From Liolophura sinensis (lineage: Eukaryota; Mollusca; Polyplacophora; Chitonida; Chitonidae), in contig NC_088296.1 of NCBI RefSeq assembly GCF_032854445.1, positions 4,487,246 through 4,551,245 of the forward strand: a stretch of 64,000 nt of DNA, read 5' to 3'. Position numbers and translations under genes: made by a program. Below are positions 1-64,000 of the stretch, piece after piece. Below the pieces are notes generated by a model, which was not told the DNA's origin, did no database searches, and saw nothing but the letters and a program-made list of their open reading frames with translations. How positions within the stretch are numbered: the first letter of the stretch is position 1; the number at the start of each line of letters is the position of its first letter.

Positions 1-1210
1 CTGTTGACCTTCATGACTGACCCGTTAACCTCCATTCAAGTGGTGCTTTACAAATCTCTTTGACCGCTTGCTTGTAATCACTACCACTGAATGATTGCCA
101 ACTAAACGGTTTTGTATTCACACATATTCCCTACAATAATTTTGCACTGGTTAACAGCTGTCATGTAGTGTGTTTTTCTTTGTAAGCGAAGCGGCTTACT
201 TGTGTTTAATTCTTTCTTACACATTAATACCTGACAACACCAAAGCGTGTGGTAAACAGGGCACAAAACGAACACCTGTCCGAGATTAAGTGTTAATTAG
301 GATTCACGGATTAATCTTAGTGGATTAGATTGAAACTTGTTGATAGCGAACGCATTACGTGCTCTTAAGCCATGTTTACCCGTTGTTAACTTTTAATTCC
401 CACACCTGGGCTGAGAAAATACGTTCAGTCCAGGAGATTACAGATGGGATTATTACAGTTGAAAGAATTGTGTCACGACGGCAACCACCTGGCCGAAAGC
501 CTTAGCCATAATTACGAGAGCTAGATTCAAACACCCCACGAGCGTATGAGCTGTCACGAGACATCCCCCTACCTATAAACGAGGCCAGCTGAGAGCGAAC
601 CGAAAGAAGTCCGGTCCACACATTTTTTGTCTATATATGTGTATAGGCAAATAATGTGGAAGTTGAAAGGGCAATATTGTATGTTACTTGTATGGAGATC
701 AATTTTATGAATTATTATAACAGAGTTAAATTTTATTTTTAAAAAAAGCCTTATAAATGAAAACGCGCTGTCATTTTCGTGAGTCCAAGATACATTACCT
801 ACAAACTGTGACTAAGACCATCATAAAGAGAGTAAACTGAACTCCCAAATAAAATTTATTTATTTCATTGCTTTTTTTTTATTTATTTATTTTTTTTTTG
901 TTCTTTGTTTTTTTTTTTATTTTTTTTTTATTCTTGCGTCGTACAAAAGAAAATTACTCTTACATGCTCTGTCGTGGTAGGAAAAAGAACAGAACCCTGA
1001 GGAAACCCACGACCATCCGCATCTTGATGCCAAACCTTCCCAAACCTTCCAGAAGCTGGACTCGAACTCAGATCGACTTCATTGGTTAGAGACTCCTCGG
1101 TTGTTGTAGCTGCAATAAGACGCTCACTACTAGACCACAGAGGCCCCCCTTCACTGACAGTTAGAGAAGAAAGCTTGAGTTACCTACGGTGAGTAGCCGA
1201 TCGAATTAGG
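1..1210. repeat. Segmental duplication, copy 1 (diverged, partial)
   Basis: Positions ~10-490 and 720-1210 match 7905-8390 and 8870-9320. A single degenerate VNTR unit remains at about 495-535. It is more diverged than copies 2 and 3 and lies downstream of the EF-hand gene, while the other copies lie upstream of it. Confidence 0.75.
858..1149 (-). repeat. SINE-1 copy (tRNA-derived) with expanded T tract
   Basis: The tail end faces left, with T-rich expansion at 870-935. The core CCACGACCATCCGCA and the tRNA-like B-box complement follow. It ends in ACCACAGAGGCCCCC, the complement of the family head GCCTCCGTGGCTCAG. Confidence 0.75.
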
Positions 1211-1573
1211 TCTAACAAAAATAGGCATGGTAATATATATGTAATATCATAACAATGTACATAATCACAGTAATATATATGTAATATCATAGCAATGTAC
1301 ATAATTACAGTAATATATATGTAATATAACAGCAATGTACATAATTACAGTAATATATATGCAATATCATAGCAATGTACACAATTACAGTAATATATAC
1401 GTAACATCTTAGCAATGTACATAATTACAGTAAGACAGTATAAAGGCACTGTACATATATACAGCAATGCTGTATCACGCCACTGTGCCCTATTACAGTA
1501 ATACTGTATCACCAGTGTCACGAAATCCAATAACCCAAAGCAGTGTCTCGAAATTCTGTTATCGAAACCAGTC

Positions 1574-7310
<5,737 letters not shown>

Positions 7311-8394
7311 TATGACCGAGGTACCTTACGTGGCAAGTCGCTGATGCCTTGTACGGCAAAATAACGGAACCTTGAATGGTAAGCTTGTGAAATTACCGAG
7401 AAGCTTGATGTGGCCAACCAGTGATGTGGTCGCGTTGATGAACGTGGCAAACCAATGAAGTTGGCAAATTGGCGATATGACCAAAGAGCTCGACCGTTCC
7501 AGGCAATGATGTGGCCGAGTATATGTAAAAAGGCTATTCAGGTGTTAGCCCACGAGCTGAATGTGGGAAGACAGTGATGTAGCAGTTCAGTGTAGTGGTA
7601 ATAAGCAATATGGAAATGCGGCGTTTTGGTCATTCAGCGATATGGTCATTCAGCGCTTTGACGATTCAGCGCTTTGACGATTCAGCGATGTGGCAATTGA
7701 GCGACGTGGCAATTGAGCGATGAGACGATTGAGCGGCTTGATTCAGGAGCTCGATGTGCCGAGTAAGTGCTCTGTGATATGATCCTGTTGTCCGATATGA
7801 CAGGAACAAAGGTAAGCTGGCTGACTGACCCGCTGTCTGTGTACTGTTACAGATTTATTGTTACTGTCATCCATTAGCATATTTGTCAATCTCACACAAG
7901 ATTGGCCTGGTGACCTCCAAGACTTACCGTTGATCTCCGTTCAAGTGTGGCTTTACAAATCTCTCTGACCGCTTGCTAGTCCTTTGTATTCAGTACCACT
8001 GAATGAATGCCAACTAAACTGGATAACAGCTGCCATGTAGTGCGCATTTCTTTGTAAGCAAAGCGGCTAACTTGTGTTTAACTCCTTCTAACACATTAAT
8101 ACCTGACAACATCAAAGCGTGTGGTAAACAGGGCACAAAACGAACACCTGTCCGAGATTAAGTGTTTATCAGGATCCACGGATTAGTATCAGTGGATTAG
8201 ATTGAAACTTGTTGATAGCGAACGCATAACGTGCTCTTATACAATGTTTTCCTGTTGTTAATTTTTAATTCTGACACCTAGGTTGAGATAATACGTTCAA
8301 TCGAGGAGATCACAGACGGGAATATCACAGCTGGAAGTATGGCCTCATGTCAAAATCTACCTGATAGCTACCTGGCCTGAAGCCTCAGCCATAA

Positions 8395-8868
8395 CTGTGA
8401 GAGCTGGATTCAAACGCGGAACTTCCCTAGGCTTTCCCTATAATACAGCCATAACTGTGAGAGCTGGATTCAAACGCGGAACTTCCCTAGGCTTTCCCTA
8501 TAATACAGCATAACTTTGAGAGCTGGATTTAAACACGCAACTTCCCTAGGCATTCCCTATTATACAGCCATAACTGTGAGAGCTGGATTTAAACACGCAA
8601 CTTCCCTAGGCATTCCCTATTATACAGCCATAACTGTGAGATTTGGATTTAAACACGCAAACTTCCCTAGGCATTCCCTATTATACAGCCATAACTGTGA
8701 GAGCTGGATTTAAACACGCAATTTCCCTAGGCATTCCCTATTATACAGCCATAACTGTGAGAGCTGGATTCAAACACGCAACTTCCCTAGGCATTCCCTA
8801 TTATACAGCCATAACTGTGAGAGCTGGATTCAAACACGCAACTTCCCTAGCCATTCTCTATTATAATA
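8395..8868. repeat. 60-bp VNTR, about 8 units
   Basis: The unit contains CATAACTGTGAGAGCTGGAT, then AAACACGCAACTTCCCTAGG and CATTCCCTATTATACAGC. It is open in one frame as a 20-residue repeat, but has no splice or coding context, so I treat it as non-coding tandem DNA. Confidence 0.92.
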
Positions 8869-9004
8869 GTTACCCTTTATTTAAAAAATAAAACTTATAA
8901 ATAAAAACGCGCTGTTTATTTCAGTGAGTCTAACTTGAATTACCTACAAAACTGTGGCTAGAACCATCATAAAGAGAGTAAACTGAACTCTCAAACAAAA
9001 TTTA

Positions 9005-9250
9005 CTTATTTTATTGGGGTTTTTGCGCCGTGCTCAAGAAAATTACTCCTACACGCTCTGTGGTGGTAGGAAACTAAGCAGAGCCCGGGGGAAACCCACG
9101 ACCATCCGCACGTTGCTGAAAGACCTTCCCACGCACAAGCAGACAGGAAGCCAGGATAAGCTGGACTCGAACTCAAATCGACTTCATTTATGGGAGACTC
9201 CTGGGTGATCGTAGACGCAATAAGACACTCACCATTAGGCCACGGAGGAC
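9005..9250 (-). repeat. SINE-1 copy in duplication copy 2
   Basis: This is a diverged SINE-1 in minus orientation, ending in the complement of the tRNA-like head (GGCCACGGAGG). Confidence 0.75.
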
Positions 9251-10258
9251 CCACTCACGGACAGCTAAAGTAGAAAACTTGATTTATTTACGGTGAGTGG
9301 CCGAACGAATTAGGCCAAACCAAAATAGGCATATAAAGCTTGGCTGTTGTGTCAACTGCACTCTTTGTGGGAGGGTCACATTCACAGTGTCAGTGGTTCT
9401 GTTAGAGGAATCACTAGCTGTGTGTACATACATTGTGTCTTCTTGTGGTAGGGCGAGTCCATACCGCCGAAGTACTGTCACCACGGAAGTATCATGCAGA
9501 ACACACCAGAGATGACACCATCAATCGGTCACATTATACTGACACCGGGCCAACCATTCATGTTCCCTTGCTCTAGCTTCCCAGTGCTGACCGAGAAGCG
9601 AAGCAGTGACTCCGTTCGGGTTCGCTGCAGGAAATTACCTCACTGAAATGAAAAACTGCAGACAGTTCAATAAAGTTAAAGGCAAGCCTAAAAACACGCT
9701 CTGTGCACATGTGACAGTCGGCAATATGTGAACAGATTTGTACACGACTCAATCTTTATCCATCTTTTAGACAGCACAGCAACCAACCTACGGAGCTAAC
9801 CCTCCGAATGTATAGAGACTTAGGACGTATCCAAACTACACGTATGCACTAATCAAGTCCTTTCAAATTCTGTCTGATCATCTTCTAAGACAATGGCATG
9901 GGCTAGAACATTAAAAACGGAATAAACTTTTCACTTAACTACCTGAACTTAGACACAAAGCAACCATTTGTTGTCCCTCTAGGTCATGCTAATCACATTT
10001 TGTGAATTTCCGACAAGAGATGTGTCAAATCAATCATTCACATATTATTTCTTGTGTTAGTTACAAAATCTGTTTACAGCAAAATCACAGGTGGTGGGAT
10101 GAATGTATGAAGGTGATTAAACATAATGATTTATACGTACGAGGAAAAGAAAAAGGTCTGGTCGTATTAGTTTATGCCATTATCGTATAATGAAATCATT
10201 TCATCTATGTTGTGTATAGTAGCTGTTTGAGTCTTTCATTGTTGCCCTATGTTAACTA

Positions 10259-11758
10259 TACTATCCAAAAAAAGAAACGCATAGGTGTTTTGTTTTATTT
10301 TAAATTGAAATAAATACATTTTTGTCTTCATTTCATGAGCAAAAATGTGTTTTAATATTGTTAATAGTCACAGTTAGCACACATTTTATTCCTCAAAACA
10401 TTTCTTGGTTGAAAATGTTGAGTTTGGAGGCCGTTTTTGGAAGAAGTAAAAAATACAGCACCACACTGGAAAGCATGGCAGTGTGTGACTATAAAACCGC
10501 AACTTCGAGCCGGAAATCGGCGTCTTTCAAGTGGTGTTTTCAAGCTGATTCAAACATGCCACGTCTTGACACTGTCACAAGAAATATTGCCATTGGAAGA
10601 CTTCAAGCTGGAGAGTTCCAATCGTCTATTTCTAGGCGTCTACACGTCAGCCAGAGCACGATTTCACGGCTTGCTGCCCGCTACAACAATACTGGGACAA
10701 CAAATGACCGTCGGCGTTCAGGTCGACCACGTGTCACTACAGCAGCCCAAGATCGCTGCATAAGGGTCCTCCATTTGCGTGACCGTTGTGCTACAGCTGA
10801 AAGCACAGCAGCCAGCATACCGGGACTGAGGAGGATATCCGGTCAGACAGTGCGGAACAGGCTGAGGGAACATGGACTGAGAGCCAGGAGGCCTATGTTG
10901 GGATCGTGCTGCGTCCTCACCATCGCGCCAATCGCCTCCGATGGTGTAACAACGTGACTGCATGGAATCTACGCAACTGGCGACGCATTTGGTTCAGTGA
11001 TGAGTCCAGATTCCTATTGCAGAGACGTGATGGTAGAAACCGGGTTTACAGACATGCTCACGAACGTTATGCCCCTAACTGCGTACGCCAAGTGGACAGA
11101 TTTGGTGGAGGGAGTGTGATGATGTGGGCAGCAATATCGTATACTGGTCGTACAAATCTTGTCCACGTTCAGGGAAATCTTACGGCCGTACGCTACCGAG
11201 ACACCATCCTGAAGCCACACCTCTTACCTGTCATTGACGTTCAGCGGGAGTTGTTCCAGCAGGACAACGCCAGACCGCACATGGCACGTGTCACAAGGGA
11301 CTTCCTCGCCGAAAACAATGTAAATGTCCTACCCTGGCCGTCCCGTTCCCCGGATCTTAACCCAATTGAGCATCTGTGGGATGAACTTGATCGACGTCTA
11401 CGCCAACGTCAACCTCAACCCCAAACGCTTCAAGAGCAAGTTGCATGTTTGCAGGAGGAGTGGCAGAACATTCCCCAGGCCTCTATCCAGCGTCTCATCC
11501 AGTCCATGACAAGGCGTGTCAGAACTGCTATTCGTGCCCGTGGTGGTCACAACAGATACTGACATTCCACTCAAGTGGGAGACTCATTGTGAGTGTCTTA
11601 CCTCAGGTTGATGGCCTTGTTGTCTAGATATGGACCCTTCTTTAATCTGTGTAAAAAATATTTGCAGAATAGCAATTCTTATTTAGTTATGCATAATTGA
11701 AAAGACTGCATCACCTCCGCAAAAAACCGGGTTATGCGTTTCTTTTTTTGGATAGTAT
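10259..11758 (+). mobile_element. Tc1-type DNA transposon with terminal inverted repeats
   Basis: The element is about 1.5 kb. Inverted ends begin TACTATCCAAAAAAAGAAAC on the left; the right end is the reverse complement (…GGATAGTA). It sits in a TA target. The duplicated segment at ~15380 shows the same flanks without the element (GTTGACTATAAAGG), which is an apparent empty site. The right boundary is accurate to within 1-2 bases. It encodes a DD34E transposase broken by one frameshift (see next entry). Confidence 0.93.
10556..11562 (+). pseudogene. Tc1-type transposase, interrupted by one frameshift
   Basis: The N-terminal part (start MPRLDT at 10556) holds a helix-turn-helix DNA-binding region followed by RRSGRPR. 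It stays in one frame until about 10890. From there the match continues in the next frame as VLRPHHRANRLRW up to the stop at 11562. This is consistent with loss of one base near CCTATG at ~10888-10895. The catalytic residues lie in FSDESRF, QQDNARPH and SPDLNPIEHLWDE. The second Asp and the Glu are separated by 34 residues (DD34E), the Tc1 signature. The element is probably non-autonomous as it stands, unless the frameshift is a sequencing error. Confidence 0.9.
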
Positions 11759-11987
11759 ATAAAGGAAGGCATGTTCGAATGCCAATTTACACCCATTTAA
11801 AAGAAAGGTCAAGTTTTGAAGGCCAAAAAATTTAGGTGTAAAATCTGACTAATTTTGAAGACAAAAATGACTTTGAAATAAGATGTCAGTTTTAATGATT
11901 GGTGTGGGGGGGGGGGGGGGGGAGGGGAGAGGGGGGCGGATTGCAGGATGAACCACTGAACTTTTGGCAAGATACTGTTGAACTTTC

Positions 11988-12187
11988 NNNNNNNNNNNNN
12001 NNNNNNNNNNNNNNNNNNNNNNNNNNNNNNNNNNNNNNNNNNNNNNNNNNNNNNNNNNNNNNNNNNNNNNNNNNNNNNNNNNNNNNNNNNNNNNNNNNNN
12101 NNNNNNNNNNNNNNNNNNNNNNNNNNNNNNNNNNNNNNNNNNNNNNNNNNNNNNNNNNNNNNNNNNNNNNNNNNNNNNNNNNNNNNN
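11988..12187. other. Assembly gap (200 Ns)
   Basis: Exactly 200 Ns join two copies of the same duplicated segment. A round number suggests a placeholder rather than a measured length. Confidence 0.99.
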
Positions 12188-13279
12188 ATGAATGCCAACT
12201 AAACTGGATAACAGCTGCCATGTAGTGCGCATTTCTTTGTAAGCAAAGCGGCTAACTTGTGTTTAATTCCTTCTAACACGTTAATACCTGACAACATCAA
12301 AGCGTGTGGTAAACAGGGCACAAAACGAACACCTGTCCGAGATTAAGTGTTTATCAGGATTCATGGATTAGTATCAGTGGAGTAGACTGAAACTTGTTGA
12401 TAACGAACGCATTACTTGCTCTTATACACTGTTGTCCTGTTGTTAATTTTTAATTCTGACACCTAGGCTGAGATAATACGTTCAATCGAGGAGATCACAG
12501 ACGGGATTATCACAGCTGGAAGAATGGCCTCATGACAAAATCTACCTGATAGCCGCCTGGCGTTTTGGTCATTCAGCGATATGGTCATTCAGCGCTTTGA
12601 CGATTCAGCGCTTTGACGATTCAGCGATGTGGCAATTGAGCGACGTGGCAATTGAGCGATGTGGCAATTGAGCGATGAGACGATTGAGCGGCTTGATTCA
12701 GGAGCTCGATGTGCCGAGTAAGTGCTCTGTGATATGATCCTGTTGTCCGATATGACAGGAACAAAGGTAAGCTGGCTGACTGACCCGCTGTCTGTGTACT
12801 GTGGCCTGGTGACCTCCAAGACTTACCGTTGATCTCCGTTCAAGTGTTGGCTTTACAAATCTCTCTGACCGCTTGTTAGTTCTTTGTATTCAGTACCACT
12901 GAATGATGCCAACTAAACTGGATAACAGCTGCCATGTAGTGCGCATTTCTTTGTAAGCAAAGCGGCTAACTTGTGTTTAATTCCTTCTAACACGTTAATA
13001 CCTGACAACATCAAAGCGTGTGGTAAACAGGGCACAAAACGAACACCTGTCCGAGATTAAGTGTTTATCAGGATTCATGGATTAGTATCAGTGGAGTAGA
13101 CTGAAACTTGTTGATAACGAACGCATTACTTGCTCTTATACACTGTTGTCCTGTTGTTAATTTTTAATTCTGACACCTAGGCTGAGATAATACGTTCAAT
13201 CGAGGAGATCACAGACGGGATTATCACAGCTGGAAGAATGGCCTCATGACAAAATCTACCTGATAGCCGCCTGGCCTGA

Positions 13280-13945
13280 AGCCTCAGCCATAACTGTGAG
13301 AGCTGGATTCAAACGCGGAACTTTCCTAGGCTTTCCTATTATACAGCCATAACTGTGAGAGCTGGATTTAAACACGCAACTTCCCTAGGCATTCCCTATT
13401 ATACAGCCATAACTGTGAGAGCTGGATTTAAATACGCAATTTCCCTAGGCATTCCCTATTATACAGCCATAACTGTGAGAGCTGGATTCAAACGCGGAAC
13501 TTCCCTAGGCTTTCCCTACAATACAGCCATAACTGTGAGAGCTGGATTTAAACACGCAATTTCCCTAGGCATTCCCTATTATACAGCCATAACTGTGAGA
13601 GCTGGATTTAAACACGCAATTTCCCTAGGCATTCCCTATTATACAGCCATAACAATGAGAGCTGGATTCAAACACGCAACTTCCCTAGCATTCCCTATTA
13701 TACAGCCATAACTGTGAGAGTTGGATTTAAACACGCAAATTCCCTAGGCATTCCCTATTATACAGCCATAACTGTGAGAGCTGGATTTAAACACGCAATT
13801 TCCCTAGGCATTCCCTATTATACAGCCATAACTGTGAGAGCTGGATTCAAACACGCAACTTCCCTAGGCATTCCCTATTATACAGCCATAACTGTGAGAG
13901 CTGGATTCAAACACGCAACTTCCGTAGCCATTCTCTATTGTAATA
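13280..13945. repeat. 60-bp VNTR, about 11 units
   Basis: This has the same unit as 8395-8868, expanded by about three copies in duplication copy 3. One unit carries a one-base deletion near 13688 that breaks the reading frame, which argues against coding. Confidence 0.92.
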
Positions 13946-14079
13946 GTTACTCTTTATTTAAAAAATAAAACTTATAAATAAAAACGCGCTGTTATTTCAG
14001 TGAGTCTAACTTGAATTACCTACAAAACTGTGGCTAGAACCATCATAAAGAGAGTAAACTGAACTCTCAAACAAAATTT

Positions 14080-14328
14080 ACTTATTTTATTGGGGTTTTT
14101 GCGCCGTGCTCAAGAAAATTACTCCTACACGCTCTGTGGTGGTAGGAAACTGAGCAGAGCCCGGGGGAAACCCACGACCATCCGCACGTTGCTGAAAGAC
14201 CTTCCCATGCACAAGCAGACAGGAAGCCAGGATAAGCTGGACTCGAACTCAAATCGACTTCATTTATGGGAGACTCCTGGGTGATCGTAAACGCAATAAG
14301 ACACTCACCATTAGGCCACGGAGGACCT
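14080..14328 (-). repeat. SINE-1 copy in duplication copy 3
   Basis: This is the same insertion as 9005-9250, duplicated with the segment. Confidence 0.75.
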
Positions 14329-15787
14329 ACTCACGGACAGCTAAAGTAGAAAACTTGATTTATTTACGGTGAGTGGCCGAACGAATTAGGCCAAACCAAA
14401 ATAGGCATATAAAGCTTGGCTGTTGTGTCAACTGCACTCTTTGTGGGAGGGTCACATTCACAGTGTCAGTGGTTCTGTTGGTATGTGGGAGGTTTAACGT
14501 TGTGCTTAACAATGTTTCTGTCATAGGACGAAGACGAATCACTAGCTGGGTGTACATACATTGTGTCTTCTTGTAGTAGGGCGAGTCCATACCGCCGAAG
14601 TACTGTCGCCACGGAAGTATCATGCAGAGGACACCAGAGATGACACCATCAATCGGTCACATTATACTGACACCGGGCCAACCATTCATGTTTCCTTGTT
14701 CTAGCTTCTCAGTGCTGACCGCCAAGCGAAGCAGTGACTCCGTTCGGGTTCGCTGCAGGAAATTACCTCACTGAAATGAAAACTGCAGACAGTTCAATAA
14801 AGTTAAAGGCAAGCCTAAAACACTCTCTGTGCACATGTGACAGTCGGCAATATGTGAACAAATTTGTACACGACTCAATCTTTATCCATCTTTTAGACAG
14901 CACAGCAACCAACCTACGGAGCTAACCCTCCGAATGTATAGAGACTTAGGACGTATCCAAACTACACGTATGCACTAATCAAGTCCTTTCAAATTCTGTC
15001 TGATCATCTTCTAAGACAATGGCATGGGCTAGAACATTAAAAACGGATTAAACTTTTCACTTAACTACCTGAACTTAGACACAAAGCAACCATTTGTTGT
15101 CCCTCTAGGCCATGCTAATCACATTTCGTGAATTTCCGACAACAGATGTGTCAAATCAATCATTCAAAGATTATTTCTTGTGTTAGTTACAAAATCTGTT
15201 TACAGCAAAATCACAGGTGGTGGAATGAATGTATGAAGGTGATTAAACATAATCATTTATACGTACGAGGAAAAGAAAAAGGTCTGGTCGTATTAGTTTA
15301 TGCCATTATCATATAATTAAATCATTTCATCTATGTTGTGTATAGTAGCTGTTTGAGTCTTTCATTGTTGCCCTATGTTGACTATAAAGGAAGGCATGTT
15401 CGAATGCCAATTTACACCCATTTAAAAAGAAAGGTCAAGTTTTGAAGGCAAAAAAATTTAGGTGTAAAATCTGACTAATTTTGAAGACAAAATGACTTTG
15501 AAATAAGATGTCAGTTTTAATGATTGGTGTGTGTGTGGGGGGGGGGGGAGGGGGGGGGGGGTAGCGGATTGCAGGATGAACCACCGAACTTTTGGCAAGA
15601 TACTTTTGAACTTTCCAATAAGTGACGACAAGATTTGTACACCATATGGATAGCCAACAACGCGATATTTAACGAACGCTCCTCACCGATCCTCACCGAT
15701 CGCCTACAAATAGTCAAAATATTGTCCTTACTGCTGCTGAACGTCGGGCTTTCAGTCTCCTTAGTCCGATACAGTACATGATCCCTG

Positions 15788-16045
15788 AGGGCCTCCGTGG
15801 CTCAGTTGGTTAGCGCGCCAGCGCAGCGTAATGACCCAGGAGCCTCTCACCAATGCGGTCGATGTGAGTTCAAGTCCAGCTTGTGCTGGCTTCCTCTCCG
15901 GCCTTACGTGGGAAGATCTGCCAGCAGCCTGCGGATGGTCGTGGGTTTCCCGCGGGCTGTGCTCGGTTTGCACCCACCATAATTCTGACCGCCGTGAAAT
16001 ATTCTTGAGTACGGCGTGAAACACCAATCAAATAAATAAATACAC
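15788..16045 (+). repeat. SINE-1, near full length
   Basis: The head is GCCTCCGTGGCTCAGTTGGT at 15790, the B box GTTCAAGTCC, and the tail a run of AAAT units. Confidence 0.9.
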
Positions 16046-16736
16046 GCTCCCTATACTGACATGTCGGTGATTAATTTTGAATTAGTAAATAAACCAATTA
16101 ACTGGACTTAACGGAAGAAACACCGACTCTCAAACAGTAGGATCAGATCTATCATTGTTGTGGTCTGCGTTTGTGTCGATTTTTTCTGTGTTTATGTGTT
16201 TTTTTTCGGGTTTGGGGTGGGGGGATTTACTTATTTATTAAAACTAAGGTTTTTCGCCGAAGACAAGAACAATACATTTGCCAGTCGAGGGCCATCATGC
16301 CAGTGGCATGAAAAAATTTAGTTCAAGCAACAGAGCACCGCCTTTCGTCAGAATCCTGATAAGTCCCCAATAAACTGAGAGCCACAATCAGGCCTGCGAG
16401 TGTCCGGTTCAGGGACTGAAATTTGCGATTGTAAAAATTATCCCTGATTTATGCATAGTAAATTTCTACTATCTTGTCTTTAAAGCGAGTGTTAAAATGT
16501 CAACATTTTCCAAGTGTTAAAATTATAAAACACATGAAATGCCGTACAGTATTTTAAAAAGGTGATTGATTGGTGGTTGTAACAACTAGTTAAATTGTAA
16601 AAGTTTTAGCTTTTACAATTTCTAATGCGAAAAACGTTTAAAACGGTTTATTTGACAAAAAATAGTGTTAAATCACATTTTCTAAGCAATTCGTCAAGTG
16701 TTAACTTCAAGCCACGTGAACGTAACATTATAAACG

Positions 16737-16995
16737 AGTGGCCTCCGTGGCCGAGGTAGTTAGCACGTGAACCGCAAGCGTAATGACTCAGGAGCCTCTG
16801 ACCAATGCGGTCGTTGTGAGTTCAAGTCCAGCTCATGCTGGCTTCCTCTCCGGTCGTACGTGAGGAGGTCTGTAAGCAGCCTGCGGATGGTCATGGGTTT
16901 CCCCCGGTTTCCTCCCACCATACTGCTGGCCGTCGTCGTATAAGTGAAATATTCTTGAGTTACGGCATAAAACACCTATCAAATAAATAAACAAA
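16737..16995 (+). repeat. SINE-1, near full length
   Basis: The head is GCCTCCGTGGCCGAGG with B box GTTCAAGTCC, and the tail AAATAAATAAAC. The A box is partly diverged. Confidence 0.88.
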
Positions 16996-17095
16996 CGTAT
17001 TATACGAGTTAGACTTCCGTTTCCACCGCCACCGCCAAAGTGTTGGATTTAATATCATTAAAGTTATACATAGCATTTCAATTGTTAAAGAATAT

Positions 17096-17255
17096 ATTTG
17101 ATTGGCGTTTTCGGCTGCACTCAAGAATATTTCACGTATACGACGGCGGCCAGTACTGTGGTGGGAGGAAACAGGGCAAAAGTAGTTGGGGAGCCCACGA
17201 CCATCCGCATGAGCTGGACTTGAACTCCTAGCCACCGCATTAGTGAGTAGCTAAT
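17096..17255 (-). repeat. SINE-1 fragment
   Basis: This is the minus-strand 3' part and part of the core; the tRNA-like head is missing. Confidence 0.75.
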
Positions 17256-17734
17256 GGGTCATAAGAGATATGAATTGACGGAATGGCAAACAAACATTCT
17301 GTACATGTGGAGGCGACTGGCCACGGTCTAATGCCCTGGAGCCCTTCCTTCTCTTTCCCCGACATGCACTGTGTGGCTCAGGCCTGCAGACTGGTCTGCC
17401 ATAGGCAGGTATGTAGGGTAGCAGTTCTCTTGTCTCCGGCCAATGCTGCCCGGACTTCCGGTTGCTAAGCAGCTATGTCGAACCGCCGAGGCACGCGGGC
17501 AAGCTCCCGTACCTTGTCTGAAGACTTTTCATATCGTTACTCTTTGTAAGAGCCAATACATGAGAAATAAAGACATGTGTATATGTGTAGATACATATAT
17601 ATCCTGTGAAGCTATGTTGGGCCGTACGGATACAAATCAGAAGGGCTACAAGTGAACATGTGCATGTCCAGAAACTGTTGTATCTGTGAATGCAACCTCA
17701 TGTGAGTGTACGTCCTGGTAGACACAACCACAGC

Positions 17735-18320
17735 GGCCGGTTCTGATGAAAAGTACAACCACGGCGATAGCGTAAGACAGCCTGTTTGTGATGAGAAGTG
17801 CAACCACAGCGATAGCTTAAGAGAGTCTGTTTGTGATGACAAGTGCAACCACAGCGATAGCGTAAGAGAACCTGTTTGTGATGACAAGTGCAACCAGAGC
17901 GATAGCTTAAGACAGCCTGTTTGTAATGACAAGTACAAAAACAGTGATAGCGTAAGAGAGCCTGTTTGTGATGACTATTGCGACCACAGCGATAGCGTAA
18001 GAGAACCTGTTTGTGATGACAAGTGCAACCACAGCGATAGCTTAAGACAGCCTGTTTGTAATGACAAGTACAAAAACAGTGATAGCGTAAGAGAGTCTGT
18101 TTATGATGACAATTGCGACCACAGCGATAGTTTCAGGGAGTCTGTTTGTGATGACAAGTACCACCACAGTGCTAGCTTAAGAGAGTCTGTTTTGATGCCA
18201 AGAACAACCACAAGAATAGTTCAATAGAACCTGTTTGTGATGACAAGTACCACCACAGCGATAGCTTAAAGGGGTCTGTTTGTGATGAGAAGTGCAACCA
18301 CGGCGATAGTTTAAGCACAA
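17735..18320 (+). repeat. 45-bp minisatellite with a 15-residue coding-like unit, upstream of the sulfotransferase
   Basis: About thirteen copies of a 45-bp unit lie directly before the sulfotransferase start. Read as protein the unit is VCDDKCNHSDSVREP, open from 17706 to about 18190 without a stop. At ~18190 one base is missing (GTTTTGATG where other units have GTTTGTGATG). After that the unit frame is the frame of the sulfotransferase ATG, and it stays open through the last two units into MMSQARYRR. It may be a 5' UTR exon, an upstream coding region broken by an indel or sequencing error, or simple tandem DNA. The unit being a multiple of three and the third-position variation are compatible with coding, but do not prove it. 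Confidence 0.75.
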
Positions 18321-18346
18321 CCACGTCCGTGCTACCTACAGTGTCA

Positions 18347-20906
18347 ATGATGAGCCAAGCGCGATATCGACGCCTGTTCCTTGTGCTGCTGGCACTCGGT
18401 GTGACGTCATTCGGAGTGCACCTACTATGCTGGACAGAATCAGGTATCTGACCAGATTATGGTAAAGACGAACGGGAGGAAGGAATAAACGCCTGCGTCA
18501 TTTTTCTACACATACGTGTTGTTTTCCACTAACAATCATGTGAAGGTGACGTCTTGTACAATTCTCACCAACGTTAGATCTAGTGGCAGGTCCTCTGCTG
18601 AGGTATCCAAACCATATCTGAACTAAAAAGCACATCCACTAGTTCAGATCTGGTAGCCGTTTTTTTTGTTTATTTATACCCAACTATCTATGAAGTTAAA
18701 AACCTAATACCAATCATTACGTCGCTGGTCCAATTGAATAATTGCTTTCATACTTTAGAAAGAAAAGTCGGTGTTTTGAAACAATTTGCACAAACTTATC
18801 ACCTCTCCGTGCAAAGATGGGTCACCGGGCGGCTTGAAAGTAGAGATTTCTTCTTAGCTACATATTATTAGGTACAAGTGAGTGTAAAAAGCTGACTTGT
18901 TCATAGATCTGCCTTGCTGGTAATGATTCTCTATTACAAATCGTTAGCCTACAGATACACTATGCAAAATTAAAATTTCATAACGTTTTAAACGTCAATC
19001 TGACAGAATTATTGTGCACAAGCATTGAATGTGTTAAAAACTACAACACTGAGCAACAAATTTGTTTCGCTGATGATGTTTGTCTCAAATTTCGTAACAA
19101 CTTAAAACTATTCTCTTTTACAGCGATGACTTCGTCCTACCTTCCGTCACAAAATACAACGTTCGCCCAGGTGAGTTCTATGAAACTTCACGCGAGGCCA
19201 GCAATGTAGATATATGTGCGAACTAAACAGAAACCTTTATAGGAACGTCTGGCTGGGTATGACAAACAATATTTACCCGCAATTAACAAAAAAGAGTTTA
19301 ATATATGTAACCCTGGTTAAATTTAAAAACTTTAAACAAATTAGTTTTCCTAAAGCTATTCTGTACCATTGTGTGCCAACGTTTCAGTCAGAACTCTTTC
19401 TTGTCTTGAAGAACAAGTGCGGCCACAGGCCATTCATGGCGTAAATGAACAATGGTGTCTGATATGAAAAGTGAGGTCGTCAGTAAACACTGAGGTCGCG
19501 TGTGAACAAGAAGACAGTAAAGAGCAATAAGGTCACTGATGTGGATGGTGAATATTGAGGTCGCCAATGAAACAGTTTATAAGTTAACAATGAGGTTGCT
19601 CACGGCTTTGAACTTTAAGTGGTCGTTTTGATCGATAGCAATTAATCTTAACTGCAAGTTATCTCATTAGTCAGTATGTCAGTTAATCTCTGATTTCCTT
19701 TCACTTTGACAGGAAACAGGTGAACAGAGACTTGCCCTGTTGCACAACGCATGCAGACAAGATTTCCCAGAAACAGAACAACTGGCGCCATCTGACGGCG
19801 ACAAAATCCTTGTCAGTGAAAAACACAGTCTAGGTTACTGCAATGTGCCGAAAGTAGGGTCGTCGTTCTGGTTTGCGACATTTGCCATCTTGGAAGACTC
19901 TGTGTGGAACACGTCGTCGCCAAATGAACTGGTGTCTCGACTTGTCGAGGATGTTCCGAAGAAGACTGCAGTGAAGTCTTATAGAAAGCTGAGTTCTACA
20001 GCTCGACAAGACCTAAACCAACACGGCCACATGTTTCTGTTCGTGAGAGACCCCTACCAGCGTTTGTTGTCTACGTACGTCAACAAATTCCTCAGCCCTA
20101 ACGCCTTCTACTGGGGCAGCTTTGGTAAGCAGATAATAGCCGACTACAGACCCGGTGCCTCACAACACTCTAAAAAGTGCGGCCACGACGTCACTCTCAG
20201 CGAATTCCTCCGCTACGTCACGGAGTCGAATGACTCTGATCCTCACTGGACGTCTGTTTACCACCTCTGTTCTCCGTGCCACTACGCCTACAAGTTTATC
20301 GGGAAGGCGGAATCGTTTGAGGAAGATGCGGTCCAGCTGCTGATACGCTTTAACATGACACGCAAAGTTCTGTACAAGCCTCAGTACGACAAGGACGTAA
20401 GTTTTTACATGAGGTTGAAAATAGAGCAATTTATTGATCACTATCGTCGTGTAAAACATTGCCTTACTTTACCAGAACTAGTGGATCGACTTTGGGAAAC
20501 GTTCAAAGCTAAAGGTTATCTAAAACTAACGGATAAGCCTCCCCTGAGAGCGCTATATCACTATGATATAGACTCTCAGGAATTCAAGGACGTGTTGTTT
20601 GAAGTGGCGGTAGCCAGATACAAGCTCCTTTCGTTGGATGGCCGGATGTCTAGCGTCGGGGAGCAGTTCGTACGACAAAGATTTGGACAAATAGAGCTGG
20701 ACATCTTACACAGAATAAAGGTCAAATTCTGGGCGGATTTCGCTTTATTCGGTTACAACCCTGAACCAAGGCACCTGTTTCAGCGCCCAAACATATCTGT
20801 TTTTCTATTCGTTAACTTTCTGTTTTTGGTCTGCGTTTTCAGTTTATGCGCCGTTTGCTTCAAACTAGACATTTGCTCTTTTCACAAAATAAAACTACGG
20901 TTTTAA
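18347..20906 (+). CDS. Carbohydrate sulfotransferase, HNK-1/chondroitin 4-O-sulfotransferase type
   Basis: Three coding exons, 18347-18443, 19124-19170 and 19713-20906, join in phase (1/2 split, then phase 0) into 445 aa. It should transfer sulfate from PAPS to a sugar on glycans in the Golgi lumen. An N-terminal signal anchor (residues ~10-29, after a basic ARYRR stretch) gives type II topology. The PAPS 5'-phosphosulfate loop is CNVPKVGSSFW (residues 91-101), with the family's Lys and Ser. The 3'-phosphate site is FVRDPYQRLLS (residues 158-168), with Arg and Ser. The closing DFALFGYNP motif near residues 381-389 is also typical of the Sulfotransfer_2 family. Asn-X-Ser/Thr sites are present. 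The odd part is a second strongly hydrophobic stretch at about 409-431, just before a basic C-terminus, which the usual family members lack. The start chosen is the first of two adjacent ATGs ahead of the anchor. The acceptor glycan cannot be read from the sequence. Confidence 0.9.
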
Positions 20907-20920
20907 ACCATAATACATAA

Positions 20921-20926
20921 AATAAA
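20921..20926 (+). terminator. Polyadenylation signal of the sulfotransferase gene
   Basis: An AATAAA hexamer lies 15 bases after the stop codon, implying a very short 3' UTR. A second AATAAA overlaps the last codons (about 20889-20894). Confidence 0.5.
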
Positions 20927-21071
20927 ACCAGCACCTAGCATATCTTTAATTCTGTCTGTGTTTAAACTGCATACATATATTTATTTATTCATGATTCTTT
21001 TTTAATACCATATTCAATAACTCGATGGTAGCGGACCGTGGTTAAGTGGTTAAAATGCTCATACATCTTTC

Positions 21072-21290
21072 AAGGGCCTCCGTGGCGCAGTGCTTAGCGC
21101 GCTACAGCAGCACGTTGTCCAGGGGCCTCTCATCAACGCGATCGCTACGAACTCAAGCCCATCTTATGTTGGATTACAATCATATCGTACATGGGAGGGT
21201 CGGACGTCTGCCTGTAGATGGTCATTGGTTTCCCGGTAGAGAGCTTTATGGTGGGAGGAAACCGGGCAGAGTACGGCGGAAAGTGAAATA
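21072..21290 (+). repeat. SINE-1, degenerate, with a SINE-3 head fragment before it
   Basis: GCCTCCGTGGCGCAG marks the head. The body is shortened and rearranged. The preceding ~35 bp (21030-21065, GACCGTGGTTAAGTGGTTAA) match the head of a different tRNA-like family (SINE-3). Confidence 0.7.
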
Positions 21291-21589
21291 GTTAATGAAA
21301 TTCTTTCACTTGAATCTCCGTGAGGAATGGCAGTTTATAGAGAAACCGCCATTAAAGATGTCCTCATGTGCGGTATGTGCACAAACCTCTAGTTAACAGT
21401 TGACACCTGGCTACATCAGTACCCTTTCTAAAACTGATGCACTTCTAAAGTAGCTAGGTTGTGACACAAGTATATAGCTCCTGGACCACGTCTTTCATTA
21501 AATCCAGCATGAAGTTGTGGAACATATGTGTGCTAGGATTGCAGTCACTCATTTTGAGTAATTCTATTCCAATTCTATTAAGCATTTAC

Positions 21590-21715
21590 ATGAACAGTCA
21601 CACTTAAACCCTAAATGAGGTAAATTGACAAGAGGACATATTTCATCGGTTACATGTGACAATTTGTCAACTATCACCGCGTCGTCGTTACTCTCGGTTT
21701 ACTCTCTATGCTGTA
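21590..21715. repeat. Dispersed short repeat family (GGTAAATTGACAAGAGG type)
   Basis: The core reads GGTAAATTGACAAGAGG, then CATTTCATCGGTTACATGTG and ACAATTTG. Related copies lie at about 1838-1925, 22470-22600, 24130-24260, 29430-29580, 38650-38745, 56222-56400 and 61115-61255, in both orientations. They are probably non-autonomous elements; termini are not resolved. Confidence 0.65.
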
Positions 21716-22627
21716 AGTCTTTCCGTATATTATGTGTCTGGAAGGTTTAACTTAAATCATTTCTTTCCGAAAGAATTTATGCATTTTAACTGTTCCTATG
21801 TAATGTGCATGTATGTTTTAATTGAATGGAGTTGGCGTTGTGGCAATGTTTTTGCAAGAACACGACAATAAATATTTCCAGCAGATAAACATAAGTCTGC
21901 TAAGAACTTTGCCCGCTGGAACAATTACGTATTTCTAATCTAGAGTATATTTGGCTATATTGAGGTTTCTACTAAAACAAATAAACACAGGACGAGCTGT
22001 ACCAATCAACACATGATGTTATTGATATGAACTTTGGAGAGCAACCTCTCCCATCATCAGATAGAATACACACGATTAATTTGTTTCATCTGAAGGTCTG
22101 TAAGTAACTCTGGTTGAGGCGTTCTGAGCTTGTTTGGCGAAGGTGAATTGCATAAACAATTTTTAACAAGCTTAAACCAAGTATCGAGCACTCAAGGATC
22201 TACATTTTCCCGCCCTAATCGCTGTTTCACACAGTCTTCAAGCGCCGTGGCGACAACTGTTTTATTTGTTTTCACACTGATGTTCCTAAGGGTCTCTACA
22301 CGTTGCCGTCGATTACGAAAACTGTTATTCTTTGCTATATTGATGGCACAAGTCAAGACGAAACACTCACCAGATTCACAATCTCATTTAGATTTGCCCA
22401 GGGTTTACTGGTACAAAAAGTTCCTCACTTCACTGGTCTGACTGAATATAGTTAAAGACTTACATCACAAAGAGAAAAAAAAACATAGCGGCGACGACAG
22501 TGTGATAACTGGAAAATGATCATATGTAACCGGTGAAATTCGGCCTCTTGTCAATTTACCCCATTTATGGTTTTATTCCAACTGTTTACGTAAATGCTTA
22601 AACAGTAGAAAATTGCATGCCATCTAC

Positions 22628-22865
22628 ACCAAAAAGATTAATCTGTTATATTTAACAGAAAGTCTGAGAGATGCTACAATGTATTCTGTTGTTATAACAT
22701 TGTGTCACATTCAACATAATATCGTGTTAATCTAATAAAATGGTTATATATAATAGATGTGGGTTATATTTAACAGAACAATCCGCTGCAACAACAGAAT
22801 ACATTCTAGCATCACTCAGATAACAGACTTTCTGTTAAATCTGACAAATTACATTTTTGAGTGTA
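22628..22865. mobile_element. Palindromic MITE-like element, copy 2
   Basis: Left arm ATTTAACAGAAAGTCTGAGA with GCTACAATGTATTCTG; right arm ACAGAATACATTCTAGCATC with CTTTCTGTTAAATCTGAC. The element is about 240 bp. Confidence 0.72.
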
Positions 22866-23289
22866 GCACCATGGCTTTGGAAGTGAATGTCTTGATACGT
22901 GATTACTCGGCAAACATTACCGTTATACAGAACAAAATACTACAGAGAAGGTTTGTGAGGTAGTTGCCGTAGGTCGGTGGCTCACTGTAAGTAACAGATG
23001 GACACCGGCTTAGACAACCTTGCATTCTTACAGGAGACAAAGTTGTGATAATCCCAACGGTAATCTCCCGGATTAAACGTGTTATCTCACTCCAGGTGTT
23101 TGATTTCACCACAGATAAAGTTGGCTTAAGAACATCTGATATGGTGCACATCAGTAAGATTCGGTCTGAACCACTCAGACTAATCCCTTGATCAGACTAA
23201 TCCTTGGATCAGACTAATCCTTGGATCAGACAAAAGCTGAAATAACGCTTAATATCGGGATTGACTTGGTTCGTTCTTATAGCGTGTTT

Positions 23290-23500
23290 TATTGAAGTTG
23301 TTTAGGGCGACGGAACGCAGCGAATGCACGATAGTACCAATAGAGAGCATGAAAGTGCGAAGTGATGGCACGACAGTGCGAAACGATGACACGATAGTAC
23401 GAAGGTATGGAACTATAGAACGAAGCGATAACACGATATTCAGAAGCGATGGAATGATCATGGTTATATTCATAGTATCATCGATTCATTCTATCGTTCC
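23290..23500. repeat. Degenerate ~17-bp minisatellite
   Basis: Repeats of the type GCGAAACGATGACACGATAG and ACGAAGTGATGGCACG. Just before it (23160-23232) is a threefold ~20-bp repeat of GATCAGACTAATCC. Confidence 0.75.
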
Positions 23501-25195
23501 ATCCAGTTGAAATGCGTCATGTCGCTTTGCTCCTAACCTAAGCGTCAAATTTGGCATTAATACACCATGGTGACACCTTCTAACTCGATAATCTAAATTA
23601 AACTTGCATTTTTTGGTGGGCAAAACATAGTTCTTAGAGTTGGATTGACGATTCCAGCATCTACAAGATCAGAAAGCATTCCTGCCCATATGTATTTGGT
23701 GGAGCAAATGAGGGTGTGGCTTGGCTTCAATGTTGTCATTTGTTCAAACGTGTATTTGGTTGTTCCACGGCACTGAATCACTGTACAAGGAAGCGCGTCG
23801 TTGTTGCATTTTGGGTAATTCTAGATCAGTTACATTTAATAAATTGCAATTAACATCACTGTATTTTTTTTTTTACCTTATTCTATTTAAGTCACAGTGC
23901 AGGGAGTGTGTGTGGGGGGGGGGGGGGGTGGGGGTGGGGGGGTAATTTGCTACTAATTAAGCTTTTACATGAACATTTAGAATAAAGCCTCAATTGAGGT
24001 AAATCCTGAACTACAACAAAATCGTCAAAATCATTCACACTGACAAGCATCTAAATCCAACATCCCCACTTTTATAACTTTTCTCGTACCATCCAGAGAA
24101 CAAGAAAAATACAGAATTACTCAAACTGCGACAACGATGCACTTACTTATTTTGCCGGTTATTTGTGAGCATTTGCCTACTATCTCCGCGTCATTGCCGC
24201 TTTGATTTTGCTCTCTATGCTGTATCACCATAAAATATGTGGTCAATGCATAATATTTTATCAGGTACCTCAGATTACACGGCATACTTTCAGTTAAGTG
24301 TGAAAGACAAGCCCAGTTTTGTGATCCTACAATGTCAGATGTTAGCAACTTACTGGTAGAAAGCCACAGTTTACCCTCTAATACTTATATTCCCTTCAAG
24401 TAATTCCACCATATGAGGTTTGGCCCTTGACGGCGTTTTTTCTATCTGTCTGTCAGCAACTTGTACGAAAAGATTGTGCGCGGATTTGGATGAGATTTGT
24501 GCAGACTGACTTTGAGCAAAGGGCAATCCATTAACATTTACCCGTACTAGTGATGCAGGTCCGGGAATCCAGGAATTCGGGAATCCGGGAATCCGGGAAT
24601 CCAGGAATAGCTTAAAAGATTTTCCATTGTTAGGAAGTAGGATAGAAATACAAAATATTGTCTCACTTGTCTACAGCGATCGGGAAAAATTGTACATTTC
24701 ACTGGGGCAGCGAAATGCACTCTCGTTTATTGTGCTTTAGATTGTCACAGCTTATGATTTAAGAAAATACTTGACAAATGTCCATAGAAGTCTCTTTTCT
24801 GATTGAATGAAACAAGTAAACAAATAACTGGTTTACATACTGAACAAAGACAGGGTACTGAAGCTTTTCTGGAACCCTGTCAAAACCCTGTTAGTGGAAA
24901 TCCTGAACAAAATCGTCAAGAATATTCACACTGACACGTAGCTAAATCCAATATCCCAAATCTGATAACTTTTCTCGTACCGCCCAGAGAACAAGAAAAA
25001 TACAAAAGGTAAAATAATAGTTTTTCTCCGCATGCTTTTAATGACAGTGTGAGTCACTAAATCAACTGCACTGTTGAAATGAGGACTGCCTGACTTACAA
25101 AAGTGTCTGCACACCATATCACATTTTGAAGGGAGCAACTCACGAACATAAATACACGTATAAACAATAAAAGTTATTCATAATAATACATGGAG

Positions 25196-25347
25196 TTATT
25201 CCTTGGAATCCGACACTGGATTATCGAAGCTTTGTGGTGCATTTTTCGAAAAGCTTCCGCCATTTTTCCTGTATACCAGATACACGATAGCCCCGCCCAG
25301 CGCGAAGCCGATGATCGCCATAACCACGCCCAAGGCCGCCATGGAAC
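25196..25347 (-). CDS. Gene B last exon: transmembrane helix and cytoplasmic tail
   Basis: This exon starts in phase 1 after a CAG acceptor. It encodes SMAALGVVMAIIGFALGGAI and the rest of a 25-residue apolar helix, then RKNGG and a short polar tail ending in SDSKE and TAA (25196-25198). The tail contains SFDNPV, loosely like short cytoplasmic sorting signals. The paralogous exon of gene A (52095-52177) keeps the helix but ends with one lysine. Confidence 0.9.
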
Positions 25348-28300
25348 CTGGATAAGTAAAAAGGGAAAGTAAAGAAACACGCGTCCAGCTGTCTGGTAGG
25401 GAAGCCGTGGAAGATTCTCATACTTTTCTTTCTGTCAGATGGTATTTACCTGCATTGTACCCTGTTGACGAGGGCGGGATGGGATTCTTCAGGTATTCCC
25501 GGACCTCTAACTCTTTAGGTGTGGGCTTGGCTGTCAGATGCAAAGGCTGAAAAACAAAATTGTCAATAAAACATCATCATACCCGGCTGGACCGGGTATT
25601 TGTTTACGTTTTGTTTTTGTTTGATTTTGAATTATGTTTAGCGCCGTAATCGGAAATGTTTCATATATACATCAGCGTTCCGGTTAACAAATGGTGAAAA
25701 CCGGATTGGCCGAGAGCTGGAGTGGCCAGAACCCATCTTTAGACGAATGAGCCGGCAATAGACTGTCTGTTAACGTCACGCAAGTATTCGGCTCGCTGGA
25801 ACAGATGTAGGATATAAAACACCGAAGTGCATTGAAATGAATTAAATAAAGAAAATATCATCACGATGAGTTTCAAGACTAACAACTGGCTGTGAGGAAA
25901 TACTGAGTTCACTTTGTGGCTTTTCAATTCTGTATTCCGTGACCCATACCCGTCCGTTATTAATAGACTGACCCGGTAACACATTCAATGAGATGGTAGA
26001 TGACTTTTAACTAAGTATTTGTGACTGATTGAGTCAGTGACTTATCGAGTGAGTCGGTGACTTACAGAATGAGTCGCTGACTTACGGAGTGAATGGTGAC
26101 TTACTGATTGAATGGTGACTTACTGAGTGAGTGGTTATATACCGAGTGAGTGGTTACATACCGAGTGAGACGTAACTTACCCAGTGAGTCGGTAACTCAC
26201 TGAGAGAGTCGGTAATTTACTGAGTGGGTCGGTGACTTACCGAGAGGCTTGGTGACTTACCAAGTGAGTCGGTAATTTACCAAGTGAGTCGGTCATTTAC
26301 TGAGTGAGCCGGTAATTTACTGAGTGGGTCGGTGACTTACCGAGTGGGTCGGTAACTTAACGAGTGGGTCAGTGACTTACCGAGTGGATCGGTGACTTAC
26401 TGAGTGTGTAGGTGACTTAGCGAATGGGTTGGTGTCTTACCGAGTGGGCGGGTCACTTACTGAGTGGGTCAGTGATATACCAAGTGAGTCGATGAATGCT
26501 TTGAGGAACTAAACAGTATGTGGGTTTTTTTTTTCAAAACATTAGATTGGGTTAAACAGATTGTGTCCATGACACACGGAGTGAGTCGGCCGCTTACGCA
26601 ATGAGTCGGTCACTTACGGAATGGATCAGTGACCTTTTTTAAAACATGAGTAGGTGGATGGGTGGTTGGATGGATGGATTCATTCTTTGGGTCTTACGTC
26701 GTAGAATGTACTTTACAATTTTTCAGTCACAGAACGACAAGGAGTCAAGTGGGCACCAACACGTACCATTTTTAAAGTCGTTGTTATGACCCTACCCATG
26801 TTTGATCCCAGGTGTCCCAATTTCGAGGCAGACGCTCTAACCATTACTATCATGTATATGTCACTTTATACGTATACGATAGCAAGTTCCTGAGAAAATT
26901 TCGCACATATGACGGACAGCAATGCGTCACCAACAGGCAAAGAACTGTTACTTGGCCTCGCAGTAGGCCTACACATTGCCCTGATGAGAGCCAGATGAGG
27001 ATGCACAGAGGTCACCGATTTTAACACTATTTGCATTAAAGACATGGTAAAAAACGACCATCCGCAGGTTGCTGCAGACCATCCCACGTACGACCGGAAA
27101 GCATGACTGCACCAGCTGGATTTGAACTCACAATAACCACATTGGTGAGAGGCTCCTGTGCCATTGCGCAGCGCTAGAGCGCCATCCACTTGGCCACTAA
27201 GGGAATATAGTAACAAACAGTAGTTAAAACTTGCCTACCTCGGTGAGAGACTTCACGGGCATGTCCACCACAAATTGTCCATCCTGTACGCTGTTGAAGA
27301 ATATATTGGCGGCGTCGTCTAGCGGCGTCTCGGTGGCGCCTTTGTTCACGTCCCCACCAGGTGGCGCCGCGTCTAGCATTGTGAACGTGACTCGGATGGC
27401 GGTCTCATCATAGTCTACCTGTGGTGAGAAGACACAACGTTATTGGGTGGAAGTGTGGCTGGTGGACGTGTGGATGAAGTGTATCTGCTTGGGTGTTTGG
27501 GTGTAAGTGTGACTGAAGGAGGTGTGGGCGTGTAAAAGTGTGGTTGGTGTTTTGGTGTATGGGTGTAAGTACGGTGGGTGTAAGTGTGGCTGATGGAAGT
27601 GTGGGCGTGTAAAAGTGTGGCTGGCTGACGTGTGGATGTAAGTGTATGTGCTTTGGTGTTTGGGTGTAAGTGTGGAGGGTGTAAGTGTGGCTGAAGGAGG
27701 TGTGGGCGTGTAAAAGTGTGGCTGGTGGACGTGTGGATGTAAGTGTATCTGTTTTGGTGTTTGGGTGTAAGTATGGTGGGTCTAAGTGTGGTTAATGTAA
27801 GTGTGGGCGTGTAAAAGTGTGGCTGGTGGACATGTGGATGTAAGTGTACGTGCTTTGGTGTTTGGTTGTAAGTATCGTGGGTGTAAGTATGGCTGATGGA
27901 GGTGTGAGCGGCTAAAAGTGTGTGTGGTGGACGTGCGGATGTAAGTGTATTTGCCTGGGTTTTTGGGTGTAAGTGTGGCTGATGGAGGAGTGGACGTGTA
28001 AAAGTATGGCTGGTGGACGTGTGGATGTAAGTGTATCTGTTTTGGTGTTTGGGTGTAAGTGTGGTGGGTGTAAGTGTGGCTGATGGAACTGTGGGCGTGT
28101 AACAGTGTGGCTGGTGGACGTGTGGATGTAAGTGTATGTACTTGAGAGTTTGGGTGCAAATGTGGCTGAAGGAGGTGTGGGTGTGTAAAAATGTGTCTGG
28201 TGGACGTTTCGATGTAAGTGTATGTGCTTGAGTGTAAGTGTGGCTGATGGAAGTGTGGGCGTGTAAAAGTGTGACTGATGGACGTGTGGATGTAAGTGTG

Positions 28301-30598
28301 TGTGCTTTGGTGTTTGGGTGTAAGTACGGTGGGTGTAAGTGTGGCTGATGGAGGTGTGAGCCAGGCCTGGCTTCATTAAAATCCGTGTCATTGTTTTTTA
28401 TGTCTATTATGCTTTGATCCGTCTGTTCTGGGGGCACAGACGTTACCTTTAATTTGATTGGACTTGGATGGTATCATTATTCACGAAGAGTCCGTCTCAT
28501 AAATATGACCTCGGAAGCACTCTATACCACAGCCTTGCAGGCAAGGCATGCCAATGAACGGAAATGGGGCATATGCCTTGACACCAGAGAGGTTAAGCAA
28601 TGCATTCATTGTACGAATACTAAATGACGTTGTCTTTGTTTGTGAAATTACGTCATACTTAGTCAGCACATGTATACATCTGGAAGTGAAGGCGCATTGT
28701 TTACTTTTTTTAGAACTTTGTAAAAAGTACGATAGCCAAGTATAACGTAATAAGGGAGATTAGAGTTAAAGGTCAAAACAGCCCTACTGTATTATGTGAC
28801 TTGTAAGGCAACCTTAAAAATGATTTACCGATCGCAACGATTTCTCTCCAAATCTCTATAAGGCCTAATACGTACTAAGAGACGCTCTTAAAAGTCCAAA
28901 AATATTAGCCTAAACAAAGCAAATTAATTTCATCCGAACGGCGGAGAACGCATCTCCGGCCACCCAAGATCGTAGAGCTTCCGGGCCCTAGGTTGCCACT
29001 GGACCCTTGCCTATTTTCCACCAGTTCCACCTCCCATCATTTTCCACTAGATCCGCCTTTGGTGAGAAACCAGCATGTAAGAGGCACTAACCTGTATGTC
29101 CGATACCCTCACAGGTGAGATGGCCGTGTAGCCGATGACTGACAACAATACAGCGTATTTAAAACCCTCCTCGTCAGACATGACGATTGACTTGAAATCT
29201 CCTGTATGTAAATACAACGGCATGTGTCAACATTTTTCCCTATCAAGCGTGTTAGTTGCATTATGATCACGCGGTATGTATTAAATTACAGACGTACACG
29301 TGGAATATGACACAGGTAAAGTAAGGAACATACAAACACACCATATAAAGTCGTTACTTATTTGTTAATTTAATTGGAGTTTTATGCCGTACTCAAGAAT
29401 ATTTTGACTTATACGATGGTGGCGAGCATCCGGGCATTAAAACCCAAACTAAGGTAAAATGACGAGAGGCTGCATTTCACCACTTACGTGTGACAATTTG
29501 CAAAACTGTCACACCGTCGCCACTGCTCTGGTTTTGATTGTCGTGCTGTAGACCCATATGTTCAGTCTGGCAGTTTCGTGATCCTGACACCTGGTGACGC
29601 ACCGAAATTGGTGAGGCACCAAAACTGATGACACGCCGAAACACGTCATATTTACGTCATAATTATAGTTAAAGAAGAAGAAAATTTAAATATCAAACAA
29701 ATACCATGGAAAAGAGTATGCATTCCCTCGCAGGTGCACGCCATAAAAAATTCTAATATGTACCTCAAGTTGATAAATTATAAATAGAGTCAGCGCCAAA
29801 ATCCGCTGTGGGTGACCCCATTTTACCTAAGAACTAGTTCTGAAGCCTTCTGTGTTACGAGGAGAACTGTCGTCGGAAACCGTCGAAGTGCAGTTCGTAC
29901 AATTCCGGTAGAACTCTTCTTCCCAGAAGGTAGCGAACAGTACAGTTCCTTTTCCGCTTGACGATCGGGAAACCGAAATGTTGAACGTAGGTTTCGAGTT
30001 TACATGAACAAGCCGGCAGTTTTAACAACTATCACTGGCTGAGAGGCAACAAACCTCCAGCATAAATTACAGGGTGTTAAAGATGGAGAACTCGATGAAC
30101 TCCGCGATATATGCTAGCTTTGCCGTTTTCAGACTTTACGTGTATGGCGAGGAAAAATCGCAAAATTATGCAGCACGCACCACCAGATACAAAAAATGTG
30201 TTCTTTTCAGCCTATAGTGTCACTGTGTTAGGTTTTCTTCTCCTTTAAGTGACTTGCTAAACACTCACCTGGTAGTTCAAACTGGAAGTGTCTCTTTTGA
30301 CTGGAACTGAAGCAGTCACTAATATCGTATTCCCACATCACTGGCTCTGCTTCGTTGTAGTTGTAAATGTTGTACACCGCGTATAATTCCTGTGAGTGTC
30401 AAATGAGACTGATTGGTTGATATATTGTCGCGTAACGCCATGATTCTCTGCAAAACTGGGCAAGATCGTCTGCTTTCGTAGAGAGGCTATTTGAGCCAAG
30501 TTTTACACACGATCTTGCAATGTATTGATAAACAAATGATTGTAAAATATTTGCATATATAGGTATAGGTAAGTTTGGTATTGGTTTGGTATATTATA

Positions 30599-30668
<70 letters not shown>

Positions 30669-33600
30669 AGAAATATGACGAACGCAACTTGTTGATTTAG
30701 CTTACTAATTTCACCGTATCATGACGGTTCGTCAGAGGTTTTTTTTTATTTCAACATATCTTAAGATAAAAAAGGTACGGTACCACTTTATCAATGTGTT
30801 GGTCTAATTACATAGAGTGTTTCCTGTCCGGAGAATTGGCTTACGTTATTAACTCTGATTTCCAATCTTTGTGGTTCACCTGCTTCGTAGAGATTCCCTG
30901 AGCCTTGTATCCATTCTTTCTGCAATCATATAAAGAAAACGAACAGGCATGAAATAGCCGTACAGACTTCACAAACCTTGGACATAATCCTTCTGAAACG
31001 ATGTAAAGTAAACACAAAGCACTTGTGCGGATTTGCCCAAAACTAAACCCATTCTTTCTGCAACCATACCAAACGTTATATATGCATAAAGTACATCCTG
31101 TATGGACAATGTACAACCTGTATGGACAATGTACAACCTGTATGGACAATGTACAACCTGTATGGGCATTGTACAACCTGTATGAACAATGTACAACCTG
31201 TATGGGCATTGTACAACCTGTATGGACATTGTACAACCTGTATGGACATTGTGCAACCTGTATGGACATTGTACAACCTGTATGGACATTGTACAACTTG
31301 TATGGGCATTGTACAACCTGCCGGACATTGTACCCATACCTTTGGCAACAATTTCACGGTACGAAGTAAGGCTTTGTAAAGTTTTCCTAAACCGTGCGCA
31401 TAACCTGTCTGCAAAGATATAAATGACTTATACAAGTACAGACTGAAAAAAATTAATCTGTTAATTTTAACAGAGAGTCGGAGTGATGCTAGAATGTATT
31501 CTGTTATTATAATACTGTGTCATACTTAACGAGATATCCTGTTCATCTAATAGAATCTTTATGCTGAATATAATAGAATATGTGTGATATACTTAACAGA
31601 ATAATCTGTTATAATAGCAGAATATAATTCTAGCGTCACTGTGACAACAGGCTTTCTGTTAAAATTAAAATTTTTAAGTGTAAATACAATGTGTACAGAT
31701 TCGTCAAAATCTATGCCTGATACAAGGATATAGAAATAGTCACCGAAAATGAATGTCTAGGGTTTTACGTCGTACTAAACAATTTTTCAGTCATATGACG
31801 ACGAGGAGTCACTAGGTATATGCACATATACCGTGTGTTCTTGTGGCAGGTCGCCCATGCCACCAAACTGTTGCCACCACTGAAATATACCAGACATGAC
31901 ACCTCACCCGGTCTTATTATACTGACACCGGGCCAACAAGTCATGTTTCCTTGCTCAAACCTCTCAGTTCTGAGCGCCAAACGATGCAGCAACAAGTATC
32001 ATTTTTAAAGTCTTAGTTATGGCCCGACCTGGGCTTGATCCCGGGGGTACCGACATCGAAGTGGACACTAACCTTTAAGCCACCGAAGCGGTAAAAACAG
32101 TCAATAAATGTTACGTATAACTTCTACAGATTCTCTGAACTTTTCCCCCCAAGCACCCAATTTTTCCTGCATCCAGGGACTGAGAATCAAAATCAAGCAG
32201 TTCTAACGCAAAGGTTCTAAACATTTTGGACGACCTGAACGCAAAAAGGGTAGTGACATGGCCGGCTTAATTAGGCTGATCTTACTTCTGATTTAATTAG
32301 CGAACGGACAGTATAAGGAGCTGCTACTCAATCTGTCTTCAGTGAGACTGGGCACGCATCCGGTCGTATAATCAGCGTGTTAATTAAGACAGCCATGTTT
32401 GTATATCAACACTTGATGTGCAAACGCATCTAGATTTTGATACTGATGAAATTCATGGGCCTAGAGCATTCCTTGCGCCATTGAAACTGTTAATTACTTC
32501 TCTTAACCTGAATTCATCCTAATCTATTACTCTACATAATTTCTTAGTTCTTTGGCGATTTGTGTTCAAAGTAGTTTTTGGAACTGGTCTTGTCAATACC
32601 TACCCAGAACATCCAAAATGTTATGCGGCTGGAATGCGAATATCTGTCAGGACACCTATATTACCAGCTACATATGCCTAGTATGGCAATTGTCGTTGAC
32701 CGCTGGTATACGAATGTCTGTCTGGACGCCTACATTACGGTTTACATAGACGTACTATGGCAATTGTGGTGGGCGGCTGGTACACGAATGTCTATCACAA
32801 CGCCTACATTGCCGTTTACATAAGCCTGCTATTACGGCAATTGTGGTTGACGGCTGGTGTACGAATGTCTGCCAGGACGCCAACATTACCGTCTACATAG
32901 GCCTACTATGGTAATTGTGGTTGACGACTGGTATACGAATGTTTGCCAGGACGCCAACATTGCCGTTTACATAAGCTTGCTATTATGGCAATAGTGGTTG
33001 ACGACTGGTGTACGAATGTCTGCCAGGACGCCAACATAACCGTCTACATAGGCTCACTATGGCAATTGTGGTTGACGACTGGTGTACGAATGTCTGCCAG
33101 GACGCCAACATTACCGTCTACATAGGCTTACTATGGTAATTGTGGTTGACGGCTGGTATACGAATGTCTGCCAGGACGCCAACATTGCCGTTTACATAAG
33201 CTTGCTATTATGGCAATTGTGGTTGACGGCTGGTGTACGAATGTCTGCCAGGACGCCAACATTACCGTCTACATAGGCTTACTATGGTAATTGTGGTTGA
33301 CGGCTGGTATACGAATGTCTGCCAGGACGCCAACATTGCCGTTTACATAAGCTTGCTATTATGGCAATAGTGGTTGACGACTGGTGTACGAATGTCTGCC
33401 AGGACGCCAACATAACCGTCTACATAGGCTTACTATGGCAATTGTGGTTGACGACTGGTGTACGAATGTCTGCCAGGACGCCAACATTACCGTCTACATA
33501 GGCTTACTATGGTAATTGTGGTTGACGGCTGGTATACGAATGTCTGCCAGGACGCCAACATAACCGTCTACATAGGCTTACTATGGCAATTGTGGTTGAC

Positions 33601-36600
33601 GGCTGGTGTACGAATGTCTGCCAGGACGCCAACATTACCGTCTACATAGGCTTACTATGGTAATTGTGGTTGACGGCTGGTATACGAATGTCTGCCAGGA
33701 CGCCAACATTGCCGTTTACATAAGCTTGCTATTATGGCAATAGTGGTTGACGACTGGTGTACGAATGTCTGCCAGGACGCCAACATAACCGTCTACATAG
33801 GCTTACTATGGCAATTGTGGTTGACGACTGGTGTACGAATGTCTGCCAGGACGCCAACATTACCGTCTACATAGGCTTACTATGGTAATTGTGGTTGACG
33901 GCTGGTATACGAATGTCTGCCAGGACGCCAACATTACCGTTTACATACCGTGGCGAAGTACCACTCCCATGATGACGGCACCTGCGCATCCGGCGGCCAG
34001 TCATCACGGAACGTGATCCATACATGACTGTCAACACCATGGGCTTGTCGCTGAAAGGAAGGGAAAGTAATTTATATACTACTTTAATTAAATGAATGAA
34101 AGAATGCTTGGGGTTTTATGTCGTACTTAATAATTTTTCAGCTATATAAAGAATTAGAATCATTAGGTATGCGTAAATATAATGTGTCTTCTCGTGGCAG
34201 ATCGATTCCATGCCGCCAAACTACTGCCGCCACTGAAGTATCATGACGAAGACACCAAACACGGCACCCCATTATACAGACACCAGGCCAACAAGGCCTG
34301 TTTCCTTGCTCTTACCTCTCAGTGCTGAGCGCCACGCTGCAACAAGTGCCATTTTATAGTACAAGACAGCACCTGACTAAAACATATTTCAAACAAAAGC
34401 AGGATTCTCAAACTTTTTAAAAGTGTCATACTTTATTATTTATGATTTCACCGAATAACATATAGAACAAAATGTCAATACTGCACAATGGTGGGTGAGT
34501 GAGGGAGTGAGCAGTTGGAGTTTAACGTCGTATTTTTAGCAATTTTTTCAGTCATATGGCGACGAAGGAGTCCTTAGGGTACATGTACGTGTAATGTGCC
34601 TCCCTGTTGCAGGACGGATTTCCACCGCTCCTTTTTCTAATGCTGCTTCACTGAGACGACTTACCGAAGGCAAGTATCCCGCAAATGGCGGGTATTAATC
34701 GACGCAGACATCTTGAGAATTTTATCCAATCAAACACTTTGCTATCAGATCGCGCGGTCTAAGCTGTGAAGTAACCTTTACCCATTCACCCCATGAAATG
34801 ACATATGATAACAGAGGACTACTGCATAAGACATCATTTGGAGATAGATTACAAAGACTTCCGTACGTGTAGCCGAGGGAACACTTCACACAATGTTGTG
34901 GGACAGGTCTGTATCATTTACGGACCACCTCAGACGTAATATCAGCTGACTTACAAGCCGTGTAATATTCAACGACTGTATCACAAATTATGATAGACAG
35001 CAGCATATCTTCTCGGCCCAAACTACATTCATCAGCCTGGTAAACCCTAGGCCTACTTAGACACGCTGTTCAAATTATACAAATACATTTTCTGTCGTTC
35101 ATTTTACCGCTTAGTCAGCAATTTCTAAATATCAAATATCACTCAGTGAAAAATTCATTAGGGATGCCGAAGGTCTGATGGGAATGAGAAGACGACATCT
35201 CAACGGAAAATACTTAAAGTTAATTAAATCTTATGATACAATTTTCTTTCTCAAAGTTTATGACAATTAAAGAATTTGAAATTTTCTCCTTTGTCTTTCT
35301 TGTACATAAGATTTTTTACTGTTTTCTTTAATAAAATACACCAAAATGTTTTAAACGCCATGTACAAGCCGTTTTGGACGTCTGCGATAACTAGTTTAGC
35401 ATAAAATTCAGCGACAGTCGAATGCCAAGATCAGCCTCAGTCGTGCCTGGATTTATTTCCATTTGTTTCAGAATTGAGCCTGAATCTAGTTGTACAACAA
35501 TCCTAATGTAATTCTGTAAATATGTAACAAGGGTCATAATCACCAACACAATCCCTCCGGAGGCTACGACCTCAACCAGGAATACCCCAGCCGTGCATCG
35601 GCAGGCTTTTCAAACTGTAAATGACATATAGCAGGCTTACTCTATCAATAGTTCAAGGAGTGGAAGAAATATCTTTCCAATATGTCCACTTTCCGCGAAA
35701 GCTGTTTATCGCTTGGACCTTCATCGCCGAAGTTCACAACTTTTATCTGCCATAGGTTACTGCTTTCATTATAATAGGGAAAATAACTTCGACGTTAGAG
35801 AGTTAGAGTAAATGTGACCTCGCCTTGCTGTCGATAATGGAGACGCACTGAAACTGTGTCAAGAGGAAGTTTCACTAAACTTTTACTGGGTTGAAGAAAA
35901 TCTAAAAAAAATATTTAATACCGGTTTATGATACTTTGAATGGTAGTCTTTCAGTGGACATAAACATTAGTCAGGTGCTGTCTTTCATTTTAACGTCTTT
36001 GGTTTGACCCGATTAGGGTTTCATCCCGGGTCTCTCGACTTCGTATTTTAATTCATCAATTAATAAATTAATTAATGTATTTATGTATGCAGTATTTATT
36101 TATCTAATAAATCTGTTTTGAGGAATTCAACAGTCTAACATCTCCATGAGGGCAAACACATGATGAGTGAAACCACGTGTATTGTGATATTCTGTACAAC
36201 AGCCTGACAACGGAATATATTTATTTATTTCTTTGATTGGTGTTTTACGCCCACTTATTCGACGATGGCCAGCATTGTGGGAGGAAACCGGATAGAGCCC
36301 AGGGGAGACCCACTCCCATCTGCACGTTGTTGGAAGACCTGCCCACATACAACCGGAGAGGAAGCCAGAATGAGTTTGACGACCTCTCAGCGATGGCATT
36401 GGTGAGAGGCTCCTGGGTCTTTTTACAATACTTTCACGAAGGGATTTACAGTATGACTCACCACACCCTCGTACTGGAACGAGCCGATGTTGAAATCAAA
36501 GAACTCAGCCGGCGTTCTCATTCTGACCGTGTTATCGTCCACCTTCACCGCATCCACAGCCGTCGGGTCGATCACCGTGGCGGTGCAGTTGCCAAGCAAT

Positions 36601-39600
36601 CGGTCAGTATTGTAAGAAACGCCTACAACACACCACATGTCAATGTCAAAGATAAAGAAGTCTAATGTCGTCTAATACCTGTCGTGTTGTTTGGTTGACG
36701 TAAAAAGTATTGAATATAGGGTTGTTGCCGAACTATGACGCTGAGATCGTCCCAGCTACTTCTGTTGAAATCGTTGACGGTGGACAGACGGTTAATGCCG
36801 GACTGTGACCATATACCCCCGCCCCCATCCCTTCCAAAAGATCGACACACCTACACGTGTTGAAGTGGTGGACGATGGACAGAGGGTTGTTGCCGAACTG
36901 TGACTCTGAGATCGTCATACCTACCTGTGTTGAAGTCGTGGATGGTGGTCAGAGGGTTATTGCCGAACTGTGAGCTTGAGATCCCCCCTAGAGGTTTCCA
37001 GTCATAGCGGAAAAGCTTTGTGGTGAAGTCGTACCATTGCTCAGAAACAAAGACAAAAAAGATTAAATGTTCCAAGCGTTTTTGACCCAAGAAATCAAAA
37101 TGCCATGATGCTGTCTTTTCACTGTCAGAAGACAAACAGCTCTTTGTAAGCATAAGCATTTTTTGGGGGGCGGGGACGGTTATTTGAGAGGGTATAAGAG
37201 GTTATTAAAGGGAGGTGGAGGGTTTATTATTATTTTAGTTGGAATATGAACGCGGCATTGAAGAGTACTTCAATTATATACTGGTACATGAGTGGAGGAA
37301 ACGGGAGTACCCGGTGGAAAACACTGGCCATCAAAAACCTCACCAAGACATCTAACAAACTTACTGACGTAAAATATCAGTCAAACAAGCCGTATTTAAG
37401 TAATCGTCCTCATTCGCTATGGGCCGATTGGTGCGAGAGAAACCACTGGGATATAGCTGGATGATTGATGAGTTGATGGGTTTATTGATTGGTTGATTGA
37501 TTGATTGATTGTTTGATTGGTGTGTAAAACCATAATACAGAATTTTTCACTTGTAAGATGGCGGTCAGCTCTTTGGGTGGAAGGCCTGGAATGCCCGAAC
37601 TAAACCACCGACGTTTAAAAAGTTACTGACGAACTTCCCGACGTGTGTCACACATATCTCACACCATATTGGTGGAAGACCGCCCGACTGCACAAATACC
37701 TACATGGGCGTAGACGACCAGTTATTGTCACCAAGACCCCACAAGCTGTGAGAGCGGGAAATCTGAAAACTCCGAACCCAAGGCCGGATTTGAACCCACA
37801 CATCGACCTGCATCTTACTTTGGAGGCGCAGTTTACACTCCCTAAGCTAGCGGAGGGAAGAAGAGTTCTTGCAGAAACTTAGCTATTGTACCCCTGCTTG
37901 TCCGTGAACTCACTTGTTGATGACTAATGATCTTAGCCTCTGGAATCACGACTTCAGCTTCAAAATTGAAATAGTTGGACGGGGTGGGCAGTTTTTTAGA
38001 CATCTTCCTCCCGGGACACAGCGTTCCTGCTGGCACCTGCAGTCACAAACACAGTAATTAAGGAAAACCTCAATGTTTTAAATTCTTTTAAATTAACCTG
38101 TGTAAAAATAGACCTGTGTAATTCCAAGCAGTGGTCAATTCACCTCGAACACTTTATCGGCGGTGTCAATGTAAGGTCTATAATGGCTGAACTCGTAGAT
38201 GTGATGATAACTGTGCATCTGACCGGTATCGTCCTGACCCCTCCCTGTGATCTCACACCGCACGGGCAGCTGGTCCTCATCGATAGCCTCCTGCCAACCG
38301 CTACTGTCTGCAATACAGCAATTTTGTATTTTTTTTATTCATTAATTAATTAATTTATTTATTTATTTACTTGATCGTTGGTTAATGTCGTGCTTTAGAA
38401 CATTACACTTATATACGATATGGCGAACAGTTTTATGAGAGCGGAAACAGTGCCAGGTGTAAACCACCGACGTTTGGTAAGTTACCGACGAACTTTCCCT
38501 CGAGTGACGTACAGATATGCTCACCTTACGGCTGGGCAGTAAGTTGTTTTCAACGGACGTTAGACTGTGTTAATGACAGCTTAGTGTCACCAAGGTCCGA
38601 CAAAGAATGAAAGCGATGTAAAATTAAAGACGTACAACATGAGAGTAAGACCAGAGCAACAACGACTCTGTGATACTTGGCAAATGATCACACGTATCCG
38701 GTGAAATATGGTCTCTTGTCAGTTTACCTATTCGACGTCAGTGGTCTAAAAAAATAACGCTGATGACAGCAGAAATATTACTACATATACTACAATAAGG
38801 TTGATGCTTTTTACAATGGCAATAAATTTCGTAAACAATAATAATGACAATCCTAATGCTATAGATCACAAAGAATTTATACTGGAGATCTGATGAATAT
38901 GTATTAAATTAAATACTACAAAGGTGTTAAATAAATTGAGTTTTTCTTCCATTTGAAGAAATATGCACTGCGTTGCAAATTACCTTTTACAGAAATACTG
39001 GACAATATATCAAACATAATATGTGTAACTGGTAATTTATTCAATGAGTGGGAAGGCATACCTGTGAAGTACCACTTGACTAGGCTAGTCGCTTGCAGGC
39101 TGGGCCAGTATGTGCAAGACTGCCAGCCGTCCACGCGAATACCTCTGACGACGAATTTGCCCAGGTATTTCTCTTTGGTATCACCCCCAAACCTGAGCGC
39201 CCCATTAGCCGTGAAGATTCTAGACATGGAGCTATTCACGGCTTTGAAACCGAACAGGAAGTTGTTTTCATCGGTGGTCAGAGCGTCAGCCGTGCATGTG
39301 TCTGTGGATAAATCATAGAAACGACAACAAGCTTTTAGTACTGCCATCCGAGTTATTGGGTCTCCACGGGCTCGTCACTGGCTGGGCGCAAGTACGCCAC
39401 TTCCACACGACTACACGATTAGCTCGCCGCTAGCAGACATCTGACTTGTCAATAACACACCAATAACTCACCAATAGCACACCAACAACTCATCACCAGC
39501 ACACCAATAACTCACCACTAGCCGACACTAGCACACCAATAACTCACCATTAGCCCTCCACTAACTCACCAGATGCACATAAATAGCTTGCCACTAGCAC

Positions 39601-41430
39601 ACTAATAGTTTGCTCGGGAAACCCGGAATCAAAACCGGGTCGGGTCATACCAAAGACTTTAAAAATGGTATTTGCTGCTTGTTTGGCGCTTAGTGCGGAG
39701 AGGATGGAGCAAGGAACAGGACTGGTTGGCCCAGTGTCAGTATAATGTGACTGGATGAGGTGTCTTCTGCATGATACTTCAGTGGTGGTAGCACTGGCGG
39801 CATGGACTCACCCTTCGAGAAGAAGACACATATGTACATACAAATAATGACTCCTTGTCGCCACATTACTGAAAAAAGGTATGACGTTAAACCCTACGTA
39901 TTCAATCACTCAATTTTACTAATAGCTTGCCTATTGCACGCCAGTATCCCGTAATTAACGCTCCACTATAATGTCAGTAGCTTGCCACTATCACGCTACT
40001 TGCTCGCCACTAACACCAAGATAAAACACCACAAACACCACACCACTAGAACGTCATTAACTTTCCTCCACAGTCTCATTAGCTCGCCACTATCACATCC
40101 CTAGAACGTCAAAAGTTCGCCACTAACACCCGGCTAAAACATCAATAGAAGGTCATTAACTCACCACGAACAAACCACATGCACACCACATGTTTATTAT
40201 TAGCATAACACTACCATACCAGCTTACCTCTATCACACCAGCTCGTCACTTGCTTGCCACTACACTACCGCTAGCCCACCGCCAGCACACCTCTATAACA
40301 CGTCGCTGGCACACCTTTCGCACGATTCTACCTTTCCATTACATACCAAAACTGTCACCAAAAGTTACCGTCTCATTCATCATACTGTTTAACTCACTGG
40401 GTTCAATGTGAATTACAAATTTTGAAGCCATAGTGCATGACATCTTTCACACAATCTCACTAAAGTCAGATCTAGTAGCCGCTCCCGTACGTACTTGTCG
40501 CCAACTAGACCTAAAGTTAGATCTTCCCCTCTTGGTTCAGTTGAATTTTTCATTACGTATTTTCGGCGAATGCGCTCATAGGCCTATGTGTAGTGAAACA
40601 AGTATTTTAATTGGTTCTAAAATCAGACGTCTCAGCTGGCCTCAGACTGATCTTCTCCAAAGTAACATTTGACAAACTTTAAACTGAAGTCACCTTTCTG
40701 AAAGTTCCTCTAACAATTGTTCCGTAGAACCAAGCCTGCCTTGCGTTATTTGGCCTCTAGCCAACAGTTTGTAAACGGATCCGTTAAATTGTCTCACTCG
40801 GCTGTTCAAAACCATGTGATACGTGCATTTTGGTGGATTGTTTTATCGTGTGTCCTTGATTGCCGTGAGGTCAAGTTAAGTTCATGCTGGCTCTCTCTCC
40901 GGCTATTAGTGAGAAGCTCTGTCACCCACCTGCGGATGGTCGTGGGTTTCCTCCTGGCCCTGCCCGGTTTTCTCTCACCATTATGCTGTCCGCCGTAGTG
41001 AAAGTGACACATTCTTCAGTACGGCGCAAAACACCAGTCAAATAAATAAAGGGATGAATGTCCATGGTTGTTTACACACTAGAGAGCAGGAAAACATTTG
41101 AGCCCATTTCATGCCACATATTTTAATCATTTGTATGTAAGTTGTTGTTGTATTGGGAACGCGAGACGTTGCGCGATTTTGCGTGATAACACCAACAGAC
41201 GACGACGTTATACTTACTGTCGGTGAGGTCGACAGTAAAGATTTCGTTGGTGTCGTAGTTATAAATGAGCTGTCCCGTGCTGTTGTCCTGTGTCTGTACA
41301 ACTGAGCCTCGATTGTGCTGCTGATCAAAGTACTCGATCACGTCCGTGGTGTAGTTCCGGTCCATCAGATTGCACTCCACCCGAGCCGTGTAAGTCTTTG
41401 CCAGGACCGGCTTCTTGGGACCCCCTTTAG
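25196..41430 (-). CDS. Gene B: modular single-pass membrane protein (LolA-like-repeat type), 5' end not found
   Basis: Thirteen exons join in phase to 616 aa plus stop: 41218-41430, 39062-39301, 38144-38307, 37914-38036, 36925-37039, 36462-36622, 33949-34050, 30845-30919, 30269-30389, 29092-29201, 27239-27418, 25450-25546 and 25196-25347. All junctions are GT-AG and the sum is an exact multiple of three. The first exon begins with a split codon, so a leader (presumably signal-peptide) exon lies upstream of 41430. The extracellular part contains a segment YTARVECNL...IEYFDQQHNRG...LIYNYDTNEIF (residues ~16-65), then LRFGG...YLGKFVVRGIRVDGWQSC (~105-134). A related second pass (QWYDFTTKLFRYDW...IHDFNTG, ~247-285) follows, then LLGNCT and SPVRVSDIQ. 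Residues 568-592 form one membrane helix, and a 24-residue tail with SFDNPV follows. I recall similar large uncharacterised proteins in molluscs, brachiopods and amphioxus with LolA-like domains. That family name is from memory and unsure. Function unknown; a lipid- or ligand-binding surface protein is an inference. Confidence 0.85.
26020..26500. repeat. ~20-bp minisatellite rich in donor-like GTAAGT, gene B intron
   Basis: About 23 copies of GAGTGGGTCGGTGACTTACC-like units lie between exons 27239-27418 and 25450-25546. On the transcribed strand the unit reads GGTAAGTCACC. About a dozen copies preserve GTAAG. Two more degenerate units follow at 26580-26630. Confidence 0.88.
26675..26850 (-). 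repeat. SINE-2, internally deleted, gene B intron
   Basis: Both ends of the family are present with a shortened middle. Confidence 0.65.
27055..27205 (-). repeat. SINE-1 5' half in gene B intron
   Basis: The complement of the core and tRNA-like head is present (GGTGAGAGGCTCCTG and the head complement). The 3' tail is missing. Confidence 0.75.
27440..28368. repeat. ~105-bp composite minisatellite at the acceptor of gene B exon 27239-27418
   Basis: About nine copies of a unit made of GTGTAAGTGTGGCTG-like subunits. It begins ~20 bp from the acceptor at 27419. Because the unit is a multiple of three, it is open for 340 codons on the minus strand (His/Thr-rich), but that frame hits a stop at the exon border and is not the exon frame. 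The part 28370-29091 holds no recognisable feature. Confidence 0.85.
30602..30666. repeat. (TA)n microsatellite, gene B intron
   Basis: About 32 TA units lie between exons 30269-30389 and 30845-30919. Confidence 0.95.
31085..31332. repeat. 20-bp minisatellite, gene B intron
   Basis: Twelve or so copies of GTACAACCTGTATGGACAAT. It lies ~165 bp upstream of the acceptor of exon 30845-30919. Degenerate copies of that acceptor (CATTCTTTCTGCAACCAT at ~31051) stand beside it. The unit is open in several frames on both strands, which I regard as fortuitous. Confidence 0.92.
31446..31685. mobile_element. Palindromic MITE-like element, copy 3 (gene B intron)
   Basis: Outer arms AAAAATTAATCTGTTAATTT and GTTAAAATTAAAATTTTTAA; inner arms AGAATGTATTCTG and CAGAATATAATTCTAGC. 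Confidence 0.75.
31752..32090 (-). repeat. SINE-2, gene B intron
   Basis: It begins with TTTTACGTCGTACTAAACAA and the TCATATGACGACGAGGAGTC block. The head complement (ACATCGAAGTGGACACTAAC) is degenerate. Confidence 0.78.
32600..33948. repeat. ~75-bp minisatellite starting at the donor of gene B exon 33949-34050
   Basis: About 18 copies of a 74-77 bp unit with GAATGTCTGCCAGGACGCCA and GTGGTTGACGGCTGG. The array touches the 5' splice site of the exon. Variants recur about every 375 bp (for example GCTTGCTATTATGGCAATAG at ~32980, 33350 and 33727), so there is a five-unit higher-order repeat in the proximal part. Confidence 0.92.
34103..34690 (-). repeat. Two SINE-2 copies in tandem
   Basis: One copy spans 34103-34370 and a 3' half spans 34500-34690; both are minus-oriented. 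They lie just upstream of gene B exon 33949-34050. From 34690 to 36215 I see no recognisable feature. Confidence 0.75.
36215..36420 (-). repeat. SINE-1 next to a gene B exon
   Basis: The TTTATTTATTTCTTTGATTG tail complement and core are present, ending ~40 bp downstream of the donor of exon 36462-36622. Confidence 0.78.
36678..36924 (-). repeat. Three degenerate copies of the end of gene B exon 36925-37039
   Basis: Blocks near 36849-36915, 36752-36806 and 36678-36745 repeat the exon end (plus-strand TGTTGAAGTCGTGGATGGTG … GGGTTATTGCCGAACTGTGA) inside the following intron. None keeps a clean copy of the original donor. Confidence 0.85.
37505..37880 (-). repeat. SINE-3, adjacent to gene B exon 37914-38036
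   Basis: It shares ACCACCGACGTTT, GAACTTCCCGACGTG and the CCCCACAAGCTGTGAGAGCG block with other copies. Confidence 0.7.
38365..38625 (-). repeat. SINE-3 fragment, gene B intron
   Basis: Shared GTAAACCACCGACGTTTGGT and GACGAACTTTCCCTCGAGTG blocks. The head is missing or decayed. Confidence 0.6.
39420..40330. repeat. Degenerate ~20-bp repeat near the acceptor of gene B exon 39062-39301
   Basis: Loose repeats of CACCACTAGCACACCAATAA type, interrupted by a SINE-2 (39605-39912). The acceptor lies ~120 bp away. Confidence 0.7.
39605..39912 (+). repeat. SINE-2 inside an intronic minisatellite
   Basis: The head complement to tail reads GCTCGGGAAACCCGG … ATGACGTTAAACCC. It splits the 39420-40330 CACTAGCACACC-type repeat, so it inserted after that array formed. 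Confidence 0.72.
40862..41050 (+). repeat. SINE-1 3' part
   Basis: Core, GAGTACGGCG-like end and AAATAAATAAA tail are present. Confidence 0.78.
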
Positions 41431-41959
41431 CTGTGAGCGACACAAATACAGGAAGAAACGAGAAACGTTAACTGCTGTTTTGCCACGTAACTAATCGTTT
41501 TTCTCACTGTTTATGTACGTTTCCAAGAGGTTGTTTGAACAGAATAGAAGGCCGAAGATAACAGCAAATGCCAAAATGAATATAGAATCTCGCTTTGCAA
41601 AATGTCACACTTGAGGGAAATGGCCATGCGAAAAAAAAAGTGATCATCACGTGAAAGAGCATTGAAAACTTTATCTGAAAAAAATAAATTGACTTTTTTC
41701 ACCGAATTTAATATAGCCAACTGTTTGGACTGTAAGGTGGGCTTTATCAACGGAAGGTGCAATCTACTGAGGACCCTTTATAGCGCTTTGCCAGAACTCA
41801 CAATCAGCGTCAGAGACGGGCGAACACACGCTTGGGTCCCCGTCAAAGGCCGTCAGGGACCCCCAAAGGCAACTGGTGAGACTGAAACAGACGAAAAAAT
41901 GGGGAATATACATCCAACTATAGAACAACAGATCTCTGACATGTAGACAAATGGACTGG

Positions 41960-42175
41960 ATTGTACTGATTGATGTCTAAAACCATACTTAAGAATATTC
42001 CTTCCCCCGGGCACCGCCCAGTTTCCTCCAAACAGAATGCTGGCCGCCGTCGTATGAAATATTCCTGAGTATGGCGTAAAACACCAACCAAACAAATAAA
42101 ATAAATCAAAAAATAAGAATATTTCACTTACAAGATGACGAACAGTTTCACTGGTGGGGGAAACTGGAGAGCCTG
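41960..42175. repeat. SINE-1 3' ends, mixed orientation
   Basis: A plus-strand 3' end with tail (41995-42110) is flanked by short minus-strand ends (ATTTCACTTACAAGATGACG and similar). Confidence 0.65.
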
Positions 42176-42445
42176 GAGCAAAAACTACCGGCCTTTGGCA
42201 ATTTATTTTAGGACTTGAGTTTATCCACCTGTTTATATATTATACACATACTTACTTATACACATACTTATCAATACAATATTTTTTTTCTGATTTAGTT
42301 CAGGAGAACTCCATTTCGCCTTTGGCGCGAATAAATCAAGCCTTAAATTATGAAGTATTTATGTATTTTAAGCGACTTTCTTTACATTCATTTATCCCAT
42401 CGACTAGCCAGGTGTATAGATGAGGATTAAAAAAAAGTGCTCGGG

Positions 42446-42690
42446 TGCCTCAGTGGCCGATGTGTTAGCGTGCCAGCGCAGCGCAATGACCCAGGAATCT
42501 CTCATTATTAATGCGGTCGCTGTGAGCTCAAGTCGAGCTCATGCTGGAATGGCCTCTCAGCAACCTGTGGCTGGTGGTGGATTTACCCGGGGCTTTGTCC
42601 TCTTTTTCCCACTATAATGTTGACCACCGTCGAATAAGGGAAATATTTAATGCAGTGCGGCGAAACACACCAGTCAAATAAGATAAAGAA
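42446..42690 (+). repeat. SINE-1, full length but diverged
   Basis: The head is GTGCCTCAGTGGCCGATG, followed by CCAGCGCAGCGCAATGACCC and a tail with CAGTCAAATAAGATAAAG. Confidence 0.8.
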
Positions 42691-42939
42691 AAAAAGTGCA
42701 GTGCTCTGTATTAGGAAAATTATCTATTGCTTTTGTAAAGTAGGTAATAATGATGTCATAGATACTGTACGAAAGAGAGGTAGATATGCCATTTACAACG
42801 TGTGGCAGATACTAGTATGAATATTCGCTGCTATAAGCATTGTCTGCCTGATGATAATTTCAAAATTATTTTCCTGCGACTATGTCGGTAGATCGATGGT
42901 GTCGAGTATTCAGATTTAACCCCTACTAACGAGTGAATG

Positions 42940-43270
42940 AGTGAGTGCTCAGGGTTTAACGTCATTCTTAACAATTTTCCAGTCATACGACGACGAATGA
43001 GTCGTTAAAGTGCATGTAATGTGCCTCCTTGTCGCAGGACGAAATCCAGCACTCGTGCTGCTTCACCGAGACGATTTAGCGAGGTCAAGTGAGTGGCTTC
43101 ACCAGAACCTTTACACTGATACGGGTCAACCAGTCGTTGCACTATCCCCGTAATACTGAACACCAAGCTACAACTTCCTCATTTAAGGTCTTAGGTGTGA
43201 CCCGACCCAGGTTTGATCCTGGATCTAGCACCCCCGAAGCGGAGGTTCTATCAACTGAGCCATCTTGGTA
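42940..43270 (-). repeat. SINE-2, full length
   Basis: TTTAACGTCATTCTTAACAA through the head complement CGAAGCGGAGGTTCTATCAA. Confidence 0.82.
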
Positions 43271-44021
43271 GGTTGTCCTTACTAACGAACATTCTGGCTT
43301 GAAGCCATAGCCAAACCTGCGAAAACTGGATTCGAGCCTGCGACCTCATTCGTCTGGGAGCCGATAGACTACGGGATGCACTTTACACCAATACGATCAC
43401 CTCCTAATCCGGAGTGTCACGCTGGATAGAACCAAGATGGTCATTTTTTAAATCTCAAATATAACCAAACACGGGTATAAACACTGACTTCCCGGGCTCG
43501 AGGCGGGCGCCATTGTACATATATCTTCAACGATGATAACGGAGCACAAAAGCAGGCCGGCTTGTCCAAATGTAGACAACGTTATCTTTGTTCAGAATTT
43601 ATTTGTTTGTTGTTTAATCTTTGTATAGGACTAAAGTCATGTGAATGATTTGGTTCTCGAGCTATAAAACCAAATGTTACTTTTAGTAAAAAAATATCAC
43701 GTTCTCACAGTCAGTATATTAAGTCTCGCGTATTTCCTGCACAAAAAACATGTTATAATATAGCGACGAAATATGTTTAAACTTGCCAGCAACAGCTTCC
43801 AAAATACAGTTTAAAAAATACAAAACCATTTTCTCCTACGAGCTTCACCCCGTAGACCCTCACCAGTAGTTTGCTCAGTACCTGACCCCGGGGCATCCAG
43901 CCCCTGAGCCCCGGGTTTCTCAATTCTTTGGTCCTGTGTTGGTTGACATCTCTGTTGTTAGCTTAAAATTGTGTTAGACTGTATGGTTTGCTTATCGACT
44001 AGTCAAATGAAGTCCATTACG

Positions 44022-44285
44022 CTCAAAAAATTGATCTGTCAATTTTTAACAGAAAGTCTTTGGCGTTTGTGATGCTAGAATGTATTCTACTATTTCAACA
44101 TGTTATTTTGTTAAATATTACACACATATTCTGGTAATCCAACATAAAGATCCTATTACACTACATGTAACGGCATATTATGTTGAGTATAACAGAGTAT
44201 TATGTTAGAATAACAGAATACATTCTAGCATACTCAGACAACAGACCTTCGGTTCAAATTAACAGATTATTTTTTGAGTGTGCTC
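44022..44285. mobile_element. Palindromic MITE-like element, copy 4
   Basis: Outer arms CTCAAAAAATTGATCTGTCA and AACAGATTATTTTTTGAGTG are clear imperfect inverted repeats; the inner arms resemble the other copies. Confidence 0.78.
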
Positions 44286-44776
44286 GGAGGGAAATACGAC
44301 AAATGTTATTTTGTAAGCGCCGATGCGATATGTCGAAATGTACACATTATATAAATTAAAGTTTGTCCTGATTTTGTTCGATTAATCCAACTCGACGTAT
44401 CGATACAGCGAACCATGCAGCTTTAGCATGATTGTATATCAACAGTTCAGCTGACACTTTATCCGTAATGAGGTGTATGTCTTCGTCGAATGTAGCTGTT
44501 ACCCACCTACTCACACACACGAAACACTGAGTACAGCTAATCCACCGATTATGACCCTTAGTGAATGCGTCAGTTTAAAGCTTTAAAAGAGCAGATACAC
44601 GAAGAGTATACGAATCCAGACAGCAACGACTACAAAAGCATAAAAAAACAACGGCAGCACTCAAGTTCGAATCTTTGAAAAAAATGATCTGAGATTTCAG
44701 ATAAATTACAATTTAGTACGTTAACAGTATGGAGAAATTGTGTAAACCACACGCAGTAATAGGACTGAGATAAATA

Positions 44777-45526
44777 TTACAAATAATTACTTTCAGGAGG
44801 GTTCTTAGCTTCGCCAGTAAATTGCACCGTTAGAATTAGGGTCACTTTACCTGAGTAATACAATGAGGTGCTCCATCTTGAAAACGAGAATGGAACAGAG
44901 TTCTTCAAACTACTCACAGGCGCAATTAGAAATTTGGAGATAATCTCTGCCATTTGGTAGGAGAGTTTCACAATGACTTCAAAGGTCAGGAACTTGTAGT
45001 AGTTTCTGAACTTGCCTAGGTAACTGCAACTAGATTCACTTCTAAATCTTCTATACAAAATGGCTTAACGTTTAATGTTTCGATTAGAACTTGACATTGG
45101 AGTGTTAGGTTCTTACGTCAGAAGTTAGAAGATGCTTTTCTTTTTATGCTAGATTTCTCTGCTTGATATTTTAATTTGTTTTTGACAATAAAGAAGTTGT
45201 TTTGCAACATCTGTTTTCTCACTCTGTTTCCATGATTTTGTTTTGTTTTGCTTATTTTTCCTCACGCCCAAGCGTTCTTCGACGATTAGTGGCTTCAAAA
45301 TGGCGGTGAATACACGCAGAGATTCTAGGCAACCGTACGTGGAGATTAGAGTCCTCCCTCTGCACTGTAGCTGGTACTCGCCATGTACCATGAACTTGAG
45401 TATGGGAGATAAGAAGTGATTGTAGATAAAACAATGGGCGCCCGTGATATCACACGACTGATAAACACCCAATACGAACACGGGCTGATCTGCTGGACTC
45501 AGAGTTACATATGCCGAACTATGCAT
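44777..45526 (-). other. Two unassigned minus-strand open frames
   Basis: Frames of 125 codons (45149-45526) and 93 codons (44777-45058) lie near each other in a stretch without recognised repeats. They contain Cys and mixed hydrophobic residues, but I recognise no domain. No splice or phase link to gene B exon 41218-41430 could be made. They could be an unrelated exon remnant, a decayed mobile element or chance. Confidence 0.25.
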
Positions 45527-45545
45527 ACATCAATGCACACTGTAC

Positions 45546-45549
<4 letters not shown>

Positions 45550-45635
<86 letters not shown>

Positions 45636-45846
45636 CAACGACTGGTTGATCCGTATCAGTATAATGGCTCGGGCGGGCCGCTTACTTGCCTTCGGTAAGG
45701 CGTCTCATTGAAGCAGCACAAGATAAAAGAGCGGTGGAAATCCGTTCTGCAACAAGGAGGCACATTACATGCATTTTAAGGATTCTTTCGTCGTCATATG
45801 GCTGAAAAATTGTTAAGTACGACGTTAAACCCTCACTCACTCAATA
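45550..45846 (+). repeat. (TA)n microsatellite fused to a SINE-2 3' part
   Basis: About 40 TA units (45550-45631) run directly into GTGCAACGACTGGTTGATCC, a SINE-2 internal sequence, then to its end. Confidence 0.82.
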
Positions 45847-47805
45847 AATGGCCAGTCATTTTTCTCTAACCATAAAACTAATAGCCATCGTGTAATAGGA
45901 AAAATCAACATGGCTTTGAAGGTGAAGAAGAAATAAGCATGGTGTCAAAATCAGACGAAAGAGCCTGAAATCTTATTTGCAAACATGGTCTTCGATTTTT
46001 CTTTCAGGAGAAAAAGGTGTTTGAAAATGCTTTTGTATGGTGGGTATTTGGCACTTCAGTCTGGTATATACCGTTTTTGCTTAATAATGTTCTAAATAAG
46101 GATGCGATTGCAGTCTAATAAATTCATTGTAATGCAAATTCGCTGTTTACTTCCAAGAACATGCCTGTAATCTGAATTATATAAAAATATAAATATGATC
46201 AAAATCCAGGTTGAACACATTTGTTAACTGAAAAGGCTAACTTCTAGCCCAAGAATATTTATTAAACATATGCTACATCCCGATATATAACATTATTAAA
46301 CAAAGGCAATAGATATCAAGGGGTGGCCCCAAATATCAACCATACAAAAATTATTTTCAAGTGTCTTCTTCTCTTTAAAGGCAAATTGAAAAAAGTACTG
46401 AAGACCACAAGTTTTCGCTCTCTTTCATCTCAGCTTTATGTAATCTATGATTTCTCTGCATTTAAACAACAATCAGATAAGTAATATATATGTATCACCC
46501 TCATTAAAGAGACCGGTGTCTGTGCTCCATTTCCATAATAGAACGTTTTGTGTTTGTCTGTCCATAATATTAACATTTCGACAAAGATAAGTCTATTGGC
46601 GATGTTCAAGGGCAAGAACGCACCTGGATTAAATTTCCCTTTGATAAATTATTGCCCAAAGTGTTTAAGAAAGTACTGCAATATTTTTCTTTTATCTCAA
46701 CAGAATAAAACCAGCGCTAAACATCGCCATAGCGCCAAGTGGGAAAATCTTGTAACGTTTTTGAAGTGATGTGAGAATGCTACTGCTGATAGGTAATGAC
46801 TGAGTCAGAGCAAGGCCACGTCAGGTGCAAACAGATTTAATTGGCTAAAATTGGATTTGCTAACAACCCTTCCCAGCCGCTGGCATAGGAAGGTCCAGAT
46901 TTTGAGGGTCAATCAACCTGTATCAGTATTTTTATAGCTGCTTTTTCACAGGTTGGGCAAGGTCTGCACCAAAGCTTATTGGTCACGGAATGTTTAGGGC
47001 TGAGTTACAGCACTAAAGGTTAACATTGTAAAGTATGAAGACTCTGCCATACCGTAGTTGGCTGTTTCCGTGGGGTAAGAATACGCAGACAAAGAGGCAC
47101 GTGACCACTTATGTCTATATCACGACATCGCAGACAGGAGAGCTCAAAATCCAGGTCATTCCTAAAATCTCCGGAGGAAGTACCTCGATCATTACTGTCC
47201 ACTCAGATTATCCTAATTTCATGACCGTGTCCTCTTCAACCCTGTAAGGTTCTGATCACAGAATATATAAAGATGATGTAAACTTTGTTAAACAATATTT
47301 GTAAATGTGGTGTTTAACATTGTTTTTCCATTCTTCTTAATTTTGAAATATTTAAACATTTATTTGAAAACAGCGTTTGTGGTGAGTATTCCCCACCACC
47401 CTTTGGTTTGTATGGTCTTTAAATTATAACCTTTTCAATGACGATGTGGTGTGGTGCTAGCCGAATAAATTTATTTGAATGTAAGTTTCACGTAAATCTG
47501 AATTATAATAATATGTAGGAATGCCTAAAAATATGAATTTGGTTAAAATTCTGGATTAGCATATGGGTTAGTAGAAGAGACCATATTCAATCACAAGCGA
47601 ATTTGTTCGGCGTGCGTTCCCCCTCAATCATCACATTACCATGCAAACATAATATATACCAAGAGGTGTTTCCAAACACACACCATACAAAACTTTTCTT
47701 AAAGTCCGTTTTTTTTCTAAAAGAAATATACTGATGACTATATTAACATGTAGTATTGCACATCAGTCTTTCAAAAAATTACATCATGTTTCGTTATTTA
47801 CACCT

Positions 47806-47952
47806 TTAAGGTTTTCCAGCAACCTGCGGATGGTCGTGGGTTTCCCTCGGGTGCTGCCCGGTTTCCACCCACCATAATGCTGGACCCCGTCGTATAAGTG
47901 AAATATTCTTGAGTACGGCGTAAAACACCGATCAAATAAATAAATAAATATT
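47806..47952 (+). repeat. SINE-1 3' half
   Basis: It runs from the CTGCGGATGGTCGTGGGTTT core to the AAATAAATAAATA tail. Confidence 0.8.
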
Positions 47953-49214
47953 TACAATAACTATCTAAATAAATATCCGCGCTGCCCAAGGCATCATCAG
48001 ATGTCAAGGCTAATCATACCCATTGTTCAGCAAGTCACTTGCTTTTTTTTTAATAATTATGACTTCACTCCAGGTAATAAGTTCTTGGTGTCGAAAACAA
48101 GCAAATGTAGCAGCATTATGAATTCGAAAACGTATTCTAAACTCCGTTGTATTTGCAATAGCATGGAAGTGCCACCTATCGAGTGGGTGCTTGGGATTTA
48201 ACGTCGTGCACAACATATCGAAGAGTATAGAACGTGTACGTTACGTGTACTTTACGTGTACCTGACTAAAGGCACTTTTGATGGAGAGTATGGGGAATTT
48301 CACGAAAAGCTAAACGTAGGCAAATAGTTAAAACAAACAAGCTATAGATATAACACATATATATCAGAAGTTTGTCTGATTTGGATGAACTGAAAATATT
48401 TTATCCAGAGTTACTGCCCCTTCCACATGAGGTTACCAAGGCGACAAAATACTTCACTTCCAGCAGAAAGAGCTGAAGACAATGGCCGTCATGTTAGTTT
48501 GGTTTCTTGACACCGATATGCTGTACGGAAAAGTACAAGAAACATGTGGCGGTAGGACAAGGAAAATCGATGCGAACGTGTAACACGAAGGAAGACAAAA
48601 GCTTACGGGACCGACATGGCTCAAGTGACGGACCCGGATGGCCGCTAACGACACTTTTCGGCCCCTGATTGATCAGCCTCAATTTGCCTCGGTGGAGAGG
48701 TGGGTATTTGGATTTGCCCGTGAAATGTCATTTATATAATTTATATGGAAATTTGTTTATTTCGTGTTTAACGCCGTAGTCACTAATGTGGTACTTGTAC
48801 CACACCCGACATTTTGGTGTAATGGTGTTTAATGTCTTAGGTTCTACTCAGAAACATTTTTTAAAAAAAGCGATCATTTTCATGGGAAAACAGCGTGGCC
48901 AAAGTATATAGCACCTCCCTTCAAAAGGTATCTGACAAACTTTCGAGAGCTGGATTTGATCCTACGACCTCTTGATCACATTACGATCAGTTGTGATGAG
49001 ATGAAGAATTAAGCTGACTTACACAGAGTTAGGAAACGAGCTGTGTCAACATGGGCGGACCATGCAAGCCATAGGTTAAAGTAATTAAACTAATCTTATA
49101 GTTATGAACGGCTGCTTTTACATGCAGTTCATTCTGTTCATTACTAAAACACAAGTTAAGTCTGAGAGCCCCAAACTGAGACCACCAAACAAGTTATCAA
49201 TCGTCCTTTTCGAT

Positions 49215-49490
49215 TTTAAAAATGGTACTCCTGTTGCTGCCTCGCTTGATGCTCAGCACTGAGAAGTTATTTGCTGACACAGAACGGGACGCCCGGTATC
49301 GGTGTGATGTGGCTGGGTGGGGTGTTTTGTCAGGTGTTTTCGGCACACAGTACACTACAGTAGCGGCAACACTTAAACGACATGGACTCGCCCTGCTGCA
49401 AGAAGACATACTATATGTACACACACCCAATGACTCTTCGTCGTCATATGACTTAAAATTGCTAAGTAAGACCTTAACCCCAAGTGTTCA
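49215..49490 (+). repeat. SINE-2 relative, body and 3' end
   Basis: CTGAGAAGTTATTTGCTGAC and the TCGTCGTCATATGACTTAAA ending are present. A 149-aa frame over it is a by-product of the repeat. Confidence 0.65.
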
Positions 49491-50139
49491 TTCATTCATT
49501 CCTTTCAAGGGTGTATTTAGTTTCAAATTTCCCCAAATTTCATGTGTGCGGACGGCGCTGTGTGTGGCTAGTCGAAATGAAATTGGCAATCAGCGAAGTG
49601 TGCATAGTTGTCCATGCGCGGGCAATATTTATGTTTATTGTGACGTTATGGTCCTTCTTATTGGTGAATAACTAGGCGATGCGAAGTCAGGATACCGGTA
49701 ACTGTAGGATTGAAGGAAACCTGTTTTTGTGTATCTCGTATGCAACATTACGTTCTGATATACAGGTCTACACAAGTAGTGCTGTTCAACCTTGATTTAT
49801 GCACTAGGACCTTTCTGTTGATTATTGATTATAAAGTAACATTGTCCAATTTACCATCATAATTTAAAGTAAAAACGCAAATGTAGTTCGCTTCATGTAA
49901 GTGGCCTTAACACGGCTGATATTACCGGTAGTAATTTTTGATCTTATGACGATCGCATCTTACAATATCAACAATTGAGACATTTAGTGATTTGCTATCA
50001 ACTTAAGTTGACTACACACCTGTTCGTATATGGCCCCAGTACGGCTGGTGGACTTAGGATTTCTACGATCCATTGTCACACGGAACAAATACACATAAAT
50101 TAGTTTACATGGCGAAAGGTTGTCGCACATCGCTGAAAG

Positions 50140-50325
50140 AAGTTCAAGTCCAGCTCATGCTGGCTTTATCTCTTGTCTTACGTGGAAAGGTATGACAACA
50201 ACCTGCGGTTAGGTCTTGGGTTTCCGCCCGGCTCCTGCCTGGTTTCTTTAAGCCACAATGCTAGTCGCATTCGTGAAAGTGAAATATTATTGAGTACGGT
50301 GTAAAACGCCAATCAAAAAGAAAAA
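50140..50325 (+). repeat. SINE-1 3' two thirds
   Basis: TTCAAGTCCAGCTCATGCTG through GAGTACGGTGTAAAACGCC and an A-rich tail. Confidence 0.8.
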
Positions 50326-50335
50326 AAAAAGATTG

Positions 50336-50655
50336 AATGAGTGTTTGGGGTTTAACGTCGTACTTAACAATTTTTCAGTCATATGACGACGAAGGAATCC
50401 TTAGAGTGCGTGAAATATGCCTCCTTGTTGCAGGGCGGATGTTTTTTACCACTCTTTTATCTTGTGCTGCTTCAGTGAGACGCCTTACCGAAGGCAAGTA
50501 AGCCGCACCGCCCGAGCCATTATACTGATACGGGATAGTCGTTGCACTATCCCCTTGATGCTGAACGCCAAGCTACAACTTCCTCATTTAAGGTCTTAGG
50601 TGTGACCCGACCCAGGTTTGATCCTGGATCTAGCACCCCCGAAGCACAACTTCCT
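50336..50655 (-). repeat. SINE-2, full length
   Basis: GTTTAACGTCGTACTTAACA to a GATCTAGCACCCCCGAAGC head complement. It lies directly after a SINE-1 copy. Confidence 0.82.
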
Positions 50656-52094
50656 CTTTTAAGGTTTTAACTGTGACTTTATCCAGGATTTACCCTTGAT
50701 CTACCAAAAAAAATAAATAAATAGATAAATAGATAAATTTCGCATCGCTTTCACAACCAGATATAGGACATATCAAATAGGTTTATTCATTGTAGTATAT
50801 ACACCAAAGTAATAAATAACGATGTTAACACTAATCTGGCAAGACACAGCAAATCTCCAACTTGTTCTAATCAAAAATCCCTGACGTAGAATTCAGTATG
50901 TATGTCATGCGTGGTCTCAGACAATGTATGTTGTTAAAATACGCGTGCAATGTAATTATGAGTGTTTTTTAACATATTAATAATTATACAAAATAAAGGT
51001 AGCTGTACACTTTGTGTTTTTCTTTCTTTATTTCATCATTTTTTTTTAAATATTAAAGAAAAGTATGCCACTCAGAAAATCAAATTCATTTGCGGGAACA
51101 AAACCCATTTTGTGTGCATATCCTGACTGTATAAGATATACTAGACTACCCTCACAAACGGCTAGGTTTGTGAAAAGCCTAATAGTTGAAGTCTTACCAC
51201 ATGCATATATGTAAATGAGCAGGATTTAGTTACAAATCATTAGAGGTCTGCTCAACGTCACTTACTCCTATTGTAAAATAGATATATGCATTAAGTGACG
51301 TTCACACGGTACTGTCCTCGAGTCGACACATCTTATTGGACTAGAGTCGACATAAAAAGGACATGCGCTACTCCATGCGATGGTAGCATTCGACAAATCG
51401 CATCGTCTTTACCTAGCTACCTTTAACTTACAAGTAACACCGAGCATTAATCTTCATAGAACGGTTTTACCTCCCAAAACAGAGACTCGTGCAAAAGGTC
51501 AACTGACCAGTATTCTCTTGCAAAACGTGTGTACTAAGTAAGCAGTTTGACCACAAAACGTGTGCACTACGTAAGCAGTTTGTCCACAAAAACGTGTGTA
51601 CTACGTAAGCAATTGGTCCACAAAACGTGTGTACTACGTAAACATGTTTGTCCACAAAACGTCAGGGAAAATACAGGAGGCTATATTACAGCATTGGCCG
51701 GAATTTAGGTAGGCGGTAAATGTTCCCTAATTTATGAGCTGTATATTTTAGAAGAAATCAGTACAGTGTCTATCATGTAATACGTTTTTATTTCGCTTTG
51801 ATAGAAAACGTGTCAATAATGTATGGTTGTCAACATAACTAACCCTGTAAATATGATCCACGGGATACTCTGAATTACAGTCAAATGGAAGATAGAAAAT
51901 ATCTATGAAATGAAAAAAAAAAACTGCGTTTTTAAAAAAACGAACACGATATAGCCCACCCAGCAGTTACATGACAGCGTTTGCTGGGTTTTAAAAACTG
52001 CTTCCTTTTCTTCAATGTCTTTATATTCAGCCATACAGTGCTTAGAGGTCAATCGTTGTTGTTGTCGTTGTGCTTGTAGTTGTTGTTGTATGGA

Positions 52095-52177
52095 TCACTT
52101 AAAGAAAAAGAAGGCGGCCACTGCCCCGATTATCCCTCCTACTATTGGCATGGTGATGCCTATAGCAGCCATGGCGC
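52095..52177 (-). CDS. Gene A last exon: membrane helix with almost no tail
   Basis: The exon encodes AMAAIGITMPIVGGIIGAVA, then AFFFFK and TGA at 52095-52097. The hydrophobic run ends the protein, so it is either a tail-less single-pass anchor or a GPI-attachment signal. The gene B counterpart has a 24-residue cytoplasmic tail. Confidence 0.85.
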
Positions 52178-55100
52178 CTGTGGTATAAAACAAAGTGACC
52201 GGGTGTTAACATAAGCAAAATGACCGGGTGTTAATATAAGCAAAGTGACCTGGTCTTACTATAAGCAAAATGACCGGGCGTTACTATAAGCAAAATGACC
52301 GGGTGTTAATATAAGCAAAATGACCGAGTGTTACTATAAGCAAAATGACTGGGTGTTAATATAAGCAAGTGACCGGGTGTTACTATAAGCAAAATGACCG
52401 GGCATTACTATAAGCAAAATGACCAAGTGTTACTATAAGCAAAATGACCGGGTGAAAAAGGACTGTGTTTTTAATAAAAGCAAAAGGACTGTGTTTTTAA
52501 TAAAAGCAAAAGGACTGGGTTTTTAATACAAGCAAAAGGACTGGGTTTTATTAAAAACAAAATGACTAAGTTTAAACAAGAGCAAAAGGATTGGGTTTAT
52601 AATAAAAGCAAAATGACCGCGATTTAATAAAAAGAAAAGAACTGGCTTTTTAATAAATGTAAAGTAACTGGGTTTCAATGAAGGACTACATGCAATTTTA
52701 ATAACGGCAAAATGTCACAGACTCAATCAGTCTAAAATTCAGTTCTTGCCAGTTATGTTGCATCTCTTAAACCAGGAGTTTTATCAGGTATATCTGGAGA
52801 AAGGCGGCGCAACTCCACCGGTTTCCTCAACCCATAAACCCAATCACCGTAGTTTAAGTCATAAAGCCTTGCGTTCGGCATTTAACGTCAATCGCAACTT
52901 AAGACACAGTAAAAATAAGAATCATACAAAGATCGGATCCTAGCTGGCACACTGGATAAACTGCCTGCTCGCTACAACTATTAAGGTCCAGTGACCAGTG
53001 GGGTCTCGTGTTCGAATCCAGCTCTCGCTGTTTCAGCTGCGCTTTTAAGTCATGCAGTTTATCAGCAAGCTGGTGAAGGGCTGTGGTTCACTCATTGCAT
53101 ACCGGTTTCTTCCATCAGCCTCAAGCCTTCATCAATTACAGTAAACAGGCTAGAATCATATGACGATTAAATCCTACCAAAAAGAAAATATATGGTTACT
53201 TAAAAATGTTCAGGAAAACTGTCGGCGACGGTTACCTGGGGTGTAGTGGGCAGACTGAGAGTCGGGCTGAGCGGTTCCCGCGACGTAGGTCAGCGTCTGT
53301 AAGCTATCCTGTATGGCCACCAGGTAGACTTCCTGTGAACACCAGGGAAGATGGGCGAGAAACAAGTCAGCGTCAAAATATGAGAAATAATAGTCTTTTC
53401 TTTACAAGCTAGCAAAAACCTTACTGACCAGCCTTTACATTATACACTAACAGGAGCCTTTACACTAAACACTAACAGGAGCCTTTACATTATAAACTAG
53501 CAGGATAATTTATATTATACACTAGAAGGAACCTTTACATCATACTCTAATAGGAGCCTTTACATTGTACTTTAGCAGGATCCTTTATATTATACACTAA
53601 CAGGATCATTTACATTATACACTAGCAGGAGCCTTTAAATTGTACACTAGCAGGAGCCTTTACATTATACACTAGAAGGAGCCATTACATTGTACACTAT
53701 CGGGATCATTTACATTATACACTAGCAGGGTCATTTATATTATACACTAGCAGGAGCCTTTACATTATACACTAGCAGGAGCCTTTACATTATACACTAG
53801 CAGGAGCCTTTAAATTGTACACTAGCAGGAGCCTTTACATTACACACTAGTAGGAGCCATTACATTGTACACTATCGGGATCATTGACATTATACACTAG
53901 CAAGAGCCTTTAAAATACACACTAGCAGGAACCATTACACTGTACACTAGCAGGAGCCTTTACACTGTGCAATAGCAGGAGACTTAAATTATACCCTATC
54001 AGACTCCTTTATATTATACCGTATCAGAAGCCTTTCACTTATACACTGGCAGGAGACCTTAAATTATACACTGGCACAAGAGCTTAAATTATACACTGGC
54101 AGGAGACCTTAAATTGTACACTTGCCTTTAAATTATACACTATCCTTTACACTGTGCAATAGCAGGAGTCATTCCATTATACACTAGCAGGAGCCTTTAC
54201 ATTATACACTAACAGCATCATTTACATTATACACTAACAGCATCATTTACATTATACACTAGCAGGAGCCCTTACATTGTAAACTAGCAGGAGCCCTTAC
54301 ACTATAAACTAGCAGAATCATTTACATTGTACACTAGCGGGAGCCTTTAATTATTCACATGCAAGAACCTTCACATTATACACTAGCAAGAACCTTCACA
54401 TTATACACTAGCAAGAACCTTCATATTATACACTACCAAGAACCTTCATATTAAAGATCAATAAGAGCCTCTACATTATACATTACATTATAAATGAATT
54501 ACATTATAAACTAGCAGGATCATTTATATTATACACTAGAAGGAACCTTTACATCATACTCTAATAGGAGCCTTTACATTGTACTTTAGCAGGGTCCTTT
54601 ATATTATACACTAACAGGATCATTTACATTATACACTAGCAGGAGCCTTTAAATTGTACACTAGCAGGAGCCTTTACATTGTACACTAGAAGGAGCCTTT
54701 ACATTGTACACTATCGGGATCATTTACATTATACACTAGCAAGAGCCTTTACATTATACACTAGCAGGGTCATTTATATTATACACTAGCAGGAGCCTTT
54801 ACATTATACTAGCAAGAGCCTTTACATTACACACTAGTAGGAGCCATTACATTGTACACTATCGGGATCATTGACATTATACACTAGCAAGAGCCTTTAA
54901 AGTACACACTAGCAGGAACCATTACACTGTACACTACCAGGAGCCTTTACACTGTGCAATAGCAGGAGACTTAAATTATACCCTATCAGACTCCTTTATA
55001 TTATACCGTATCAGAAGCCTTTCACTTATACACTGGCAGGAGACCTTAAATTATACACTGGCACAAGAGCTTAAATTAGACACTGGCAGGAGACCTTAAA

Positions 55101-58100
55101 TTGTACACTTGCCTTTAAATTATACACTATCCTTTACACTGTGCAATAGCAGGAGTCATTCCATTATACACTAGCAGGAGCCTTTACATTATACACTAAC
55201 AGCATCATTTACATTATACACTAACAGCATCATTTACATTATACACTAACAGCATCATTTACATTATACACTAGCAGGAGCCCTTACATTGTAAACTAGC
55301 AGGAGCCCTTACATTGTAAACTAGCAGAATCATTTACATTGTACACTAGCAGGAGCCTTTTATTATTCACATGCAAGAACCTTCACATTATACACTAGCA
55401 AGAACCCTCACATTATACACTAGCAAGAACCTTCATATTAAAGATCAATAAGAGCCTCTACATTATACATTACAGCAAGCGTATTTGTGTTTTATAGCAA
55501 CAGGAATCTTTAAATTATACATAAGTACAAGACTTTTCATTATATACACCAGTAATAGGCTTTGTTAGAAATCTTCATATGAGATATACGGCTCACCTCA
55601 TCTCCTAACAATCGTATCACAAACTGGCCCGCCGCTATAGTGTCGTTAATTGCTGCAACTGCCATAAATAAGGGCACCTCTTGTGTAGTGCTCTGAACGT
55701 CACCGACCTTAGGGGCTACGTCCAAAACCTCAAACTCAACCGTCACGTTTGTATCAGACATCACAAACTACAACAACAAAATTGAAGGTTAAGGATAGTG
55801 CACATACAGCACACAAAGCCTCTATTAGTCTATCAAAATGCTATGTTCAATATGACACAGTATTACGCAATACACTCACATTACACATCACTCAAACAAC
55901 AGACATTTTGCTAAATTTAACACTGTTTCATCTTCAGATTTTGTTCGGGCTTAACTTGACTTTTAAAACCATTTCGGTACGATCATGGCGGCATTTCCAG
56001 TGTAATACCGGCTAGTCAATATGCCAACATGGCGTGTATGACGCCCTCCTACTCCAAAGGGGCACCATGCCGAAACGACCCAGTCAAATAACACTGACAG
56101 AGGGGAACATAATCCTTGTGGCGGCCATAAATCACTGCATTTAGAATATAGATTTCAATACAAGCTTTCAGAGTGGTTGATTACACAATATTCCAGACAG
56201 TTACGTTATAAAATGCTACAGTTTAGAGAGTAATAACCAGGGAACCGGAAGAACTGTGATAGCTGGCCAATGGTCGTATGTAACCGATGAAATAAGACCT
56301 CTTGTCAGTTTTCCTCAGTTACGGTCTTATTTTAACTGTAAATTCTTAAAACTCAGTAACTCACACGCCCCTAGCACTATCATTCAAACAGTGCTAGGTA
56401 AATTAGGCCAATGATGTAAATTGCAATTTATTAGAAATCGCTGGTCTAGAATTGCTGAAAAACTGTGTTGCCACACATAATAAACAACGACATTAAGACA
56501 GTTCAAAGAGACCTGGGCCCAGACATTTTTTATCGTACATTTGTCCAACGATTTTTTGTGCGCCACAATTACGTAACCATTGGCCTATATGCGCGATTAT
56601 TGCACATGTACGACGTCTTTGTGAAGCTGGACATAAGGCCCGAATTTATCGAGCAACTTAAGTCATAAATTGCAAGTTCTTAAATAGCCTTAAAAAATCA
56701 TAACAGGAGAGAACCCATGTTGAGGTTAGTACATTGTTCTGCAGTAACGAATCAGTGTACAAATTTTAAACTTTCGAAAACAAAACGTTTTATTTGCAGC
56801 TGTGTTTGAGTTTTTGACTTAAGTCTTAAGACGTTTGATAAATACTGGTCCAGGCCTCGGAGAATCATAGTCCACTAGCAGACGTACAATAATGGAGACT
56901 TCAGAATGGAGAGTGTGATTTCAAGATACGCCTTGACTGAACTTTTGCTCGCTAGTGTCAGACTTACATTGAGGTGAGCTATCCGAACTGGTGACACCCC
57001 GGCCACGCCCGTAATCGTCAGTAACAGGGAGTATTTGAAGATACTTCTGTCCTTTTGAATGAAATCGTTGTAAACCCCTGAAAATTGAATTGACCTTGCA
57101 CTGAAACTTTCCAGCGATTTTACTTCAAATTGCCGCTGTACAATTCCACAGTAAACACGCTGAATAAACACATAGGAAGCACCGTAACTACTATGATTCC
57201 TTTCACTGCAAAGACTGAGTGAAAGGCAAATATACAAGTTCAACGATGGACGAGTATATAATAAATAAGCGTGCACAATACCATTTTGTTGTTCACATTG
57301 TCGTGGGGTACCGGCCGCAATAGCGTACGCTTCGGGAGCGGTAGATCCAGGGTCAATCCTGGGTCGAGTAACACCTAAGACCTTAAAAGAGCAAGCTATA
57401 ACTTCCTCGCTTGGTGTACAGCATGAAGGGGAGAGTGCAACGACTGGTTGACCCGTATCAGTATAATATCTATAATTCTCTGACATGGTACTGGTTAAGG
57501 ATAAAATGTCTTACACTTGATCTTAATCTATAAGTGTATAATGTGGCCAGCGTTCCGTGGCCGTTTAATTTAATACTTTCTGGTGCACACCTTCTGCTTC
57601 TTGACCAGTAACATCGCAGGTTAGAATTTACCCGTAGCAAATTCAATTTTGGCGTAACACTCTGTGTTAAAGTGAAACATTCTTTAACACAGAGTAAGGA
57701 GGCTGTCCACAAATGCATAAATCTATAATCTACGTGTATTCTGTGAATGGCGAAGTCTTTTATTTATTTATTTGATTGGTATTTTACGCCGTACTCAAGA
57801 ATATACGACGACTCACTTATACGACGGCAGCCACCATTACGGTGGTTGGAAACCGGGCACAGTCCGGGGGAAACCATCCGCAGGTTGCTGACAGACCTTC
57901 GGCCGAGAGAAAGCCAGCATGGACTTGAACTCACAGCAAGCGCATTGGTGAGAGACTCCTGGGTCATTTCGCTGCGCTAGCGCGCTAACCTACTGAGCCA
58001 CGGAGGCCCCTGGCGAAGTCATGCAGCAGAGGTATGTTGTAATCTGAAGAGAGGGTTAAAATGTGACTCACTTACATCCATATAAATCTCAAACACATAA

Positions 58101-60041
58101 TCGTTGAAAAGTGATAGCTACAGAAGGAATTTCAAAAGCAATCGAATTATTTTCATCGAATCAGAGCCACGCTTACCCGGCAGTATGAATGTGACATAAA
58201 CTCTGTCCCGGAAGGCATAACAGTTACTGACGTCAAACTCAAAGATGTCCGGCTCGCCTTCGAAGAAGTTGTACATGTTGTACTGCATGTGCATGTTGTA
58301 CTAGGAATACAAAGAAGAGCAGTCCATGTTAATGTGTCCTTGTGTTCAACAGCTCTAACACAATCTCTATTACCCTAGTACTACAATTTATGTAGTGGGG
58401 AAGTGTGAATAGGTAAATCGGAACTCAGTTTAAAGATAAGAAAATGGTTTTGTTTGACCATGTAGTATAAGGGGTTCTCTCAGAATACAACTGGATTTCG
58501 AGCATTGAGTTCTCTTGTTAGGCTTTATCATTCTTTCGGTTGACACTTAGTTCGTGAGTTCCATTTTCATTTTATAAACATCAGTTTGTCTCTAAGGCCT
58601 GCTGTACTCACTGAGGGTATCTCCACTTTAAGGCTAATAGGCTCCCCATCTTCCAAAAGATTACCGCTAGCCTCAATCCAATCCGTCTGGAGAATAAAGG
58701 GAAAACGAGGTGAAAACATAGTGAAGACGAGGTAAAAACAAAGTTTAAGTGGTGAAAACATAGTGAAGACGAGGTAAAAACAAAGTTTAAGGAGGAAAAC
58801 AAAGTGAAGACGAGGCGAAAAGAAATTAAGACGAAAAAAAGAAAAAAATTGAAGGCAAAATGAAATCAACCTTACTACAAAGTGAAAACACATTGAAAAC
58901 AAAGTGATGGAGTACTGTTTTTCCATTTCGAAACTTAGAAGAGGCAAATAATATCAGGGAAATCCTATATCTGATTCTACACTGGTAAGAGAGTACAGTA
59001 TGATTACACAATTGTTCATATCTTTCAGAGTGTGGTTGATTTTGCTGTCTCAGTTATTCAGTGTATATAATACTGTAGCTAGATGACAGGTGTAATCTTG
59101 AAAGATCGATTGGTTTAGATTGTTGACAAGGAACGATCATTATGGCTGGCGACTGGTATATGAATGCTTTTTGAATTCTCGGTCAAATACAGAATGTTTT
59201 TTTTGTTGTAAGGAGTCGGACAAATTCGTCGTTTTCACTCACTGTAGCGAAGTACCAGGTCCATGTGGAGTTAACCCCAAGTCCTGGGGGCCAGTCAGTT
59301 CTTGTCGCCACCCAGGCGTCGCAGTCGATCAACCGCTCCTTGTGCTGCAACAGTACAAGAAGAAGTACAATCCGTAGGAGAGGACCGTAGTGTAGTGGTT
59401 AAAGTTGCTTGCAATGAGTTGAGGGTTCAAACCTGGCGTTAGACAGTAAATTTGGGATCTTGGTGACAATGAGCTAATTTGAAGAAAAGATCTTTTCTAC
59501 CAATATGGTGTACGTATCTATAAATAACTCTTGGAAAAGTTCGTCAGAAACTTGACTTAGGTCGGTGATTTACTCGGGGCTTTTCCACTTTCGCCAACCC
59601 ATAAAAGTGGCCCGCAGTGAATAATTGAAAACTCGTTAGAGTATAAGATAACAATTAAATAAATAAATGAACAAAGAACAATGTAACCAGTAAATTAGCA
59701 CCAATGTAGACCTACATAATACTGAGTCACACAAAGTGACATGGGAAAGATAATTTACTTTGATGGGAGAGAAAAGGAAGTATAAGCAATCACTAATTTT
59801 TCCATCAGCAATCCTGGTTGCTGAGAACTTTTTTCCTTACCTTCCCTATATAGGTATACCGCGTGTTGTCGAAGGAGAAGAACTCGTTTGCAGTCCGCAT
59901 CCGAACGTGAGCCGAGTCCGTGTTTTTCACGTCAAATCCGCCTGACTCTATTGGTTTGTAAGTGCAGTTGCCGACTAAAGGGTCGTTAACGTAGGCCACG
60001 CCTGATAAACAAAGAGGTGCACAAACTGATTATTTCTCTTT

Positions 60042-60074
<33 letters not shown>

Positions 60075-63000
60075 AAACTTTCGGTGTTTATTAATAAGAT
60101 TCACGCCAAAACAACTTCATCAAAGAAAACGCTACAGGCATACATGCAACTATTAGAAATATATTTGATTCGTGTTTTATGCCGCACTCAAAATATTTCA
60201 CTCTCGTCCATGGGCCAGACCAGATATTATTACCACCTGAGATGACCAAATCTAGTTGGTACTAATATGTTTACAGGGTCAGTAGAAGTAAATTAAGAAA
60301 TAATAGCCTTTCTGCGATGGTAGCTTTATCACGCAATTTGATAAAATGTAAAACCATCTTAAAAGGCGTTGTGCAAATTACAAAAAGCAAGAGAAACTTC
60401 AATATATCGTGGACCCTCACTTAATAATACAATTAGACCAATTTAAAGGGGTGATTTGTATTCTTTACTAAGGGTAGAAATTTAGCAGTCCACATTATTT
60501 CTGTATTTCATGTACGTTATTAGCTGAATATTCAGCTGACCTGTACATTTACATGCAGGTTTTCAGCTGGTTTGATAACAGTTTATCAACAGTTTACATG
60601 GCCAGCTTGTTTTATCTACGCCCATCATTACGGTAAGTTAAGGTAGATTTGCTCAGGTAAGTAAACGTTCATATCATTTCCTTTATACTCCTATAAATAC
60701 AGGCAACATTATAAGCACAGTGCATCTGAAGAATGTATTTTTTGTATAATAAGACATTATGTTAAGTCGTGGATGTCAGTCACCTATTGTGCGGTGGGCT
60801 GTGGGTATGAGTGTGTGTGTGTGGGCGGTGGGGGGGGGACATATGTCTCAAAAGCTTTCTTACCTGTGTTAAAGTCGTGGATCTCAGTCACCTATTGTAT
60901 GGTGGGCTGTGGGTATGAGTGTGTGTGTGGGCGGTGGGGGGGGGGGACATGTGTCTCAAAAGCTTTCTTACCTGTGTTAAAGTCGTGGATCTCGATCACC
61001 TGGTGCGCTGTTGGGGGTTTGTATATGTATCTCACAAGCTTTGTTTTCAGGTCAAACTCTTCCTGGAAATAAACATGAGGTAAATACATAAGGCTATACA
61101 ATCCCTAAAGGAGCAACAACGACGTATCAACGGGTGATATTTGGCAATGGTCCCACCTAACCGGTGAAAGACGGCCTCTTGTCAGTTCAGCTCAATTAGG
61201 GATTTTTTTGTTTAACTGTTCATGTAACGCTTTAAATGAAAGTAACTTACAATGCCCCTAGCAATATAGCTAATTCCCTAAAACGCCCGAAATGTAATAT
61301 GTCAAAGCGAGCACCGGTAAACCATCTTTCAACAGTTATCCAGCCGTTTAAACTTTCGAATCGGACAACTCAAATCAACATCTGCCATGTCTGGATTTTT
61401 TTTTTCGACGTCGGGCACGGTGATAAGCTGCGAAAATCTTATCCTACCCAACATTGTCTTTAAAGAATTACATGCCCTGTAAACAGAATGTTGGGTGGGA
61501 TAAAGTTTTCGCGGCCATCAGGTAGGGACGTCCAGCATAGCTTTGGGCTACACACTTATCGTATGTTTAGTCCAAGTGTCGAATTCGTCGAGCCGATTCG
61601 ATTCGACAAATCGCATCGTGTGAACAAATCTCGTCGGTTTCGATGAATCGTACACATTACAGCAGCAGATATTTCCTCTCCATGTTCATAGAGGAGTTAG
61701 TATGTACTTTCATCTCCAATATATCATACAAGAATAACGGCAGTTATTTGCATAGATAAACTGAACACACACTAAGGTTGTCACTAGAAAACGGGCCCAG
61801 GCATTCCTTGTATAATTAATGGAAGGAAGTGTTTTCTTAGTTACTAAGAAAACATGGCAGATTTTTTTCGTATAATTAATGAAAAAACTCGGACAGACAT
61901 TGTACTAGTGTAAAGTTCTACGTTACCTTAGTTCATGTAGCCATAGAGGTATCATATACCTTCACGATGTAGCTGAATGAGAAAACGTGTTCAGACATTA
62001 TACAAGGTCATAATTACCTTCATGTAACTGATCTCCTTAGTGTCGTAGTTAACCACTTCACTCATGAAGGAAAAAGCCTTGCTGGGCACCGGAAGTGACT
62101 TCGTGTTGATTCGCCCAGGACATGGATAGTCCATCGGCGCCTGCACACGAAACAAATATTACTATTAAAAATTGCAGGAAACGTCTCTGTCTTAGAAAAT
62201 AGGCTGATGTTGTACGTTACAGGGTTGTCAACCAAAATGAAAACTGATTCACTACCTCACTGTCTTGGTAGAGATGGGGTGAGGCAGCGAGGTACCCAGT
62301 CAGAAAGGGAGCGAGGTCTGGAGTTACCAAGGCAGAGAGGGAGTGAGGCCTGGAGGTACCGAGGCAGAGAGGGAGTGAGGCAGCGGGGTACCGAGGCAGT
62401 GAAAGAGCGAGGCCTGGAGGTACCGAGGCAGACAGGGAGTGAGGCAGCGGGGCACCGAGGCAGTGAAGGAGCGAGGCCTGGAGGTACCAAGGCAGGGAAG
62501 GAGCGAGACCTTGGGGTACCGAGGCAGAGATGGGGTGAGGCAGCAAGGTACCCAGTCAGAAAGGGAGCGAGGTCTGGAGATACCAAGCCAAAGAAGGTGC
62601 GAGACCTTGGGGTACCGAGACAAAAAAGAGAGGTTTGGAGGTACCGAGGCAGAGAGGGAGTGAGGCAGCGAGGTCTGGAGTTACCAAGGCAGAGAGAGAG
62701 CGAGGCCTGGAGATACCAAGCCAGGGAAGGAGCGAGACCTTGGGGTACCGAGACAAAAAAAAGAAAGGTCTGGAGGTACTGAGGCAGAGAGGGAGTGAGG
62801 CAGCGGGGTACAGATGTAGAGAGGGAGTGAGGCAGCGGGGTACCGAGGCAGTGAAGGAGCGAGGCCTGGAGGTACCGATGCAGAGAGGTTATATATCTGC
62901 TCCCATATAAATGCAAATTTCATAAATTCTGCCTTTAAACTTCACGCAAATAAAGTAAAGTGATGAGTCTTATAAAAAGTTACATTTTTACTCACGGGTT

Positions 63001-63582
63001 TATTTTGGGTAAGGTCATACCAAACACCATGAGTAATCAAGACTCGAAATAACAAAAACGAATGGTAGTCGTAGCTCTGTAGCGCCATCACCTCAGATTC
63101 TAACACCATCAGTGATCGTGCCACAAAACTGGAAGATCTCACAATAGCACTATAGTGCCCTCACAGACCTCAATTCCATCAGTGATCGTGTCACGGAACC
63201 GTAAGATCTCACAATAGTACTATAATGCCCTCACAGACATCAATACCCTCAGTGATCGTCTTACTGAAGTGGAAGAACTTACAATAGCACTATAGTGCCC
63301 TCCTCTCAGACCCCAATACCATGAGTGATCATGTCTCAGAGCTGGAAGAACTGACAATACCATCAGTGATCGTGTTGCTGAACGGGAAGAGCTCACAGTA
63401 GCAGTATAGCACTCCTACCTCAAAGACCCCAACACCATCAATGATCGTATCTCGGAACTGGAAGAATTCATAATAGTGCTCAAAGTTGTGAGGTGTCTCT
63501 CCCTGTTTGTTCACTATACCCTTCACCCAGCACCGAACCGGAAGTTGCTTACGCCCAATCGATGTGCCCCAAGCGTTGTTAG
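52095..63582 (-). CDS. Gene A: tandem paralogue of gene B, partial (5' end beyond window)
   Basis: Eleven exons join in phase to 432 aa plus stop: 63419-63582, 62018-62140, 60972-61062, 59841-60001, 59243-59344, 58612-58686, 58177-58300, 56968-57077, 55597-55767, 53236-53332 and 52095-52177. Their lengths (164, 123, 91, 161, 102, 75, 124, 110, 171, 97, 83) match the corresponding gene B exons (164, 123, 115, 161, 102, 75, 121, 110, 180, 97, 152), with identical phases. Shared landmarks include LPVRC, CPGR, TKL+RY, IHDFNTG, GNCT, MRT.EFF, GEP, SPVR and the LDVAP/LDAAP..GDV block. Gene A lacks the long tail: after the helix (residues ~407-431, AMAAIGITMPIVGGIIGAVA then four Phe) it ends in K and TGA. 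Exons equivalent to gene B 41218-41430 and 39062-39301 must lie past 64000. Function unknown, as for gene B. Confidence 0.85.
52190..52680. repeat. 25-bp minisatellite at the acceptor of the last gene A exon
   Basis: About 18-20 units of ATAAGCAAAATGACCGGGTG-like sequence start ~12 bp from the acceptor of 52095-52177 and drift to AAGCAAAAGGACTGGG forms further away. The rest of the intron (52680-53235) shows nothing. Confidence 0.92.
53410..55530. repeat. ~25-bp minisatellite filling the intron before gene A exon 53236-53332
   Basis: Around 80 copies of an AGCAGGAGCCTTTACATTAT type unit occupy nearly the whole intron between 53333 and 55596. The order of variant units at ~53495-54480 repeats at ~54510-55470, so a ~1-kb block was itself duplicated. 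Confidence 0.93.
57312..57470 (+). repeat. SINE-2 5' half, gene A intron
   Basis: CTTCGGGAGCGGTAGATCCA through GACCCGTATCAGTATAAT. The 3' half is absent. Confidence 0.75.
57757..58013 (-). repeat. SINE-1, near full length, gene A intron
   Basis: The tail is at 57757, the core in the middle and the complement of the complete head (GAGCCACGGAGGCCCC) at the end. Confidence 0.88.
58690..58880. repeat. ~42-bp repeat at the acceptor of gene A exon 58612-58686
   Basis: Two near-perfect units (GTGAAGACGAGGTAAAAACA, AAGTTTAAG) plus degenerate flanks, starting a few bases from the acceptor. Confidence 0.82.
59382..59660 (+). repeat. SINE-3, gene A intron
   Basis: Head GACCGTAGTGTAGTGGTTAA with B-box GGTTCAAACC, then the CACCAATATGGTGT and TCGTCAGAAACTT type blocks. 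Confidence 0.75.
60762..60971 (-). repeat. Tandem copies of the end and donor of gene A exon 60972-61062
   Basis: A ~107-bp unit made of the exon end (ATCCACGACTTTAACACAG on the minus strand), the GTAAGAAAGC donor and ~70 bp of intron is repeated. The copy ending at ~60865 keeps the donor intact; the copy at ~60765 has lost it. Confidence 0.88.
62245..62890. repeat. 32-bp minisatellite, gene A intron
   Basis: About 20 copies of GGTACCGAGGCAGAGAGGGA + GTGAGGCAGCGG type units. Because 32 is not a multiple of three and the unit lacks stops in all frames, it creates overlapping open frames of up to 219 codons on both strands. These are not genes. Confidence 0.92.
63070..63418 (-). repeat. Five or so copies of the end of gene A exon 63419-63582
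   Basis: A ~75-bp unit consisting of about 45 bp of exon end (contains GATACGATCATTGATGGTGT on the minus strand) and ~30 bp of intron start repeats down the intron. In the copies the donor GT is lost. Confidence 0.88.
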
Positions 63583-63904
63583 CTGGAAACAGACCAAGCA
63601 TTCAGTTTCAAAGGATGCATCAAATAGCAATTCCCCGAACTAAAGGCATTCAGTTCAAATCAGAGCACACAACACAAAAGCTGAAGAACATTTAATGGCC
63701 CATTCTATACAGAGGATGATCCCAGAAGTCATGTCTTCTTTAACTTTGCTTTGTATCCGTTAATAAGGGCGTCTTAGCCTAGGTCATGACCGTTAGTGGT
63801 TCACCATGATACGAGTTCTCTACATTTACAGTCATTTGGTCTGGACGTTAAAAAAGCAAAACTGCACACAGAGGACCTGCATAGAGAGACTTTCACCTAG
63901 TTCA

Positions 63905-64000
63905 TCTCTGAAGTACTGGTGGATCTACGTACAGGCATCCTCCTGGTTGATTTCGTACTTCACCTGTGAAGTACTAGTGGGCCTGCTTAGAGGCGCCTTC
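63905..64000 (-). repeat. Two degenerate copies of an exon end at the window edge
   Basis: Both copies contain GAAGTACT.GTGG on the plus strand. The outer one reads TACTTCACAG/GTGAAG on the minus strand, like the end of gene B exon 39062-39301 (TGGTACTTCACAG), but a TAG precedes it in frame. The true gene A exon is presumably beyond 64000. Confidence 0.6.

Follow-up and report, generated by a model that had tools for sequence, protein, structure and literature searches.

Tandem repeats occupy many introns of two paralogous genes, A and B, of the chiton Liolophura sinensis, and the question that this locus raises is whether such arrays are truly tied to splice junctions and, if so, how they come to lie there. 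The stretch of DNA analysed, referred to here as the window, comprises 64,000 nucleotides (G000:C2:4487246-4551245) of an assembly of 609,464,459 bases in 632 contigs. According to the available part of its report (PMC11068029), this assembly was first published as that of Liolophura japonica; the name has since been corrected to L. sinensis (PMC12441733).

Gene models of the two paralogues

Both genes lie on the minus strand, and their splice sites were set by frame and homology, via translation of the joined exons. The 13 exons recovered for gene B (25199..41430, 12 GT-AG introns) join into a single open protein, with no stop over the joined stretch. Exons 3-13 of gene A (52094..63582, 10 GT-AG introns), supported also by spliced alignment with B, join in one frame with a terminal stop only, while exons 1 and 2 fall outside the window, in locus L009. 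GT-AG borders were thus present in 22 of 22 introns, several exon lengths were equal in the two genes, and the models of both are sound. A Pfam search of gene A returned no match, and that of gene B a weak, sub-threshold match to ependymin. Genes related to A and B were located on contigs C6 and C7.

Tandem arrays in the introns of A and B

Arrays were called by TRF with a period of at least 9 and a score of at least 50. They were found in 5 of the 10 introns of gene A lying wholly within the window and in 6 of the 12 introns of gene B, or 7 of 12 with a marginal 16-bp x 2.0 array that appears when gene B is scanned in its own orientation. Minisatellites are thus present in introns of both paralogues, as had been claimed from the sequence alone. 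Leaving out the one marginal B array reduced the analysis set from 17 to 16 arrays, of which 4 span a junction and another 3 come to within 30 bp of one. This total of 7 compares with 3.0 expected (P = 0.013), and crossing alone with 1.8 expected (P = 0.08); the original prediction that most arrays start at a junction was therefore too strong. Of 13 internal arrays in the window, 4 had a junction less than or equal to 30 bp away where 1.04 would be expected (P = 0.013), with P ranging from 0.013 to 0.071 at other distance cut-offs.

The arrays that approach a junction without crossing it, all on the minus strand like the genes, include a 74 bp x 18 array (32626..33947) 1 bp from the gene B exon 7 donor (33948), an array (58696..58834) 9 bp from the gene A exon 8 acceptor (intron end 58687) whose coding strand is pyrimidine-rich, and two adjacent 25/26-bp arrays (52191..52675), the first of them 13 bp from the gene A exon 13 acceptor (intron end 52178). 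Near the gene B exon 11 acceptor (27419), the distance to the TRF array at 27451..28358 is 32 bp or 128 bp, depending on the TRF run. Further inside introns of the same strand lie a 32-bp unit array called by TRF in gene A intron 3-4 (62289..62888), a 25 bp x 83 array in gene A intron 11-12 (53430..55469), and 20-bp unit arrays in gene B introns 7-8 (31091..31320) and 11-12 (26024..26495). Three homologous introns, e5-e6, e7-e8 and e11-e12, carry arrays in both genes, in agreement with the original prediction.

Repeat units that contain the exon end

In the crossing arrays of A and B each unit carries an exon end plus the donor, and the donors concerned are those of gene A exons 2, 3 and 5 and of gene B exon 5, all again on the minus strand. 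The clearest case is gene A exon 2, whose true donor lies at window coordinate 65066 (locus L009) and has 14 copies behind it, with GT intact in 13 (13 copies and 12 intact with a slightly shorter search span). The bulk of this array is outside the window; its distal end, at 63905..64000, holds two recognisable copies, one at 63963 and one, lacking GT, at 63905. The array across the gene A exon 3 donor (63418) covers 63105..63466 and includes 48 bp of exon; its copies at 63302 and 63159 have decayed and lost the donor GT. Across the gene A exon 5 donor (60971), an array at 60760..61001 has a 108-bp unit with ~30 bp of exon, and the second copy (60863) is identical over a 30-bp probe, its donor intact. 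Finally, the gene B exon 5 donor (36924) lies in an array at 36690..36983 with a unit of ~70 bp, 59 bp of it exon, and two older copies, at 36854 and 36759; TRF called 36839-36983, and the lower edge was placed by eye from one of the older copies.

The arrays at 60971, 63418 and 36924 had been described as abutting their splice sites. Their tie to the junctions stands, but the units contain the exon end, together with the donor at 60971 and 36924, the copies at 63418 having lost GT. They are better described as tandem duplications that span the junction, and not merely as arrays next to it.

The donors at 36924 in B and 60971 in A are homologous, and the two arrays have a 22-bp exon end in common. 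Because their intron parts and unit lengths differ, the two duplications look independent. The claim that units are unrelated between the genes accordingly fails for the shared exon end of the e5-e6 pair and holds for its intron parts.

Age of the arrays and of the introns

Six paralogues on C6 and C7 hold 4 arrays altogether, one of them within 30 bp of a junction. Crossing arrays were absent from the recovered introns of C6b (12), of four C7 genes (43) and of C6a (6), the last in a stretch with further arrays outside the trusted models. Since the relatives have no crossing arrays at these junctions, those of A and B, judging from the sequences compared, in all likelihood do not descend from the family's common ancestor. 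The related-gene cluster on C7 (G000:C7:35754000-35825499), with 2 arrays in 43 recovered introns, contrasts with the C2 genes.

The arrayed introns of gene A have positions and phases in common with B and with other paralogues, indicating that they are old. This bears on the model of intron creation through tandem duplication of an exon segment (Rogers 1989; ATP2A1; potato RdRp), which, as presented in the accessible part of PMC4974935, likewise involves local tandem duplication that takes in splice signals, and which might be invoked here as splice sites adjoin exon sequence in the units. In the chiton, however, pre-existing introns appear to be growing and gene A, which the finding of old introns covers, has no new intron position, so that creation of introns by this route is very improbable. 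Ordinary intronic minisatellites resemble the chiton arrays in being local and in having gene-specific units, but in the chiton the unit takes in exon sequence along with a splice site.

Junction-spanning arrays in dynein and myosin genes

We sampled 16 dynein heavy-chain stretches and 12 myosin-head stretches, chosen blind to their own arrays and comprising 167.5 kb with 185 accepted introns (median 427 bp). The dyneins represent 16 of about 18 loci and the myosins 12 compact clusters from a longer list; kinase loci L001 to L008 were left out. For 15 of the 16 dynein genes, downstream pieces were added once arrays further upstream in the gene were known, and the myosins followed the first result on dyneins; in no case were a piece's own arrays known beforehand. 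Gene models were made with a purpose-written spliced aligner. Some contained doubtful short introns, and 16 stretches around crossing or doubtful arrays were therefore read by eye; the other arrays rest on the models. The 47 merged arrays became 38 after two L039 parts flanking an N run were joined and 8 arrays (L022 x2, L039 x2, L040, L041, L046 x2) were dropped owing to a cut at the locus end or to unbounded or low-confidence introns. The array classification table, phases and robustness sums were entered by hand, and for some arrays the unit length follows a lower TRF row or the visible copies.

Among these 38 arrays, some of which sit in introns outside the 185 counted, a junction is crossed by 14 and approached to within 30 bp by 7, the other 17 being internal. 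The original refuting condition, a lack of junction preference elsewhere in the genome, did not hold in these introns, as 21 of the 38 arrays cross or come within 30 bp where 12.4 would be expected (P = 0.001). Both the arrays and their association with splice junctions are genuine and extend beyond A and B. Arrays that cross donors and others that cross acceptors were found in both gene families, on several scaffolds, for example at a myosin donor in L038 (31-bp unit, 18 copies), a dynein donor in L022 (83-bp unit, 10 copies), the L036 donor (31-bp unit, 6 copies), a dynein acceptor in L027 (53-bp unit, 13 copies) and a myosin acceptor in L039 (32-bp unit, 43 copies, the most found at any junction). 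One crossing case is borderline (L038, 18 bp x 2.2), and the intron ends are guessed in L042 and L043.

The acceptor-containing array of L039 (983-2806) is broken by the N run, and its length is given only as assembled. Such a run inside an array could point to an assembly artefact, which we consider scarcely credible as a general explanation given that the copies differ among themselves, that the arrays lie on many scaffolds, and that the longest array seen (~2.5 kb) would fit inside a HiFi read of average length, 8.3 kb according to the available part of PMC11068029.

Introner-like elements, in which one sequence family recurs in many introns, were considered as a source and rejected: blastn of the 17 crossing arrays gave a single match, the 22 bp shared by A and B exon 5. 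Repeated local duplication, as opposed to inheritance of one array, had been proposed for this locus, and both the presence of only this one matching pair, in exon sequence, among 17 spanning arrays and the six paralogues without a crossing array at recovered junctions speak in its favour.

Placement of the arrays compared with chance

As a null model, a unit of the observed length could be placed at any point of the pre-array intron, or overlapping either of its ends, with all placements tolerated. Under this model 14 of the 38 dynein and myosin arrays cross a junction against 7.2 expected (P = 0.003). The excess was seen in the myosins alone (9 against 3.7, P = 0.004), with 5 against 3.4 in the dyneins alone (P = 0.22), and in arrays of at least three copies (9 of 22 against 4.2, P = 0.009), with 5 against 3.0 in arrays of fewer than three (P = 0.14). 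Arrays within 30 bp that do not cross numbered 7 against 5.3 expected (P = 0.26), and 11 against 7.0 over all 58 arrays (P = 0.07). If the original units were 1.5 times longer, the crossing excess would have P = 0.046, and if twice longer, 14 would compare with 11.2 expected (P = 0.17). Without the three borderline or unbounded cases, 11 of 35 cross against 6.4 expected (P = 0.028), and the same reduced set with units 1.5 times longer gives P = 0.17.

Across the 17 crossing units, the proportion of exon is spread uniformly between 0 and 1 (mean 0.53, KS P = 0.74), as expected from random endpoints. When short arrays were examined for microhomology at their ends, run-over past one unit was between -10 and 30 bases, in no consistent pattern. 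By junction type, 14 donors and 4 acceptors are affected (P = 0.03; 18 arrays, one borderline), or 10 and 4 without A and B (P = 0.18). We also considered detection bias, whereby an array stays visible for longer if its exon copy is conserved, and rejected it as the full cause of the roughly twofold excess, since the excess is also present in arrays of at least three copies.

These data bear on the possibility that splice junctions are hot spots of tandem duplication, for instance through R-loops or breaks linked to transcription or splicing. Such hot spots would account for the twofold excess in dynein and myosin introns, for duplication of the exon 5 donor in both A and B with different intron parts, and for three affected donors in gene A together with the overall donor bias. 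Yet the excess weakens with doubled units and without the three doubtful cases, lacks significance in the dyneins and in the shorter arrays, and has no clear counterpart in nearby arrays that do not cross, while the unit endpoints are random relative to the junction. We regard hot spots as unlikely to be the principal explanation, although a serious competitor. Seeding at junctions, as originally proposed, thus retains the twofold excess as an argument but loses much of its force, as that excess is model-dependent and significant in the myosins only. Together, the null-model tests and the uniform exon share suggest that random duplication plus tolerance accounts for roughly half or more of the crossing arrays, with a mild preference for junctions possible but unproven.

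Decoy splice sites within the arrays

Copies were searched at 17 junctions, and 139 were found at 16 of them, A exon 3 giving none at the threshold used. Intact GT or AG is present in 126 of the 139. On paper, use of these 126 decoys would cause a frameshift in 82 cases and an in-frame stop in 43, leaving the frame intact in a single case. Of 131 decoys rated with a simple score, 46 equal or exceed the true site. All 9 in L022 and all 8 in L041 reach that strength, compared with 1 of 17 in one L038 array and 1 of 40 in L039. These sequences are most simply explained if the exon-proximal site is chosen by position.

At splice positions the unit consensus is kept in 615 of 666 cells, compared with 4142 of 4472 elsewhere in the units (P = 0.81), so that these positions look neutral, a result that could also reflect homogenisation of the copies. 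The decoys might instead be functional, for example in isoform control or transcript decay, and the many intact sites would fit this idea. Against it, splice positions are conserved no better than the rest of the unit, 125 of the 126 uses would break the frame (although transcript decay could exploit that), and the six paralogues have no crossing arrays at recovered junctions; we consider a function improbable.

For acceptors as a whole, splice positions appear eroded (165 of 180 against 1824 of 1908, P = 0.026). General selection against acceptor decoys was nevertheless rejected, as the signal comes from the single array L027, without which the counts are 141 of 144 against 1435 of 1500. In that array (L027:3872-4551, gene orientation) just 6 of 12 decoy AGs remain intact, against 95% conservation over the remainder of the unit, and selection against decoy acceptors may have acted on this one array. 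The donor bias, if real, would fit splicing during transcription, since decoy acceptors, which are transcribed ahead of the true one, would then be the more harmful; this is speculation.

Resemblance to the mirages of amphioxus

Repeats that span exon-intron boundaries were named 'mirages' in the amphioxus Adh3 gene and are also described in globin, troponin C and PGBD5 genes, apparently leaving splicing undisturbed, according to the accessible portions of the two reports (PMC3087553, PMC3902484). As described there, mirages are minisatellite-like tandem duplications of 5' and 3' boundaries that leave the true exon whole, while many of the copies carry splice signals. The chiton units likewise span the boundary, at both 5' and 3' sides, and carry AG or GT signals in most copies, and by their sequence the arrays are to be classed as mirages in that sense. 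They differ in occurring in a mollusc, not a cephalochordate, in being common among the unrelated genes sampled, and in reaching 43 copies. Tests of frame and of selection on splice positions were added for the chiton. A further mark of mirages is array length that differs among haplotypes; the chiton arrays are known from the sequence of one haplotype. No report of mirages in molluscs appeared among the matches listed in our literature search, which covered open-access titles and the beginnings of abstracts, with subscription literature mostly outside.

A proposed model of random duplication and tolerance

The explanation that we favour, with a probability of about 0.7, is randomly placed tandem duplication tolerated through exon-proximal splice choice. 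Short stretches of the genome would be duplicated in tandem at essentially random places and would then expand into minisatellites, by slippage or unequal exchange. Duplications wholly within an exon would be eliminated by selection, whereas those inside an intron or straddling its border would persist, because the splice site beside the intact exon is still used, so that every copy becomes intron. In the straddling case, the true site would come to be followed, on its intronic side, by a row of decoy junctions. The sequences establish the arrays, their anatomy and their occurrence in unrelated genes, the neutral appearance of the splice positions and the damage predicted from decoy use; the choice of the exon-proximal site, the subsequent expansion and the filtering by selection are inferred.

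Several observations sit less comfortably with random duplication and tolerance. The twofold crossing excess, holding also at three or more copies, indicates that more than tolerance may act; the predominance of donors is not predicted by plain tolerance; and splice positions are eroded in the acceptor array L027. A wider reading, which we hold tentatively and at somewhat less than even odds, is that several per cent of introns carry intact decoys, that roughly one in three of these matches the true site in score, that the spliceosome ignores them by position alone, and that junctions are perhaps mild hot spots, donors more than acceptors.

In the papers found, mirages are an oddity of a few lancelet genes, and their frequency in the chiton sample suggests a general route of intron growth. 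They also provide many natural cases of near-identical splice sites competing by position, which, if our reading is true, amount to a natural experiment on exon-proximal splice-site choice. Decoy junctions of this kind could mislead gene prediction.

Other duplications

In the dynein locus L033 (C1:54194400-54200700), two family matches overlap in one domain, one of them with two stops, and two neighbouring predicted acceptors both have AATCTGACAG, so that a larger exon duplication, absent from the TRF list, is possible. Within the window, positions 7650-9850 and 12570-14970 hold related segments of ~2 kb, with many reading-frame pieces more than 90% alike, and each segment has its own array of a 60-bp unit, at 8386-8865 and 13285-13939.
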